From Pirellula sp. SH-Sr6A (GTDB lineage: Bacteria > Planctomycetota > Planctomycetia > Pirellulales > Pirellulaceae), in assembly GCF_001610875.1 (NCBI RefSeq), contig NZ_CP011272.1:6057988-6121987 (forward strand): DNA of 64,000 bases, in the 5' to 3' direction. Both the position numbers and the translations under genes were made by a program. Shown here piece by piece: positions 1 to 64,000 of the stretch (positions are counted from its first letter, which is position 1; each line of letters opens with the position of its first letter). The notes under the pieces are model-generated. The model worked only from the letters and a program-made list of their open reading frames with translations, searched no databases and was not told the DNA's origin.

Positions 1-2
1 GG

Positions 3-500
3 AACGATTCGGCCAAGATCGTCGACACGATCGATTACCAGCTGTATGACTGGAGCGATTGGAGCCGATTGGTACCGGATCGGGATGAGCCGTTCATCCA
101 GTCGGTACGCCAGCGTATCCGTATCCCAGAGGTCATTGCATTGACCAAGTTCGATGCAATGCCAACGCAGACGGTTACCTTCAGCCGCCGAAACGTATTC
201 AAGCGTGACAAGATGACCTGCCAATACTGTGGAAAGCAGCCTGGCAGCGAAGAGCTCACGATTGACCACGTTGTCCCGCGTGCCCAAGGTGGACAGTCGA
301 CTTGGACGAACTGCGTATTAGCCTGCATCGACTGCAATTCGCGAAAAGCAGATCGTACTCCGGCTCAGGCGCACATGAAACTCCGCAAGGAACCAGTGCG
401 TCCAGCTTGGAAGCCGATCTACGCCGATCGAATGAATCGCGTGAAGAGCTGGTCCAAGTTCATTAGCGAAGCCTATTGGATAGTAGAGCTCGAAGATTAA
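3..500 (+). CDS. HNH endonuclease, 5' end outside window
   Basis: The reading frame is open from base 3, so the true start lies before the window. The visible 165 residues hold a complete HNH module: a CxxC zinc knuckle (CQYCGK), then the catalytic LTIDHVVPRAQGG segment with the metal-binding His, then a second CxxC (CIDCNSRK). Family knowledge says such proteins are metal-dependent nucleases, but many free-standing bacterial HNH proteins have no known substrate. A tRNA-like array and a slipin gene follow on the same strand, which suggests a role linked to RNA or to a defence/repair locus; that is inference. A 7-bp hairpin at 507-532 sits just after the stop codon. Confidence 0.85.
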   Translation, partial: NDSAKIVDTIDYQLYDWSDWSRLVPDRDEPFIQSVRQRIRIPEVIALTKFDAMPTQTVTFSRRNVFKRDKMTCQYCGKQPGSEELTIDHVVPRAQGGQSTWTNCVLACIDCNSRKADRTPAQAHMKLRKEPVRPAWKPIYADRMNRVKSWSKFISEAYWIVELED

Positions 501-538
501 TCAACGCAGAAGCTCAGCACGCTGGGCTTCTGTCATAC

Positions 539-608
539 AGGAATGTTCGCCTGGGAGCGGACTCGGTCTCCAAAGCCGATGGACAGTGTTCGAATCACTG
601 CGTTCCTG
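539..608 (+). tRNA. tRNA-Trp-like (anticodon CCA)
   Basis: The acceptor stem pairs over 7 positions with one G-T pair (AGGAATG with CGTTCCT). The anticodon stem is TCGGT/GCCGA with loop CTCCAAA, giving anticodon CCA at 570-572. The T-arm is CAGTG, loop TTCGAAT, CACTG. The D-arm is short and weak (only 3 bp around a 6-nt loop), and CCA is not encoded at the 3' end. It is either a divergent tRNA-Trp or a tRNA mimic; the odd D-arm and the degenerate neighbours favour the latter. Confidence 0.6.
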
Positions 609-713
609 CTTATAAGCAAGCGTTTGGTCGATGTGGTTCCGACGGCGCGGTGGCCTCTGCTGATAGGCAGTTAGATCATCGTGTTCCGGGAACGGGCTCT
701 AGAAACGACATCG

Positions 714-786
714 ATTGAAGTAGCTCAGTGGGTAGAGCATCAGTCTAGAAAACTGACGGTCACGGGTTCGACTCCCGTCTGACGCA
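714..786 (+). tRNA. tRNA-like unit, anticodon loop reads AGA, broken acceptor stem
   Basis: Three arms are excellent: D-arm GCTC/GAGC, anticodon stem TCAGT/ACTGA with loop CTAGAAA, and T-arm ACGGG/CCCGT with loop TTCGACT. The two acceptor halves (ATTGAAG and CTGACGC) do not pair, and the short variable loop does not fit a normal serine tRNA. The 3' half suggests a parent whose 5' end was close to GCGTCAG. It is probably not a charged tRNA; a decayed or repurposed tRNA is more likely. Confidence 0.5.
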
Positions 787-790
787 ACAA

Positions 791-829
791 GTTGGCTGCA
801 AACCAACCCGAGCGCGAAAGCGTTCACCA
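791..829 (+). ncRNA. tRNA-Cys-like half (anticodon arm, T-arm, ACCA)
   Basis: A perfect 5-bp anticodon stem (GTTGG/CCAAC) carries the canonical loop CTGCAAA, giving anticodon GCA. Two bases later a T-arm-like hairpin (GAGCG/CGTTC, 6-nt loop) is followed directly by ACCA at 826-829. There is no D-arm or acceptor stem upstream, because the preceding tRNA-like unit ends only 5 bases before. It looks like a half-tRNA or the 3' part of a chimera. Confidence 0.35.
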
Positions 830-1200
830 AGTAGCTGGCGGGCAACAGTTGTTTTAATTGATCCGCCTGGTTGAACAGAGAAACCCGATAGGAACACCGA
901 CACTCTAACGAGTGAACTAACTCCGAATCGGACGACTCTGTTCCAAACAGGCAACAGACTAGCAAGCTTTGCAGATGAACTGCAAGCTGTTGATAAGTGC
1001 GATTCAATCGAGAGTATGTGAAATGGATGCGAAAGCAACCGTTGCCTCAAAGCCTCGAAAGCAATCCCATAGCTCAGCAGACAGAGTTCTTCTCCGCGTT
1101 GTCAAACTGCGATCAGTGAACAATCTGTTGCCTTAAGGCGTCTCTAGAATCCATCTGAAATCAAAGTAAGTCACTCGCATCGTGAAAGGTGGCGATCCCA

Positions 1201-2304
1201 ATGTTAGTTAAGAAGATTATGGTCCGCAGCTACGAGGTCGGCCTTAAGTTCAGCGATGGCGAGTTCAAGGGAATACTCCATACTGGAAAGCACTGGATCG
1301 TCGACCCATGGAACAAGATCCGAGTTCGCGTAGTCTCCGCTCGCGAACCTTGGTTGGTCGATGATCAACTAGATATGATCGTGAAGTCGGGAGCGATTCA
1401 GGGGCGGGCAGAAGTTATCGATTTGAAAGATTACCAGCGGGCACTCGTATGGATCGACGGTCGGTTCGCTCGTGTACTTGGTCCAGGGCTACATGCCTAC
1501 TGGCTTGGAACTCGCGATGTTCGAGTTGAAGTGATCGACGCGCGAAAAGCCAAGTTCGAGCATGACGATCTCAAGTCCATCGTACGAGCTAACGAAGCAA
1601 CTCGTTGGCTGGACGTCTGCAAAGTCGAACGCGATTGCGTTGGCGTCCTGTTCGTTGATGGTCGATATGTCGATCATCTCGATCCGGGTTTGCACGCTTT
1701 CTGGAAGGAAGCTGCAGATGCCCGCGTGGTCGAGTTAGATATGCGAGAAGCACAAATCGACGTTAGCGGTCAGGAGATCATGACGCTCGACAAGGTAACT
1801 TTACGTATGAACGCGCTGGTGACCTATGTGATCAAGGATGCGCGTCGAGCTGTTTCGGCAGCCAGTGATGTGCGTCAGTCGCTTTACCGTGAAGTACAGT
1901 TGGCTTTGCGAGCAGTGATCGGTGGTCGAGAGCTCGATAGTTTTCTGACCGGTAAGGACGATGTCGCTCAGGAACTTGAACAGCAAGTCCGTGAGCAGGC
2001 AACAGCATTAGGTTTAGAAGTTCGTTCGGTTGGTATCAAGGACGTGATCCTGCCTGGCGATATGAAGGATCTGATGAACCGAGTCACCGAAGCTAAGAAA
2101 GCGGCCGAAGCCAACTTGATCGCCCGCCGCGAGGAAACAGCTGCGATGCGAAGCCAAGCCAACACGGCAAAGCTCTTGGCCGACAACCCAACCTTGATGC
2201 GACTTCGTGAACTCGAAGTCCTCGAGAAGATCGCTTCGGCAGGAAAGATGAACATCGTGCTAGGCGAGAAAGGCCTTGCCGACAAAGTCGTAAACCTGCT
2301 CTGA
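1201..2304 (+). CDS. slipin / SPFH-band 7 family protein
   Basis: This protein of about 367 residues belongs to the stomatin/prohibitin (SPFH) superfamily. Two copies of a VGVLF-VDGR / ALVW-IDGR...GPGLHAYW segment precede the band-7 domain, and an Ala/Glu-rich coiled region follows (EAKKAAEANLIARREE). It lacks the long N-terminal membrane helix of classic slipins. Slipins assemble oligomers on membranes, and in several bacterial groups they sit in RNA-repair loci with RtcB and Ro60; that link is from memory. The start at 1201 is preferred because AAAGGTGG lies about 8 bases upstream. A GTG at 1189 would add four residues but has no ribosome site. A terminator follows. Confidence 0.85.
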   Translation: MLVKKIMVRSYEVGLKFSDGEFKGILHTGKHWIVDPWNKIRVRVVSAREPWLVDDQLDMIVKSGAIQGRAEVIDLKDYQRALVWIDGRFARVLGPGLHAYWLGTRDVRVEVIDARKAKFEHDDLKSIVRANEATRWLDVCKVERDCVGVLFVDGRYVDHLDPGLHAFWKEAADARVVELDMREAQIDVSGQEIMTLDKVTLRMNALVTYVIKDARRAVSAASDVRQSLYREVQLALRAVIGGRELDSFLTGKDDVAQELEQQVREQATALGLEVRSVGIKDVILPGDMKDLMNRVTEAKKAAEANLIARREETAAMRSQANTAKLLADNPTLMRLRELEVLEKIASAGKMNIVLGEKGLADKVVNLL

Positions 2305-2309
2305 AACCA

Positions 2310-2345
2310 AACGCCCCAGTATCTATTTGTACTGGGGCGTTTTTG
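2310..2345 (+). terminator. Rho-independent terminator after slipin
   Basis: A perfect stem of about 12 bp (AACGCCCCAGTA with TACTGGGGCGTT) around a short loop is followed by a T-run at 2340-2344. It begins five bases after the slipin stop codon and so ends that transcript. Confidence 0.9.
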
Positions 2346-2499
2346 ATTTCAAGAAAACCGAGCTCAAGAGGTATGCTCCACCTGCGCAGGACAAAATGCT
2401 AGCCTCCGATGTTGGGCCATATGGAAAGCCGTCCGCCTTGCAAGTGGGATATGGTAGAATGCTTCTTTTTCAAAAGGGACAACATCTTGTGAGATCGTC

Positions 2500-3219
2500 A
2501 TGTTCTCTTTCATTGTTATGAGCCTGCTCGTTATGCAAGTAGAAGTATCTGAACCAGCTAAACTCGATCTATGGAACACATTTGTCACAGCGCACCAAGT
2601 TCACGATCAAAGTGTTCCCTTGTTCGCAATGCAAGACGGTAATGTGGTTGTCATGAACTATGGATCAAACAAACGCAAAGTACTGAAGCGATCAGACGAA
2701 ATGGAACAGCGTCTCCGCAAGCTCGGTACTCAGTTGATCGCTGAACACAAAGAGGGTAAGTCCGTTCATGATGGCATTCTCTACATGATGCTGGCTCGCG
2801 AGGGCGAAACCCTCGTCCCGCTCTACATCGGAAAGGCGGAGACTTTCGGCAAGGGCGATCGCAATCTATCTGCGAACATTAGAGACTTGGCAAACGGAAC
2901 CGCCATGTTCGGACGATGGGGATACAACTATGCTTACCACATAGGGGACCTCAGCGCAGTCACTCTTTCTGGCCATCCAGACACGAAGGCATCGATCAAG
3001 TACAAAGCATGGCGAGACAAACTGTTTTCTGTCGAGAATGATGTGGTCAAGCCAAAGACTGAATTGCTGTTTTGGGCGAAGCTTTGGGGGCCCGAATGCC
3101 AGAGTATCTGGAAAGAGTATGGCACTACAAGACTCGCATTTGAAGAGTATCTAGTGATTGGTGTCGCCAGTGATGTCTTTCCGCAGCATTTGCTGAACAG
3201 GGAAGGCAGAACCCGGTAA
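2500..3219 (+). CDS. GIY-YIG-like nuclease-domain protein
   Basis: This is a 239-residue protein. The segment LVPLYIGKAETFGKGDRN (about residues 107-124) resembles the second half of a GIY-YIG motif (YIGKAE plus a basic glycine-rich turn), and the C-terminal EEYLVIGVASDVFPQHLLN is typical of unclassified GIY-YIG proteins. No DNA-binding domain is recognised. The first 11 residues are hydrophobic and the gene may instead start at the Met near 2533; no strong ribosome site decides this. It converges on the helicase gene, whose stop codon is 31 bases away. Such a pairing could be a nuclease-helicase defence pair, but the opposite orientations argue against one operon. Confidence 0.6.
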   Translation: MFSFIVMSLLVMQVEVSEPAKLDLWNTFVTAHQVHDQSVPLFAMQDGNVVVMNYGSNKRKVLKRSDEMEQRLRKLGTQLIAEHKEGKSVHDGILYMMLAREGETLVPLYIGKAETFGKGDRNLSANIRDLANGTAMFGRWGYNYAYHIGDLSAVTLSGHPDTKASIKYKAWRDKLFSVENDVVKPKTELLFWAKLWGPECQSIWKEYGTTRLAFEEYLVIGVASDVFPQHLLNREGRTR

Positions 3220-3249
3220 TCCAGCAAACGGTCGCTAGTGGCAAGGACT

Positions 3250-5025
3250 TCAGATGGTGGACGGCTCTTTAGTCGCAATGCGATTCAAAGCTGTTTGAAA
3301 CTTCTTCATCGCAACGAGACCGTCGTATTCGGTAGGAAGGGCGTCGAGCAAACTCTCGGACGCGAAGATGACCACTTTGGCTCTGGCTCGACTTACTGCG
3401 ACGTTCAGGCGATTCGGCGAGAAGATGAACGATGCCGTTTCAGATGCATATTCTGGATCTGTGGTGCACATTGAGATTGTGACCAATTCAACTGTAAGGC
3501 CTTGCACGCGTTCAACCGTGTCAACGATGGGAACATCGACAGCGGAGCCGACCTCATACTGGATCAATCGTCGAATCGCTGCTGCTTGTCGCCGATACGG
3601 TGTCACAACAGCTAGCTGATCGCTTGGTAGTCCCGACTTGATCGCCGTCGAAACTAGCTTTGCCACGGCATCCGCTTCAGCGAGATTCAGTTGTTGCGAT
3701 CCGTTGTCTTCAGATCGAATCCAGACCAACGATTCCTTGCTCTCTAACACAGCGAGGACCGGGAATTCCGTTGTGGAATTTGGACCCACAGGTAACGCCA
3801 GTCGGCGATGGCGCGATGAAGCCGCCGAAATAACCTTGCCAACTCCCCCATAGAAACTATCGGCGATGAAATTACAGATCGGCTCGTTCAATCGGTAGGA
3901 TGTGTTCAACATTAGAATCGAGCTAGGATGCGACTGTCTTAGTTTCTCGAAAAGTGAAGTGGCCAATGGACTGGAACTCACCTCTGAATTGAAGACAGGC
4001 GGCATCTGCTGATCATCGCCAAATAGCAGTGTGCTGCCAGCGCCGAAAAGCCCAGCACATATTCCTTGGCAAAACGGCAACTGTCCGGCTTCGTCGATCA
4101 AAACGACGTTTGGCGCAAGCCCGCTAGATTGCACGGCAAGGTGCTGGAGCGCTGACAGGAACGTCATACCGATGATTTGCTCACTACCAGTTCTACTGCT
4201 GTCTTGGCGGACAGCGTCTTTCAATAGAAGGCACTCGATGTCATCAGGCAGCGACTCTCTTCGCAATGCGTTACCAACCTTGACCAACTTTCGTTTCGGG
4301 AATGACGATCGGATGGCCGATAGGGCATTGTTCACCGCCTGGTGTGTAGGCGCGAGGATCAGCACTCTTCGGCCTAACCGAGAGAGTGCCTCTGCCACCA
4401 TGGCCAACAGATTGGTCTTACCGGTTCCTGGCGGGCCTTGGATTCCCAGAATAGAAGGTTCGTTGACGCACGCTTCGAGTGCACACCTCTGTGAAGCATC
4501 AACACCGAAGGGGAACTCCGAAACGACTTTCTCAACCACCATCTGGCGTTCATTCGCGTTCGTAATCTTTTTCACCAGCGGTGTCGCGCCGTCCTCTGTT
4601 AGCCACCGAAAGAATGACCACCCCGCCTGCCCAGGTTGCAACTTCTTAATCGATTGAACGATAAGTGGTGTAAAATCGCGATCGAGTTCGACCAATGTCC
4701 AGGGCCCTGCGAAAACATCCTCTGGCACCCGAGAAAGTGTGATGCGCAACACTCGCCCCGCTTCTTCAACATCAGTCACTTCACCAGTGAGGCGTCCATG
4801 TTCCGATGCACTAAGCACAACATGGCTACCCGGCCGGATGCGTGATTCATTATGCTTACATTCAAGGGTCACAGGTGATTTCTCGGTCCGAGTCACCATG
4901 AGTCCCGTGATCGCACGGCCAAGATGACTCATTGCATCATCCGACAACAGTTTATAGATCTTCTGTTGCTTCTCGTTTTCCCGTTGCTCCGCAAGCACGA
5001 ACTCGATTAGTTGATCTGGCGTCAT
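3250..5025 (-). CDS. SF1 (Upf1/DNA2-like) helicase
   Basis: This 591-residue protein has the full superfamily-1B motif set: Walker A GPPGTGKT (about residues 197-204), motif Ia LILAPTHQAVN, Walker B LIDEAGQL, motif III FGDDQQMPP, motif IV VVTPYRRQA, motif V DTVERVQGLTVEL and motif VI LNVAVSRARAK. The first 130 residues include a beta-rich region like the 1B/stalk barrel of Upf1-type enzymes. It should unwind DNA or RNA using ATP. There is no fused nuclease domain. The start lies 28 bases from the divergent LssY_C fragment. Lone helicases of this type occur in defence islands and in housekeeping roles; nothing here decides which. Confidence 0.85.
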   Translation of the reverse strand: MTPDQLIEFVLAEQRENEKQQKIYKLLSDDAMSHLGRAITGLMVTRTEKSPVTLECKHNESRIRPGSHVVLSASEHGRLTGEVTDVEEAGRVLRITLSRVPEDVFAGPWTLVELDRDFTPLIVQSIKKLQPGQAGWSFFRWLTEDGATPLVKKITNANERQMVVEKVVSEFPFGVDASQRCALEACVNEPSILGIQGPPGTGKTNLLAMVAEALSRLGRRVLILAPTHQAVNNALSAIRSSFPKRKLVKVGNALRRESLPDDIECLLLKDAVRQDSSRTGSEQIIGMTFLSALQHLAVQSSGLAPNVVLIDEAGQLPFCQGICAGLFGAGSTLLFGDDQQMPPVFNSEVSSSPLATSLFEKLRQSHPSSILMLNTSYRLNEPICNFIADSFYGGVGKVISAASSRHRRLALPVGPNSTTEFPVLAVLESKESLVWIRSEDNGSQQLNLAEADAVAKLVSTAIKSGLPSDQLAVVTPYRRQAAAIRRLIQYEVGSAVDVPIVDTVERVQGLTVELVTISMCTTDPEYASETASFIFSPNRLNVAVSRARAKVVIFASESLLDALPTEYDGLVAMKKFQTALNRIATKEPSTI

Positions 5026-5053
5026 CGCTACCGCCTACTTCGTCATTGCATAC

Positions 5054-5689
5054 GTGGTACTTCCGTTGGGCTGGGTGGGTTATGCATATCGACACCCGGC
5101 GATTGATCAAACTCCAGGCGTTATAACTACCAGGGATCATCATCCGGGCGATCCGATCAATTTAGCTTTGATTGGATCCGAACGCGATTTGAGACGAGTC
5201 ATGCTCGCTTCGGGGTGGCTGGTTGCCGACCCACTAAGCATCAAAGACGATTTGAGGATCGCAGCGGACACGGTGCTCGGGGAATCCTACGTCAACGCTC
5301 CGGTCAGCAATCTGTTTCTTTGGGGGCGAAAGGAAGATGTGGCGTTTGAACAACCCGTCGGCAACGATCCACGGAAACGGCATCATGTTCGATTCTGGCA
5401 ATCATCTGAGCTCGATGCCGATTCGCAACCAGCCTGGATGGGTTCTGCCTCCTACGACAAGCATGTTGGACTTAGTCACACGACAGGCCAAATCACTCAC
5501 CATATCGCAGCAGACGTTGACGCCGAGCGTGACCATCTTTTCGAAACCTTGCGAGCCAGCGGTGGGCTTGCCAGCGAACAGGAAGTTAAGAATTTTCACA
5601 CTATACGGGAGGGGCGCAATGGTGGCGGCGACCCGTGGTATACCGACGGTCGTTTATTGATCGGCACATTGGCGAAGAGCTCGGAATGA
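5054..5689 (+). pseudogene. LssY_C-domain protein, truncated at the 5' end
   Basis: About 210 residues match the LssY C-terminal domain: GDPINLALIGSERDL, an ADP segment, APVSNLFLWGRKEDVAFEQP, RHHVRFW and a DPWYTDGRL end. In the family this domain follows several membrane helices, often after a PAP2 or DedA-like part. Here only a few residues precede the domain and the start abuts the divergent helicase gene, so the membrane part appears lost. A GTG at 5054 is the only upstream start. It may still be translated as a short soluble protein. Confidence 0.6.
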
Positions 5690-5822
5690 GCGAGTGCGCT
5701 GGATGTATAGCTGGTTTCAAGAGAAACCAGCCACTTCAGGGGCAAATTGATTGTTGGACTTGAGGTTGTGAGTCCTATGGCAAAAAAATCTTTCCATACT
5801 AAATACTTGGTTCGCGAACCTG

Positions 5823-6287
5823 ATGATGATCGACTACATGGATCGTCCTCCACCGGCCCCTGACCTGATCAAAATCACCGACATCTTTTTGGTTCCCAGC
5901 AGTTTTCTAGTCGCCGCCCTTGGTACGGCTAATACAAACCTCCATCGAGCTGTGGTTTCCGTAGTCGGGTTGCTCCTCAATGTCCTGTGGTGGTTCTCGC
6001 ATCGAATCGCCGACGTACAGTTACGCATCGAGGGTGCGGAAAGGAGTCTTGCCAACGTCAATCGCGAGCTCGCGGATTGGGAGAAGCGGGAGCTTTTCAT
6101 TCAAGAGATCGACGAGGCACTCATCGACTTCGATCGGATCTGGGAACCTCTCACGACTCGGGAAAAAGCACGGCTCCTTGCTTTGGTTGTTCCGAAAGTC
6201 GAGTTCGACCATAGCGATAGTACCATCGTCATCTCGTGTCACGACAGCTGCGTCGAGTCGCTTGAGCAACAACCTATGGAGGTCTAA
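5823..6287 (+). pseudogene. Chimera: membrane fragment joined to serine-recombinase C-terminus
   Basis: The first about 60 residues hold hydrophobic segments ending in VVGLLLNVLWWFS, as in small membrane proteins. From about residue 60 the sequence switches to the C-terminal tail of a large serine recombinase: coiled coil, FDRIWEPLTTREKARLLALV, then a beta strand IVISCH. The resolvase catalytic domain and the zinc region are absent. The stop codon is directly followed by the ATG of the next gene, with GGAGG before it, which preserves the native recombinase/accessory junction. I read this as the scar of a recombinase-borne element that lost its left part. Confidence 0.6.
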
Positions 6288-6713
6288 ATGGTAACTATCA
6301 AACAGAAACTCAGCATCAACATCGCAGAGCATGGTCGAATTCAGATCCGATCCATTGATCCGAACAAAGCGAAACGAAGAGAAAGACCATCAGGCCGAGT
6401 CCCTCGCATTTCCCGGCTGATGGCCCTTGCGATCCATTTCGATGAGATGCTTCGAACGGGAGAAGTATCTGACAAGGTCGAGTTAGCTGACCGCGAGCAA
6501 GTCACTCTGCCACGTATGAACCAAATCATGGCCCTCAACCAGCTGGCACCCGACATTCAAGAGCAGCTACTGTTCTTGCCACGCGTCACCGAAGGCAAAC
6601 CGGAGATCTCTGAGAAGAATCTCCGCGGAATAACCATGCTTGACGACTGGGACGAGCAGAGAAGAGCGTCGGAAATCATGAGGTCGTGTAGCCAATCCAA
6701 AACAAGTTATTGA
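6288..6713 (+). CDS. Small recombinase-associated protein (HTH-like)
   Basis: This 141-residue protein has a basic N-terminus (KRRERPSGRVPRISRL), a helical core of about residues 45-80 reading like a helix-turn-helix (ADREQVTLPRMNQIMALNQL) and a conserved tail (LAPDIQEQLLFLPRVTEG). It resembles the middle of ParB/KorB-type helices. It follows a recombinase tail with a good ribosome site and no gap. Three broken relatives lie at 8408-8744, 9107-9255 and 20693-20845. The function is unknown; DNA binding in partnership with a recombinase is a guess from context. Confidence 0.7.
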   Translation: MVTIKQKLSINIAEHGRIQIRSIDPNKAKRRERPSGRVPRISRLMALAIHFDEMLRTGEVSDKVELADREQVTLPRMNQIMALNQLAPDIQEQLLFLPRVTEGKPEISEKNLRGITMLDDWDEQRRASEIMRSCSQSKTSY

Positions 6714-6959
6714 CTCCGACGCTCCGGCGTGCCAAACCGGTGCGAGTTGGCGGTCAAAGTGAAATCCTCGGCTTGGGGTAGCGTTTCCAGAACACGTTTC
6801 AGTGAATCGGAAACTAAAAAGTGCGAGTGGCTAGGGCAGGACCGTTCGTCCTGAGGGTGTACAACGCCGAGAGCTTTTGCCTCTAGGTTTGCCAAATCAA
6901 CTGGCCCAAAAAACGAAGGCCGTTATGGATGTTGGCAACTAGAAGCATACCAGACCATG

Positions 6960-7808
6960 TTACGCCAAGGCGTTCTCAAATAGAACAAGCAGGCGCGCCC
7001 AAGCTTTTTCGGACAGCTCTTGGTTGTAAACTTTGGTGTCTGGAGGACACCATCCATGGCCTGCTTTGTAGACCTCAATCTCCGCAGGCAAGTTGGCTTG
7101 AGCGAAAGAGTCCGTCAGCACATTCTTTGTCTCTGGTTCTTTTTGGTCATCGTTTTCGGCAATGCAAATCAGAAACCGCGCTTTCATCTTGGGTATCAAC
7201 AGATGAGGACTATCGGGTCTTTGGGTGACGAGTCCACCGCCGTGAAACGTGCCGCCAGCGCCGATGCGTTCGGGAACTGCCGCTGCGGTTCGCATCACAA
7301 TTGGACCACCCATGCAATATCCGATCGTGCCGATCTTCTTCTTCGTATCGGTTTGCGGCTGAGCGTCGAGCCACGCCACTAACGCTTTGGCATCATCGAT
7401 ATGCGTCTTCTCGCTCAATGTACGCGCTAGTGGAAAAACATCTTGAATTGGTGTGCTGCTTGCATCCTGTGCTACTGGCGCTTTCTTGGATCGGTAAAAT
7501 GGATTGACTACCAGCACGCTGTAACCACATTCTGCAAGCCGCTTGCCCATCTGTCTGAACGCAGGGCGCAAGCCGAAGATATCTGGCCAAACAGTTACTG
7601 CAGCATGTGCGCCGTTTTTGGGCGTAACGAAGTACGCATCACAAACACCATCCGGCGTCTTGATGTCGACTTCATTCTCAGCGACTTCTACTGCGTGTGC
7701 CGTACTTGGGAATAACAAGGCGGCACCAATGCCAGCTGAAACCATCACGCCTAAATCCCTGCGTGAGTACTTCTTTGCATCTTCGTCAAAATGATCTTGA
7801 TCGCACAT
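6960..7808 (-). CDS. Dienelactone hydrolase family protein, exported
   Basis: This is a 282-residue alpha/beta hydrolase. The nucleophile motif is GYCMGG (Cys as in dienelactone hydrolase), an acidic residue follows in AENDD, and the His sits in AGHGWCPP. The N-terminus holds SRRDLGVM followed by a hydrophobic stretch and AHA, which looks like a Tat signal with cleavage near residue 40. It would hydrolyse an ester or lactone outside the cytoplasm; the natural substrate is not predictable. It stands alone among degraded sequences. Confidence 0.85.
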   Translation of the reverse strand: MCDQDHFDEDAKKYSRRDLGVMVSAGIGAALLFPSTAHAVEVAENEVDIKTPDGVCDAYFVTPKNGAHAAVTVWPDIFGLRPAFRQMGKRLAECGYSVLVVNPFYRSKKAPVAQDASSTPIQDVFPLARTLSEKTHIDDAKALVAWLDAQPQTDTKKKIGTIGYCMGGPIVMRTAAAVPERIGAGGTFHGGGLVTQRPDSPHLLIPKMKARFLICIAENDDQKEPETKNVLTDSFAQANLPAEIEVYKAGHGWCPPDTKVYNQELSEKAWARLLVLFENALA

Positions 7809-8407
7809 ATGTCACTGCCATTTAAGTTGAAGCTAAAGTCCCCTGAATCCAGTCGATAGACGAATCCGAAATTAGAGCTTGACGCTACTCGGGAATAAAT
7901 GGGGGCAGTTCTCTTTTTTCGACCTTCCTGATTGTTGGACTGCGGTGTGGGAGATGACCGGGGCACGAAAACACTTCCTCGTAGATTGGCGGCCTTACGA
8001 CCAAATCTGCATTGGCATAGCTAGTTCAGGAGGGCGTGTCCTGTGCGTTCTGTCCGGTCGCTTAACGCGCTCCGGTCACACAAACCGGTCGATTACTTAG
8101 AATTTCCTCCGGCAACATGGGCACCCGCCGTCATGACCCTTGATCAACGGTAAAAATGCTGTCGGATGCGGAAGCGTGGTTATAGCTCGGAACGCCAGCG
8201 GATCGCGCTCCGCGTAAGGGCGGCACGTGATACCATCCGACGCTATAGGACATTTCGGAAAGTGCGTTCGAGAACTCGGCAAGCCATGGAGCGGCTGCCG
8301 GTCCCATCGATTTCACAACCCCTGTTTCCTAACGTATCACGGGGGGATCGTCTCATGGAAAGCCAAAAGGAAAGTTAGCTAGCTCACGCTGCCGGCATGG
8401 AGGTCTA
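7809..8407 (+). other. No gene seen; decayed sequence before recombinase-linked copy 2
   Basis: Short open frames occur on both strands but show no family motif. Just before 8408 the string ATGGAGGTCTA matches the recombinase-gene end seen before 6288, so the last bases are probably recombinase remnant. Nothing else is recognised. Confidence 0.5.
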
Positions 8408-8744
8408 GATGATCACTATCAAATAGAAACAGAGCCTCCACATCGCAGCGCATGGCCGGATTCAGATCCGATCCATTGATCCGAACAAAGCGAAACGAAG
8501 AGAGAGACCATCAGGCCGAGTCGCTCGCATTTCCAGGCTGATGGCTGTTGCGATCCATTTCGATAAGATGCTTCGAACGGGAGAAGTATCCGACATGGTC
8601 GAGCTAGCTGACCGCGAGCAAGTCACTAAGCCGCGGATGAGCCAAACCATGGTCCTCAACCAACTGGCACCGGACATCCAAGAATCTCTAATAAATCTGC
8701 CGGCCACTAAAGGCAAACCCGATAGACGCGGAATGCGGAGTTAG
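8408..8744 (+). pseudogene. Recombinase-associated small gene, decayed copy 2
   Basis: The nucleotide sequence is highly similar to 6288-6600 (for example the identical stretch from about 8461 to 8500), including the upstream ribosome site GGAGGTCTA. The sixth codon is TAG. After the LAPDIQE block the sequence diverges and ends in GKPDRRGMRS, about 30 residues early. The 3' end abuts a choloylglycine-hydrolase fragment, so this copy marks the edge of an inserted element. Confidence 0.8.
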
Positions 8745-8886
8745 CTTTTTCCGTCCAGTCCTGAGTCCGACCGACAAACACTTGGTCGTCTCCTGCGACA
8801 CATATCACTCGCGTACAAGCCAACGCGATTGGGGCGGAAAACATTCCGACAAGACCGACCATGAAAGCCACGAAACTTCGACGCAT
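8707..8886 (-). pseudogene. N-terminal fragment of a choloylglycine hydrolase-type Ntn hydrolase
   Basis: A signal peptide (MRRSFVAFMVGLVGMFSA) ends before ALACTRVICV, where the Cys would be the N-terminal nucleophile after cleavage. VFVGRTQDWTE is the expected next conserved block of linear-amide C-N hydrolases. The reading breaks at about NSAFRV, where the recombinase-linked copy begins on the other strand. Full-length members have about 330 residues; only some 55 remain. Confidence 0.65.
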
Positions 8887-9106
8887 GAACACTGCTCCAG
8901 ATAAGAATTTTTCGTTCTACGATTCAACTGGTCTGCAATTGAAGCGGAAAAGCATTCTGCCACGGCATTTCGAACAGCGAACTCGACTGCGATCGTATCT
9001 TACCATCAAACTCATCTTGGTTAGGTTGATGACCTTACTCTATCCGTGCCGGTGAATCTCCCCGCAGCGACCCAGTCTCGGGCACATGTATACTTGCCCA
9101 GAAGTC

Positions 9107-9255
9107 CAGCCACGAATGAGCCAAATCATGGTTTTTATTCAGCTTGCACCGGACCTTCAAGAGCAGCTACTGTTCTTCTCCCGCATCACGGAAGGCAAAC
9201 AAGAGATCTCCGAAATGACTCTCCGCTCGATAGCCGATTACCATCAGCGCCGGAT
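9107..9255 (+). pseudogene. Recombinase-associated small gene, fragment copy 3
   Basis: The sequence reads PRMSQIMVFIQLAPDLQEQ and then LLFFSRITEGKQEISE, matching the C-terminal half of the 6288-6713 protein. The N-terminal half and any start are missing. Homology fades at about 9255. It lies 220 bases before the first integron cassette. Confidence 0.7.
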
Positions 9256-9513
9256 AATTCGAGATACTGTACGGCGAGCCGCCACCACACATCCGCACCC
9301 GCTGGGGATGTCCTTAGAACGCCTTCAGGCCATTTCGGGTCGGAAATCCCAAGAAAAGACGCAGATTACCTTCTAGAGGGTGAGCGCAAATCAGGAGGGC
9401 AGGCAGCCCATTCGACCTGTTTGGTGGGCTACAATGCGACTTTTGTTTTCCGGCGCGGGCGCCGGAGAATTACTAGTTATCGCAGAAGCGAGTGCACACC
9501 TCAGAGGGACACA

Positions 9514-9912
9514 TTGACTCCTGAACAGCAAATTCGGTGGGGATACGCCGGTGTGATCGTAACGCTCGCGGTGATAGCAAGCCTATCCACATCAGGATCA
9601 ATGAGTCCGGTGGCGATGCTCATGTTTGCATCAATGGCGATGCTCAACGATGCGAACATCGAGCAGGCGACTGACACACTCTTTTATTCGCGAAATCGTT
9701 GGTTGATGCTAATTATTTGTATGGGAGTTTCGATCTCCCCTGCGTTACTTGTTGGCGATGCTATCGTGAGAACAGAAAATTCCAATTTCCCGCTTTGGAT
9801 ACGTTGGGTGTTGGCCTCGGCGATCGCGATACTGACTGTTGGTTGTGCTATACTTGGTACGATACGATCAACTACTTCAATCAGCGTCAACCAAGCACAT
9901 GACAAGCGATAA
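9514..9912 (+). CDS. Cassette 1: small membrane protein
   Basis: This protein of about 132 residues has four likely membrane helices (YAGVIVTLAVIASL, VAMLMFASMAML, WLMLIICMGVSISPALL, VLASAIAILTVGCAIL). No family is recognised. The likely start is TTG at 9514, just after AGAGGGA; upstream in-frame sequence is outside the cassette or unlikely to be coding. The stop codon lies inside the attC R'' box, as is common for cassette genes. Membrane proteins are frequent among integron cassettes. Confidence 0.65.
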   Translation: MTPEQQIRWGYAGVIVTLAVIASLSTSGSMSPVAMLMFASMAMLNDANIEQATDTLFYSRNRWLMLIICMGVSISPALLVGDAIVRTENSNFPLWIRWVLASAIAILTVGCAILGTIRSTTSISVNQAHDKR

Positions 9913-9998
9913 CAATCCTATGCACCTAAGCCCCCGCCGGTGCTTTACTGACTTTCGAGACATCTCTTGCGGGGGCTAGGTGATGGGTTGCGTTCGTC
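9907..9998 (+). repeat. attC site 1
   Basis: R'' CGATAAC (9907-9913) and R' GTTCGTC (9992-9998) enclose a near-palindrome whose arms CACCTAAGCCCCCGC and GCGGGGGCTAGGTG pair with one unpaired A, the kind of extrahelical base that orients attC recombination. The site is 92 bp and strongly similar to attC site 3. Confidence 0.9.
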
Positions 9999-10015
9999 GA
10001 AAGAAGATCGCTAGA

Positions 10016-10399
10016 GTGAAGGCTCGCTTCTCGCTAAGAACTCTGATCGCGACGCCCGCCTGCATCGCGATTTTACTTGCTTCATACACTTGGTTCTCGC
10101 CGGGTGTTACCGTGACGGTACGAAATAGAGGTTTTTCAACACTCGTTGATCTGAAGGTACATGTAACCGGCAGGTCCTGCGAACTCGGTGACATTGCTAG
10201 CGGTTCAATAAGAGAATGCAAAACAAACCCAACGAGTGAATCACACGTGGAGATTTCATACCAGCTAACTGACGGAACGACCAAGCGCCACACAGTTGAT
10301 TGCTACTTCGAATCGGGCTACCGCGGTGCGGTCGAAGTCGAAATACAAGACGGAGAGCTAATCCACTCGTCGCATCAAATTCAATTCTCGTTTTTGTGA
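10016..10399 (+). CDS. Cassette 2: membrane-anchored hypothetical protein
   Basis: A basic N-terminus (MKARFSLRTLI) leads into one membrane helix and then about 95 residues rich in beta propensity (VTVTVRNRGFSTLVDLKV). The FSLRTLI motif before a helix is common in planctomycete proteins of unknown role. GTG at 10016 is chosen because AAAGAAG lies just upstream and the longer frame from 9980 would run through the attC site. There is no functional prediction. Confidence 0.65.
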   Translation: MKARFSLRTLIATPACIAILLASYTWFSPGVTVTVRNRGFSTLVDLKVHVTGRSCELGDIASGSIRECKTNPTSESHVEISYQLTDGTTKRHTVDCYFESGYRGAVEVEIQDGELIHSSHQIQFSFL

Positions 10400-10425
10400 C
10401 ATGTGGCTTGCTCTGGGGTACAATC

Positions 10426-10516
10426 GACGAACAAAGGATTACAGCAAAGCGCTCGATCAGCCGCACCGGCTTGCTTTAAGTGTACTGCTCGCACTTGCTG
10501 AATCCAGTCGTTCGTC
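10426..10516 (+). repeat. attC site 2
   Basis: R'' GACGAAC (10426-10432) and R' GTTCGTC (10510-10516) are exact reverse complements. Inner arms GGATTACAGCAA and TTGCTGAATCC pair except for one extra A, the expected extrahelical base. Total 91 bp. Confidence 0.92.
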
Positions 10517-10552
10517 CAATTTAATGCAGTTCCTCGCCATAGTTATTTGCAT

Positions 10553-10990
10553 ATGCGATTCTCCCTGTTTTCGCTGCTTCTTCTGACCACAGTGGTCGGA
10601 GTTGCATTGGCGACAACAATAACAGCAGCCATCCAGGACAACGGACGGATGATTCTCGACGTCACGAAATTCATCGTGGTTTTTCTCTCGGCGGCCGCAT
10701 TGACAACCGGCATTCTATCGTCGGGTAGGATTCAAGTGTTTTGCCTTACTTGGGGGATCTTCGTCGTTACGCAGGACTTGTGTCATTCTACTCCTCTTGT
10801 TGTGAAAGAGTTGGTGGAGAATGCGTTAATCCCGCCACAAGAATCGTCTGAACGCGTGACGCTTGCCACAACATATGTATTCGAGATCACTGGAGTCTGG
10901 TTTGATATTCGCGTTGCGACCATCGCCGCATGCGTAGCCGTTATGCTCTCAACTTCGAAGCGGCTTGAAAATTATGACATCCAACGTTAA
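10553..10990 (+). CDS. Cassette 3: membrane protein
   Basis: This 145-residue protein begins MRFSLFSLLLLTTVVGVALA, a variant of the planctomycete RFSLRTLL membrane motif, and has two further hydrophobic segments plus a C-terminal helix (VATIAACVAVML). No known domain was recognised. ATG at 10553 lies 36 bases inside the cassette; no clear ribosome site is visible, as in many cassette genes. Confidence 0.65.
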   Translation: MRFSLFSLLLLTTVVGVALATTITAAIQDNGRMILDVTKFIVVFLSAAALTTGILSSGRIQVFCLTWGIFVVTQDLCHSTPLVVKELVENALIPPQESSERVTLATTYVFEITGVWFDIRVATIAACVAVMLSTSKRLENYDIQR

Positions 10991-11069
10991 AAGGAATTCG
11001 AGCAGAATGCAAATGACTAGATCGCTTAGGTTTGTACCATGGAGTTCGACACCGCTTTAGCATAAACAG

Positions 11070-11161
11070 GACGAACCGTCCCATGCACCTAAGCCCCCGC
11101 TGGTGCATTACTAGCTTAAGAGGCATCTCTTCCGGGGGCTAGGTGATGGGTGCCGTTACGC
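11070..11161 (+). repeat. attC site 3
   Basis: R'' GACGAAC (11070-11076) and R' GTTACGC (11155-11161), 92 bp. Inner arms CACCTAAGCCCCCGC and CCGGGGGCTAGGTG pair with one unpaired A. The body is nearly identical to attC site 1, so the two cassettes share an attC lineage. Confidence 0.9.
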
Positions 11162-11167
11162 CAGGAG

Positions 11168-11602
11168 ATGCGATTGACAGAACCGTCAACTATCAAACTT
11201 GCGTCCGGACGTGAGATCGCGATTGGGCGAATCTATCAGTCCAGAGCTTACGAGGGACTGATCGAAGGCTTGCCAACACGAGAGCGCAATGCGAGACGGA
11301 TTCCATACTTCTGCAACAAAGCCCAGAATCTGTGGAAACTCAAGGTTCACTTGATCGAACCGTCGGAGACCCCAATCGAGTACGATGGGAAGTATCCTTT
11401 TGGTACACCCGCGATGCTCCCTGGTACGGTCTGCTTTGGTCGATTCTCATCCTTGCAACCAGCGCGTGACAAGAACATGGATGGATCTGAATTGACCATC
11501 GTGTGGTTCCAAAGCGACTTTGCTTTTCCCATTGATGCCCCTGTCCTCAATGCAATTCGAAAGCTGGATTGGGAAGCGATCGCTGTGGACTACCAGTACT
11601 AA
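11168..11602 (+). CDS. Cassette 4: soluble hypothetical protein
   Basis: This is an approximately 144-residue soluble protein. It has a compact N-terminal block (LASGREIAIGRIYQSRAYEGL), a middle HLIEPSETPIEY and an acidic end LDWEAIAVDYQY. I have the impression of a widespread small family of unknown function with the same SxxYxGLLEG and FQ..FAPPID pattern, but cannot name it. AGGAG at 11163-11167 would best serve a TTG start at 11174; the ATG at 11168 is the alternative. Confidence 0.65.
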   Translation: MRLTEPSTIKLASGREIAIGRIYQSRAYEGLIEGLPTRERNARRIPYFCNKAQNLWKLKVHLIEPSETPIEYDGKYPFGTPAMLPGTVCFGRFSSLQPARDKNMDGSELTIVWFQSDFAFPIDAPVLNAIRKLDWEAIAVDYQY

Positions 11603-11604
11603 AA

Positions 11605-11697
11605 GCGTAACAATGGCATGCACACGAAGCCCTCGATCAGCCGTTTTTGACTTGCGTAGAGTCAATCGCTCGGACTCAGTGACGCCGGTCGTTATTT
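11605..11697 (+). repeat. attC site 4
   Basis: R'' GCGTAAC (11605-11611) and R' GTTATTT (11691-11697), 93 bp. Inner arms AATGGCATGCAC and GTGACGCC pair imperfectly. The core (GCCCTCGATCAGCCG and GCGTAGAGTCAA) is shared with attC site 6. Confidence 0.85.
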
Positions 11698-11706
11698 GGC
11701 AAAGGC

Positions 11707-12243
11707 ATGACAGCGAATCTCAAACCTCGAACGATACCACACTTCGTCGTATCGGCAGCCGTAGCCGTCTGCTTACTTGGCTGCGGTACCACCACGTCAC
11801 CACCTGAATCGACTGTAGAATGGATCGACCCAAACAAGATCCAGCAAGGCCCAACACTACACGACACATTACCGGCTGAATTGCTGACTCGAATCAAAGC
11901 GGTCCATGAAACATTTGCTGACGTCGATGGAACACCGCTTGAAAAGTGGATTGACGACTTCAAGCGTGACCTCGACCCGGAAGGTAACATCCGCGTATGG
12001 GAAGACATGCAGGTTGCTTACAATTCATACTGCAACCAACGCGAACTGCCACTTGAGACACGAAGAGAGGTCTTCAGGATCGTCCTGATGCGATCAATGA
12101 TGCCCGACAAGGACGTGCTCGCCCGACTTGAATTAGAGCATGTCCCTGCTGATGACGTGCCCATTATCCTTGCTGCATATCCAGGTGATGCGAAACCGAT
12201 CGACGTGATTCAAACTGATCAGATACCCCCAAAAGCCAAATAA
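11707..12243 (+). CDS. Cassette 5: predicted lipoprotein
   Basis: A 178-residue protein with a signal ending in the lipobox VCLLGC (about residue 26), so it should be lipid-anchored. The mature part is hydrophilic, helical and acidic, with no recognised domain. ATG at 11707 lies ten bases after the attC R' box. Its TAA stop overlaps the next R'' box. Confidence 0.75.
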   Translation: MTANLKPRTIPHFVVSAAVAVCLLGCGTTTSPPESTVEWIDPNKIQQGPTLHDTLPAELLTRIKAVHETFADVDGTPLEKWIDDFKRDLDPEGNIRVWEDMQVAYNSYCNQRELPLETRREVFRIVLMRSMMPDKDVLARLELEHVPADDVPIILAAYPGDAKPIDVIQTDQIPPKAK

Positions 12244-12326
12244 CAAAACATTGTACCGAAGCCGCCGACGGTGCGCTGTGGGATGGTGATTCTTGTTCGG
12301 CGGCTCGGGGAATGTTGGCGTTCCGT
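12238..12326 (+). repeat. attC site 5
   Basis: R'' AAATAAC (12238-12244) and R' GTTCCGT (12320-12326), 89 bp. Inner arms CATTGTACCGAAGCCGCCGA and TCGGCGGCTCGG...AATG pair well, with short bulges. It is the most GC-rich of the set. Confidence 0.85.
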
Positions 12327-12380
12327 TGTGAAACCCTCAAGCAGTACGGTCCAGGACGAAGAATTAGTGCCGACACATCA

Positions 12381-12740
12381 ATGAACGATATCATTGCCAA
12401 AACATCCTTCGACTGCATCGACCAAAAGGGCAACGCCTTCGTGACAACAGTGGAAATTGGCGTCCCAAAACCGTTCGAATCAAAAAGCGGATCGATAGAC
12501 TACAGTTGCTCTGTAGCCGTATTGCCTCTTAACGTGTACCGAGAAATGGGAGCGTGTGGAACTGATTCCTTGATGGCATTGAGTTTAGCAATAGAGAATA
12601 CGCGTCAGATACTGAGAGCGTTTGTGCAATTGGGGGGGCGGGTTTACTACTCCGGAACCAAAACCCCAATCGATATCGATAGCCCGACGTTTCAACCAGT
12701 CGCAGAGCACCTTGTAAATCCGCAGTTCCGCGTCCAGTGA
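12381..12740 (+). CDS. Cassette 6: hypothetical protein, DUF6968-like
   Basis: This is a 119-residue soluble protein. The pattern FVTTVEIGVPKP, then SIDYSCSVAV, then DSLMALSLAIENTRQIL and a Gly-rich end resembles small DUF6968-type proteins (beta strands followed by one long helix); the match is from memory and moderate. ATG at 12381 is chosen because the longer frame from 12312 overlaps the attC. Function unknown. Confidence 0.55.
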   Translation: MNDIIAKTSFDCIDQKGNAFVTTVEIGVPKPFESKSGSIDYSCSVAVLPLNVYREMGACGTDSLMALSLAIENTRQILRAFVQLGGRVYYSGTKTPIDIDSPTFQPVAEHLVNPQFRVQ

Positions 12741-12772
12741 ACTATACAATCGTCATTGAAATCGAAAACACA

Positions 12773-12864
12773 ACAGAACAAATGGTTGCAGACGAAGCCC
12801 TCGATAAGCCGTTTCGACTTGCGTAGAGTCAACTGCTCGGGCTCACTGAACCCAGCCGTTCGCC
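12773..12864 (+). repeat. attC site 6
   Basis: R'' ACAGAAC (12773-12779) and R' GTTCGCC (12858-12864), 92 bp. Inner arms TGGTTGCAG and CTGAACCCA pair with an extra base. The body shares GAAGCCCTCGAT and GCGTAGAGTCAA with attC site 4. Confidence 0.9.
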
Positions 12865-12879
12865 CATCGAGGAAGCCTT

Positions 12880-13596
12880 TTGGCAGTGCATGAATCAATG
12901 CGGTTGATACTGTTTTCCGGACTTGCCGCCGACGCCAATGTCTTCGTTTCGCAGAAACTCACCTTTCCGCAATTAATCGTTCCCGCATGGCCGAAACCTC
13001 GATCAAATGATACGCTAGACTCGTACTGTGAACGACTTGCGGACATCATTCGACCGGACGTTGGCACACTCATCGGAGGTGCTTCGTTCGGTGGCATCAT
13101 TGCGATACATGTCGCGCAATACTTTAGGCCCGCAGCATTGATTTTGATTGGTAGTCTTCGATCGCCTTCCGAACTGCCTCGTTGGATACGGTTTTGCCGT
13201 CCACTGAAACCGTTGATTCCGCTGATTCCGGTTCGACTGCTTCAAATTCTCTGTGCTCCGATTGCATCGCAACTTGCTCGACAATGGTGCCCACACCATT
13301 GCGGTCTAGCTCGTCAATTCCGCAGCGCCGATCCAGCGGTGTTTATATGGTCGCTTGCCCGAATTCTTGACTGGAATGTTGCTCCTGTGTTGGATTGCCC
13401 AGTGTTTCACATTCACGGTGATCGTGACCTCGTTCTGCCAATACGATATACTAATGCCGATACGAAGATTGCTGGTGGCGGCCACGTGATTTCGCTGACA
13501 CATCCACGAGAGGTCAACGACTTCATCCGTTCCGCTATCACCCAAGTATCGGGCGAACAATTGGAAGCACCAAAGTCGCCGAACGGTGCGTTTTGA
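12880..13596 (+). CDS. Cassette 7: alpha/beta hydrolase
   Basis: This is a 220-240-residue alpha/beta hydrolase. The nucleophile elbow is GGASFGG, the acid probably lies in HGDRDLVLP and the His in GGGHVISLTHP. It is the only cassette product with an evident enzyme fold; the substrate is unknown. Possible starts are TTG 12880 (after GAGGAAG) and ATG 12898 (MRLILFSG); the fold begins at the latter. The last 13 or so residues are encoded inside attC site 7, so the C-terminus depends on the cassette junction. Confidence 0.8.
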   Translation: MAVHESMRLILFSGLAADANVFVSQKLTFPQLIVPAWPKPRSNDTLDSYCERLADIIRPDVGTLIGGASFGGIIAIHVAQYFRPAALILIGSLRSPSELPRWIRFCRPLKPLIPLIPVRLLQILCAPIASQLARQWCPHHCGLARQFRSADPAVFIWSLARILDWNVAPVLDCPVFHIHGDRDLVLPIRYTNADTKIAGGGHVISLTHPREVNDFIRSAITQVSGEQLEAPKSPNGAF

Positions 13597-13642
13597 CAAT
13601 GGAGCGATCACTCCGTCGACTTGGTGATCCGTCGCGTTACCC
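13552..13642 (+). repeat. attC site 7
   Basis: R'' GGCGAAC (13552-13558) and R' GTTACCC (13636-13642), 91 bp. Inner arms CACCAAAGTCG and CGACTTGGTG pair with one unpaired A. It overlaps the 3' end of the hydrolase gene. Confidence 0.9.
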
Positions 13643-13652
13643 GAATGAGGCC

Positions 13653-13864
13653 ATGTTGATCCGACCCCTTGTTCTCATTGGCTTGGTTGTGATGCTAGCT
13701 ACGACCGGATGCAATCGCACGGACCGGCGTCTCGCATTCAGTGCTCACTCTAAGTCTGCGATTCCGAAAACTGCAACCTTGATTCATAGCGGTGCTCAAT
13801 ACGCTGGATTTGATGCAAGTTACGGATTCGTATTTGACGTAACAGATGGTGCAGTTGTGGACCA
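13653..13864 (+). pseudogene. Cassette 8: lipoprotein gene cut by insertion sequence
   Basis: From ATG 13653 the frame gives a lipoprotein signal (LIRPLVLIGLVVMLATTGC) and about 50 further residues up to FDVTDGAVVDQ, where the terminal repeat of the ISKra4-like element begins. The expected R'' box (GGGTAAC) was not found beyond the element, so the rest of the cassette appears deleted rather than merely displaced. Confidence 0.65.
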
Positions 13865-15682
13865 ACGGGTGCATTTGCTTTTATGGCACTTTTGCGGTGT
13901 GGTAATCATTGAGATTTCTGAGTTCTTTGACGCGCATCGGATTTCGGTCTTGGCGACTCGTCAAGTTTTGGGAGTGCTTGCTTTCGGTTCCGCTTCATTT
14001 CGTACTTGACCACCGCTCGGTCATCATCCCATCTGCCACTCAGTATCGATGATCGGATCGTAAGTATCTTCTCTGCCTTTTGAATTCGCCAAAACGTTCC
14101 GCTGTTCTTCATCCGAAGATTGATCACTCGACGTATCGCACTCTCAATCGATCCACTTCCAAGTGGGAGTCCCATCAGCTTGAACTTCGGATAGTCCAGG
14201 CGTCCTGCCTCCCCGTGGCTACGAATGTATTCGATGACTCGTTTGATTTCTGATCGATCGGCAGAGGATAGATCCTCGGCCTGACTTAGCCGAGCAGTGA
14301 GCACTTCGACAACCTGCGACCATTGACCATCTCGCAATCGACTTCGCAGTTCATTGGAATTCGATGGTTCACTTTCCCCAGCAGCATTCAAAGAACGATC
14401 CAAGGGCTGGAGGGCTTTGCCTAGGTTCTCTACGGCGTGGCACACGTCAAGCACTTGATTGACAACCACTGCGGATTCCACCTTCGCTTTAGCAAGTATC
14501 GAATCGATCCGTCCCCAGATCCAAGTCGCACCGTCGCTATTGAACGTAATCGTCTTTGCTTTATTGGCTCCCAAGCGATGGAGGTGCATGCTGATTAGTC
14601 GTTCCATATAGTCTGCGTCACCGAATGAGCCATCGATCAGAACTCGAACCGCTTCGTCTCTTCGTCCATTGTCATCGTGCGCGTAGATGATTAGCAGTTT
14701 TGGTTCTCGCCAATCGGCCTGAAAACGACTGGATCTACGCGTTTCCTTGGAGCGTCCCGCACTTAGCTCGCCTGTGACTTGCGATTGGGTTTTTCCAAAG
14801 TTTTCCACAGGATCGATCCATTCCAGGACGCCGCGTGTTCTCGTCCGGCCACCGTCAATTTGCACCGATACTCGCCTTCCAGTGAATTCGCAACCTTGCT
14901 TCATATCGCCGCGCTCAAATTGCTCCAGCATTCGTTCCCGGACGGTTAGGGATTCCGATCCTGCGCGAGAGACGATACGGTCGATCGTTGTTCGCGTTAA
15001 CTGAATACCGTCTCGTTGCAATTCGACGTATGCTTGATCAAGCGATGGGGCCAACGCCACTGTCCGACACACTTTCGATACAAGCCAAGGAGAAACGTTC
15101 TCTGAAAAGCCATACTGGCTTAGATCGATATCGAGTCCCGGCGTATGATCTTCGCGACTTGCGGCTGGAGATTTCGGTTGACAGTAGAGGGTAGCTGCGT
15201 AGCTGATATGGCCAGCGCCGAGATGGACTTCGACTTGTCGTTCATGTCCAGCTCGCAGCGGTATTGCGTATCCCAATCGTGTTTCCTCGCAACGCTTATC
15301 GTGCTCCTTGGAATTCATGGAATTGGCAATCATCCCAGTAAGACACAGCCCCGCTCCGAGGTCGAACAATTCTTTGACCTGCTGTTCGACGAACTCCATT
15401 TGCATGGGGTCATTGTTGAGAATCACTTGTAGCTGGGCAATTTTTTGATACGCCTCGGCAAGAAACATCCCCATTGTTTGATTGGGATTATTGACTTCAG
15501 GTCCTACGCGGTCGAACACATTCCACCTTCGCATGATCGCCTCCATGTCGTTGGGAAGAAACCCCAATCATCACAGCACGGTAAGCGGTAGTGATCATTA
15601 TAATGCGAAAGCCGTCGCAACACTGTTTGCTAGCATCAGACCAGGCGTGCTAGCTTTAAACCATAAACGCAAATGCACCCGT
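13865..15682. mobile_element. ISKra4-like insertion sequence
   Basis: Terminal inverted repeats of 22 bp at 13865-13886 and 15661-15682 match at 21 positions (ACGGGTGCATTTGC...TATGG). They enclose one transposase gene on the minus strand. No obvious target-site duplication flanks the ends. It lies inside integron cassette 8. Confidence 0.85.
13906..15567 (-). CDS. Transposase, ISKra4-like
   Basis: A 553-residue DDE-type transposase. Likely catalytic blocks are VQIDGGRTRTRG, ITFNSDGATWIWG and LGSGSIESAIRRVINLRMKNSGTFW near the C-terminus, the last being the helix with the terminal acidic residue. A basic tail (KRNRKQALPK) follows. The frame is intact, so the element may be active. Starts at 15567 or the Met eight codons later are both possible. 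Confidence 0.85.
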   Translation of the reverse strand: MGFLPNDMEAIMRRWNVFDRVGPEVNNPNQTMGMFLAEAYQKIAQLQVILNNDPMQMEFVEQQVKELFDLGAGLCLTGMIANSMNSKEHDKRCEETRLGYAIPLRAGHERQVEVHLGAGHISYAATLYCQPKSPAASREDHTPGLDIDLSQYGFSENVSPWLVSKVCRTVALAPSLDQAYVELQRDGIQLTRTTIDRIVSRAGSESLTVRERMLEQFERGDMKQGCEFTGRRVSVQIDGGRTRTRGVLEWIDPVENFGKTQSQVTGELSAGRSKETRRSSRFQADWREPKLLIIYAHDDNGRRDEAVRVLIDGSFGDADYMERLISMHLHRLGANKAKTITFNSDGATWIWGRIDSILAKAKVESAVVVNQVLDVCHAVENLGKALQPLDRSLNAAGESEPSNSNELRSRLRDGQWSQVVEVLTARLSQAEDLSSADRSEIKRVIEYIRSHGEAGRLDYPKFKLMGLPLGSGSIESAIRRVINLRMKNSGTFWRIQKAEKILTIRSSILSGRWDDDRAVVKYEMKRNRKQALPKLDESPRPKSDARQRTQKSQ

Positions 15683-16091
15683 AGCCAACTGCTGACAACA
15701 GAAGATCAATCGCCAGTTACAATGGATCAGGACCTGATAGAGGCGTCAAGAATTCAACAATTATTATCACATCCCCTGTTCGCCGATCCAAGACGAGGGC
15801 GACGACATTCCACTCCAATGTAGTCCATGGAAAAACGCACGAATTCGAGTGACTGGTGCGATATCCTAAGAGCGCTTTCACCGTTGGCAACAAGGCGTGC
15901 TTGGGTCAAACGCGATCGACTAAAGTTTGAGGACGGCTATGAAGCGCCGTGAAGATCGTTTACGGGATTAGAAAATAAAATCGAACACTCCCCCGATCGC
16001 TGGCGCGCATTGAGCAGTACCGATTGGGAACATCCTGCAAACTACTGCTACGACTATCCTGGGATCCTACCTATGCGACGAGGCGGTCACT
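15683..16091 (+). other. No gene seen between two insertion sequences
   Basis: About 410 bases between the two elements carry only short frames without recognisable motifs. No attC site or R'' box was found here, although the remainder of cassette 8 might be expected. Confidence 0.5.
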
Positions 16092-17589
16092 TAGCAGCCC
16101 GTTGAAAAAGTCTGGATTCGCGCTACGTTATATCGATCATCGCAGATGCCATGGAGGAGAGCACGATGGCCCTTGGTCGACGCAAATCGGTTCAGCAGCA
16201 AGATCTCTTTATTACAGCGGAAGATCTTCCCCGCTCAGTCGGGCATGTTTTTTATACGAAATTAAATCGACTTCTCGATGAGGCAGGATTCGATTCCTGG
16301 ATCGAGAAGCTCTGCAATCCCTATTACAGCCAAGCCCGCGGCCGTCCCGGTATTCCACCCGGAGTTTACTTTCGAATGCTCTTGGTAGGCTACTTCGAAG
16401 GGATTCAGTCTCAACGCGGTATTGCTTGGCGATGTGCAGATAGCCTGTCGATTCGACAGTTCCTTGGCCTTAAATTGACCGATCACTCGCCGGACCACTC
16501 CTCGCTGACTGTGATCCGTGAACGCTTACCCGATACGGTACACGAATCTGTTTTCGAATGGGTTTTAAAACTCGCTAGCGAAAAGAAGCTTCTCGGAGGG
16601 AAGACGGTAGCCGTAGACTCAACAACTCTCGAAGCCGATGCTGCTATGAAGAGCATCGTTCGAAGGGATACCGGCGAAGACTGGCGTTCCTATGTGATCG
16701 GCCTGATGCGAGCTGAGGGCCTCGTGAAGGAGAATGAAGAGCCTTCGGATGAAGAGATTCGTCGCTTCGATAAGAATCGTAAGGGGAAGAAAGTTTCTAA
16801 TGAAGATTGGGTGAGCAGCACGGATCCGAGTGCCAAAATCGCAAGGATGAAAGATGGAACAACCCATCTTGCCTACAAGGCCGAACATGTCGTCGATATG
16901 AAATCGGGAATGATCTTGGGGGCGGAAGTGACCTCTGCTGACAACCCCGATTCTCAGTCGTTGGAAGATAGTCTTCACAAGGCTCAAATCCACTTGAACG
17001 AGGCTGGAAGCGATACCGAGATTCAAGAGGTAGCAGCCGACAAGGGCTACCATTCAACAGAAACCTTGTCTGAATTGGCTGAGCACACCAACTACCGAAC
17101 CTATATCCCAGAGCCCAAACTTCCTGGGGGACGTAAGTGGAGTAAGTACACTTGCCAGCAACGCCAAGCGGTTCTTGCAAATAGACGAAGAGCCAAAGGG
17201 AACAAGGGCCGCAAGCTTCAACGGTCGCGAAGTGAGAAAGTGGAAAGGACGTTTGCCCATTTGCTAGAGACGGGCGGAGGTCGCCGGTGTCGGTTGCGAG
17301 GAACCGTGAAGATCCAGAAGCGATACTTTCTAATGACAGCGGCTTACAATCTGGGGGTGGTCATGCGCATGCTCTTTGGAGTCGGCACTTCGAGAAGCCT
17401 GCAGGGGGTGATGCGGGCTGTTTTTTCCTTTTTTACGGCTGTGCAAATGCATTATGAAGCCTTCCCAATCGATCGAGGCGCACATTACCGCGCCGATCGA
17501 AGAATTAGGAACCGCTTTACAAGTTCGGAATGCCCATTTCAAAAACTGAGCAGGTCACCCGAAATCGCGATATCTTCAACGGGCTGTTA
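16092..17589 (+). mobile_element. IS1182-like insertion sequence, intact copy
   Basis: Terminal repeats TAGCAGCCCGTTGAA at 16092 and its near reverse complement (TTCAACGGGCTGTTA) ending at 17589 bound a 1498-bp element. A second, degraded copy lies in inverse orientation at 48548-50042. No clear target duplication was seen. Confidence 0.85.
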
Positions 17590-17590
17590 G
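16151..17590 (+). CDS. Transposase, IS1182 family
   Basis: A 479-residue transposase with an N-terminal DUF772-type domain (GRPGIPPGVYFRMLLVGYFEGI) and a DDE core: VAVDSTTLEADAAM, VAADKGYHSTET and the KVERTFAHL region with the last acidic residue. The frame is uninterrupted. GGAGGAG precedes a second Met at 16166 (MALGRRK), which may be the true start. The stop codon TAG at 17588-17590 uses one base of host DNA. Confidence 0.9.
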   Translation: MEESTMALGRRKSVQQQDLFITAEDLPRSVGHVFYTKLNRLLDEAGFDSWIEKLCNPYYSQARGRPGIPPGVYFRMLLVGYFEGIQSQRGIAWRCADSLSIRQFLGLKLTDHSPDHSSLTVIRERLPDTVHESVFEWVLKLASEKKLLGGKTVAVDSTTLEADAAMKSIVRRDTGEDWRSYVIGLMRAEGLVKENEEPSDEEIRRFDKNRKGKKVSNEDWVSSTDPSAKIARMKDGTTHLAYKAEHVVDMKSGMILGAEVTSADNPDSQSLEDSLHKAQIHLNEAGSDTEIQEVAADKGYHSTETLSELAEHTNYRTYIPEPKLPGGRKWSKYTCQQRQAVLANRRRAKGNKGRKLQRSRSEKVERTFAHLLETGGGRRCRLRGTVKIQKRYFLMTAAYNLGVVMRMLFGVGTSRSLQGVMRAVFSFFTAVQMHYEAFPIDRGAHYRADRRIRNRFTSSECPFQKLSRSPEIAISSTGC

Positions 17591-18381
17591 GCTGCATGGC
17601 TGCCGACAACTCGAAGTCGACGAATTCCGCGAAGTGAATCCGCTGCAAAGAAATCCAAAAACCGATTGGCAGAATCGAAGGTCGCGAGTTCGGACGCAAT
17701 CTCCAACGCTTGCGTTCGCGGCATATCGGTTCGGTAAATCAGCTTGAACAGAGACTTCAGTTCTAACCGTTCCGAAGGTGTGAAGCCAGCCCGCATCAGC
17801 CCAACCGTGTTCAGTCCAACAATTTCGCCAGCGTGATTTGTGAGCGTGAAAGGTGCAACGTCTTGACTTATCATCGTGACCGCGGCAATCATTGCCAATT
17901 CGCCTATCCGTACGTGCTGATGCACCCCTGAATTACCAGCGATGATCGCTCGTTTACCGATGTGAACATGCCCGCCCAGCAAAGCACCACTGACCAGCGT
18001 CACCCCTTCCTCGAGCACACAATCATGGGCAACGTGGGAATTCGTCATGAGGTAACAACGATCTCCAACGACCGTTGCGCCTCCTGCGATGGTGGCGCGA
18101 TGGATCGTCACCCCTTCTCGAATGACACAGTGATTCCCGACCAAACATCGCGTTAAACCGGGCGCGGACTTAAGGTCTTGAGGTTCATCGCCAATCACTG
18201 CATGGGAATGAATCAAGCAGCCTTCGCCGATTTCCGTTGCCCCCAGCACTACCGCAGAGGGACCTAGTCGACAATTCGCTCCAATCGTGACGGGGCCATC
18301 AATGACCACATTCGGTCCTACTTCGACCGTTTCGTGGAGCGTCGCGGCAGCATCAATCCATGCCGTTCGATGAATAGCCAT
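17587..18381 (-). CDS. lpxA: UDP-N-acetylglucosamine acyltransferase (lipid A synthesis)
   Basis: This 264-residue left-handed beta-helix protein has repeated hexapeptides and the LpxA catalytic region NSHVAHDCVLEEGV (His of the His-Asp pair). It transfers a 3-hydroxyacyl group from ACP to UDP-GlcNAc, the first step of lipid A synthesis in the cytoplasm. The start is the ATG at 18381 (MAIHRTAWID). The C-terminal helical domain is present (LKSLFKLIYR...FLDFFAADSLRGIRRL). The stop codon lies within the terminal repeat of the neighbouring IS1182-like element, so the last few residues may differ from the ancestral protein. Confidence 0.9.
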   Translation of the reverse strand: MAIHRTAWIDAAATLHETVEVGPNVVIDGPVTIGANCRLGPSAVVLGATEIGEGCLIHSHAVIGDEPQDLKSAPGLTRCLVGNHCVIREGVTIHRATIAGGATVVGDRCYLMTNSHVAHDCVLEEGVTLVSGALLGGHVHIGKRAIIAGNSGVHQHVRIGELAMIAAVTMISQDVAPFTLTNHAGEIVGLNTVGLMRAGFTPSERLELKSLFKLIYRTDMPRTQALEIASELATFDSANRFLDFFAADSLRGIRRLRVVGSHAA

Positions 18382-19583
18382 CTGCAATTTCCTGGGAATC
18401 AAGCTACAAAGGCCCGATGTCAATTCACAGCGAATAGGCAGTAATCGTCCACTAAGCTAACTTGTGAGCGACAGAATCCGAATCCGGCCGACCGGTGTCA
18501 AGATCACTTCTCGCATCCGGGAGAAGTTGCACTCTACACCCATCCGAAACAATCGACGATTCCACAAGATTCGACGACGAATCCGATTGAGGTCTTACAA
18601 GTGGTGTCTCGTAGGAAGAAGCCTCGCGATGCACTATGAAAGGGATCGTGGGCTCGTCACTGCAAAAAAATTCAGTCGAGCTGCCAGACGGGTTGGTGAA
18701 TCATTTTCGATGATGTGTAGGAATGCGTTTCCACCGATCGAATCTGCAGATCGCGATCCCATTCAGAAAGTCTGCGAGCTTCTTGGCTAGTCATTTTCTA
18801 GACTGCCTCGACGTTTCCTCAAAAGCCTCAAAGGAAGCCCCCCCACCGACAAGGCTCAACGACCAAAGAGCCAAAAACGGTCGGTAATCGCCTCCAATTC
18901 TTGGTAATCGTGATGGATCTCGCAGGTAGTTTCAAAACGCCGAGTTGCCGAAAAGTGCTTTTACAGAGTGCCGCGCATCCATGCAGGGCTCGGTATTTCC
19001 ACGCGCTAGATACCAGGCGGTCTTTGGGAAGACAACCCTTCGGTTCTCACAAGCGATCGCGACGTAACACCCATCACAAATCGGTGTTGACCACAAACCT
19101 TCGGATCAATGAGCCGCTAAATCGGCTCTTCTGGAACCACAATTGAATGGTCCGCAGCATAAGGAAGTCATCACAGGCCAATGCACGTCAACAAGTATTT
19201 TCCGCCAGTCCGTCGGTCAACATCTCTTGCACGCGTGCCATAGGTTGATTCATGATCCTTGCCAATTCTGCGTTCGGTCAAACTACTTGCTCGTATGTGA
19301 ATATCCGACAAAAATCTGTCAGCGACAAAGACGCAGTTCATCTCTCCTCTGAGTCTTTGCATCCAAGCTGCGAGGATTCTACTTGATGCTGCAAACTACA
19401 AACCACTTTTCACACGCAGGGCCGCTCGCGTCTAATGAGAGCAAAAACTTGTAAGACTGGCACGCTTCCATACACGAGACAAAAACCCTCCCGTCCATTC
19501 ATATGCCATCCCAACGATAGCACATGACAGATCATTTCGAATCCGTGATCGTGGGCGATCAGCAGTTGCAGGTCTTCTCGAAT
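18382..19583. other. No gene seen (1.2 kb)
   Basis: Short frames on both strands have no motif and unconvincing composition. A small hairpin (GAGCCG-CTAAAT-CGGCTC, 19111-19128) is followed by TTCT and could be a weak terminator. The stretch probably consists of decayed genes. Confidence 0.5.
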
Positions 19584-19862
19584 TCATCGACCTGCTTTTC
19601 GGCTCTGTAGTTCCCTCAGATGCGATGCCATGATTCGAGTGTAGTGTTGCGGGTCCGAACTAGCCGCAGCCAACAAAGCTACCTTTTTGCCCGGTCCGCC
19701 TGCCAGCCGTAGAAACTCATCCCATACCAGCTTATTTTCGAATCGTTCATAGCCGCCCATTATGAAGAGCGATCCGGAGTGCGTTATCGTTTCAGCGCGC
19801 AAGGGGGCGCACACGAGCATCACTACCACCAAGGCAATTGACAAACCTATACAGCATTTCAT
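19584..19862 (-). pseudogene. Cyanophycinase-like (peptidase S51) N-terminal fragment
   Basis: A signal peptide (IALVVVMLVCAPLRAETI) precedes GSLFIMGGYE and GKKVALLAAASSDP, the first conserved blocks of cyanophycinase-type serine peptidases. The frame stops after 92 residues, whereas the family needs about 270-300, including a Ser-Gly nucleophile motif that is absent here. The gene is therefore broken. Confidence 0.65.
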
Positions 19863-20408
19863 TTGGTATCACTGCTTCGGAACGAATACTGACGTTTGGA
19901 AACTTCGAACATTTAGCGGCGACTCTTTCCCACGCACACGGCACCCCACCAGCACGCTGGTCAGCTGGAGATCGAGCAGTCGTTCCTATCTAGTTTCGCT
20001 TCCAATTCCCTTTTCACTTTGTCTGGCGATAGTTATCCGATCTTCCCCTCTCGCCAAAGAACGAAATCGATTAAGCCCGCACACACCAGGAACCACAATC
20101 ATTTGGGGTAACTTTGTCGCGCCGAGTACAAAAGTAAAACAAAAGGCGAGTAAAGCCAGAGTGATATTCCCCCCGACGAGGCAAGTGTTGAAAAAGCTAT
20201 GTGGCACTACCATTTTCGATCGGTCATTCGGAGCCCTCCGAATCTGGTATGGACGGATCTGAAATATGCAGAACTCTGGCGATCCGCGAAGCCGAGGAGT
20301 TGGTTCAACACAAGTCAAATCGGCCGAACGTGGCCGTCTTCTGCATCGTTTTGTTCTGCCTATTCTTCCTGCTCGTGCTCGGAATCGCCTATTTGATTGT
20401 AGCAAAAT
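19863..20408. other. No clear gene; two possible membrane-helix fragments
   Basis: A plus-strand frame near 20330-20410 (VAVFCIVLFCLFFLLVLG) and a minus-strand frame near 20150 (LALLAFCFTFVLG) each contain one hydrophobic stretch, but neither has a convincing gene structure. Confidence 0.4.
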
Positions 20409-20552
20409 CTATTGTGCAACACGCAGCCGTGGATCGCGGGCATGGCGATGAAGCCCCTTCAGCGAACACAACGCATCAAATGCATCGGCGACGTACACGA
20501 TCGTTGGGCGATAAACATTAAGTCGTTCATGGTCAAACAAGTAATGTGCCAT
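20409..20552 (-). pseudogene. Four-helix-bundle protein (S23 family), N-terminal fragment
   Basis: The 47 residues starting at the ATG at 20552 read HERLNVYRPTIVYVADAF and then SLKGLHRHARD, the first helix and turn of the small four-helix-bundle family that is very common in planctomycetes and was first seen inserted in 23S rRNA genes. A stop codon interrupts where the second helix should begin (normally about 120 residues). Confidence 0.7.
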
Positions 20553-20692
20553 GGTTGCCTTGGTTCGATTACGAGCACTAACAACGTTCCACCGAGTACG
20601 AGCACGATCGATGCGAGGAAATACCAGAGCAACGTTTTCGCTATTGGCTATCCAGTTGTTCGAATGGGATGTGCTGCCCGTTGATTTGTGCC

Positions 20693-20845
20693 TCACTCTC
20701 CAAGTTCGAACAGGTATCTTTGTTCCGCCCAACCCTCGAGCTTAGTCATCGGTTGGAAAGTCTTTTTGGAGATCTCAAGCTTGCCTTCCTTGATGCCGGG
20801 AATGAACAGTAACTGCTCTTGAACGCCGGGGTTCGGCAACGTCAC
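20693..20845 (-). pseudogene. Recombinase-associated small gene, fragment copy 4
   Basis: On the minus strand, VTLPNPGVQEQLLFIPGIKE followed by GKLEISKKTF and LEGWAEQRYLFE match the last 50 residues of the 6288-6713 protein, with a small internal deletion. No start or N-terminal half remains. Confidence 0.65.
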
Positions 20846-21175
20846 GCGGAGGAATTGGAGATGCGAAGCTGGGTGACTGTCCCCCATTTTTAACCAGTTG
20901 ATTGATGTCCTTCACCCTATCGAAAGACCAAATGCTGCCCAAGGATGCACACTGCGACTTCCACTCCCATATGGACGGGTCCCCTCGCCCGCATGAATTT
21001 CTTCGTGGTATCATGTATTTCATAGCAACTCTATCTCGCACACAAACGTACAGCACCCAACGCCAATGTTCATGACTGGGGCACCTTGCATCCCGCGATA
21101 TAGTTCTTGTCCGCTGAATGCATTGATTACAAGGACCAAGGGGTCACGTCGTTGGTTTATCCGAGAGGCTTGAGA

Positions 21176-21589
21176 ATGGATCACATCACCTTTGCTGCAG
21201 TTGGCTTCTGTCTAATAGGAGTCGTTGCAACGTTTGTTCTATACACAATAACAGTGAAACGCATCGCCGAGCCTGCCCATCGAACAGTTGCTCTGCGGTG
21301 GATTTTGGCGTTCGGAACATTTCTTTGCACCTTCATGAGCATCACCCCTTTCCTTGCAAAGGATCAGACCTGGGTTCTTGCATTACCCCTTCTGGGGATT
21401 TTTCTTTGTTTGGATTCCCTTCACCGAATTATCGAAGCCCCAAAGCTCAGCTTCCGATTCGTGAGCGATAACTCAACACGATTGCAACTTCCGAATCCGC
21501 CACCACAGCAAACCGACTCCGATCAGCCCCACACCGACCAACCACACCGATGGCTCAACCCAGAACGCCAGAAAGAGACAGGAGAATAA
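21176..21589 (+). CDS. Small membrane protein, hypothetical
   Basis: 137 residues with three membrane helices (FAAVGFCLIGVVATFVLYTI, ALRWILAFGTFLCTFMSI, WVLALPLLGIFLCLDSL) and a hydrophilic Gln/Pro-rich tail. ATG 21176 follows CCGAGAGG. The last 117 bases overlap the end of the convergent permease gene. No family is recognised. Confidence 0.6.
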   Translation: MDHITFAAVGFCLIGVVATFVLYTITVKRIAEPAHRTVALRWILAFGTFLCTFMSITPFLAKDQTWVLALPLLGIFLCLDSLHRIIEAPKLSFRFVSDNSTRLQLPNPPPQQTDSDQPHTDQPHRWLNPERQKETGE

Positions 21590-22789
21590 TCCCAACCAAG
21601 CAAGCAGGCTGGGATAGCGGCGTTCGCTATCCGACATTCGAATCGCAGCCAGATTTGTGATGGAGTAGTAGATCAGGACGGTGAAGGCACTGAACGACCA
21701 AGTTGTCTTCCCATTCCCTATGACGATAAGTAACGCAATGCAGCCCCCCACCAGCAAAACGGCGCCTGTAGGTGCTCGGCCAGAGATATCGACCCGACTG
21801 AACACCTCGGGAAGATCTCGCCTGCGCCCCATTGCTAATACGACACGCGACAAGCCCAGCACTAGGTTGATCAAGACTCCCAGCATCGACATGACGGCCC
21901 CCACACCGACAAGGTAGCTTACCTGTGGGATCAAAAATCGCTTTGCAACCATCTCGAGCGGTGCCCCGCTCTCGACAGCCCCACCCTCGAACGCAATCGC
22001 TCCTACCACGTTGACCGAAACCCACGCTACCGATAGATAGAGCACCATCGATACCCCGAGAGTAAAAATGATGGCGATGGAAATGTTCTTACGTGGATTA
22101 CGAATCTCTTCACCCAAAGTCGCGATCCGACCATACCCCGTATATGCCACGAACATTAGGGCGCATGCTTCGAGAATTCCCATGAAATGCGAATCGGAAC
22201 GAGCCTCTCCTATCCCTGCGAGTGTAGCCTTGCCATCGGGCGCAAACCAAACGGTCATTAGCCCGATCACAATAAAAATCGCCAACGCAGTAAGCGTGAC
22301 TGTCACGACTGACGCATTGAAAATGCTGCTCCATCGAACGCCGAGCAGAACGATGCCCATGACGACAACTAGTAAAACAAGTCCGATCGGAACTTTGAAG
22401 CTGTCTGCTTCAACTTGAAACAAACGAAGCCCATAGCTTGCAAATCCAAGGGCTGCGGTCGCCGCCGATGCGCTCTTCGCGCATAGGAACATCCACCCTG
22501 CGGTGAATCCAAGGCTCGGGTGCAACCAGCGATATCCGTATTCGTAGGTCCCACCACTGACAGGATGTGCTGCAGCCAACTGCGCACTGCTCAATCCGTT
22601 GAGTGTTGCCACCACAGCCGCCACGCCAATCGCCACTACAATCCAATCGCCTGCCTCACGAATCGCATAACCCACGCTTACAAAGATGCCGGTGCCAATA
22701 ATGGCCCCCAGCCCCATCATCGTAGCGCCGAAAACTCCGACTTCGCGTCGCAATGTTCCCGAAATTGCGTTCGTATGCAAAGCAGTCAT
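21473..22789 (-). CDS. APC-family amino acid permease
   Basis: This 438-residue, about 12-helix transporter has the APC signature in helix 1 (GLGAIIGTGIFVSVG) and HPVSGGTYEYGYR in the loop after helix 2. It probably imports or exchanges amino acids across the inner membrane; the substrate is not predictable. The start overlaps the stop of the upstream peroxidase gene by 4 bases (ATGA), indicating translational coupling. It converges with and overlaps 21176-21589. Confidence 0.88.
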   Translation of the reverse strand: MTALHTNAISGTLRREVGVFGATMMGLGAIIGTGIFVSVGYAIREAGDWIVVAIGVAAVVATLNGLSSAQLAAAHPVSGGTYEYGYRWLHPSLGFTAGWMFLCAKSASAATAALGFASYGLRLFQVEADSFKVPIGLVLLVVVMGIVLLGVRWSSIFNASVVTVTLTALAIFIVIGLMTVWFAPDGKATLAGIGEARSDSHFMGILEACALMFVAYTGYGRIATLGEEIRNPRKNISIAIIFTLGVSMVLYLSVAWVSVNVVGAIAFEGGAVESGAPLEMVAKRFLIPQVSYLVGVGAVMSMLGVLINLVLGLSRVVLAMGRRRDLPEVFSRVDISGRAPTGAVLLVGGCIALLIVIGNGKTTWSFSAFTVLIYYSITNLAAIRMSDSERRYPSLLAWLGLFSCLFLAFWVEPSVWLVGVGLIGVGLLWWRIRKLQSC

Positions 22790-23850
22790 CGTGGTGACAT
22801 CAACGCATCAGGCCTTTGGTAGTTCATCGGGACTTCTCCCGTTAGTGATTTAAGAAACACCACAATCGAGTCAATCTGATTGCCACGTAACTCCCGGTCG
22901 ACTTGTAGCCTAGCCATGATGGTAACAGCCGCTTTCAAATCGGAAACCGAACCATCGTGAAAATAGGGACCGGTTTTGTCGATATTGCGAAGCATCGAAA
23001 TGCGGAAGTGAAACTTGTCGGCTTCATTCTCACTCGATTCGAAGAGTCCTTCATCAGGGACCTGTGAATTGGTAAGAGTCCAATAATCTCCGTAAACTCC
23101 GAACATCGCTACGTCCTCGCCACCGAGTAATTTACCCGAGTGACAATCTGCACAACCAATATCCAAGAAGAGACGAAGCCCTTCCTTTTGCTTGGCATCG
23201 ATCGCGACACGATTACCTGCCAGGTAACGATCGAAGGGTGCGGGCGTCGTCAACGTCTCTTCATACGCTTCGATAGCCTTCGCGTAGTTAACGGGTGTAA
23301 CAGGACTAGGTTGAGTCGGAAACGCAGCCTTGAACAGCGGTTCGTAACCATATCGGGTCAATAACGGGAGCACGTCATCGGCACGGGCGAATCCCATCGA
23401 GCCCGTCAGTGATTTCTCAGCTTGATGAGCTCCCGATTTCCGATCTGCCGTCCATCGGAGATTTGGTTGAAGCATCGAGTTGAAAACGGTCTGTGAGTTG
23501 CGTTTTGTCCGCTTGCCCTTCGCATCCAAAGAGAATTGCGCCGAATCAGCCCCCCAAGCCGAAGTTGTGTGGCAATTGGCACACGCCACTTTACCGTTGG
23601 AAGACAATCGTTCATCCCAGAACAAGCGGTGGCCGAGCTCCACAATGGGGCGTTCCATCTGATCGTCAGGCGATTCGTCCACCGCCCCGAACATCGATTT
23701 GGCTCTTTCATGGAGTTTGTCGGCTTCATCTTGAGCCATCGCGCTAGCAGACGCGATGACCAGAACTCCTGCGACTCGACAGAAAACCGTGAACGTATCC
23801 CATCGCATTCCACTCACCAGAATCATCCAGGCACCCAGAACCTTCGTCAT
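22786..23850 (-). CDS. Di-heme cytochrome c peroxidase
   Basis: This is a 354-residue exported protein with a signal (ending ASAMA, about residue 39) and two heme c attachment motifs, CANCH (about residue 89) and CADCH (about 236). LGHRLFWDERLS and FDRYLAGN match the CcpA/MauG family, and FRISMLRNIDKTGPYFHDGS is the conserved C-terminal block. It would reduce hydrogen peroxide, or perform related oxidations, in the periplasm. It is the upstream partner of the permease gene (4-base overlap). Confidence 0.9.
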   Translation of the reverse strand: MTKVLGAWMILVSGMRWDTFTVFCRVAGVLVIASASAMAQDEADKLHERAKSMFGAVDESPDDQMERPIVELGHRLFWDERLSSNGKVACANCHTTSAWGADSAQFSLDAKGKRTKRNSQTVFNSMLQPNLRWTADRKSGAHQAEKSLTGSMGFARADDVLPLLTRYGYEPLFKAAFPTQPSPVTPVNYAKAIEAYEETLTTPAPFDRYLAGNRVAIDAKQKEGLRLFLDIGCADCHSGKLLGGEDVAMFGVYGDYWTLTNSQVPDEGLFESSENEADKFHFRISMLRNIDKTGPYFHDGSVSDLKAAVTIMARLQVDRELRGNQIDSIVVFLKSLTGEVPMNYQRPDALMSPR

Positions 23851-24121
23851 CTAGCTATCTCCTCACAAAGTGATTTGCGATCTAACGGGCAATCGACGGC
23901 TGGATCGTGTCCTTATCGGTGACGCCGCAACCGATTGCATTCTCTCTTCTTTAGGCAACTCAAAAGGCCAATACTAGGAGAAAAATTCTCAAGCGAGACT
24001 GTCACTTGGCGCTAACCCGGACGCCGTAGCTCGTAAAGTTTTCACCCGAGGGCCGCCCGCCATTCGAAATTGCAATACGGGTTTCCATCCATCCCCATCT
24101 TATCGAATCACCCCGAATCTC

Positions 24122-24895
24122 CTACTCGAGTTTCTTGTCCTTGACTCCAACAACCATATAGTGGCGTGGCATTGTTTCCGACACAACCTCTGCCCTAAAT
24201 CCGCCCTTTTCTAGCTGCACGATTACATCATCTGGCGACAATCGCATCTCTTTCGGTGGGCCCGTTTCGGCATCAATCGCATAATCCACAACTACGAAAC
24301 GTCCACCTGGTCTCAATCCGTTATAAACCTTCTGAGCGTAAGCTTCTTGACCCGCCACGTGATGCCAGGTGTCGAGCGTTACAACCGCATCGACACTTGC
24401 AGGTGCCAACTCAGGATCATGGAATCCGACCTTATTCGGTACGATTTTGGCCGGGCCAAGTTGAGTCATATGGTCGGTCAGATAACCGATTATCGCGGAT
24501 TCTGCGTCCACGGCGATCACCGTACCGTCTTGCCCCACAACTTTGCTCAAATGCGCCACCATGTACCCCGTCCCTGCTCCTATGTCGGCGACTGTCTGTC
24601 CCGATTCCAACGATAAAGCTCCAATAATCTGCTCGGGATGCTGCCATTCGTCACGAGTGGGATCATTCCATTTCTTGGCAAGCTCCTTTGGATTGGCAAA
24701 AGCATGCCGATGATCCGCATGTCGGTTTTCATGAGAGCTGGACTCGTCTCGAGTGGATTTGGCTTCGTGCGCCAGCTCCTGATGGAGCGTTGTGTTTATC
24801 TTCGACTTTTCCACGGCGACATCTTCCTTTCGGCTGCAACCTGTATGATTCAAAACCCATACGGACAATAGAATTACGACTTGAAACCTTCTCAT
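24122..24895 (-). CDS. SAM-dependent methyltransferase with lipoprotein-like signal
   Basis: 257 residues. A class I methyltransferase core begins near residue 85 with ADIGAGTGYMVAHLSK (SAM-binding loop), then VIAVDAE and VVTLDTWHHV. The N-terminus (MRRFQVVILLSVWVLNHTGC) looks like a lipoprotein signal with an imperfect lipobox, followed by a long hydrophilic His/Glu-rich linker. Export of a SAM enzyme would be odd, so it may instead be anchored on the cytoplasmic side. The Rrf2 regulator gene is 110 bases upstream on the same strand and probably controls it. Confidence 0.8.
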   Translation of the reverse strand: MRRFQVVILLSVWVLNHTGCSRKEDVAVEKSKINTTLHQELAHEAKSTRDESSSHENRHADHRHAFANPKELAKKWNDPTRDEWQHPEQIIGALSLESGQTVADIGAGTGYMVAHLSKVVGQDGTVIAVDAESAIIGYLTDHMTQLGPAKIVPNKVGFHDPELAPASVDAVVTLDTWHHVAGQEAYAQKVYNGLRPGGRFVVVDYAIDAETGPPKEMRLSPDDVIVQLEKGGFRAEVVSETMPRHYMVVGVKDKKLE

Positions 24896-25005
24896 CGATT
24901 CACGACTCGTTCGGTAAATGGAATGCTCTCGCGGTTTCGGAAATGCAACCTGCCGAGATCAACAGAGATAAATGAGGTGTTTGTCCGTCACGGTGAAGCT
25001 CCGAA

Positions 25006-25479
25006 TTACTCCGAAGCACGATGCCAATTCGTTTTGGTTCGCTTGGCACCACCTCTCGATTCGATCCTCGCTCGACAATCAGCACTCAATTCGGCCAATG
25101 TGACATTACCCAACCTGCTCAGCAGTATCCTTTCCGCATCGTCGAATGATTGTTGAAGCGCTGCGTTGACAGCCTGCTCCACAAGACATTTAGGAGCATC
25201 GGTTCGATTGCCGATCGCAAGCAGCGACGGACTCCCAACCGCGTCGTAGATATCTTTCAAAGTCACCTTGGCGAAATCGCATGAAAGGGTCCAACCGCCA
25301 CCGTGCCCTTTTTCCGATTGAACGTACCCCTGATCCCGAAGCCCCGCCATGATCCGGCGCACCACAACGGGATTGGTATCCATCATTCGGGAAAGATCTT
25401 CAGACGTCACCGGCCCATCGCGCTCCGCCATGTGCAGAAGGATGTGAAGTACACCGGAAAGCTTGCTGTCGCGTCTCAT
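25006..25479 (-). CDS. Rrf2-family transcriptional regulator
   Basis: 157 residues from the Met at 25479. It has a winged helix with [20 protein letters not shown] as the recognition region and [22 protein letters not shown], the Rrf2 dimerisation helix start. Only one Cys (PKCLVEQ) remains in the loop where iron-sulfur members carry three, so it resembles YwnA-type rather than IscR/NsrR-type proteins. It lies just upstream of the methyltransferase gene. A start 12 codons earlier (25515) is possible. Confidence 0.88.
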
Positions 25480-25865
25480 GCAACTTATGTTATTGCGTGA
25501 CTCCGGTTTCGTCAAGAGTCGTTGCTGCAGGTATGTGCGTCGATGGCTTGGCGATCAAGATAAAAGCGGCAAAAACAGGGAACGATCCCTCGCCCCAACA
25601 ACCTCCGCGGTCAACATCCGCGGTCAACCTACTCAAAGAATCGGGAGTCGTACTACGGACTACTAAAGCCCGAGACGAGGTTTGAAACCACTGTCGCCCG
25701 CGCGGAGAACGTGTCGGGCCAGCATTAGAGGATCTCTCCCCTCGCAGCACGGTATCCGAATTTGTCGTGCCTCCACTCCAACAGCACAGAAACCCATTGC
25801 ACATCACCCAATCAGACCATCCTTAACACGTTGCCCCGCATCAGGAGTGTTCAGGAACGCATTGG
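25480..25865. other. Intergenic, no gene seen
   Basis: About 390 bases between the Rrf2 gene and the end of the kdp operon. Frames here have no motif. It should hold the Rrf2 promoter. Confidence 0.5.
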
Positions 25866-26585
25866 CTACTTTTCCGACAACGAAGTCGGAGTGCGCAATC
25901 GATACCCAATTCCCTGCTCCGTGAGCAGGAACTGCGGCCGACTCGGATTGGGTTCGAGTTTCTTTCGCAGATTGGCCATGAATACGCGAACATAGTGTGG
26001 CTCATTAGCCGAGCCAGGCCCCCACACTTCCTTCAGAAGATACTGGTGAGTCAGGACTCGACCGCAATTGCGAACCAGTATCGCAAGCAGATCAAACTCA
26101 ATCTTCGTGAGCTTTACTTCGGTCTGGTCAACAAACACTTGTCGTGTTGCTAGATCACCATGGACTTGGCCAAAGTGAAAAGTATGGTCTTGATCTGCGC
26201 CCGGAGGACGCATCGAACGACGTAACGCGCTACGTATCCTCGCAAGCAACTCGCCAACTCCGAAGGGCTTAGTGAGATAGTCATCTGCACCGGCATCCAA
26301 TGCCTGAATCTTGCTCTTCTCTTCGCCTCGCGCTGACAGAACGATGATCGGAATCGTGGACCAGCTGCGAACCGACTCAATGACAGTGATGCCATCCGAG
26401 TCAGGCAATCCAAGATCCAGCAACGCAATCGCGGGGTGCTCCTGGGTTAGGAGACGCAAGCCATCTTTAGCCGTGGTTGCTGCCACGACACGAAATCCCT
26501 CCACTTGAAGTGAAGCCGTGAGGAACTTCTGAATCGGAGCTTCATCCTCAATCACGACGATAACCGGGGCACTGGAGTCAGCCAT
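25866..26585 (-). CDS. kdpE: Response regulator KdpE
   Basis: 239 residues: a receiver domain (acidic pocket EDE near residue 13, phospho-Asp57 in LLDLGLP, Lys in LTKPFG) and an OmpR-type winged helix ending in GIGYRLRTP. Phosphorylated by KdpD, it activates kdp transcription at low potassium. It is the last gene of the operon, four bases after kdpD. Confidence 0.95.
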   Translation of the reverse strand: MADSSAPVIVVIEDEAPIQKFLTASLQVEGFRVVAATTAKDGLRLLTQEHPAIALLDLGLPDSDGITVIESVRSWSTIPIIVLSARGEEKSKIQALDAGADDYLTKPFGVGELLARIRSALRRSMRPPGADQDHTFHFGQVHGDLATRQVFVDQTEVKLTKIEFDLLAILVRNCGRVLTHQYLLKEVWGPGSANEPHYVRVFMANLRKKLEPNPSRPQFLLTEQGIGYRLRTPTSLSEK

Positions 26586-26589
26586 TACT

Positions 26590-29313
26590 TTACTCGTCGA
26601 AGTCCTGAGTGATGCGGGGAGGAATGGAATCGTGCGGAATGGTAAAGCGTATCACCGCCCCGCCGCCTCCGCGGTTTCTCGCCGTGATTGTACCCTTGTG
26701 GGCATGTACAATCGCCTCGCAAATGGCCAAGCCTAATCCTGTGCCCCGACGATCTATATTCGGGCCCGACCCTCGATTGAATTTTTCGAAGATTTTAATC
26801 TCATCCCCTGGCCGTATACCACTCCCGCGATCAGCAACTTCGATGGCAATACCATCGTTGACCTGTTCGCTCTTGATTTCGATTGGCGTCTGATTTGGCG
26901 AGTATTTCAACGCATTGTCGAGCAGATTGACGAGTAGCGTCTCCAGAAGAATCTCATCACCATGAATGAGTGGCATATCTCCTTCCATTTGCACTTTGAT
27001 CTCCCGACCTTCCAAAACGGGATTGAGCCGGTGCAACGCCGAACCGATCACTTCCTCGACGGGCAACCACTGTCGATGGATCTGGATGTTACCGCTTGAT
27101 AAGCGGGTCATGTGCAGCAGGTTTTCGACCAACCGTGTCAGCCGTTGCGACTCATCGACGATTGTCTCCAGCAATGCGTGATTCCCAGCGTCGAGTGACT
27201 CTCTTTGAATATTCGCATCGAGACTGCTCGCGGCACCAGCTATTGCCGCCAGGGGGGTCCGAAGATCGTGCGAGACTGCGCTCAAAAGGGAACTGCGCAG
27301 TTTTTCTGTCTCGGACTCCAATTCAGCTCGCTGCGACCTCTCTGTCAAATTGTTGCGTTCGATCGCGAACGCAATCTGTGTTGCATACGTCTCTAGTAGC
27401 TGCTTCGCATCGATCGAAATTTGTTGATTGGGTTTCGACGACTGGATCGCCATCACTCCAGCCACGTTGTCAGGGGTAGAGAGTGGGATATAGAACGCTT
27501 CGGAACTGGGCAATGTATTTGTTCCAGCACCGGCAGGATCGTTATGGTCCAGCACCCACTGTGCTGTCGCAAACTCTTTCGCGCTCGCTGCAAAGCTGGC
27601 GGCATGTCCCAGCATGGGGCGTACCTGGCGATCTTTGTCAGGCAAATAAATCACCGTGTGTGCGTCGAAGACTTCCGCGATGATTTGTTCCGTTTCCCGC
27701 AACAAATCCGTTGTTCTAGCGGTATTGGCTAACCGACGACTAAGTCGATAAAGCGCCTCGGCCCTCCGTTCATTTCGACGGGCTATTTCCGCTTGATTTC
27801 GAATTCGAGCAGTAAGAGAGCTGGCCAGTAGGCCGACGATCAACATCACGGCAAAAGTGACCAAGTACTGGCTATCGTAGACCGTTATCCGGTAGTGAGG
27901 TGGCGTGAACAGGAAATCAAAAGCCAACACCGACGCGATGGCGGAAAAAATCGAAGGCAGTCTTCCAAGCCTTGCTGCAGTCGCTACGACCGAAAGCAAG
28001 TAAACCATCACCAAGTTGACTTCTGAAAACCCAACTTGATTCATCAATAGCGTAATGATGGTCGCAACAATCGTGTAGCAGCCCGCCTCAAGCCAAGTCC
28101 AAACGTTACCATGAGACGTGTTTGGGTGCCAACCCGGGCTGGCGTCTTGCGCTTCGTCGAGACCTCGAACCACAACGACGTCCATATTGCCGCTGTCGCG
28201 GAGCAATCGATCGACCAACGACGCTGCGCGAGACCACCAGTGATGCCCGGTATCACCTGTCTTGCCAACCACAATCTTCGTTACATTGCGACTCGAAGCG
28301 TACGCGATCAACGCTTGGCTAACATCGTCACCGGATGCCTGAACGATTTCGCCACCTAGGCTTTCGGCAAGCTTCAAATTGCGATGGAGCTGCTGGCGAT
28401 CGCCGTCGCTCCATCGAGCGGCAGCCGACGACTCAATATGCAATGCAATCCAGGGCGATTGAAGACGATCCGCAAGCCGTTTGGCTGCTCGCACCACTTT
28501 GGCTGACGATGGACTCGGACCAACACAAACCAGCAATCGCTCATTGGTTGGCCAAGGACGATTGCTTGCACTTCCGAGCCTCGCGATTTCTACGTCTTCG
28601 TGCACTCGGTCGGCAGCGTGTCGTAACGCCAACTCCCGAAGTGCCACGAGGTTATGCTTGCGAAAAAACTTTTCTAGCGCGAACGCGGCTTGTGTGGGAA
28701 CATAGATTTTCCCTTGGCGTAAACGCTCCAAGAGATCGTCGGGGGAAACGTCGATAAGCGTAACCTCATCAGCCCGCTCCAGAACGGAATCTGGCACCGT
28801 TTCGCGGACCTGGACTCCACTAATTTCAGCAATGACATTATTCAGCGACTCGATATGCTGTACGTTCAGAGTTGAAAGGACATTTATTCCTGCTGCGAGT
28901 AGTTCTTCCACATCCTGCCAGCGCTTCGCGTGACGCCCACCCATTGCGTTAGTATGAGCAAGCTCATCCACCAGAATGAACTCAGGCTTGCTGGCCAGCG
29001 CCGTATCTAAATCAAATTCCCGTAGTATCGAACCGCGGTATGAAACTTCTAGTGGGGGCAATACTTTGAGCCCTTCCGTTAAGACCTGAGTCTCGGGGCG
29101 AGCATGTGGCTCAATGTATCCAAGCACAACGTCACGCCCCTCCCGCTTCATCGCCTGAGCAGCTTGAAGCATTGCATAGGTCTTGCCTACACCGGCCGCA
29201 TAGCCCAGGAACAATCGCAACTTGCCTGCCGAGGATGCGAATGGAGCTGCATCGGAATCCGAACGAATTCGAGCCAGCATCTGCTCGGGCGTCGGTCGCT
29301 CTTGCTCGTTCAT
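26590..29313 (-). CDS. kdpD: Potassium/osmo-sensing histidine kinase KdpD
   Basis: 907 residues: an N-terminal KdpD domain with Walker A (GYAAGVGKT, residues 38-46) and DELAHTNA, a universal-stress-like domain, four closely spaced membrane helices (DUF4118), a GAF-like region, a HisKA domain with the phospho-acceptor in SAVSHDLRTPL (about residue 680) and an HATPase domain (LLDNALKYSP, GTGLGLAIC). It controls KdpE. Its start overlaps the kdpC stop by 4 bases. Confidence 0.95.
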   Translation of the reverse strand: MNEQERPTPEQMLARIRSDSDAAPFASSAGKLRLFLGYAAGVGKTYAMLQAAQAMKREGRDVVLGYIEPHARPETQVLTEGLKVLPPLEVSYRGSILREFDLDTALASKPEFILVDELAHTNAMGGRHAKRWQDVEELLAAGINVLSTLNVQHIESLNNVIAEISGVQVRETVPDSVLERADEVTLIDVSPDDLLERLRQGKIYVPTQAAFALEKFFRKHNLVALRELALRHAADRVHEDVEIARLGSASNRPWPTNERLLVCVGPSPSSAKVVRAAKRLADRLQSPWIALHIESSAAARWSDGDRQQLHRNLKLAESLGGEIVQASGDDVSQALIAYASSRNVTKIVVGKTGDTGHHWWSRAASLVDRLLRDSGNMDVVVVRGLDEAQDASPGWHPNTSHGNVWTWLEAGCYTIVATIITLLMNQVGFSEVNLVMVYLLSVVATAARLGRLPSIFSAIASVLAFDFLFTPPHYRITVYDSQYLVTFAVMLIVGLLASSLTARIRNQAEIARRNERRAEALYRLSRRLANTARTTDLLRETEQIIAEVFDAHTVIYLPDKDRQVRPMLGHAASFAASAKEFATAQWVLDHNDPAGAGTNTLPSSEAFYIPLSTPDNVAGVMAIQSSKPNQQISIDAKQLLETYATQIAFAIERNNLTERSQRAELESETEKLRSSLLSAVSHDLRTPLAAIAGAASSLDANIQRESLDAGNHALLETIVDESQRLTRLVENLLHMTRLSSGNIQIHRQWLPVEEVIGSALHRLNPVLEGREIKVQMEGDMPLIHGDEILLETLLVNLLDNALKYSPNQTPIEIKSEQVNDGIAIEVADRGSGIRPGDEIKIFEKFNRGSGPNIDRRGTGLGLAICEAIVHAHKGTITARNRGGGGAVIRFTIPHDSIPPRITQDFDE

Positions 29314-29990
29314 CGCGTCCGATCCACATCTTCCGTTGCAACCAGCGGGAGCGTGTCAGCGTCAGGTACCCTCTCCAACAAAGTTGCAGCAACTGACAAA
29401 TCACCAAACCGGGAACTAACGCGTTTCGGTTGATGGATCGAATCCAGCATCAAATTGAACTCGAAAACGTTGACGAACCCCTCGGGAGCTGCGGTATTGG
29501 TCAACTCAGAAGCTGCCTGCCTTTGCAATAGATCTTGGAGGATGGAAATGTCTACCTGTCGGCTCATGGCTATTCGGTCTGCTTGAATCAGGGCGGCCGC
29601 AAGGCTTATATGGGGGTCCAATCCTGACCCTGACGCCGTGACCAAATCAGCAGGGATCGTAGCCCCATTTTTCAAGGCGTAATTCGATAGTATCGCTTTC
29701 GCCCGTTTGCGAATATCAGGATTGGTAGGCGACATATTACTTCCGCCCGCACCCGCAGCATTGTAATCGACTGCCGATGGTCTGGGCCATAAGTACTCGG
29801 GGCGGGAGAACTTCTGCGCCACTAGTCGAGAACCGACGACTTTTCCGTCGCTCCCATAAACCAAACTGCCGAGGCGTTTCTCTGGCGCAATCACAGTTGC
29901 AGCCGCAAGCACCAGAGCCGTGTATGCGATAACACAAACGCTGATTGTCAGCCCTGTCAGCCGAAGCGCACGAATGAATTCAGTAAACAC
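29310..29990 (-). CDS. kdpC: Potassium-transporting ATPase subunit C
   Basis: 226 residues with one N-terminal membrane helix (LTGLTISVCVIAYTALVLAA) and the KdpC blocks LGSLVYG, RPEYLWPRPSAVDYNA and GSGLDPHISLAAA. It stabilises the KdpFABC complex. GTG at 29990 is the chosen start because GGAGAG lies about 9 bases upstream. An unusual extension of some 40 residues after the conserved core (FEFNLMLDSIHQPKRVSSRF...) has no counterpart in E. coli KdpC. Confidence 0.92.
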   Translation of the reverse strand: MFTEFIRALRLTGLTISVCVIAYTALVLAAATVIAPEKRLGSLVYGSDGKVVGSRLVAQKFSRPEYLWPRPSAVDYNAAGAGGSNMSPTNPDIRKRAKAILSNYALKNGATIPADLVTASGSGLDPHISLAAALIQADRIAMSRQVDISILQDLLQRQAASELTNTAAPEGFVNVFEFNLMLDSIHQPKRVSSRFGDLSVAATLLERVPDADTLPLVATEDVDRTR

Positions 29991-30018
29991 CCTATTCTCT
30001 CCTTCAAGTTGATAAATT

Positions 30019-32124
30019 TTAAATCCAACCCACCGCAACCAACATCCAATCGATGGCTTTGATACCAACAAAGGGAACAATCAATCCGCCGAGCCCGTAG
30101 ACAAGCAGGTTCGTTCCTAGCAGTGCGTCTGCTCCGATAGGACGATACTTCACACCCTTGATGGCGATAGGAATAAGTAGCGGTATGATCACTGCATTGA
30201 AGATAACGGCAGCGAGAATGGCACTCCTGGGAGTCGCTAACCCCATAATATTGAGGGGTGCTAGGTGTGGCATGGCACTCATGAATACCGCGGGAATGAT
30301 CGCAAAGTATTTGGCGACATCATTCGCGATACTGAACGTTGTCAGTGCACCGCGAGTCATCAGCATCTGCTTTCCCGTCGCGACAACATCGATCAACTTG
30401 GTCGGATTAGAGTCCAAGTCAACCATATTTCCAGCCTCTTTCGCTGCCTGCGTTCCCGAGTTCATCGCAACGGCCACATCGGCTTGAGCAAGTGCGGGCG
30501 CGTCGTTGGTCCCGTCGCCGGTCATGGCCACCATATGCCCCTCGCTTTGGTAACGGCGGATCAGTTCCAATTTCGCCTCAGGTGTCGCTTCTGCTAGGTA
30601 ATCGTCAACGCCCGCTTCTGCTGCAATCGCTGCGGCTGTAAGTGGGTTGTCGCCGGTGATCATGACCGTCTTGATCCCCATTCGCCGCAGTTCGATGAAT
30701 CGCTCTTTGATTCCCCCCTTCACGATATCTTTCAAATAGACAACACCTAGGGCTTGATCATTCTCAGCGACGACGAGCGGCGTCCCTCCCGCTTTTGCAA
30801 TGCATTCGGCTTCTGACTTCACTTCGCGCGGCAGTTCCCTACCGTGCGCCGCTAGGTGGTTTGCGATCGCATCGACCGCACCTTTACGAATGACGCGACC
30901 TTCGAGATTGAGTCCGCTCATTCGAGTCCGAGCGCTAAATGGCACAACCTCGGCAGCCATTTCCTCGAGTGATTGCCCCCGAAGACTGTATTGGTTCTTC
31001 GCGAGAATAACAATACTGCGGCCTTCGGCTGTTTCGTCTGCCAAGGAAGCAAGCTGGGCGACCGTCGCCAGACGCTTCTCGTCGATTCCAGGTGCGGGGA
31101 TGAACTCGGCGGCTTGACGATTTCCCAGCGTTATCGTTCCCGTTTTGTCGAGTAGCAACACGTCCACATCACCGGCTGCTTCTACAGCACGTCCCGACAT
31201 CGCCATCACGTTCGCTTGGCTAAGTCTCGCGATACCAGCGATCCCAATAGCGGCAAGCAACGCGCCGATTGTGGTTGGAATCAAACAAACCAACAGAGCC
31301 ACCAGAGTAGGAATATCGATCGTGACGTTAAAGTAGGTAGCTATGGGATACAGCGTTACGCAGACCAACAGAAACACCATGGTTAATCCTGCCAGCAGAA
31401 TCGTGAGCGCAATCTCGTTGGGTGTCTTGCTGCGATTAGCCCCTTCCACCATCGCGATCATGCGATCCAGAAAGCTTTCCCCTGGCTTGGCGGTAACTTT
31501 TACGACGATGTGATCTGAGACCACTCGCGTTCCGCCCGTCACAGCGCTCCGGTCTCCGCCGCTCTCGCGAATTACCGGAGCGCTCTCGCCAGTGACGGCA
31601 CTCTCGTCAACGAGCGCAATCCCTTGCACAACTTCGCCGTCAGCCGGAATCGTTTCGCCTGGACGAACTACTACGTAATCTCCAACCTTTAGCGTGGAGG
31701 CCGGCACTTCATCGATAACACGTCCTGCGATCTCCGCTACTTTATTCGCCGTCACATCTTTGCGAGCGGAGCGCAAACTAGCAGCTTGAGCTCGCCCACG
31801 GGCTTCTGCAACCGACTCTGCAAAATTTGCGAACAACACGGTAAACCAGAGAATGACGGTCAATCCCAAGAAGTACGAAGCGGCCTCTCCTCCTGCAAAG
31901 ATGGCTTCGGCCGTGATCAAAGTCGTTAACGCAGCTCCAACCTCAGCGATGAACATCACTGGGTTTTTGGCCATGCGCACGGGGTTGAGCATCTCGAACG
32001 ATCTGAAGATAGAGGGAACGAGCATGCTCCAGTTAAACAGTTCTGGTCTTGGTCGATGGGAAGGTTGTCCCGGTTGACCTGAACTGGGTTGGCTCGAGCT
32101 CGGCTCGACGGAGACGGTAGACAT
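30019..32124 (-). CDS. kdpB: Potassium-transporting P-type ATPase subunit B
   Basis: 701 residues. P-type ATPase signatures are DKTGTITLG (phospho-Asp near residue 325), [12 protein letters not shown] and [32 protein letters not shown] marks the actuator domain. It hydrolyses ATP to drive potassium uptake through KdpA. The start at 32124 follows GGAGTG. About 30 residues of Ser/Pro/Gln-rich sequence precede the conserved part. Confidence 0.95.
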
Positions 32125-32155
32125 CTTTTTCACTCCAATTGTTGATTGCGATGGT

Positions 32156-33829
32156 TTATTGAGCAGTCTGCAATTGCTCGGCGATCGGTCCCAAGACGGC
32201 GAGCGGCAAGAACAAGAGCGCTCCAACTATCAACACCGTTCCAAGCAGAATGACACAAAACAACCATGAGTCAGTACGGAAGGTGCCTGCGCCCTCAGGC
32301 GTCGCCCGCTTGCTACTGAGCGATCCGGCGATCGCCAGCGGTGCGATGATCGGGATGAAGCGAGCGAACAACATCACAAGACCGGTAGCAATGTTCCAAG
32401 GCGGTGTGTTGTCTGCAAGTCCTTCGAAGCCTGATCCGTTGTTGGCTGCGGCTGAGCTGAACTCGTAAAAAATTTGGGTCAGGCCGTGGCTGCCTGGATT
32501 GCTGATTGTGCCCCTACCCCATGCTGTAGCAGCGAAAAGAGCTGTTCCCCCCAGAATAAACAGCGGATGGGACAGAATCGTTAGCAAAGCTAACTTGATC
32601 TCAAAGGCTTCAATCTTCCTAGCAAGATACTCAGGGGTTCGCCCCACCATCATGCCAGCCAAGAACACCGACATAACAATGAACATGAACATATTCAACA
32701 TACCAACGCCCACACCACCGAACTCCACGTTGAGCCACATGCCGGTCAACGGAGCGATGCTAGTCATAGGATTTAGGCTGTCATGCATAGCATTGACTGA
32801 ACCGTTTGATGTCGAAGTCGTTGATACCGCCCAGACAGGTCCAGCTAACGTTCCAAATCGAAGTTCTTTGCCTTCCAAATTGCTTGATGATGCAATGGGC
32901 AGGCTATCCAAAGCCTTTGTCGACTGCTGCTCACAGATGCTCGCGTACGCGATGAATCCAACGAACAGGATTAGCATCACTCCAAAGACTGCATGCGAGT
33001 GACGTAAGCGTCCGGTGACGCGCCCAAACATCCATACACTAGCCATTGGGATCAAAATGATGGAAAAGTTGCTGATGACGTTGGTCCAGAAAGTCGGATT
33101 CTCCAATGGATGCGTACTATTTGTGCCAAAAAAACCACCGCCGTTGGTGCCTAATTGTTTGATTGCCACAAAGGCAGCCACTGGACCGCGGGCAATGGTC
33201 TGTGTCGCTCCTTCGAGCGTCGTTGCCTCCACTGCACCAGCCAATGCCATCGGCACGCCACTGACAGCCAAACACAATGCCACAACGATTGCCAAGGGTA
33301 AGAGAACCAGAAACGAAGCTGTAGCCACGTCACGATAGAAATCCCCCATAATCTTCGCGCCCGCCATGACCCGTGCAACCGCCACGAGCACTGCGAGACC
33401 AGTGGCTGCCGAAACGAATTGCAACCACATAAGAGATAGTTGCGAGAAGTAACTTAAGGCGACTTCACCGGAGTAATGCTGAAGGTTCGTATTGGTGACA
33501 AACGAAATCGCTGTGTTAAACGCGAGCGTTGGCTCTAAGCCAACTTTCTTATCTGGGTTGAGGGGCAAGTAGTCTTGAAACGAGAGTACAGCGTAAACGA
33601 GCACGAACATCCCGTAGTTGAACACGAGCATACTACGACAATAGCCAGACCAAGTGCCTGTAGTAGACAGATCGATTCGCCCCAGCCCCAAGTCGAGCCA
33701 GTGATGCCAGCGTCGAATAAATGGTGAGGGGCTCTGGGAATCGAACGCCCATTGCATGTAACGAGACAGCGGCCAAGCCATCGCGACTGCCATGCCCAAT
33801 ATCAGAACAAATGGAATCCAAGTATTCAT
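32156..33829 (-). CDS. kdpA: Potassium-transporting ATPase subunit A
   Basis: 557 residues, about 10 membrane helices, related to potassium channels. Filter-like blocks are visible: [46 protein letters not shown] and [11 protein letters not shown]. It forms the selective potassium path. ATG 33829 is preferred; an upstream codon at 33838 is also possible. Confidence 0.95.
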
Positions 33830-33844
33830 GACGATCACGTTCTC

Positions 33845-33925
33845 CTAAAACTTCTCAGGGCGTAACATCGCGTAGGTCAGATAGACGAATGACAGAACAA
33901 CCACCAAAATGACGATGGCATTCAT
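33845..33925 (-). CDS. kdpF: KdpF, 26-residue subunit
   Basis: A 26-residue single-helix peptide (MNAIVILVVVLSFVYLTYAM plus a short LRPEKF tail) immediately upstream of kdpA, as KdpF is in other species. Its ATG overlaps the TGA of the preceding small ORF (ATGA), and its TAG stop is 15 bases before the kdpA start. KdpF is a lipid-like stabiliser of the complex. Confidence 0.85.
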   Translation of the reverse strand: MNAIVILVVVLSFVYLTYAMLRPEKF

Positions 33926-34017
33926 AGGGCACCTCGCGATCGTTCGATCCAGTGGATCAGTGACCAGAGAAGTGCGAACCCACAGGTCGCGATCAGGAAC
34001 ATGGTTAGCGTCGGCAT
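33922..34017 (-). CDS. 31-residue membrane peptide, first gene of the kdp operon
   Basis: From ATG 34017 the frame gives 31 residues: a hydrophobic helix (MFLIATCGFALLWSLIHWI) and a basic end (ERSRGAL). AAGGAG lies 7 bases before the ATG, the best ribosome site in this region. Its stop overlaps the kdpF start by 4 bases, so it is probably co-translated with kdpF. I know no standard name. It could be a second KdpF-like accessory helix or a leader peptide. Confidence 0.7.
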   Translation of the reverse strand: MPTLTMFLIATCGFALLWSLIHWIERSRGAL

Positions 34018-34866
34018 TGCGAACTCCTTCAGTACGAGAAACTGAGAAGAAGTATCGCCATGTCGATATTAAGCGCGCATCAAAAGCGTCTGCGGAGGTA
34101 TCAAAGTTTTATCAAGACGGGGCCCATTACCCTTAAGCAAATCTCCTCGCTCGGCGCATTTCTAGCCATCGTTTCCTTCTCCCGCCACCATCCACCGCTT
34201 CACGTCACCTTGCGGTTCCATCCGTCCACCAATCCGCTGGCGGGCGTTTGCGTCCGGTCCCATCCCTCTTATCAGCCGTCAGGCGTCTACGACCTCATGC
34301 AACACACCATCCACCTCGTAGAAACAATCGGATCGCCCGAGTTTCGCCCTGAACTCGACGCCCCAGCATCTCCCTACCTGCAGTCCGGTCTGTTCGGTGT
34401 TCTACACAATGGTGGTGAAGGATTTCTTTTTTCTTGATTTCAAAAAGGGTTCGTCGCCTGCCTACCCTGATGTACAAGGTATCGATGCAGTCGTTTCTCT
34501 CCATGATAACTGCACTTCAATCCGATCGCCGGGCCGAAGATCGCGCCGTCCGGCACTGAAGATCCGCGACCAACGAAAAATGGTAAGATACGGGTCGCAG
34601 GGAACACCCATCCAAAACGCAAAGTTCAAACAACACCCATCACCCTCCACGACGACTGGCAAAAATCGATGGCCAAGTTGTCGCCAGCCTTGCATTTCGG
34701 TATTATCCCTTTGAATGCACCCCACCTTTCCTTCCTTCCTCCAGCCCTCCCCTATCCTCCACATCGGTCTTGAATACTTCGAATGTGTTCCGAGACGGAA
34801 TGGATCCACGAGACCTGCGCCAAGATCGCATTGCAATTCCCGTATTCTTAGAGAGATACAGCACCG
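34018..34866. other. Intergenic between divergent kdp operon and GDPD gene
   Basis: 850 bases with no convincing gene. A long minus-strand frame that continues under the GDPD gene (34462-35388) is a shadow. The kdp promoter and KdpE sites should lie close to 34018-34200; I could not recognise them by eye. Confidence 0.5.
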
Positions 34867-35694
34867 ATGATGACTACCCAATTTCTCTACCGAATCGCTT
34901 TCCTCGCCACGGTATGGATCACTGTAAGCACGCTCGAGGCTGCCGAAAAAGAGCCATTCCATTTTGGCCACCGTGGGGGCGCACACGAATTTGAAGAAAA
35001 CACACTCTTCGCTTTCAAAAGTTGCTACGAAAAAGGGATCCGGGGTTTCGAGCTTGATGTGCGCATGACCAGCGATGGGGAATTGGTCGTATTGCACGAT
35101 GATTCCCTGGATCGGACGCATCACGGTACGGGGCCAGTCGAATCGCTGAAGGCCGCCGAGGCCCGGAAAGTTCACTCCAAGAAACAGAACGAGCCGCTGC
35201 TGTTCCTGGACACTCTGCTTGCCTTCTTGAAAGACAAGCCAGGCATGTACGTGGAGTTTGAGATGAAGACCAGCAACAAGGATCTCTATCCTGATTCCCG
35301 CATAGCCGAGTATGCCGCCAAGTTGCATGAGAAAGTCACGGCGTTTGTTCCCGCAGGCTCTACCTACGTATTCACCTCGTTCGACCAACGCCCCCTAAAG
35401 GCGATTAAGCAAGTTGACGCCAATGCCGACATCATGCTGATCAAAGGAGGTCCGCTGACTCCCGAACTAATGGCGGCGGCGAGAGCAATCGGCTCGAAGC
35501 GAATCGCGGCCAAGATGGAAGGTACGACGCGATTGGCTGTGAAAGAGGCCCAAAAGCAAGGTTTCATCGTGACCGGTTGGCCGGGCCATAATCTCAACGA
35601 TTACTTTCTTGGGCTCGGTTTAGGCGTGGACGCGATCTGCAGTGATGTCCCTGTGCAAGTACAGGAATACATCGACACGAAGCGCAGTCGGTAG
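34867..35694 (+). CDS. Glycerophosphodiester phosphodiesterase, exported
   Basis: 275 residues with a signal peptide (ending near LEAA, residue 26). The GDPD core is visible: FGHRGGAHEFEENTLFAF (catalytic His and Glu), ELDVRMTSDGELVVLHDDSLDRTHHG (metal-binding Asp, catalytic His) and VDAICSDVP at the end. It cleaves glycerophosphodiesters to glycerol-3-phosphate and an alcohol, outside the cytoplasm. Either Met at 34867 or 34870 can start. It stands alone. Confidence 0.9.
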   Translation: MMTTQFLYRIAFLATVWITVSTLEAAEKEPFHFGHRGGAHEFEENTLFAFKSCYEKGIRGFELDVRMTSDGELVVLHDDSLDRTHHGTGPVESLKAAEARKVHSKKQNEPLLFLDTLLAFLKDKPGMYVEFEMKTSNKDLYPDSRIAEYAAKLHEKVTAFVPAGSTYVFTSFDQRPLKAIKQVDANADIMLIKGGPLTPELMAAARAIGSKRIAAKMEGTTRLAVKEAQKQGFIVTGWPGHNLNDYFLGLGLGVDAICSDVPVQVQEYIDTKRSR

Positions 35695-36169
35695 AGGGGC
35701 AGCCGGGGCTGGGCGGTTTGTCCATGGCTTCCCGGGCAATTGAGTTTGACCCGGGGAACCGCCGGTTCGAGTGTGAACGGGATATTGGATCTACCGGTGC
35801 AACGGTCGTAGCGCTACGCTTTTTTGCAACCGAACGATAACGAATCCCTATGGATTGGCATCCCGATCCATTTCGATTCTGCGTCAATCCCTTGGCAATG
35901 CACGAGATAGATCGTTTTCCGATGTGGTTCAGCGCAGCGGTGCATCACGGTCACCAGTGATGTACTTGTTAAGCAAACCAAACCACACGGTAGGACCATT
36001 TTAACAGTACTTGGCTTCCAGAACCCTCGATGATCGAGTCGCCCTGTTCTCGAACGCAATGATCGCGATGGTCTTCCCGAGGCGCAGGTGGCTATGTTGG
36101 CCTCCCATCGGATCCGTCTGATGATGAGACCGCGACTTTCCAAGTTCTTTCGCAGATGGAGGATAGTCC
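35695..36169. other. No gene seen; inverted GC-rich arms
   Basis: Imperfect inverted arms near 35714-35770 (GGCGGTTT...CCCGGG and CCCGGGGAACCGCC) could terminate the GDPD transcript, but no T-run follows. The rest shows no coding motif. Confidence 0.4.
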
Positions 36170-38650
36170 TTAAGGCCCGAAGACGTTTTCACGCTCCAGG
36201 GGTAGTTGAAAGCCGTCCGAAATCCTGGTCATGTAGAGTCCTCGACAAAGCCACCAGAAGATTCCCATGGCTTTCTTGTCGCCCCAGTCAGAGCGAAGCG
36301 TTTGGTAGTCTTGCTGGCTGATTAGCCATGGGGTAGTACTCAGTTTTCTCGCGAACGCATACGCTCGCTGCTCTTCTGGAGGGAATGCAGACCAATCGCT
36401 TTCGGCGAGTAGTTTCGTTCGGTTCGCTGTTGCCTCTTTCGACAAGCCGGCCACCTCGAGCAACATCTCGCAGTGCCCCATGCAATAGCTACATTCCACA
36501 GCCCGCGTCTGCACCCAGAACAAACTCTCTTCCAAAATCCGTGGCGATGGACACTCCGACCAATGCGTTCGCGTGCTTATGGTCCATGGAATTGCGAGCT
36601 CAGGAACGTACCCATAATTGATAAGACTCCAGCGAATCGCTGTAGGTTTTGATGACATCGGTGCCGGTAACTTGTCCTGAACCTGGTCCCATGCGGGAAT
36701 GGGAAGCCTCGCTTTTCGGTCACGCTGAACCTCAAGTCCTTTTTGCAACTGACCAAATGTGATGCCGTTCCAATCCTTACCTGGAGGCGATATAGCAACT
36801 CCATCTGCTATGTATTGATCCTGCCCATTATCGGGTGGAAGCAATGGGGCAATCTGCAGTGCTCCATCCACAAATCGAACATCGCAGGGAGGCAATGGAC
36901 CGTTTTCCTCTATCGAGAGATTTAGTCCCAGAATGATTCGATCCTGAAAGTTTCCATAGGCGGCCAGAAGAACCATGGCAGCAACCGCGCGATCGCCGTA
37001 GTGCTCCTTCAACCGATCGAAGAGGTCGTCGTCGATCTTGGACGCTTCGGTAGAAAGTTGCTTCACAAACTGCATGGCTTCTTGCTCGGGCTTGGAGCCG
37101 GCAGGGAATCCTTGCATGAAAGCTCCAATGTCCTCTTGTTTGCCACCACTTCGTCGCAGGTCGGCTAAGGCATACGCCATTGAATAGTCGCAGTGATTTG
37201 CCTGTGCAATGCACCATCGGAGTTTGGCTCTCAACTTCGGGTCGAGCGGACTTCGCAACCGGTGGGCGGCGTCAAGCTCCAACATAGCAGCTGTAGTTCT
37301 CGGAAGTTCCGCTGCGACGGCCCGCGCCCATATCGGCAAAGCCCCCTTCACTCCCGCCTTTAACTCGGGTAAGCGTTCCCAAGTTTGTTGATCACTGAGC
37401 AAAGGAACAAAAGGCTGTTGCTTGGCTTCATTGTCCAAAACAGACATCATGATTGCTTGCTCGACTTCTCCGGGTCGGAAACCAAACGGTCCGCGAGAAG
37501 ATCTGTACAAAACTCTTCCATTGCGGTCTAAGACGTAAACGCGACCAGGCATCGCGCTGTATTGGTTCCCAACGGTATCGTCGATAGAGTCGACCAAAAG
37601 TGGCATGCGATAGTTGAGTTTGGTTGCACAAGTTTGCGCAACGGCAATTCGTTCCTCAAAGGTCTTGGGTTGAGGAAGCCTAACACCCATTCGAGAGTTC
37701 GACTCCATAATCCATCCATCTTCGGGATGGGCTTCGCGAACGTAGATTCCAAAGCAATGAATCCGTCCCTTCAAGGAATGGCACACGTCATCCAGCTCGC
37801 GGTAGAACCGACGGAACGGACCGCAGGTGTAGTTTCCAAAAATCAATACGATCGGCTTATCATGATAGTGTTTAGATAGCCGAATGGTCTCCTTACCATC
37901 CTGAGTTTTCAACTCAAAGTCCGGTGCGACCTCATTCAGAGATGGACCTTCGAAAAACGATCCTAGCTCGCTCTTGAAGAATCCCTCGAGCAATCTCCTT
38001 CGAGTCGGCTCGTCGCCTGGCAAATAGGGAGGTCGCCCCTTACCAATAGGTATAGCTCGCCTAAATGAATCGATACTGAGATGGGTTTCGTCTTTCCTCG
38101 CGCTATCAAAGAACGCCATCCATTCGTCTCGATTGACCTGCGAGTCGCCTGATTGATCTATGAATCGAAAGAATTGATTAGCTACCCCCATTTCGCGCAT
38201 GTACATACTGTCTGGGGACCAATCGAAGTCTCCTGACTCGAGCTTTCCATCTCCGTTCCTATCGATGCGATCAAACAAGAATGGATCTCCAACGAAACCC
38301 TTCTTTTCCAAAGCCATGGATTCGTCAATCCTGAATCGACCCGCTAACCAACTCCAAGAGTGCAGCAATTGAGGGTCTTTGAACCAACCGTTTCCGATTC
38401 CCATCGCATCGTCGCGCAGAATTCCGAGCAACATTGCCAACGCTTCAGTCGGTTTACCCTCGATCGATTTTTCAATGCGATCCGCAAGTCTCTTGCACGC
38501 TTCGTCGTCGTCAGAAACGGACAAACATTCTCGCTCTAGCGACGAGAAGTCCTGATTGAACCACGGTTTTGACGGTACCTGTCCTAAACTCGCCTGCATG
38601 GCCCCTACAAAAAAGAACACGGCTACCAAAACAAATCGAAGGTATTTCAT
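36170..38650 (-). CDS. Secreted EF-hand, deiodinase-like redoxin and AhpD-like fusion protein
   Basis: 826 residues with a signal peptide. Two EF-hand loops occur at about 131-142 (RNGDGKLESGDF) and 166-177 (QSGDSQVNRDEW). Residues 240-410 are a thioredoxin-like domain closest in pattern to iodothyronine deiodinases: FGNYTCGPFR (Cys276 where vertebrate enzymes have selenocysteine) and IYVREAHPEDGW. The last half holds two carboxymuconolactone-decarboxylase/AhpD-like repeats: the first degenerate (NHCDYSMAYALADL), the second with an intact CSYCMGH near residue 724. It may reduce peroxides or halogenated compounds using calcium-dependent folding; this is inference. The next upstream gene encodes related repeats. 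Confidence 0.75.
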   Translation of the reverse strand: MKYLRFVLVAVFFFVGAMQASLGQVPSKPWFNQDFSSLERECLSVSDDDEACKRLADRIEKSIEGKPTEALAMLLGILRDDAMGIGNGWFKDPQLLHSWSWLAGRFRIDESMALEKKGFVGDPFLFDRIDRNGDGKLESGDFDWSPDSMYMREMGVANQFFRFIDQSGDSQVNRDEWMAFFDSARKDETHLSIDSFRRAIPIGKGRPPYLPGDEPTRRRLLEGFFKSELGSFFEGPSLNEVAPDFELKTQDGKETIRLSKHYHDKPIVLIFGNYTCGPFRRFYRELDDVCHSLKGRIHCFGIYVREAHPEDGWIMESNSRMGVRLPQPKTFEERIAVAQTCATKLNYRMPLLVDSIDDTVGNQYSAMPGRVYVLDRNGRVLYRSSRGPFGFRPGEVEQAIMMSVLDNEAKQQPFVPLLSDQQTWERLPELKAGVKGALPIWARAVAAELPRTTAAMLELDAAHRLRSPLDPKLRAKLRWCIAQANHCDYSMAYALADLRRSGGKQEDIGAFMQGFPAGSKPEQEAMQFVKQLSTEASKIDDDLFDRLKEHYGDRAVAAMVLLAAYGNFQDRIILGLNLSIEENGPLPPCDVRFVDGALQIAPLLPPDNGQDQYIADGVAISPPGKDWNGITFGQLQKGLEVQRDRKARLPIPAWDQVQDKLPAPMSSKPTAIRWSLINYGYVPELAIPWTISTRTHWSECPSPRILEESLFWVQTRAVECSYCMGHCEMLLEVAGLSKEATANRTKLLAESDWSAFPPEEQRAYAFARKLSTTPWLISQQDYQTLRSDWGDKKAMGIFWWLCRGLYMTRISDGFQLPLERENVFGP

Positions 38651-39111
38651 AGTATTCGCCTGATGTTACTGTCTTTTCATGAAGCGTTTACCGTCACGGT
38701 GATCCGTAAGTGCTTCGCTTGGTAGTAAACAGAATAAACCTAGAATCGATGCCATCTCACGATCGCTGACGGCTCGTTTCATCGCCCCAAACTCGATCAT
38801 CTCGGGTGATGAACCGAAAACGCGAGGGAGCTTCGGAGGTTGCCTAGAACCTCGTTAATTCAAAACGACTTGGACGCGTCGATTTGAGTGCTGAGCCACG
38901 CCATCACCCACCACTTGGTCGGCCACCAATCCTCTCTATTGTGTCCCACCGATGTCTTGAGCGATGATTCCGCTAGGTGTTTTGGATAAGTTCCTAATCG
39001 ACTTCAACTCGTTGCAAAAACTCCATCTCGGATGGAGCCGTTCGATGGCTTATTCCTCATCTCCCAGCGTCGCAGCAGGATGACTCACCCTGCTGCGAAG
39101 TCCCACCCCTA
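38651..39111. other. Intergenic, no gene seen
   Basis: About 460 bases between the two AhpD-repeat genes. No motif or clear terminator was seen. The gap suggests that the two genes are transcribed separately. Confidence 0.5.
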
Positions 39112-42003
39112 TCAGCGATCGAGAGCTTCCAGCGGTAACTGTGTCGCTTCTGTCAGACGATTGAAGAACGCTGCTTGCGTGGTCACATAAACCGCCTCAG
39201 CAACCCGTTTGTCGTCCATGATCGATTGCATGGCATAAAAATCCTCATCGCTGATCAAGGCAGGATTGGCGGCAATCGTTCTTGCGAATCGAACGAGAAT
39301 CTTATCTTGCTGTTGCTGTTTGGTAGGAGTTTTGGATTCGGACTTTGACTCTGCGCCTAGCGAGTCCAACGCGCGTATATCCGAATCGGACCACCTAAGC
39401 TTTTTCAATCCATGGACTGCATGGCCCAGCGCGTACCATGCTCGATCGTCTCGCGCCGAAACGTAAGCGATGATCGCCTTGGAACGAGGATCCAATGTCC
39501 CGGAAGTTTCAATTTTATACAGTGCAACAGCGCGTTCTGCGCCGGACTTCGGAAGAGTCGACAGGAGCCTAGTCCAGTGTTGGCTACTCCATTCTGGTGG
39601 CATGTCATTCGATGCGAGCCATGACCTAGTCGTTTCCTCATCCGATATCGAAACCAATGGTGTTCGTGCCGCGGTTGACGCAAGCTGTTTCTGTACTTCT
39701 TCCCAGCTCTCCCATTCGGGACGCGTTCGTTTGTGTGCGGGTACAAGACCTGTCCCTAAACCTCGCGCCGTTGGCGCAACGCGGCTGAGACTCTTTGCAA
39801 ACTTCTCACTTGTGGGGCGTGTGAACTCGAAAAGAACATCTTGCTGAATTCGCATCGGACCGGTCCAACGATTGGTGGCATTGAAACCAGCGATCGTCAC
39901 GATTAGCTCAACCACCTGTTTCTCGTTGAAATGCTTCTTCAATGCTGCTACGTCGTCTGCCGTAAACTCATGTGGATAGAAAGACAGCTTACTAGCAAAC
40001 TCGAACGCAGCCTTCTGTTGGGGTTCAAAGTAATTCCAGTCGGCGTCGAGAGCTGCGAGCGTATCGTCCGAAACGCCTCGATTTGCCAATCCGGATTCTT
40101 GATGCCCTAAACAATAGGTGCAATTATTGCCCCGAGAGACAATCCAGAAAATCATGGTTCGAAAACTGGGATCAAGTCCTGATTCCGATACACGGGGTTG
40201 GTTGTTTGAAGCTCGCTGGATGTCGGCATCGAGGGAAAACCCATACTCGCTCAGATAATATGCCCGTGTCCTGGCGTTATTGGCCAACCCTAGGCGTCGA
40301 GGTGCCTCGCCCGTTTCTTTGGCCTTTGACTTTTGCGCTGCGATCAATTGAATCTCAGCTTCGGTTAGGGGTGGAGCGGGGAGTCGCGGCTTAGCCATCT
40401 TCGATTCATCGAGAACGCGTTTCACGTCGTCTCGTGTGACAGGGACGGGATCGATCTTGTAGCTCGATGCGGCAGGCTCGCTCGGTAGTCCCGCCGCTTC
40501 GGTAATCCGGTTGAACGCCGTCCGGGTGGTGGTATAGTTGATCGCTTGAACCGTATCCCGCGGCCCCGCTAAATCTACGGCTCGCTTTACCTCAGCGGCG
40601 GATAGAACCACGGGTGCATCTCCTAGCTTCTTGACCATATCGAACAGGGCCTGTTCGCGGGGCGTGAACGACTTCCAATCTCCATCGAGTGCAAAAATCT
40701 GTTCCTCGGATTGGTTCAGCTTGGTCAAATCGGCATAGGCCAAACTGAGGGCATACCATGCTCGATCCTGACGCGCAAGGATCCACGAAATCTGCGCCTT
40801 CAATAAACGACTTAGATCCCCATTCTCTTCCGCTGTTAACGTGGTAGCCACTCGACTCCCCCCAGAGACTGGGAACCGTGCCAGAAGCCGAATCCAATTG
40901 GGAACGGCTCCGGAATACGCTGCCGAGAGAGGAATCCGCTCGCGTGTGACATCTTCAGCGATCAAGGGAATTCTCGAAGTGCGATTCGCACACTCCAGCA
41001 GCTTTTTCTTCACATAGTCTATTGGCTCTAAGCGTGGCCGATTGCTAAACGTAGCCGTCGCAATCGATTCAGGTTCTGGGTTGTTTACCAATACGATCTT
41101 GCTCAGCTGCTTAGCAAACTCAGGAGAGGTTGGCGTCTCGTACGTTCCCGAAGGTCGGCTGGCATCAACTGTTTCCGATCCCTGTCGACCACCAAATCCC
41201 ATGCTGAGCCCACCTCCATTCGCATTTTGAGGGACTGCCACAGCCTCTTTCCATCGATTGATCGAGTTATTGCCCGCCATCGAGAGGATCATCTCTAGAA
41301 TTTGATCATCGCTGAAATACTTCCGTACATTCTGAATGTCCGCGTCGCTGAGCAAGTGCGGCTCAAGAGTAAACCGACGACCAAAAGCAAAAGCGGCCTG
41401 CGAACTCGGTTCGAATCTGTCCCATTGGCTGTCTAGCATCGCGATCTGGTCTTCGGTCCGACCAAGGCCCAGGAGCTTGCTCTCTTGGTGACCAATACAG
41501 TACTGGCAATTGTTGACGCGCGACACAATCCAAAACAACTCGACCTTCAAGGCTGCGTCGAGCGTGTAGAGAGGATCTTGTTGCCGTCCACCCAATGCCC
41601 CACCGCCCCCCGAGGAGTTAACTGGATTCGTTGTTGGGTTAGAAGTTCGACCGTCGGGAATTCCCTCACGGGTAGACGCGGTGTCACGGGATCCTCGGTC
41701 CCCTCGACTGCCAGGGCGTGGGTTTCGCGATGACTCGATTCCGTTCAAGTAGTGATATCGAAGTCGGCTTTCGTAACTATCGCTTCGTTCACCAAGTTTT
41801 TCTCGATCCTCGTCGGTTAATTCCGGCAGAGGAATCCGCGGTGTTCGCCTTTTGACGTCCTCAAGCAAACGCTTCATCTCGGGACGCGTTAAGGGAGTGG
41901 GCCGAATGCCTTCGAGCCCGTCTTCTGAATGAACGAACGACGAAGAACTGAACGCGATCGTTAGCGAGAACGCCAATAAATTACGAAAGAAAGTACGATG
42001 CAT
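39112..42003 (-). CDS. Secreted protein with four AhpD/carboxymuconolactone-decarboxylase-like repeats
   Basis: 963 residues with a signal peptide (ending near SFVHS, residue 26). It is two long halves of similar plan. Each half has one repeat with an intact CxxC...H site (NNCQYCIGHQES, Cys166/Cys169/His172; NNCTYCLGHQES near residue 650) and one repeat where the site is lost (DRAWYALSLAYADL; DRAWYALGHAVHGL). Helices such as ALDxDWxxFxPxxxAAFxFxxKL recur. AhpD-type sites perform thiol-disulfide chemistry. The alternation of active and inactive repeats suggests pseudo-dimers built into one chain. A Gly/Ser/Arg-rich insert occupies about 92-140. Confidence 0.75.
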   Translation of the reverse strand: MHRTFFRNLLAFSLTIAFSSSSFVHSEDGLEGIRPTPLTRPEMKRLLEDVKRRTPRIPLPELTDEDREKLGERSDSYESRLRYHYLNGIESSRNPRPGSRGDRGSRDTASTREGIPDGRTSNPTTNPVNSSGGGGALGGRQQDPLYTLDAALKVELFWIVSRVNNCQYCIGHQESKLLGLGRTEDQIAMLDSQWDRFEPSSQAAFAFGRRFTLEPHLLSDADIQNVRKYFSDDQILEMILSMAGNNSINRWKEAVAVPQNANGGGLSMGFGGRQGSETVDASRPSGTYETPTSPEFAKQLSKIVLVNNPEPESIATATFSNRPRLEPIDYVKKKLLECANRTSRIPLIAEDVTRERIPLSAAYSGAVPNWIRLLARFPVSGGSRVATTLTAEENGDLSRLLKAQISWILARQDRAWYALSLAYADLTKLNQSEEQIFALDGDWKSFTPREQALFDMVKKLGDAPVVLSAAEVKRAVDLAGPRDTVQAINYTTTRTAFNRITEAAGLPSEPAASSYKIDPVPVTRDDVKRVLDESKMAKPRLPAPPLTEAEIQLIAAQKSKAKETGEAPRRLGLANNARTRAYYLSEYGFSLDADIQRASNNQPRVSESGLDPSFRTMIFWIVSRGNNCTYCLGHQESGLANRGVSDDTLAALDADWNYFEPQQKAAFEFASKLSFYPHEFTADDVAALKKHFNEKQVVELIVTIAGFNATNRWTGPMRIQQDVLFEFTRPTSEKFAKSLSRVAPTARGLGTGLVPAHKRTRPEWESWEEVQKQLASTAARTPLVSISDEETTRSWLASNDMPPEWSSQHWTRLLSTLPKSGAERAVALYKIETSGTLDPRSKAIIAYVSARDDRAWYALGHAVHGLKKLRWSDSDIRALDSLGAESKSESKTPTKQQQQDKILVRFARTIAANPALISDEDFYAMQSIMDDKRVAEAVYVTTQAAFFNRLTEATQLPLEALDR

Positions 42004-42217
42004 AATAGCAACCTTAAATGATTTGATGGAGATACGCCAATCGATCCAAACGGCGCCGTGCAGTGAAGCCGGGATTCGATTGAGTCATATTGAATTGTTG
42101 TCTTCAACAATTTTGGAATCGGCGCAGGAAAGGCCTATTGCCCGTCATGAAAAAGACAGGCAGTATGCCTTTCCCCAAGAATTTAAATATGCAAACGAAC
42201 AGCGAAAGACGACGGCG

Positions 42218-42595
42218 TCATCCTTCCTCGCGAAAGAAAGTGATCACAGGGGCCGTCGTGGTAAGGTAGCCAAACTGACGCTCAGCAGTCTTCCCATCCG
42301 CAGTTGTAGTCTTCAATCGAATCAGAAATCGAATACTCGGACCAAAGTCCTCTCCTTCGCCTGCGAATTCGTAGGAGGTCAGTTTTGCACCTTTTTTCCA
42401 AAGGTCTTCACGTACCAAAATGGCAGGCTGTTCTTTCGCGAGGTCGTCCATGGAACCACCGGATTTCCAATGTTCCATAACACGCTTCGCAATCTGCAAC
42501 GCCTGCTCCTTGTCGGCAAGCGGTGCTTTGGGAGCACCGCATCCAACCCATAGCATGGTCATTGCGCAAAAACCAACAAAACTTCGACGCTGCAT
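42218..42595 (-). CDS. Small predicted lipoprotein coupled to DUF1559 gene
   Basis: 125 residues with the signal MQRRSFVGFCAMTMLWVGC (lipobox WVGC, weak) and a small alpha/beta body (ALQIAKRVMEHWKSGGSMDDL). The start codon overlaps the stop of the DUF1559 gene (TAATG), so the two are translated together. Such lipoproteins after DUF1559 genes are frequent in planctomycetes; their role is unknown. Confidence 0.75.
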   Translation of the reverse strand: MQRRSFVGFCAMTMLWVGCGAPKAPLADKEQALQIAKRVMEHWKSGGSMDDLAKEQPAILVREDLWKKGAKLTSYEFAGEGEDFGPSIRFLIRLKTTTADGKTAERQFGYLTTTAPVITFFREEG

Positions 42596-43578
42596 TATTG
42601 GTCAATCCCACTCAAGGTTGTTTCGCCGCCGTCTCGCGTGCCGAATGCTCGCCAGGCTACCAGATCGATCGTGTTGGGAATGAACTGTACGGATCCATCG
42701 CAACGAGTGACATTGACTCCTCCTGTATGCAAGCTCTTCGCGGTTGTATATACACGCCCCGGTGGGTACATGCAGGACCGTCGACCAGGAACATCTACGT
42801 GATAATAACTTCCTTGAGTATGTCCACTTTGGAGCCATGGCCCTCCAACATTGCTGTTACCTTGCTTAGTGAGGTCTGTAACTGTAATGGCATAGCACAT
42901 CTGGATGGCTTCGTCAGGAGTGGCTGGATAGGTTCCCGGTTGGAACGTATCGGTCCAGGTTGAGATGGCATTGCTGAAGTCTCCGATTGGATGCTCACTG
43001 AATGCGGCCGTGTTGGAAAGACCGTCTGTGATGGAACCGATCTTAATATTCAGAGATGGGACCAGCGGCCCGTTTGGGGCGGGAAATCCATAGTTTGAAT
43101 TTCCAACGACTGTGGAGGGTTGTCCGTTGAGAATCCCCGATCCTTGATTGCTTCGGTAATTCGTAACTCCCCACCCTGCTACCGGGCTCTGCCCAGTTGG
43201 GTCACTCGGACATCGCAACGTGGGGATTTGAACGGCCCGCGCTGCGGTGTTGTTTGCATGCGTTGCCGAAACATTAAAATCAATGAGATTGTAGACAGAC
43301 ACTTGCTCCATATAGGGTAGGAGTGCACCAAAGACCGATTGGCTGGCAGGTCCTGCCGTCCGACCTTGGGGGAGAAGCTTGGTGGCAGACTCATAATTCA
43401 GCATGGCGAGCCCCAGCTGCTTCAAATTGTTGCTGCATTGCATACGTCGAGCAGCTTCTCGAGCCGCTTGAACGGCAGGCAATAGCAAACCGACCAAGAT
43501 TCCGATAATGGCGATGACTACGAGTAGCTCAACAAGCGTGAAGCCGATTCTTCGATTTTTGCGAAATGATAATGACAC
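42595..43578 (-). CDS. DUF1559 pseudopilin-like protein
   Basis: About 327 residues. A prepilin-type N-terminus (RIGFTLVELLVVIAIIGIL) is followed by LLPAVQAAREAARRMQCSNN, the hallmark of DUF1559, and ends in the VTRCDGSVQFIPN block. These proteins are massively expanded in planctomycetes and probably assemble on the cell surface after prepilin-peptidase cleavage. GTG at 43578 is the likely start; a TTG at 43662 would add 28 unlikely residues. Confidence 0.9.
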   Translation of the reverse strand: MSLSFRKNRRIGFTLVELLVVIAIIGILVGLLLPAVQAAREAARRMQCSNNLKQLGLAMLNYESATKLLPQGRTAGPASQSVFGALLPYMEQVSVYNLIDFNVSATHANNTAARAVQIPTLRCPSDPTGQSPVAGWGVTNYRSNQGSGILNGQPSTVVGNSNYGFPAPNGPLVPSLNIKIGSITDGLSNTAAFSEHPIGDFSNAISTWTDTFQPGTYPATPDEAIQMCYAITVTDLTKQGNSNVGGPWLQSGHTQGSYYHVDVPGRRSCMYPPGRVYTTAKSLHTGGVNVTRCDGSVQFIPNTIDLVAWRAFGTRDGGETTLSGIDQ

Positions 43579-43801
43579 AAAGATATTCCCGGAAAAGATG
43601 AACTTGAATAGTTTTGAGGATCGAGAATTGCAAACAAAAGTGTTCGAAGTCCCAAAATGCAAGACGGTCGAGTAAGACCGCAGTACGACGGTTGCATGCT
43701 CAAACTGCAGGAGCGAATCACAGACCTAGCATCCCAACGTGTGCATGACACCAAAGGAAAACCAAGGGTCGTCGCTAGCAGGTGGCGAACGAAAAACCGA
43801 A

Positions 43802-44212
43802 CTATTCAACAACAATCGGGGGTCGCAAGAGGGGCGACCTAGAAATAGAAACCAAGGCTGATTGCGATGCGAAGAGCCAATGGGATTTAAAGCAATCCAC
43901 GACCACTGGCTCCACCATACCTGACCCGAGTACCTTGCGAACTTGAACGCTCGGCGACACGGGATCAGAAGGAACGACGGGGACGCGCCCTCCACACGTT
44001 CCGGTTCGACACTCGCCACTTGGAATTTGACTTCCTTCGTGATCGCTCGGCCACTCCATCCCAGCTAACTTTTCCATGGAAAGACTGTGCTGGAGATAAT
44101 CACCGCAGCTAGCGCTAACTCGCTGGCCACAAAAAACGCCCATACAGGTTGTCACCAATAAGGCGAGCAACAGCTGGCGAAACGTGGAAGTGAGCGGTGG
44201 AGAGAACGTCAT
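43802..44212 (-). CDS. Secreted small protein with CGDYL motif
   Basis: 136 residues from ATG 44212, with a signal peptide (RQLLLALLVTTCMGVFC) followed by SASCGDYLQHS and later a Cys-rich CRTGTCGG. This SCGDY...C..G.C pattern recurs in short planctomycete secreted proteins of unknown function. No partner gene is adjacent. Confidence 0.6.
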   Translation of the reverse strand: MTFSPPLTSTFRQLLLALLVTTCMGVFCGQRVSASCGDYLQHSLSMEKLAGMEWPSDHEGSQIPSGECRTGTCGGRVPVVPSDPVSPSVQVRKVLGSGMVEPVVVDCFKSHWLFASQSALVSISRSPLLRPPIVVE

Positions 44213-44931
44213 AAAGTACCCGGGAGGATGCGAACAACCGTTCAGTATGTGCGTCTGGTGAAGACAAAGCAAGTATTCGAAGAAAGATTCCTTCCAGGTT
44301 GTTTCGCTCCGAATCCCCCCTTATGCGGCGATAGCGTCGCTTCCCACGACATTGCCTCTACCTCCAATTGCCGTGAGGTTCGATGGAGCATCACACGGAC
44401 GCGGACGAGAACTGGACTACCAATGCGCTGCGGACAGCATCCGAAACCTTAATCAAAGAACTCCAACTCGCCGCTGATCGCTCGGCGGTAGATCGCTGGG
44501 CAGAAGGGGGGCCTGACCGGGCAACTTGTGGTCACGGCAGTGAGGCTTTGGTTAGCAGGTCAACATAAGTTTTACCGCGCTGAACCTGTCATGGTTGCGG
44601 TTATTACCGCACTTCCTACCGCATCGCTCTGGTATTTATGCTGTAAAAAGCGTCTGCGAACGGCGCGGGCTTTAGCCGACAATGAAGAAGAAATGAACGT
44701 CGTAGTCCACAAAATCCAAAAGCGATCACCAACCGGGGAGAAGCCTTTCTATGGTACGCATCCGATTGAAATCTTCTGAGGCAGGCGAGTCGAACGTATG
44801 ATCACGCCGATTCCATTTTGGTATATCGGTTGTCGTAATGCGACAATTGGCTTGGACCAATGCAAATCGCGTCCAGGAAAAGCGTTATCAAACACAGCCC
44901 AGATTGCTATCCGATCCCCGGCAGAGGAACT
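44213..44931. other. No clear gene
   Basis: Plus-strand frames near 44383-44568 and 44528-44779 overlap each other and carry no recognised domain. They may be pieces of a frameshifted gene but cannot be assigned. Confidence 0.4.
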
Positions 44932-45822
44932 ATGATTCGTTCGACAATCACGATTTGGCTCTCGTCCGCACTACTCGTAGGCGCGGGTTGTGGGAGCAAC
45001 GATAATCCTAACTACTCTCCGAGTGAGTCCAAAATCGATCTCGTACATATCAATGACAAGACACAGGTCGATCCGCCAAATGAGTTCGGCTTTAGCAAGA
45101 TCTCCATTCGCAACGGCGAGAACTATCAGGAAGGGGTCCTCGATGCCCAACGACAGGAAGTGATCGTTCCTTCCACCAAGCTCCTCGTTCACGACATTAC
45201 CGATAGCATGGCGTTGATTGGACTGGAAAACAAATTCCTGTTCGTACCCCTTGAGGATGGTCCTTACTCATACAAGGAGCTCTCTGAGGTCGATGGATTT
45301 CAGTATGCGACCCCTTACCGCTGCGGTGTGGCGATGGTGGTCCTCCAGGACCTGTGGTTCTATATCAAAGAAGATGGGACGCGGGTTTCAGAAGAGTCAT
45401 TCGATTGGGCTGAACCTTTCCATCTGGATCGAGCCCTGGTCAAGAACGGTGAGCGATTCCAAATCATCAAACCGGACGGGACGGTAGTCAAAGTTCTCGA
45501 GTACGATCAAGCGTCTGTTCAAAGTCCATGGTGCTGGCAAGTGACCAGCAGGGTAGATGGAAAGTGGAAGAGCGGCTTTGTAGACCTCGATGGGAATCGG
45601 ATTACCGATCTAATATTCGACAATGTTGGCTACTACGACCCAGAGGTCCAAAGAATTCGAGTCTATAAAGACGAACGTTTCGGATTTGTGGATGAACGCG
45701 CCAATCTTGTCATCCCTGTTCATTACGAATACGCTAATCCTTTCGACCGCGGTACCTCAAGAGTTACGGTTGAAGGACGAACTTTCTTGATCGACCCGAA
45801 TGGCAATGTCGTGCCCGATTGA
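44932..45822 (+). CDS. WG-repeat lipoprotein
   Basis: 296 residues from ATG 44932. The signal ends in the lipobox VGAGC. The body is a series of about 25-30-residue beta repeats of WG/KWG type (KWKSGFVDLDGNRI, ERFGFVDERANLVIPVHYE). WG repeats probably form a beta-structured binding scaffold at the cell surface. No neighbour suggests a partner. Confidence 0.8.
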   Translation: MIRSTITIWLSSALLVGAGCGSNDNPNYSPSESKIDLVHINDKTQVDPPNEFGFSKISIRNGENYQEGVLDAQRQEVIVPSTKLLVHDITDSMALIGLENKFLFVPLEDGPYSYKELSEVDGFQYATPYRCGVAMVVLQDLWFYIKEDGTRVSEESFDWAEPFHLDRALVKNGERFQIIKPDGTVVKVLEYDQASVQSPWCWQVTSRVDGKWKSGFVDLDGNRITDLIFDNVGYYDPEVQRIRVYKDERFGFVDERANLVIPVHYEYANPFDRGTSRVTVEGRTFLIDPNGNVVPD

Positions 45823-46365
45823 TAAAGCAAAAATGCCAAGCTGGAGAGACAGGATGTTGCGGCAGCATTGTGATTGCCATCTGAATGGTACTCCCGGGGG
45901 GATTCACAAGTCAGATCGCGTCCAGATCCATCGAACTGCTCGGTGCTGAAAGTAGGCTACAAGGCAAAAATCGCCCCCTGATGGCGAAACCCGTCCATAA
46001 AGCTCACTAAAGACTGACATCAGCAAATTGCCTGCTTAAGACAATATCGCGGTTGCGAGGAAAGCCCCTTGTTTGACCTCTTCGATCTAGGAAGAACGGA
46101 TACTTGCAGGGAGGCTTCCTGTCTGCAGGATGGAGCGGTAAAAGATGACTCGGTTTGTTGATGGTTAGACTCGTGCGACGTTCGAAACTGGCCTTCGAAG
46201 TCGGCACGAATCGCGAGTCACGCGGTCGAGAGAACGAACACACTATGTTTTTTGAACCGAAAGATCCTATTCTTGTCGATCGGCTCGCCTTACAACCGAC
46301 AATGAATACAGCCGGCCGCCAAGGCGGATTGTGACATTCGATTTTAAGAAGGAAGTACCCCAGCC
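45823..46365. other. Intergenic, no gene seen
   Basis: 540 bases without a supported gene. No terminator with a T-run was seen after the WG-repeat gene. Confidence 0.5.
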
Positions 46366-46920
46366 ATGCGACCCATTCGGTATTCGATCAACATTACCTT
46401 GGATGGCTGCTGCGATCACCGTGCGGGAATCAACGACGAAGAATTACACCGGTTTTATGCCGGCTACCTTGCCCAATTCGATGCATTGCTTTTCGGTCGA
46501 GTCACCTATGAAATGATGGAATCTGCGTGGCGTCCCTCTGCCACGGGAGAGTTTCCGGACTGGATGGCCGACTGGATGGTACCTTTCGCACGCTCCATTG
46601 ATGTAGCAAAGAAGTATGTCGTGTCGAGCAAACTGCAGCAGGTAGATTGGAACGCAGAACTCTTGCAGGGTGATCTGCGAACCGCTCTGGAGCAGCTCAA
46701 ACAAGGAACGGGCAGCGGAATTCTTTTAGGAGGTGTCACCCTTGCGCTCGCGATCGCGAACCTTGGTCTAATCGATGAATACCAATTCGTGATTCACCCC
46801 AGGGTTGCGGGTCATGGTCCAACTCTATTCGAAGGACTTTCCAAGTATGTTGATTTGAAACTGGAGGGCCGACAGGAATTCAAGTCAGGTGTGGTCGCCA
46901 TGCGGTATGTTCCCAAATAG
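46366..46920 (+). CDS. Dihydrofolate reductase family protein (RibD C-terminal-like)
   Basis: 184 residues with the RibD_C/DHFR-like fold: YSINITLDGCCDHRAG at the N-terminus, DALLFGRVTYEMMESAW, VVSSKLQQVDW and GSGILLGGVTLALAIANLGLIDEY near the end. It is a predicted NADPH-dependent reductase similar to YyaP/YwjB-type proteins; the substrate is unknown. It is monocistronic. Confidence 0.88.
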   Translation: MRPIRYSINITLDGCCDHRAGINDEELHRFYAGYLAQFDALLFGRVTYEMMESAWRPSATGEFPDWMADWMVPFARSIDVAKKYVVSSKLQQVDWNAELLQGDLRTALEQLKQGTGSGILLGGVTLALAIANLGLIDEYQFVIHPRVAGHGPTLFEGLSKYVDLKLEGRQEFKSGVVAMRYVPK

Positions 46921-47384
46921 CCAATCGCACTCCGCACCAGCATTTCCTTCGTCCAGGTCCTCCGTTTCTTTCTCTTGCACTTGCTCCGACTCGCAAGAAC
47001 ACGGTTGAACGATCCAATCTAAGACACCAACAGCTCAAAGACTATCAGCTTGCAATGGTTTCTACGGTCCAAGACCGTTGCGGAGGGGTATTCGAGCAAT
47101 GGAAAGCTGGGCGGGCGAACGACGAAAGCCCAGACTTGGATGAGATGACCCATTGCCTTGCCCCTCTCTCGCCCCCGTGGATTTCTCACTCATGCAATTG
47201 CCATTTGATATACTCAGTTCATTCACTGCACTTATTTGCCAAAAGAGACGTCAAATCCATTCACCATACCCGGATCCGGTCCTGCGCAATCCGCTGCACC
47301 CAAGTCGGCGGATAAGGCGGTTCCAGAAAACACTATCAACGAGACCCGAATGGGTTGACGACTGCATTTGTCGCTGGGTGTTCG
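46921..47384. other. Intergenic, no gene seen
   Basis: 460 bases. Frames here have no motif. No attC-like structure was found upstream of the following membrane-protein gene. Confidence 0.45.
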
Positions 47385-47948
47385 ATGAGTGACGCCACGC
47401 GAACAACTCGGAATCGCCGATTGCCAAGCGTCCGGCATGCCATCTGCTTGTGTGCGACCATCGTCATTTGCTCCGTTCTTGCAACGTGGCGTAGCTATAC
47501 GCATAGCGACTCACTGACCTGGATTGACGTGACAGTTTGCACAGACGAAGGGCTGTTGTCGCTGCAGATCCCGCTCGTGCGACTGGCCCCGAGTGAGAAG
47601 CCGTCTACACAATGGACGACCTACGTGCGTGGCAAAAACATGTGGGAGACCGGAGACGGTGGTGGAAAAGCGACGCTAAAGAACTGGATGTCGATGCTCG
47701 ATAGAGTGGGTTGTGAAGGTGCAACGGTCGCTGGCTTCGGCTACTGGAAGGGTGCTTGGCAGTCCAGTTCACGGCCAGGACCGTTCCTTGTCATGTTCAT
47801 TCCGGTTTGGGTTGCGATAGCCACCACGTTCGCGCTCGTTTCGACAGCGTACTGGTGTCGAATTCAATTCACACTGGCAAACATGCTGTTGGGGACAACA
47901 GTCGTTGCAGGCCTGCACTGGCTGCTATTGCTGCGTGCGTCGGTTTAA
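47385..47948 (+). CDS. Membrane protein, hypothetical
   Basis: 187 residues from ATG 47385. One N-terminal helix (AICLCATIVICSVLATW), an extracellular-type domain of about 90 residues and two C-terminal helices, the last reading FTLANMLLGTTVVAGLHWLLLL, a form of the planctomycete FSLRTLL membrane motif. TTG 47355 could extend it by ten residues. No function is known. Confidence 0.65.
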   Translation: MSDATRTTRNRRLPSVRHAICLCATIVICSVLATWRSYTHSDSLTWIDVTVCTDEGLLSLQIPLVRLAPSEKPSTQWTTYVRGKNMWETGDGGGKATLKNWMSMLDRVGCEGATVAGFGYWKGAWQSSSRPGPFLVMFIPVWVAIATTFALVSTAYWCRIQFTLANMLLGTTVVAGLHWLLLLRASV

Positions 47949-48547
47949 GTAGGACAGAAACTCGGTGTAACGATGCCCACTACCGTGCCCCCTCCCGATT
48001 CCATCGAGTGCGTGCACTCTCGCCCTTGTCGTTTAGTATACAGTCTTCTCAAGCCCCCATCTCGCAATTGGGAGATTGATCCCCATATACCAACACATAA
48101 GCCGGCAAGACTGTTGCGTTTCGTGACGCTGCTTTCCAAGATTCACTGGAGTCCGTTGCCACTGCGATTCAGACTTTTTACCGTGAACGTGAAGCAAGAA
48201 ACGCCTTGCCGAGTTTACGCGAATAATGAAAACACGCGGAGTTGGCAAGGATGTTTGTTCCACCCCCACCCTTCCCACATCATTAGGTACTTACACTGTC
48301 GTAATCGTCATCTGGTATACTGATATTTTCAAGTATCCTATCTCAAACGTGGGACTTGAAACCCATCAACCAACACCCGCGCCGGCTATACACAAGATTG
48401 CGCATGTCAAGCCATCGCGAGACCGATTTGAATTGCGATCAGTTATCCGTTAGTTCTTGATGTTTACGTTTATACTGCCTAACACACTCCAACCAAATGG
48501 CTGTTCTCTACGCCAGGCCCAATGAAACGGCCACGGCGCTGGCGGCT
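47949..48547. other. Intergenic, no gene seen
   Basis: 600 bases before the degraded IS1182-like element. Only short overlapping frames with no recognised motif. Confidence 0.5.
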
Positions 48548-50042
48548 TAGCAGCCCGTTGAAGATATCGCAATTTCGAGTGACTTGTTCGTTTGTCGAAG
48601 CGCGCGTTCCCAATTTTGCAATCGACTCTTCATATGTTGGAAGTGGCGATCTGAAGCACCAGGAACGATTTTGAATACCTCCATGAGCTCTTGGAAGGCC
48701 GTGTAATAACAAAAGCCGCCCGCATCATCCCCTGTAAGCCCCTCGATGTGCCGATTCCGAACAGCATGCGCATGACCACCCCCAGATTGCAAGCCGCTGT
48801 CATCAAGAAGTAACGCTTTTGAACCTTCTCGATGCCACGCAATCGACATCGACGTCCTCCTCCGGTCTTCAGCACAAGCGCGAAAGTTCTTTCCACTTTC
48901 TCGCTTTCCAGCCTCTGAAGATTGCGTCCCTTATTCCCTTTCTTTATTCGTCGGTTCGCCTGAACCGTTTTGCGTTCCTTGCGAGTGACCTTGCTCCAAT
49001 TGCGTCCGCCAAGCAACTTGGGCTCAGGGATGTACGTTCGGTAGTTCGTGTGTTCGTCCAACTCATTCAATGTGTTGGGCGCATGGTAGCCTTTGTCCGC
49101 GGCAACATCGCGAATCTCGGTTGCGCTGACAGCAGCTTCCAGGTGACTTTGGGCCTTGTGAAGGCTCTCCTCCAGCGATTGCGTGTCTGGCGTATCGGCC
49201 GGAGTGATCTCCGCGCCGACGATCATTCCCGAATCGAATACGACTGCATGCTCAGCTCTATATGCCAAGAGGGTTGTTCCATCTTTCATCCTTGCGATTT
49301 TGGCTTCTGGATCGAGTCCGCGTACTCAATCGTGGTGGATACTTTTTTCTTCGGCGTTTCCTATCGAATCGCCGGATCACTTCATCCGAAGGCAATTCGT
49401 TGTCCTTCATAACGCCTTCAGCTCGCATCAGACAAATGACATACGATCGCCAGTCTTCGCCGGCATCACGACAAATGATGCCCTTCATAGCAGCATGGGC
49501 TTCGAGCGTCGTCGAGTCGACAGCTACGGTCTTGCCTCCGAGAAGCTTCTTCTCGGAGGCCAACCCCAATACCCATTCGAAAACCGATTCGTGAACCGTG
49601 TCGGGCAAGCGTTCTCGAATAATGGTCAACGAGGAATGATCCGGGGAGTGGTCGGTCAACTTGAGCCCAAGGAACTGACGAATCGACAAACTGATCGGCG
49701 CATCGCCAAGCAATTCCATGCTGCGATTGGATCCCCTCGAAGTAGCCTACCAAGAGCATGCGGTAGTAAACTGCGGGTGGAATACGGGGTCGACCGTGAG
49801 ATTGGTTGTAGTACGGACCGCAGAGCTTCTCGATCCAGGGATCGAAGCCAGCTTCATCGAGAAGTCGATTTAGCTTCGCATAGAATACACGCCCGTCCGA
49901 GCGGCCAAGATCTTGGCCTGCAATGAAGAGATCTTGTTGCTGAACCGATTTGCGAGGACCAAAGGCCATGGTGCTCTCCTCCATGGCAATTGCATTGACA
50001 GCTATAAGGTAGCGAGAATCAGCACTTTTCCACTGGCTGCTA
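48548..50042 (-). mobile_element. IS1182-like insertion sequence, degraded second copy
   Basis: Terminal repeats TAGCAGCCCGTTGAAG at 48548 and the reverse complement of TAGCAGCC ending at 50042 bound a 1495-bp element related to 16092-17589, but in the opposite orientation. Confidence 0.85.
48630..49984 (-). pseudogene. IS1182 transposase, frameshifted
   Basis: The protein is spread over three frames: MEESTMAFGPRKSVQQQ to about HGIAWRCAD (from 49984), then SIRQFLGLKLTDHS through AVDSTTLEAHAAM (about 49690-49330), then DGTTLLAYRAEHAVVF through VAADKGYHAP to VGFGT-like end (from about 49290). Two frameshifts near 49700 and 49310 explain the breaks. All DDE regions are still readable, so decay is recent. 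It is clearly diverged from the intact copy. Confidence 0.9.
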
Positions 50043-50064
50043 GGATAGTCGATGATACTCTAGG

Positions 50065-51465
50065 TCAGTCTCTGCATCCAACTTCGATAAGCAACATGGA
50101 CACATCGTCCAGAGGGCCCTTCGGTTGGCACCATTGCTCGACGACACTCTTCATGTGGGCTACCTGCTCTTGCACCGATGAACTCCGACTCGCTTGGAGC
50201 GCGTTGAGCATCTTCTGATCCGTAAACTGATCGAGGTTCGCATCCATCGCTTCAGGTACTCCGTCGGAGTATAAAAAGAGTCGATCACCTGACTCCAACT
50301 CAATCGTATACTCATCAAACGTGGCATCTTCTACCCATCCAACCGCTAACCCTTCACCGGGCAAGAGCCTCGGCGATTGCCCCGATGGAACATGCACCGG
50401 CTGCGGATGACCTCCGCATGAATAGCGAAAAATATTGGTGCGAAGATCAAGCAACCCATACAAAATCGTGAAATGCAGTCCTCCCTGACTGTCCATCGGA
50501 AATCGACGATTCAATTCCTCAATAACCGTCGCCGGAGGTGTTACTACCTTCCGACCAGTTAACGGATCGAATCGGACTAGAAGCGATGTCGCAGATGCGG
50601 TCGGCGTTAAAACCCTACCAATCGCAACCGCTAACAACGCGGAAGCTGCCCCATGTCCACACACATCAACAACGTACAATCCCAATGTATTCTCGTCGAG
50701 CTTCGCAAAATTCAGAAAATCGCCCGCCAACTCTTCGCACGGAGTATAGTCCCAAGCAACTTGAATACCCGACACGGCTAGCGGTTCGTTGGGAAGCAAC
50801 GATTGCTGCATCCTCGCAGCGGCTCGCAAATCTCTCTGCATGCGACCGTTGAGATCGTTGAGTTGCCCGTTGAGTGCCGCCAGCTCATAATTCCATGCGG
50901 ACAACTTCTCCTTGGCCAAAACAAGGTGTTCATTGCTGCGGTGCAACTCCTTGTTTTTCTCCACCGCGTTCTCAAACACGGATACCAGAAGATTCAGAGT
51001 CTGCTGCCTACCTGCACGCACTTCGTAGATCTGACCTCCGAGAGCGACCGGAGTCGAAGCCGCTCCCTCTTCTTCGTACTCTTGAACAGGTTGGGATCGC
51101 AGATCTTCGATCCTTGTGATCAAGAACTGAACATCATAGGGTTTGGTAATGTAATTGTCGGCGCCCGCTGCAAGCCCCCGGATGATGTCCTCTGCGTCAC
51201 TGAGAGTCGACAACAGAATCACGGGTATGTGTCTTAGCTCTTTGCACTTCTTGATCTCGCTGCACAACTCATATCCATTCATCTTGGGCATTTCAATATC
51301 CGAGACAACGACCACTGGTTTGAGCGTCTGCACTAATTGGAGAGCAATCACTCCGTTCTCGCCGATATGCGCTTCGTAGCCTGCTGCATTCAGTCGCTGT
51401 TGCAGAATTCTGCCCTGAACGCGACTATCTTCCGCAATAACAATGATGGGGAGGGGCGAATTCAT
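50065..51465 (-). CDS. Response regulator with PP2C (RsbU/SpoIIE-type) phosphatase
   Basis: 466 residues: receiver domain (phospho-Asp in VVVSDIEMPKMNG, Lys in YITKPYD), a coiled linker (ENAVEKNKELHRSNEHLVLA) and a PP2C-type Ser phosphatase (QQSLLPNEP, EELAGDFLNF, GLYVVDVCGHGAASALLA, LFLYSDGVPEAMD). Such proteins dephosphorylate anti-sigma antagonists or similar partners. It is the last gene of the chemotaxis operon, 55 bases after cheB, which suggests an output beyond the flagellar motor; no STAS or anti-sigma gene is visible in the window. Confidence 0.92.
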   Translation of the reverse strand: MNSPLPIIVIAEDSRVQGRILQQRLNAAGYEAHIGENGVIALQLVQTLKPVVVVSDIEMPKMNGYELCSEIKKCKELRHIPVILLSTLSDAEDIIRGLAAGADNYITKPYDVQFLITRIEDLRSQPVQEYEEEGAASTPVALGGQIYEVRAGRQQTLNLLVSVFENAVEKNKELHRSNEHLVLAKEKLSAWNYELAALNGQLNDLNGRMQRDLRAAARMQQSLLPNEPLAVSGIQVAWDYTPCEELAGDFLNFAKLDENTLGLYVVDVCGHGAASALLAVAIGRVLTPTASATSLLVRFDPLTGRKVVTPPATVIEELNRRFPMDSQGGLHFTILYGLLDLRTNIFRYSCGGHPQPVHVPSGQSPRLLPGEGLAVGWVEDATFDEYTIELESGDRLFLYSDGVPEAMDANLDQFTDQKMLNALQASRSSSVQEQVAHMKSVVEQWCQPKGPLDDVSMLLIEVGCRD

Positions 51466-51520
51466 GCTGCAACAATTCTCAAAGGGTGACAGTATTGGAA
51501 AGGGTGAACTCTAGGGAACG

Positions 51521-52666
51521 TTAGCATCGAGATTTCTCTACGAATCGAATAATCCATGACGCCATCTTCTCTAACGGAATTACGCGATCGGCCAATTGCT
51601 CTTCGACAATGACTTTGGGCATTCCGTACACCGTGCATCCTTCAGGATGCTGTGCAAAGACAGTTCCACCCGACTCCTTGACATTTCTACATCCGGCGGT
51701 TCCATCGCGTCCCATGCCCGTTAATATCACTCCAAGCAAATTCCCCCTGTAGAAATTGCAAGCTGATCGAAGCGTGTAGTCGACAGCTGGTCGGCAATTG
51801 TGCTCGTGCGCTTCGTTCGAGGTGCGAATGACTGGCTTTCCCATGACAGTCTCAATCCCCATATGTAACCCTCCTGGTGCAATATATACTTGATTGGGTT
51901 CAACACGCATTCCATCAACAGCCTCAAGGACAGGCAATGTACTTGCCTCGCTCAATCTCAAGGCCAGGGACTGTGTGTACTTGGGAGGCATATGCTGGAC
52001 GACGAAAACGGGAACACCAAGATCGCTTGGAAGTTTGGGAATCAACTCTCGCAATGCCATAGGCCCTCCGGTAGATGTACCGATCACCACCGCGTCGATT
52101 CGATTAGGCTGTTGCGCCGCTTCAACCGAACTCGTGATCGCACCGCTTCCAGCATTCGTTTCCAGTGATTCCAGCGTTTGAGGAACGTCTACGTTCGACG
52201 CTTTCGCTTTATCCCATGTAGCCACAGGTGTGTTGCTACGACGGGCCGGCATCGAAGTCTTTCGACTCTGCTGGAAAGCCACAATCTTCTCGTTAAGCAG
52301 ATTGTGAAGCTCCTGGCGGCTGGCGGTTGCGTCCGAAGAATTCGGCTTGTGTATGAAATCAAAAGCGCCTGCAAGCAATGCATCTGTTGTAACTTGCGTC
52401 CCTTGAGCCGTTAAACTGCTCAGCATAATCGCTTTGACTGGCATGCGACGACGCCGAATCTCTTTTAAAAGCTCAAGCCCATTCATATCCGGCATTTGAA
52501 CATCGAGAGTTAAAAGATCTGGTTGCAGATCGGGGATCTTCGCCAGAGCTTCGCGTCCCGTCTTCGCTTGGCCGACAATCTCGACATCCTCCAAACTTCG
52601 AAGAACATTTTTCACAAGTTGTTGATAGAGACTCGAGTCATCGACAATCATGATTTTGGTTGTCAT
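51521..52666 (-). CDS. cheB: Chemotaxis protein-glutamate methylesterase CheB
   Basis: 381 residues: receiver (Asp55 in LTLDVQMPD), linker, and methylesterase domain with IGTSTGGP (nucleophile Ser), VQHMPPKYTQSLALRL (His) and GMGRDGTAG (Asp). It removes methyl groups from receptors and deamidates glutamines. It starts two bases after cheY ends. Confidence 0.95.
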   Translation of the reverse strand: MTTKIMIVDDSSLYQQLVKNVLRSLEDVEIVGQAKTGREALAKIPDLQPDLLTLDVQMPDMNGLELLKEIRRRRMPVKAIMLSSLTAQGTQVTTDALLAGAFDFIHKPNSSDATASRQELHNLLNEKIVAFQQSRKTSMPARRSNTPVATWDKAKASNVDVPQTLESLETNAGSGAITSSVEAAQQPNRIDAVVIGTSTGGPMALRELIPKLPSDLGVPVFVVQHMPPKYTQSLALRLSEASTLPVLEAVDGMRVEPNQVYIAPGGLHMGIETVMGKPVIRTSNEAHEHNCRPAVDYTLRSACNFYRGNLLGVILTGMGRDGTAGCRNVKESGGTVFAQHPEGCTVYGMPKVIVEEQLADRVIPLEKMASWIIRFVEKSRC

Positions 52667-52668
52667 GG

Positions 52669-53031
52669 CTATCGTCCTTGCTTCTCGAATAGGCTTGCCA
52701 GCTGCTTCTTATCAACAGGTTTGATTAGGAAATCGATCGCTCCCAACCGGATGCATTCGGACAATTTGCTCTGTTGATTTACAGCGCTGATCATGCAGAC
52801 GCGTGCGTTTGTGTCGTCGATGCGAATCGTACGCAATGCTTCTACCCCGTCGGCAATTGGCATGACGATGTCCATGGTGACGAGGTCGGGGCGATGCAGG
52901 CGATAAAGCTCGATCGCTTGAAAACCATCCGCCGCTTCCGCGGCAACCTCCCACCCTGCTTCGATGGCCGCTTCTCGAATGCGCATCCGCATGATCATGG
53001 CATCATCCACAATGAGTACTCGTTTGGTCAT
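52669..53031 (-). CDS. cheY: Chemotaxis response regulator CheY
   Basis: 120 residues, receiver only: Asp9/Asp10, phospho-acceptor Asp54 (VTMDIVMPI), Ser/Thr switch region ISAVN and Lys104 (LIKPVDKK). The start is the Met at 53031; longer upstream frame lies in the cheD gene. Signals from CheA to the output device. Confidence 0.92.
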   Translation of the reverse strand: MTKRVLIVDDAMIMRMRIREAAIEAGWEVAAEAADGFQAIELYRLHRPDLVTMDIVMPIADGVEALRTIRIDDTNARVCMISAVNQQSKLSECIRLGAIDFLIKPVDKKQLASLFEKQGR

Positions 53032-53045
53032 GTTCGCTGGCCCTT

Positions 53046-53540
53046 TCAAAACTGAACCGTCGCATAGCCAACAACATGAATGTGCGCAATCCCCGACTCG
53101 GCGTCGACGACCATGCGACGACCAAAACTCCCACCTAAATGCCTTCCCAGCACAGGTATTTGTTCCTTCGCCAACGACTCCTCGACAGCGAGAATATTCT
53201 GTTCTCCGATGGTCGCAGATGGACTGGCGGTTGTGTAGGAAAACATGTTTGCGCCTCCTGCAATTTTTGCCGTCAAGAAAAGCTTGGAGCCGCAAGCAAG
53301 TTTGTTCATCCGTCGAATCATCTCTGGAATCGCAGTGTCTGCATACTTCCCAGGCGAGTCGCTTGTGCCCATCGAACAAGGCATGACGACATGGGCCAAC
53401 CCAATCAACTTTAGTTTCTTATCGAACAAAGCAATGCCCACACATGATCCCAAGAGGGTCCTCAGTTTGCCTTGAGTTTGCAAGACTCCGATCTGAGCCA
53501 TCTTGATGAATTTCCCTTCCGAATCCGGTACGTTGCTCAA
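53046..53540 (-). CDS. cheD: Chemoreceptor glutamine deamidase CheD
   Basis: 164 residues with the CheD catalytic Cys33 in LLGSCVGIALFD, His50 in GLAHVVMP and the Thr/Gly-rich KIAGGANMF and HLGGSFGRRM blocks. It deamidates receptor glutamines and binds CheC in other species. Its start overlaps the end of the cheC-like gene by 4 bases, matching that partnership. Confidence 0.93.
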   Translation of the reverse strand: MSNVPDSEGKFIKMAQIGVLQTQGKLRTLLGSCVGIALFDKKLKLIGLAHVVMPCSMGTSDSPGKYADTAIPEMIRRMNKLACGSKLFLTAKIAGGANMFSYTTASPSATIGEQNILAVEESLAKEQIPVLGRHLGGSFGRRMVVDAESGIAHIHVVGYATVQF

Positions 53541-54178
53541 TTGGCAATCCTCGCATTCCTTTGGAAAATCACACTGTCGGGGAGGAGCAATAGCTGCAAA
53601 TCGGTTTCATGGCTTTCTACCTCCCACTTGGTCTTAGCGATGACCAAACACTCCAACGTGGAACCTTGGTTTACAAGAATGCTCTCCATAATCGAACCTG
53701 TAAAATCACGGACAAAAACCGGAGGTGCAATTGGCATCCATAAAGTATCGTCTTCAGATGCGATCCACGGACAGGTGAATTCGGCCGCTTGCGATGCGAG
53801 AGCCAGCGAATTCAATAACGAGCATCCGAGGATATTCATCGTTTCCAGCAACGCAGAAATCTCCAACTCACCCCACTCCGCCGAAGGGTGTTCTCGTTGA
53901 AAAAGGATATCGCTGAGTTTCAAACCGCTAGCATCGTCAAAAGTCAGAGCTAACTGGCCGGTAAACCCTCCTGTAAACCGAAGGCAACATGCGCATTGAA
54001 TCTCATCGGCAGGGCCCAAAGACTCGATCGCACTCTCCAACTGGAATAGTTTCACCTGTTCCAAAACCACGTCTACTCGTCGATCCAACCACTTCGAAAA
54101 CGCCGCCGAAGCATCCAAGAAGCCGCGTCGCAGAAATGGGCTCAACAAATCCAATTGTTCGGTAAGATCGGAATTCAT
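53537..54178 (-). CDS. CheC-like phosphatase
   Basis: 213 residues. The helix LEISALLETMNILGCSLLNSL has the CheC/CheX pattern ExxN (Glu-Thr-Met-Asn). A single clear active-site helix is visible, so it is closer to class-III CheC or a CheX monomer than to two-site CheC. It probably dephosphorylates CheY and regulates CheD. It overlaps cheA and cheD by 4 bases each. Confidence 0.75.
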   Translation of the reverse strand: MNSDLTEQLDLLSPFLRRGFLDASAAFSKWLDRRVDVVLEQVKLFQLESAIESLGPADEIQCACCLRFTGGFTGQLALTFDDASGLKLSDILFQREHPSAEWGELEISALLETMNILGCSLLNSLALASQAAEFTCPWIASEDDTLWMPIAPPVFVRDFTGSIMESILVNQGSTLECLVIAKTKWEVESHETDLQLLLLPDSVIFQRNARIAN

Positions 54179-56562
54179 GTGTTCGCCATCGATCGCCGAA
54201 ACGCTTTATCTCGAAGTCGTTGTCGAGCTAGCTCGACACAAGAAGCAACATCGAGCAGCAGGCATACCGACCCATCCCCCAATATACTCGCACCTGCCAG
54301 ACCTCGGATTGGAACAAAATTCTCCTCCAATGATTTCACGACGATGTGTTGCGATCCCTTGAGCTCCCTTACCACCAATCCCATTGATTTGGCTCCTGAG
54401 GTCAATATGAGTACACTTCTGCCCTCTCCGCTTGAGTCAGCTTCCTCCGTGGAGTCTATCACACTCGGATACCCCATCTCATGCCAATCGAAGATGTCCT
54501 CGATGCGAACGAGTGGGAGAAACTCCCCTCGAATCTCGATCGAGTCCCGTCCGTGCACGGTCACAATGTCCCTTTCACGAATAGAAACGATCTCGCGAAC
54601 ATTCTCGATCGGCGCAGCGAAGATCCCTTGCTGAAGCTGAAACAAGAGGCTTCTTATGATTGCCAAGGTGAGTGGTAAACGAATGATAAACCTAGTCCCC
54701 TTGTTCAGCTCGGACGAGACCTCGATCGTTCCATTCAATTCGTGGATTCGGGTTTTTACAATGTCCATCCCGACCCCGCGTCCCGATATGTCTGATACAA
54801 CATCAGCCGTGCTGAAACCGGGAGACCAAATGAACTGCGAGATTTCGTGTTCGGACATGCTCTCGGCTTCCAGTGCTGTGATAAGTCCTCTTTCCATTGC
54901 GCGGTGTTTCACTTTGTCCGTATTGATTCCTCCCCCATCATCGGAAATCGTGATTTGAACTTGGTTTCCGCTGTGTGCTGCCTCCAAGATTAATGTACCA
55001 GCTTCGGGTTTCGATTGTTCGAGACGCACAGCCTCGGGTTCCAATCCATGGTCGATCGCGTTTCGTACCAAGTGAACGAGAGGGTCTCCCAGTTCATCGA
55101 TCATTCGCTTATCAAGCTCGGTCTTTTCACCTCGGATAACGAAATGGACTTTCTTGCCGAGCTCCGATGAGATATCCCGAACGGTCCGTTTGAACCGGCT
55201 GAATAGAGGTCCTATCGGAACCATGCGAGTATCTAGCACACCTCGCTGCAAGCCGTCTGAGATTTGCGAGAACTGATCGATGGCCTCTTTCATCTGCATG
55301 AAACTGCGGCGGCCTTGCTCGAGCGTATGCAACTGGTCTTCGATCGCAGATACAATCGACGGAACCTTCGCTTGACGCTCGCCAAGATCCGATTCGAGCG
55401 AAGAATCTTCGACGTCCGCACATCCACCTGCCTCAATGGTTGCTGGAATCGTCAGGGGAGAGTGTCGCAACAAATCGCACAAGTCGCGCAACTGCGAAAG
55501 CAATCCCGACTTTTTGAATGTCTCATTCATCTGGGAGGCCAGTTGAACGAGACGTGCACGATTGACGACGAGTTCCCCTGCTAAGTTCATCAGTCGGTCG
55601 AGACGTTGGATGTCCACTCGAAGTGTTTCCGTCCCCTTCGTGGACACTTCTTTTGTCCCGTCGACAGACGGCCTCTGCTCCGATCGTTCGCTTGAATCCG
55701 CAACCACCGAAACGACTTCGGGCTCATCTGTTGGTTTTTCGTCCAGCGACTGTAAAGAGACGTGTTGCTGTAAATTTGAAGACTCCTCGGAGACCGACTC
55801 GACAAGATCCAATTCAATGAAATCGACACCGACGATATCCGCGGCCGATTGCAATACATCATCCTCTTGAGTTGATGCCAACCAGACCTGCAAGGTTCTC
55901 AATTCTGCGACTGCACCCAATTCATCGATATCCGGACTTGAGCGATGAATAACCGCCACGTCGCTTAGCCTAGCCAAGATCAACTCTGCTTTGAGTTCGG
56001 GGAGCTCAATCGACTGGTCGAAGTATATCGTAAGCCTCCTGAATCGCCTATCTTGCCGTGACTCGGTAAGCGAGACGACAACTGACTCGTCCTCCGCCGC
56101 TGAGGAATGCAGCCCAACCGTCGATACCTTTGGCTCCGGGAGAGGCGACATAGAATCGAAGCTTGCAAGCTGTTCGATGAGTTCCGGATTACTGACGAGA
56201 GGGCGCCCTTCTCGAACCAATTCGACTGCATTGCGAAGAAAGTCGACACACTTCAAAATCAAATTCATCAGCGTTTTGTCGAGCTTCCGCGATCCAGATC
56301 GAAGATTCTCAAAATGATTTTCGAGATGGTGTGTCAGCAAGGTGATGCTATCGAGACCCATCATGGCCGAAGCACCTTTGATCGAGTGAACCAATCGGAA
56401 CGATTCGGTAAGCTGCTCCGTGCTCTCCGGTTCACTCTCCAGAATCAACAATACCTCTACCAAACTATCGAGCTGCTCGGATGTCTCATCCACGAACATC
56501 TGGATATACTCCGTCATTTCATCGGACGGCATACCGGTAGAGAAGTTAAAGTCGTCACTCAC
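54175..56562 (-). CDS. cheA: Chemotaxis histidine kinase CheA
   Basis: 795 residues: Hpt domain with His59 (LVHSIKGASAMMG), a beta-rich middle part (about 170-260), the P3 dimerisation helices (LMNLAGELVVNRARL), an HATPase (VRNAIDHGLE, GRGVGMDIVKT) and a C-terminal CheW-like domain (LLFQLQQGIFAAPIENVREI). It phosphorylates CheY and CheB. It starts 13 bases after cheR and ends in a 4-base overlap with the cheC-like gene. Confidence 0.95.
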   Translation of the reverse strand: MSDDFNFSTGMPSDEMTEYIQMFVDETSEQLDSLVEVLLILESEPESTEQLTESFRLVHSIKGASAMMGLDSITLLTHHLENHFENLRSGSRKLDKTLMNLILKCVDFLRNAVELVREGRPLVSNPELIEQLASFDSMSPLPEPKVSTVGLHSSAAEDESVVVSLTESRQDRRFRRLTIYFDQSIELPELKAELILARLSDVAVIHRSSPDIDELGAVAELRTLQVWLASTQEDDVLQSAADIVGVDFIELDLVESVSEESSNLQQHVSLQSLDEKPTDEPEVVSVVADSSERSEQRPSVDGTKEVSTKGTETLRVDIQRLDRLMNLAGELVVNRARLVQLASQMNETFKKSGLLSQLRDLCDLLRHSPLTIPATIEAGGCADVEDSSLESDLGERQAKVPSIVSAIEDQLHTLEQGRRSFMQMKEAIDQFSQISDGLQRGVLDTRMVPIGPLFSRFKRTVRDISSELGKKVHFVIRGEKTELDKRMIDELGDPLVHLVRNAIDHGLEPEAVRLEQSKPEAGTLILEAAHSGNQVQITISDDGGGINTDKVKHRAMERGLITALEAESMSEHEISQFIWSPGFSTADVVSDISGRGVGMDIVKTRIHELNGTIEVSSELNKGTRFIIRLPLTLAIIRSLLFQLQQGIFAAPIENVREIVSIRERDIVTVHGRDSIEIRGEFLPLVRIEDIFDWHEMGYPSVIDSTEEADSSGEGRSVLILTSGAKSMGLVVRELKGSQHIVVKSLEENFVPIRGLAGASILGDGSVCLLLDVASCVELARQRLRDKAFRRSMANT

Positions 56563-56574
56563 GATGGAATCAGC

Positions 56575-57402
56575 TCATTGCTTTTGATAAAGAAAAGTGT
56601 TTCGCTTTTGGAGCATTCCGAGCATGTCGTATATCCCCTCGGATGGACCTACGACCAAGTAACCTCCACTTACAAGCGATTGAACGAGGTTTTCAATCAC
56701 CTTTGCTTTGGATACACGATCAAAGTAAATCAAAACGTTGCGAATCCAGATGCAATCGAATGGCTTCGCAGGGAATGGTTCCATTAAATTATGATTCGAG
56801 AACGATACCATCCGAGCGATCGCGGGACGTAATCGATATTGGTTAGAAGATTCTTCTGAGAAGTGCTTCGATATTCGATTGGAATCAAGCTCCTGCATTG
56901 TTCGCTCGGTATAGACAGCTTCGCGAGCCCGCCCTAGCGAGGTTTCGCTGATATCCGTGCCGACGATTTGCACATCCCACTCTCGAACGATTCTTGCCTC
57001 TTCGCTTAAGCACATGGCGATGGAGTATGGTTCTTCGCCGGAGCTACAGGCAGCGGACCAAATGCGGAGTACTGGGGATCTCTTCCCTTCGCTCTTCTCC
57101 CTCAGTAGCTGTGGCAGATACTCATTCTTTAACCATGCAAAGTTGCTAGCCGTCCGGAAAAAAGAGGTTTCATTGGTCGTGATTGCGTTAAAGAACTCAA
57201 CCAATTCCGATTTGCCCGCTTTGGATCGAATGAAGCGGTAGTAAGCATCGAAATCCTCGCAATTTGATGGCTGCAAACGACGGCGTATTCGATTACTTAC
57301 CAAGGTGATCTTCGATAAATCAATTTTGATGCCGCATCGGCTATAGATGAACTCCTGAAACAACTCGAATTGTTGAGGCGTAAGTCGTTCCAATTCGTTC
57401 AT
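56575..57402 (-). CDS. cheR: Chemotaxis protein methyltransferase CheR
   Basis: 275 residues: all-alpha N-terminal domain (FLEEFIYSRCGI-like), then the methyltransferase core TTNETSFFRTASNF, RIWSAACSSGEEPYSIAM (SAM loop), GTDISETSLGRAREAVY and WIRNVLIYFD. It methylates receptor glutamates. It follows the receptor gene by 17 bases. Confidence 0.95.
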   Translation of the reverse strand: MNELERLTPQQFELFQEFIYSRCGIKIDLSKITLVSNRIRRRLQPSNCEDFDAYYRFIRSKAGKSELVEFFNAITTNETSFFRTASNFAWLKNEYLPQLLREKSEGKRSPVLRIWSAACSSGEEPYSIAMCLSEEARIVREWDVQIVGTDISETSLGRAREAVYTERTMQELDSNRISKHFSEESSNQYRLRPAIARMVSFSNHNLMEPFPAKPFDCIWIRNVLIYFDRVSKAKVIENLVQSLVSGGYLVVGPSEGIYDMLGMLQKRNTFLYQKQ

Positions 57403-57419
57403 GGCGAATGCCTGGGATG

Positions 57420-58841
57420 CTAAATGCGAAACTTCGCGATCAAGTCTCTTAAACTCTGAGCTTGGGCTCCCAATTGCTCAGCACTGGCGGCCATCTCTTC
57501 TGACGCTGCTGCATTGGACTCGGTCGTTTCCGATACACTGCGAATGGCAATCTTCACTTCCTGTGCATTGGCTGCCAGCGCCTCGGTGGATGACGCGATC
57601 TGACCGATACCCTCTGCGGTGTCGTCGACGGACTTCAAGATTTTATTCAAGGAGTCGCCGACTTTTTGCGAGAGGCTAGCCCCTTCTTCGACCCGTCTCG
57701 ATGATTCCTTGATCAGTTTTGTAATCTCTTTCGCGGCTTCGCTCGATCGCTCTGCCAATTTCCGAACCTCGTCGGCAACCACGGCAAACCCAAGGCCATG
57801 CTCGCCGGCGCGTGCAGCTTCGATCGCCGCATTGAGCGCCAGCAAATTGGTTTGACTCGCAATCTCGCTCATCACTTGGATGATCTCGTTGATCTGTTCA
57901 CTGGATTTCTGAATAAGCTTCATTGCGTTCACGGCTTCGTCGACCGTGACGCCACTCCCTTTTGCAAGCTTGGATGTCTCCGTAGCCTTCGTTGTTGCTG
58001 TGTTCGCGTTTTTTGAAATGATCTCGATTGCTTCGATGATTTGTTCGACGCTGGCAGTCATCTCTTCCACCGAAGCGGCTTGGGATTGAGCCCCATCACT
58101 CAAATTCACGCTGCTTTCGGCGATCGTTCTTGCTCCTTCGTTTTGTTGTTGTGCTGCAGCCATCACCTCGCCGATGATCGATCGAAGATCACAGATCATT
58201 TTGCTGAGGCTGCTTCCCAGCCGGCCCATGTCATCGCTGCCGCCGACCGTCACTTTTTGAGTCAAGTCCCCCTTGGATGCCGCATCGACCGCGATGGAAA
58301 GCTCGTTCACTTTTTCCTCTAGGATGCGCTTTTCTTCCGATTGGGACGCTTGAACAGCCTCTTCCCTCTCTTTGGATCTAAACTCTCGAAGTGCGTCCGA
58401 CGTGACATCTGCGGCTAACTTCACAACTTTGGTCGTGGTTCCATTTACGTCGATGACGGGACTATAAGCGGCTTGCAGAAATATTTCCTTTCCTCCCTTT
58501 CCATAACGCTTGAATCTTCCAACCTTGGGAACGCCCTGGCCAAGCTCGAACCAGAAATCTCGATAGGCCGACGTCGTTCGAAATTCGGGGTCGACGAACA
58601 AGCTGTGATGACGCCCCTTGACCTCATCGAGGCTATAGCCGATGGTTTGAAGAAAATTGTCATTCGCCCAGAGAATGGTCCCATCAACCGTGAACTCGAT
58701 CATTGCCATGGAACGACAAAACGCATCGAACATGTCGCTCTTCGACGCTTGAGAGTTCGTAGCGTTTGGTTTGGGAGAAGCTGTCTTTTTCACCGGCTTT
58801 CGACGAATGCTATTGGTTTTGGATTTGTTGCTTTCAGCCAT
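57420..58841 (-). CDS. Cytoplasmic methyl-accepting receptor with PAS domain
   Basis: 473 residues without membrane helices. A Lys/Ser/Pro-rich tail (about 1-40) leads to a PAS domain (about 45-150; [27 protein letters not shown]), a HAMP-like linker ([20 protein letters not shown]) and a signalling coiled coil with the tip [20 protein letters not shown] and [16 protein letters not shown]. It senses an internal cue such as redox state, oxygen or a small ligand. Receptor of the operon, between cheW and cheR. Confidence 0.92.
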
Positions 58842-58909
58842 GGCAGGTCAACCAAACGAAGGAACGGGAAGATGAAGGTTCAAATCGATGAACGAGCGAA
58901 CGACTTAAC

Positions 58910-59455
58910 TCAGTCAGGGGAATGTCGGGGTATTTCAGGAACCATCAGAGAACTCACTCGCTCCAGCTTCTGGGGGGAAAGAAGTTCAATGACATCGAGA
59001 AGAACGATCAGTTGCTCACCGACACGTGCGAAGCCGGAAATATAACTGGAGCCTTGTCCTGTGACCGTATCTGGCGCCATATGCACAGCATCGTGAGCGA
59101 TCCGTATGACTTGGGTTACCGTGTCGACGGTACAACCGATGACTCGTTTACCGACGTTCACCACCATGGTGCGCGTATCAGCATCCGCCGGTTTGGGTGC
59201 CAGACCAAACAATTTGCGTAGATTGATCACGGGAATGATCGAACCGCGGAGATTTGCAACGCCCTCAACATAGTCGGGAACTTGCGGCGTTCTGGTGACG
59301 TGACCGAGTATCACAATCTCCTGGATCTGACCGATCGGAAAAGCATACGTTTGATCCTCAATCCGGAACGCTACAAACTGAGAAACGTCCCGCGTGATAT
59401 TGTCGGAAACGACGTTTGTGGTCTTCAAGATAGGGGGTACCAATGACAAAACCAA
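58910..59455 (-). CDS. cheW: Chemotaxis coupling protein CheW
   Basis: About 170-181 residues: VAFRIEDQTYAFPIGQIQEI, PDYVEGVANLRGSIIPVINL and ISGFARVGEQLIVLLDVIEL match CheW. It links receptors to CheA. Only TTG codons (59455 or 59425) are available as starts, so translation initiation may be weak; the fold begins near residue 28. First gene of the operon. Confidence 0.92.
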   Translation of the reverse strand: MVLSLVPPILKTTNVVSDNITRDVSQFVAFRIEDQTYAFPIGQIQEIVILGHVTRTPQVPDYVEGVANLRGSIIPVINLRKLFGLAPKPADADTRTMVVNVGKRVIGCTVDTVTQVIRIAHDAVHMAPDTVTGQGSSYISGFARVGEQLIVLLDVIELLSPQKLERVSSLMVPEIPRHSPD

Positions 59456-60204
59456 ATCTCAGAAATCGTTCTAGGAAGCGTCCTTCCCTAAGGATAGTCG
59501 AATCCGCGGAAGACTCAAGAAAACAGCAGCATAATCAAGCGTAATCGGCCAAATGGGACGATGTCTTCCAAACGGCAGCGGAATAAGAAAAGGACGATCG
59601 CTGCACGCTCCTCTTCGGAAAAGCCCCTTATCTTCGCCGGATGGCATCCACCAATTGCAGCGACTGTGATTCGAAATCTCAGAGGTAAGGACAGGCTTTA
59701 CGCCGTTTCCAATCATCAGTCCGCTCTTTCCGCACTCGGAATGAAGATGGCTTGGTTGGCGATCCCAACAGAACAATTCCAAGCTACGATCGCCACGCAA
59801 AAAGCTCAGCGGTCGATCGACCATTCACAGGAAATCGCAGCTTTAGGATCCCAAGCCTACGGTTTCATACTCCTGAATCCAATTCTGCCGTAAACGCATG
59901 CGACGAATGCAAGAGAACTATGGGAGGCGAGTACAACGGAAACAAGGTGCCGACGCGCAGTAAAGCTCGTTACGACAGCTAAGAAGCCTTGGAAGACACG
60001 ATGTGAATGGTTCCCTATCGTCCTGCTGCGAAATCGATCACAACGACTGATCGGTGAACAGCGCTTTGAACATTCGCACAGATTCTTGACTCAATCTTGG
60101 GTTTCTAAGGCTCATCGTTCCAGATTGGTCTGACGATTGCATCAAGTCAGTCCTGACAGGCTTATTGCTATCACGCCATACAATGCTTACACGATGAGGG
60201 AATC
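59456..60204. other. Intergenic, probably holds the che promoter
   Basis: 750 bases. Two opposed frames (59561-59893 plus, 59471-59824 minus) have no domain and look like chance. No motif was recognised. Confidence 0.45.
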
Positions 60205-60993
60205 ATGAAGATGCAGTTTTTGTCTAAGTACATTGGGGCTCTCTTGATCGGGGGTGCATCACTCACAAGCGTGACCGAGGCGTTCGAAATCGGACGAGGT
60301 CGGCTGTTCAACCGCAATGCTCGTATTGCAGGAAATGTGGCTGGAGTTCGTACGCTGTCCAATGCAAGCGTTAGGACCTACTACCCAAGTAACTCCTACA
60401 GCTCGCACGTTTACGCGCAGCCTAACTCGACGGGATACATCTCTCCCAACGGATACGCCTACCCTTCTCAAACTGTTCAATCTTACCGCATACCTTTGCA
60501 ATCCTCGGACTATACCGTTGCTGGTTCGAACGTTTATCAAACAGGTCCTTCTTATGGCGGTCAACAGATATCGGGAAGCCAAGTGGTGACGGCCTCGTCA
60601 TCAGGATGTGGCTGCGGTTCCGTGGTGCAAGCTTCGGAAATATCCTCCCCGCAATATCTTCAGCCGAATTCGCAAACGGATACTCGCTCCGACGTAAACG
60701 GAAGACCCAACACTTCAGGTAGTGCAGTGCCGCTCAATACCGATGCGAATGGGTCGGGTAGAGCAACTGTTCCACCACTACCCACCAACCCTGCACAAAC
60801 GCAGCCACCAGCCTCCATAAACGGAAATGGCAGCTTCGACGGAAACACCCCTCTCGGTCGCACATCGGGCGATGCCCAAATCAATAGCACGCCAATAGGC
60901 GGCTCAACCGAAGCAGCGACGTCAACATCCGGGGCAGTTGGTGACGTACTCAAAGCGGATGGATCTTCTGGTGCAAAAGTTGGAGACGAGTAA
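60205..60993 (+). CDS. Secreted low-complexity protein
   Basis: 262 residues with a signal peptide (KYIGALLIGGASLTSVTEAF). The middle is Tyr/Ser/Asn-rich (SYSSHVYAQPNSTGYISP), a CGCGS motif sits near residue 136 and the end is Ser/Thr/Gly/Asn/Pro-rich. Such composition fits a wall or matrix protein. It is 51 bases upstream of the PRC-barrel gene and may be co-transcribed. Confidence 0.65.
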   Translation: MKMQFLSKYIGALLIGGASLTSVTEAFEIGRGRLFNRNARIAGNVAGVRTLSNASVRTYYPSNSYSSHVYAQPNSTGYISPNGYAYPSQTVQSYRIPLQSSDYTVAGSNVYQTGPSYGGQQISGSQVVTASSSGCGCGSVVQASEISSPQYLQPNSQTDTRSDVNGRPNTSGSAVPLNTDANGSGRATVPPLPTNPAQTQPPASINGNGSFDGNTPLGRTSGDAQINSTPIGGSTEAATSTSGAVGDVLKADGSSGAKVGDE

Positions 60994-61044
60994 TCCATCC
61001 GTAATCACGGCTAGCTTCTTATTTTCAAATGAAAAGGATGAATC

Positions 61045-61875
61045 ATGAAAAAATTTTTAACCGTTCCGATGATTCTCGTTGTTTCGTCGGCTGCGATGGC
61101 TCAAGAGAAAGAATTGACACCTAGCAAACCATCCAACACGATCCAGGCTCCGCGAAACGAGGAAACACAACGCACCATCTTGATGCCGACGAGCAAGCTC
61201 ATCGGCGCGACGCTGAAAGACAAAAACGGCGATGACTGTGGGACCGTTTCCTCGTTTGTTTTCAACAAGCAAGGCGAAGCGATGTTCGTGATCGTCGGTA
61301 AGGGCGGAGTACTAGGGATTGGTGAAGAAGAGGTCGCTGTTCCGTGGGCCGCGTTCAGCTGCGAATGCAAGATGAAGGGGGATGAAATGACATGTCATCC
61401 CAAGGTCGCAGTGGTTGGTAAAGAACTCGTGACCGCCAAGCGTTTGCGAGCACGCCAGTACACGGAGTTAACCGATGCTCAATGGGTCGCAGAAAATGCA
61501 AAATTCTATAACGTTCCGGCTTCTGTTGTGCCGGTTCAGGATGGCGTTTGCACTTCGCATTTCATCAATGCGACGGTGAAATCGAGCGACAATCTGGATG
61601 CAGGGGTTCTCGATGAGTTTATGATCGAGCAACGAACTGGTAAAGTACCTGCGGTCGTCATTGGAACCGGCGGTGTCGCGGGTGTCGGTAAGAACTTCGT
61701 TGCTCTGCCATTCGCGAAGCTTTCGTTTGCCATCGACAAAGAGAAAGCTACGGTTCGTGCCAACATGACGAAATCCGCGATCGAGGGTGCTCAGAAGGTC
61801 ACAGCGGACGAATATCCCGAACTGCGGTTGTCCAGCGTGATCAACAAATTGAACACCGAACTTAAAGATCGCTAG
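61045..61875 (+). CDS. Secreted protein with two PRC-barrel domains
   Basis: 276 residues with a signal peptide (VPMILVVSSAAMAQ). Two PRC-barrel domains are visible: LIGATLKDKNGDDCGTVSSF...GIGEEEVAVPW (about 52-110) and ATVKSSDNLDAGVLDEFMIE...GVGKNFVALPF (about 178-235). PRC barrels bind partner proteins or RNA, or act as electron-transfer scaffolds; the exported form is common in planctomycetes and proteobacteria but poorly understood. ATG 61045 follows AAAAGGATGA. Confidence 0.85.
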   Translation: MKKFLTVPMILVVSSAAMAQEKELTPSKPSNTIQAPRNEETQRTILMPTSKLIGATLKDKNGDDCGTVSSFVFNKQGEAMFVIVGKGGVLGIGEEEVAVPWAAFSCECKMKGDEMTCHPKVAVVGKELVTAKRLRARQYTELTDAQWVAENAKFYNVPASVVPVQDGVCTSHFINATVKSSDNLDAGVLDEFMIEQRTGKVPAVVIGTGGVAGVGKNFVALPFAKLSFAIDKEKATVRANMTKSAIEGAQKVTADEYPELRLSSVINKLNTELKDR

Positions 61876-61933
61876 GCCTGTACTCTTACCGCACCTTGAT
61901 TCAAGGTTGTACGAGCCTTTCGAGAGACTTAAC

Positions 61934-61994
61934 ACGGCACCTGAGAAGCTTGCTCATTTCTAGCACAATGAGCATCCTTCGAAGGTGCCGTTTC
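61934..61994 (+). terminator. Long imperfect hairpin terminator
   Basis: Arms ACGGCACCT...TTGCTCAT and ATGAGCA...AGGTGCCGT pair over about 20 of 24 positions and are followed by a short T-run. It lies 58 bases after the PRC-barrel stop. The short T-run makes it a moderate terminator, or possibly an insertion-sequence end adjoining the IS5 remnant. Confidence 0.6.
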
Positions 61995-62009
61995 TCGTGA
62001 GCTTGTCCT

Positions 62010-62445
62010 ACCGTAATGGTGAATGCCAAAGTATCGCCCATACCATCCACGAGAAAATGGATTTTTGTTGAATACCCTCTGCGAGAACGGCCTAGTGCAT
62101 GATCAGTTGGCTCGCCGGGCTCCCTGTTTTTCCACCACCATAATCACATCGATCGACTCGGACGACACATCCACCGACGCATCACAGTTCACTATCGGTT
62201 GCACCACCATCAATGCGAACAAAACGAATCTTATTCAGAACAGCGTGAAGCGTTCCATCGCCGTTCCATCTATCGTAAAGGTCGTAGATGGTTCCCCTCT
62301 TTCCAATTTCTTCGGGGAGATCACGCCAAGGTGATCCGGTGCGCAGAATCCAAAGAATAGCATCAAACGCCTTCCGCCAATCCGTTGGAGGCTTACCTGG
62401 CGATTTCGGAGACGGAAACAGTTCCTCGATGCGTTCCCATTGCAA
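62010..62445 (-). pseudogene. IS5-family transposase remnant
   Basis: The frame from 62445 has MQWERIEELFPSP, WRKAFDAILWILRTGSPWRDLPEEIG and YDLYDRWNGDGTL, the N-terminal half of an IS5/IS427-type transposase. After about 85 residues the frame ends, and the next part is visible in another frame down to about 62010 (a STKIHLL/VDGMGDTLAFTI-like stretch with the DDE Asp region). The C-terminal third is missing. Confidence 0.75.
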
Positions 62446-62549
62446 ATCGGTTCATCTGTGACGCTCCATCGTATCCTCCTCGATCGGTGTTCCTCCGATT
62501 ATCGCAACTCCGTAAAGGTACGATAACACCCGTTTTCAATCTGAGCCTA

Positions 62550-62786
62550 GTGTTGGATCACGCCTTTGCAGACGTTTCCGATTCGGAAGGAGATATCGTG
62601 ATTAATGGGCAACCGGCGGCTGCTGGGATCGGATTTAGCGTCTTTCATGAGTCCGGAAGAATAGAAAGTGTACGGACTGCACATGCAGAGATTGAGTGGC
62701 GAAAGGGGCGTTTTGACATCACTCCAAAGCTCGGCCTTAATGCCCTAGGTTTTATTCTGATCATGCCAGAGCAATTTAATCCTTAA
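62550..62786 (+). CDS. Short hypothetical protein or fragment
   Basis: From GTG 62550 a 78-residue frame (DHAFADVSDSEGDIVINGQP ... GRFDITPKLGLNALGFILIM) has coding-like composition but no known family. It adjoins the IS5 remnant and may be the surviving end of a disrupted gene. Confidence 0.35.
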   Translation: MLDHAFADVSDSEGDIVINGQPAAAGIGFSVFHESGRIESVRTAHAEIEWRKGRFDITPKLGLNALGFILIMPEQFNP

Positions 62787-62977
62787 TCGCTTTGACGATT
62801 GTTGACTCAAGATCGGTCCTTTTAGGCGAGACTCGAATAAGGAAATCTGAGAACAAGGAGAGATTCTGGTTGGGAACTTTTTTCCGCAGGATCGACGGGT
62901 AGAATAGTTCGATGGAAAGTGGTTAAGAAGTTGACGCGGGGGATGCTAATGAAAAAGTATGCAAAGTGGAAGCATCG

Positions 62978-64000
62978 ATGAATCAGTCAGATAGTCCGCG
63001 ACGAGCAATTCTGCTTCTGTTGGTGACGCTCCTCCCGCTCCTTTTTGCAATGCGGTGGGTCGCGACCAAATTCCCGACATCGGTACTGGATGCATGGACC
63101 TACGCGGGCCATGTTGAACCTGGGAAACTAGCTTATTTCATCGAAACCTACGACTCTTGGCGTCGGTATAGTTACATCCGAGTCTTCTCAATCGACTTGG
63201 AAAAAGAGTCCATGGAGGAGATCGTGTGCCCCTCCAATGTCGTACCGATGTGGCACGACGCGGTTGGTATCGATATTCATGGGAATGTGATTTGCCGAAC
63301 TCGATCGGATCGTGGCTACGAATACTATTGCTGTAACCCGAGATCTGGCGAGGCACGCCTGATCAGCTCGACAGACTTTACCGACACAGTCTTGATAGGA
63401 CAGCGATTCTTGTCACGAGCGAATGAGATGTACGCGTTTGCTTGGCATGACCTTGACGAACCGGGTAGTCCTCCACATCAAAAACAACAGGACAATCCCA
63501 TCGGGAACCATCTTGTCCCCATACCGAAGTCGAACAGTTTCTATTGGATCGATAACGAAGTTCCACAACCCTCCCAACCAGTCGAAGAAGACGAAACCAT
63601 TGCAGAGACGACAGAGGTCTCTGATTCAGTACTATTGGAAATGCTCGAATCGGAGGATATAGGTCCCCCGACACAGTATCCCGACGAAACGCTCGTACTC
63701 ATGGGCATGACTCCGGAAGGACCTTACGAAATTGCTCGCTGGCCAGTCATCGGTGGGAGTGGCAATGCGACCTGCTATGTTGGCGATGGGTGCATCGGTT
63801 GCTTCAGTTTGGATGGCCGATTCATCAACATCCACGACGCCCTCACAGGCCGTATTCGGCTGCAAATCAACGTCCCCCAAACAGCGATCAATTCGGGATG
63901 GCGAAATTTGAAATGGCGTACGTATGGATCCTTTATAACGCTGGACGATGGTGCCGGGGGATACATTTCGATCAACAGCGACACCGGTGCATCGTACGAC
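62978..64000 (+). CDS. Membrane-anchored hypothetical protein, 3' end outside window
   Basis: From ATG 62978 an uninterrupted frame of 341 residues runs to the end of the window. An N-terminal helix (AILLLLVTLLPLLFAMRWVA) anchors a large domain rich in beta strands with repeating patterns such as SYIRVFSIDLEKES, AHDAVGIDIHGNVI-like and FSLDGRFINIHDALTG. This resembles a WD40 or PQQ-like beta-propeller, but no repeat is clear enough to name. A Glu-rich linker (VEEDETIAETTEV) lies in the middle. Function unknown. Confidence 0.75.
   Translation, partial: MNQSDSPRRAILLLLVTLLPLLFAMRWVATKFPTSVLDAWTYAGHVEPGKLAYFIETYDSWRRYSYIRVFSIDLEKESMEEIVCPSNVVPMWHDAVGIDIHGNVICRTRSDRGYEYYCCNPRSGEARLISSTDFTDTVLIGQRFLSRANEMYAFAWHDLDEPGSPPHQKQQDNPIGNHLVPIPKSNSFYWIDNEVPQPSQPVEEDETIAETTEVSDSVLLEMLESEDIGPPTQYPDETLVLMGMTPEGPYEIARWPVIGGSGNATCYVGDGCIGCFSLDGRFINIHDALTGRIRLQINVPQTAINSGWRNLKWRTYGSFITLDDGAGGYISINSDTGASYD

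What the first reader, a model, noticed from the sequence alone, without database searches (positions are those of the whole stretch)
9476..13864. Integrase-less integron cassette array with eight cassettes
Seven attC sites (89-93 bp) separate short genes all in one direction. In six of seven complete cassettes the left-edge heptamer is the exact reverse complement of the same cassette's R'' box; the seventh has one mismatch. That relation arises only by excision and insertion of circular cassettes at attC, and it also predicts the boundary at 9476 where no attC precedes. Most products are membrane proteins, lipoproteins or unknowns.
Basis: partly seen in the sequence, partly recalled or inferred. 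Interest (0 to 1): 0.85.

Follow-up and report, generated by a model that had tools for sequence, protein, structure and literature searches.

The report
Integrase-less gene cassettes behind attI-like site
A planctomycete chromosome carries a row of small swappable genes of the integron kind but no recognisable integrase gene, and the row starts at a short repeated DNA site that also stands at the head of similar rows elsewhere in this and related genomes, which suggests that docking sites for such genes can spread without the enzyme that uses them.

Summary
Window 9477-13636 holds seven complete gene cassettes, each ending in an 89-93 nt attC, plus an eighth cut at about 13864 by an ISKra4-like element. 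Left edge and R'' of the same cassette agree in 33 of 35 variable positions; only the true pairing of 5040 reaches this. The attC stems covary. A model from these sites finds seven more arrays and five lone sites in this 6.53-Mb single-contig genome and sites in 27 of 27 genus genomes, this one included. The heptamer rule holds in independent arrays. No IntI was found in the genome. This is a CALIN, a known kind and common in this family.
There are 97 copies in 11 of 27 genus genomes, seven of them here, and none found in 77 family genomes outside the genus or on 16 intI loci. What follows it are cassette left edges, and its last ten bases are AT-rich as in attI. Best reading: a dispersed, intI-free attI-like docking site.

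The parts
9404..9478 (+). Array head: attI-like module (palindrome AGCCCATT..TGGGCT, TACAAT, palindrome CCGGCG-CGGG-CGCCGG, AGAATTACTA, then G|TT at 9476)
   Evidence: model matches at 6 other places of this genome and 97 in all in the genus; ends exactly at the predicted cassette left edge
9477..9992 (+). Cassette 1; ORF from TTG 9514 to 9912, membrane protein by eye, no family
   Evidence: left edge GTTATCGC and R'' GCGATAAC match 8/8
9907..9998 (+). attC1
9993..10510 (+). Cassette 2; ORF from GTG 10016 (frame open from 9980) to 10399, N-terminal hydrophobic segment by eye, no family
   Evidence: heptamer match exact
10426..10516 (+). attC2
10511..11155 (+). Cassette 3; ORF 10547-10990, membrane protein by eye, no family
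   Evidence: heptamer match exact
11070..11161 (+). attC3 (85% identical to attC1 over 84 nt)
11156..11691 (+). Cassette 4; ORF from ATG 11168 (frame open from 11150) to 11602, no family
   Evidence: heptamer exact, eighth base differs
11605..11697 (+). attC4
11692..12320 (+). Cassette 5; ORF 11707-12243, lipoprotein-like by eye, no family
   Evidence: heptamer match exact
12238..12326 (+). attC5 (R' GTTCCGTT at 12320)
12321..12858 (+). Cassette 6; ORF from ATG 12381 (frame open from 12312) to 12740, DUF6968-like just under the cut-off
   Evidence: one heptamer mismatch; Pfam 26.5 bits against cut-off 27
12773..12864 (+). attC6
12859..13636 (+). Cassette 7; ORF 12880-13596, alpha/beta hydrolase
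   Evidence: heptamer match exact; PF12697 27.5 bits against cut-off 26.3
13552..13642 (+). attC7
13637..13864 (+). Cassette 8, truncated; lipoprotein-like ORF from ATG 13653 (by eye); no attC found
   Evidence: left edge GTTACCCG at 13636; expected R'' CGGGTAAC absent from the window
13864..15683 (-). IS with ISKra4-like transposase (ORF 13906-15567) that cuts cassette 8
   Evidence: terminal inverted repeats at about 13864 and 15683; NF033572 136.2 bits, below its cut-off 205
20268..20359 (-). Lone attC-like site, opposite strand
   Evidence: 41.0 bits; own R'' and R' fully complementary
5994..6284 (+). Fragment resembling a large serine recombinase, upstream of the head (context only)
   Evidence: 84% identical over 97 aa to the fragment before the L039 head; family matches of that fragment are all below cut-offs
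9107..9271 (+). Degenerate copy of the recombinase-linked ORF143 just before the head (others at 6288-6707, 8409-8723 and 20705-20830 -)

Best explanation
The array is a cluster of integron gene cassettes without an integrase (CALIN). Its cassettes were placed one by one, in one orientation, at the G|TT point of a conserved 75-nt attI-like site (9404-9478) by an integron integrase that this genome no longer encodes or that acted in trans. attC bottom-strand hairpins were the cassettes' recombination sites (shown here: structure, covariation, shifted complementarity; not shown: recombination). The head module is a dispersed attI-like docking site (inferred: conserved sequence, exact junction, AT-rich crossover flank, cassette edges behind it), copied to several loci without intI. 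The window array is among the best preserved; most other arrays of the genome are decaying, as expected once the integrase was lost.
For: Shifted complementarity 33/35, best of 5040 permutations; attC covariation; seven further arrays and five lone sites in the same genome, with the rule kept there (of 32 pairs 8 at 4/4 and 14 at 3/4; permuted mean 1.0 at 4/4; sum 82 against 45.2, 0 of 100,000) and in relatives. No IntI found: best matched stretch for TIGR02249 in the genome 79 bits, best whole protein checked 131.5 bits, against a cut-off of 265; the two best stretches belong to XerC and XerD. 14 of 26 genus relatives do have IntI over the cut-off. Head: five copies with at most 2 mismatches here, 0 in the reversed control; 97 in 11 of 27 genus genomes, 11 of the 97 being the model's own training copies; none found in 77 non-genus family genomes. 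Of 70 heads read, 52 are followed by GTT, and 25 of these continue with one of the 15 commonest attC R' tetramers, 6% expected (mean log-ratio above all 10,000 draws). Last ten bases 74% AT in 70 heads, 87.5% in 8 intI-linked attI, 36-45% in attC, 48% background. Of nine heads tested, three have the exact 8-mer R'' at an attC downstream and two have it with one mismatch. A known attI can be orphaned in this genus: G010:C363 has an intI-type attI heading cassettes about 6.6 kb upstream of the intI, which has its own attI.
Against: The head resembles none of the eight intI-linked attI read here, no R2 match lies on the 16 intI loci searched (of 21 intI places over the cut-off), and no contig in the lists has both. 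Palindrome covariation in the head is not above shuffles. R2 includes the GTT itself, so the bare presence of GTT is biased; only the bases after it are a fair test. Across head-to-head units the exact rule is weak: 7-mers 5 of 41 against 2.1 expected (65 of 1000 shuffles as high), 8-mers 3 of 41 against 0.5 (10 of 1000); p = 0.0007-0.004 when mismatches are allowed. Four of nine heads have no R'' at a recognised attC: L124 (contig ends after about 660 bp) and L126 no match, L128 only a far match that is no attC, L125 an exact 8-mer without an attC. Of the other own arrays that of L039 is as intact as the window's, so decay is not uniform. No recombination was shown.
Confidence: 0.66

Rival explanations
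1. Plain CALIN: a former integron whose intI and true attI were deleted; the head is a genus repeat (MITE or REP-like element) that has no role in cassette capture and only happens to lie there. (The rivals overlap with one another and share the CALIN part with the best reading, so the odds do not add up to one.)
For: Loss of intI and rearrangement are accepted origins of CALINs (PMC8618304, passage; PMC9024848, passages). In relatives the long form of the module is a discrete element of about 150 nt with sharp ends (third palindrome present in 48 of 62 copies, 137-142 nt before the crossover in 37 of the 48), as a small transposon would be.
Against: The sequence behind 52 head copies is strongly enriched for cassette left edges and conservation stops at the crossover G|TT.
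Confidence: 0.25
2. The head is an attG-type secondary target inside a repetitive element: IntI in trans put cassettes into many copies because the repeat ends in a good G|TT context.
For: attG sites as genomic targets are described (PMC12901181, passages). Many loci and many copies fit a repetitive target.
Against: attG sites are said there to diverge strongly in sequence and structure from classical att sites, whereas the head is a conserved 75-nt module with an attI-like AT-rich flank.
Confidence: 0.15
3. The module is part of an unusual recombination site downstream of genes, as in delta-attI-type cassettes (ORF followed by a partial attI in place of attC); units run from module to module.
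For: In G020 the modules lie between genes in one direction, 14 in a 12.7-kb contig. Delta-attI-type cassettes are excisable by IntI1 (PMC12901181, abstract and passages).
Against: In this genome the window, L039, L040 and L042 heads start cassettes that end in R1-type attC, and no R1-type attC half was found before the window head. Remains of several attC types precede the module in relatives (by eye).
Confidence: 0.12
4. The repeats are ordinary dispersed palindromes, not attC.
For: None found beyond the low information of single sites.
Against: Shifted complementarity, covariation and the same rule in independent arrays.
Confidence: 0.01

Closest known systems
CALIN (cluster of attC sites lacking an integron-integrase; IntegronFinder class)
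   Same: two or more attC with genes between them in one orientation, no intI near; here none found in the whole genome
   Different: starts at a conserved module shared with other intI-less arrays of the same genome and genus
attI site of integrons
   Same: cassettes join at G|TT in one orientation; AT-rich sequence directly before the crossover; stands at the head of the array
   Different: no intI beside any copy seen, many copies per genome, two palindromes, no resemblance to the eight intI-linked attI read here
delta-attI-type gene cassettes (class 1 and 2 integrons, PMC12901181)
   Same: attI-derived sequence repeated inside an array next to a cassette edge
   Different: there a deletion of attI1 or attI2 replaces attC, mostly as 14-18 nt remnants (one type of 244 nt); here a 75-150 nt module, also at array starts
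attG sites (genomic targets for cassettes, as cited in PMC12901181)
   Same: would explain cassettes at many chromosomal loci by IntI in trans
   Different: described as divergent sequences; here one conserved module

Membership tests
CALIN | at least two attC sites in a cluster | tested here: met
   seven in 3.7 kb
CALIN | no integron integrase nearby or in the genome | tested here: met
   no match over cut-off in 6.53 Mb, single contig; of the tyrosine recombinases behind the 16 matched stretches four were classified: XerC, XerD and two below all cut-offs. The two best leave out profile positions of about 187-237
attC site | R''/L''/L'/R' imperfect palindrome with an extrahelical base and conserved structure | tested here: met
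   21-pair structure 89.8% paired, unpaired A at column 23, covariation above all 500 shuffles
attC site | R'' complementary to the left edge of the same cassette | tested here: met
   33 of 35 positions; other arrays
attC site | R box consensus GTTRRRY | tested here: not met
   0 of 7 window sites, 2 of 50 relatives' sites; GTT[AC] in 7 of 7 and 48 of 50. The consensus is recalled, and also printed in PMC12901181 within the delta-attI consensus. GTT itself is kept; I take this as a lineage variant, so 'works like attC' stands
attC site | recombination by IntI through the folded bottom strand | not testable with these tools
   needs an assay
attI site (head module) | cassettes join at its G|TT in one orientation | tested here: met
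   window, L039, L127 exact, L040, L042 one mismatch, four of nine without; for the flanks of 52 copies
attI site (head module) | lies next to intI | tested here: not met
   no head on any of 16 intI loci searched; no intI found in this genome
attI site (head module) | two inversely oriented IntI binding sites (L and R) | not testable with these tools
   planctomycete attI binding sites are not defined as far as I know (recalled)
Complete integron | intI plus attI plus cassettes | tested here: not met
   no intI found

The most novel reading that the evidence does not exclude
The head is a mobile or copied, integrase-free attI: a genus-specific 75-150 nt docking element that seeds cassette arrays at many chromosomal loci and, in one relative, stands before most genes of a long array, so that the usual integron (one intI, one attI, many attC) is turned round into many attI-like sites served by an integrase acting in trans, with each cassette kept first in line.
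Probability: 0.35. Interest if true: 0.8.

Novelty: new variant of a known kind. Interest (0 to 1): 0.6.

Why it matters
How CALINs arise and whether their cassettes still move is open; the named routes are off-target insertion, loss of intI and rearrangement (PMC8618304, passage), and cassettes in CALINs are said to be open to exogenous IntI in trans (PMC9668308, passage). A conserved docking module without integrase would be a further route and makes it testable: clone the module and ask whether an IntI loads it. If attI-like sites spread by themselves, cassettes can gain first-position places at many loci at once, and tools that look only for intI and attC would miss the platform.

Tried and rejected
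Rejected: dispersed ordinary palindromes; an attI of the intI-linked types at 9476 (no similarity by eye; no match in the pattern scan); head as an attC (two successive, not nested, palindromes); a standard promoter in the head (consensus scan finds none there, 4 in the region against 3.4 +/- 1.9 in shuffles); a large serine recombinase as the platform (fragments lie before the window and L039 heads, none found on the L040, L042 and L128 stretches). Led nowhere: Rfam (one tRNA); the pre-insertion locus in the nearest relative G026 (contig ends about 700 bp after the shared flank gene); relatives of the cassette proteins in fetched loci (only the window's own copies); PADLOC for seven products (nothing); the GTAAGGATGCC motif as a marker of R'' in head-to-head units. 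One search used a mistyped structure for the head and was redone. first placed the left edge of cassette 6 at 12325; the alignment moved it to 12320.

Dropped rows: one search used 51 of the 56 matches (two were the same sites seen in two overlapping loci, three were opposite-strand or partial). One search used 53 of the 55 matches (dropped: one opposite-strand shadow, one cut at a contig end) and, for the test, the 42 neighbouring pairs under 1500 nt. One search used 53 of the 60 matches (dropped: six under 17 bits and one of 22.5 bits on L161) plus the eight of L127; one search added nine heads, 70 in all of 97 or more. One search used 44 own attC sites (down to 23.1 bits) and 50 of relatives. 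One search used 7 window sites, the 25 other own sites at 30 bits or more and 50 relatives' sites at 30 bits or more. One search used 41 head-to-head units of 450-1300 nt. One search used eight of the nine intI-linked boundaries as I assigned them (L094 by similarity, L098 left out). Genome-wide model searches scored at most 150 (53-60) of about 290-3900 first-look candidates per genome, so counts are lower bounds and absences are not proof.
Full report
What was checked. The window lies at 6,057,988-6,121,987 of a genome held as one contig of 6,534,136 bases, listed as 100% complete. The genus is Pirellula-like: a contig of a genus relative has the length of a named record (G019:C148, 7824 bases, as JAJTEK010000156.1 'Pirellula sp.'), and the same attI motif sits at the same coordinate in L062 and L094. 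The organism of the window itself was not named by any tool.

The array. Seven sites of 89-93 nt have the order R''-L''-L'-R'. A 21-pair structure with an unpaired A at alignment column 23 is formed in 89.8% of cells; 24 cells change on both sides of a pair against 8.3 +/- 2.0 in shuffles (0 of 500), and sliding the partners destroys it. The left edge of each cassette and the R'' of the same cassette agree in 33 of 35 positions (4-8), while R'' and R' of the same attC agree in 11 of 35; of all 5040 pairings only the true one reaches 33. This is the mark of cassettes that were once circles. The R box is GTT followed by A or C (7 of 7), not GTTRRRY (0 of 7; relatives 48 of 50 and 2 of 50).

Cassette contents. 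Eight short genes, all +. Only cassette 7 has a Pfam match over its cut-off (alpha/beta hydrolase, 27.5 bits against 26.3); cassette 6 has DUF6968 at 26.5 against 27; the other six give none. NCBIfam finds nothing for the six products given, cassettes 1 and 3-7, and PADLOC nothing for cassettes 1-7. Membrane and lipoprotein character of cassettes 1, 2, 3, 5 and 8 is read by eye. Several frames stay open through the preceding attC, so the start codons given in 'parts' for cassettes 2, 4 and 6 are the first ones I see inside the cassette.

No integrase. Over the whole genome the best stretch for TIGR02249 has 79 bits (16 stretches at E <= 0.001); as whole proteins the three highest of the four checked have 131.5, 118.2 and 110.6 bits, against a cut-off of 265. 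The same search also rings in 14 of 14 control genomes below the cut-off. Four proteins were classified: XerC (354.6 bits, over its cut-off), XerD (350.9, over its cut-off) and two tyrosine recombinases below all cut-offs; the remaining loci, among them two further recombinases and copies of one element, were not classified one by one. XerC and XerD leave out profile positions of about 187-237 between their two matched pieces, which I recall as the IntI-specific region. Of 26 genus relatives 14 have IntI over the cut-off; of 60 genomes searched 17.

Other arrays. The model R1 gives 37 matches in the genome at E <= 0.1, seven of them its training sites. On fetched stretches 44 distinct sites reach 23 bits; grouped within 4.5 kb the sites form seven further arrays and five lone sites besides the window array. 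In these arrays, of 32 neighbouring pairs 8 agree fully at positions 4-7 and 14 in three of four (permuted mean 1.0 full), and the sum is 82 against 45.2 (0 of 100,000). They are decaying: AAC and GTT both intact in 17 of 25 sites at 30 bits or more, against 47 of 50 in relatives (Fisher p = 0.005) and 7 of 7 in the window; the two sites of L039 are intact too. The relatives' stretches were chosen because they bear intI (16 loci), plus one large array and one flank contig, so that comparison is not random. In relatives 32 of 42 pairs agree fully, 7 in three of four and 3 in one or none (permuted mean 4.2 full, maximum 13). All 27 genus genomes, this one included, have R1 sites at E <= 1e-4, and 59 of 80 family genomes at E <= 1e-5. 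A CALIN as such is therefore ordinary here.

The head. Looking for left boundaries of the other arrays showed one shared sequence directly before G|TT at four loci. With up to three mismatches allowed it occurs five times in the genome, all with at most two, and never in the reversed control; with up to two mismatches in 5 of 27 genus genomes. The 75-nt model R2, built from 11 copies, finds seven copies here and 97 in 11 of 27 genus genomes at E <= 1e-3, and none in the 77 non-genus genomes among 80 of the family at E <= 1e-4 with stricter filters. None lies on the 16 intI loci searched, of 21 intI places over the cut-off, and in the lists no contig has both. Of the seven own copies five are followed on the same strand within 0.9 kb by an attC of 32 bits or more, one by a weak site of 14.7 bits, and one by another head.

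What follows a head. Conservation stops at G|TT. R2 contains the GTT, so only later bases are a fair test: of 52 copies with GTT (of 70 read), 25 continue with one of the 15 commonest attC R' tetramers, 6% expected; the mean log-ratio is 0.68 against at most 0.15 in 10,000 draws. For nine heads tested the expected R'' was found exactly at an attC in three and with one mismatch in two; L124, whose contig ends after about 660 bp, and L126 gave none, L128 only a far match that is no attC, and L125 an exact 8-mer that starts no recognised attC. Nothing I could see in eight intI-linked attI aligns with the head, but the ten bases before the crossover are AT-rich in both (87.5% and 74%), unlike attC (36-45%) or background (48%). 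Palindromes in the head show no covariation beyond shuffles.

The long form. In G020, G023, G016 and G002 the module is about 150 nt with a third palindrome (48 of 62 copies; in 37 of the 48 it starts 137-142 nt before the crossover) and stands between genes, 14 times in 12.7 kb of G020:C198. Remains of attC of several types seem to precede it (by eye). The heptamer rule across such units is present but weak.

Mechanism. Shown: attC structure, the cassette relation, absence of a recognisable IntI, a conserved module exactly at the crossover. Inferred: the module is a docking site used by an IntI in trans or since lost. A precedent inside the genus is G010:C363, where an attI of the intI-linked type heads cassettes with no intI beside it, while the intI of the contig, about 6.6 kb away, has its own attI. 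Delta-attI-type cassettes (PMC12901181, abstract and passages seen) show that attI pieces inside arrays can be active. attG targets are known to me from the same paper's passages only.

Literature. Searches of the held library for Planctomycet with attC, Rhodopirellula with integron, CALIN, attG/attI, attC with group IIC introns and orphan attI (no paper with three of the four terms) showed no description of a dispersed intI-free attI-like module in the listings and passages I saw; passages only were seen of PMC9024848, PMC2426708, PMC9668308, PMC3108266 and PMC8618304. That is no proof that none is in print.

Noticed in passing
G020:C198 (L159), G020:C186 (L160), L161-L165: Arrays in which a ~150-nt three-palindrome module separates genes, 14 times in 12.7 kb on L159; looks like a second kind of cassette array.
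   Followed up: partly
L093, L094, L095 against L100-L104: Two integron layouts in one genus: intI in the same direction as the cassettes, with a shared attI sequence around TAGGCTGATCCG..ACAA|GTT behind it (L093-L095), and intI divergent from them (L100-L104).
   Followed up: partly
L014 378-2090, L017 970-2439: Open frames of 570 and 489 aa around IntI, with N-terminal (and in L014 C-terminal) extensions beyond the 315-position integrase profile; start codons not established.
   Followed up: no
L095 (G010:C363), position 4912 on the reverse strand: Orphan attI of the intI-linked type heading its own cassettes on a contig whose intI has another attI.
   Followed up: partly
window 20268-20359 (-): Lone attC whose own R'' and R' are fully complementary, about 350 nt after a remnant of the recombinase-linked ORF143; no cassette left edge found.
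   Followed up: partly
window 5994-9271, L039 5964-7205, L046 12163-13352: Serine-recombinase-like fragments with a linked 143-aa ORF near several cassette arrays; three copies of the ORF, two of them partial, before the window head.
   Followed up: partly
L125, about 8095 (G002:C51): An exact R'' is followed not by a recognised attC but by another palindromic sequence, perhaps a group II intron end (recalled resemblance only).
   Followed up: no
G002:C73 225000-244000 (L096): Long array with 25 attC in 16 kb; the heptamer rule is kept fully in most neighbouring pairs.
   Followed up: partly
window 539-609 and 719-780 (+): A tRNA-Trp by ARAGORN and a separate Rfam tRNA match at the start of the window; each tool reports only one of the two.
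   Followed up: no
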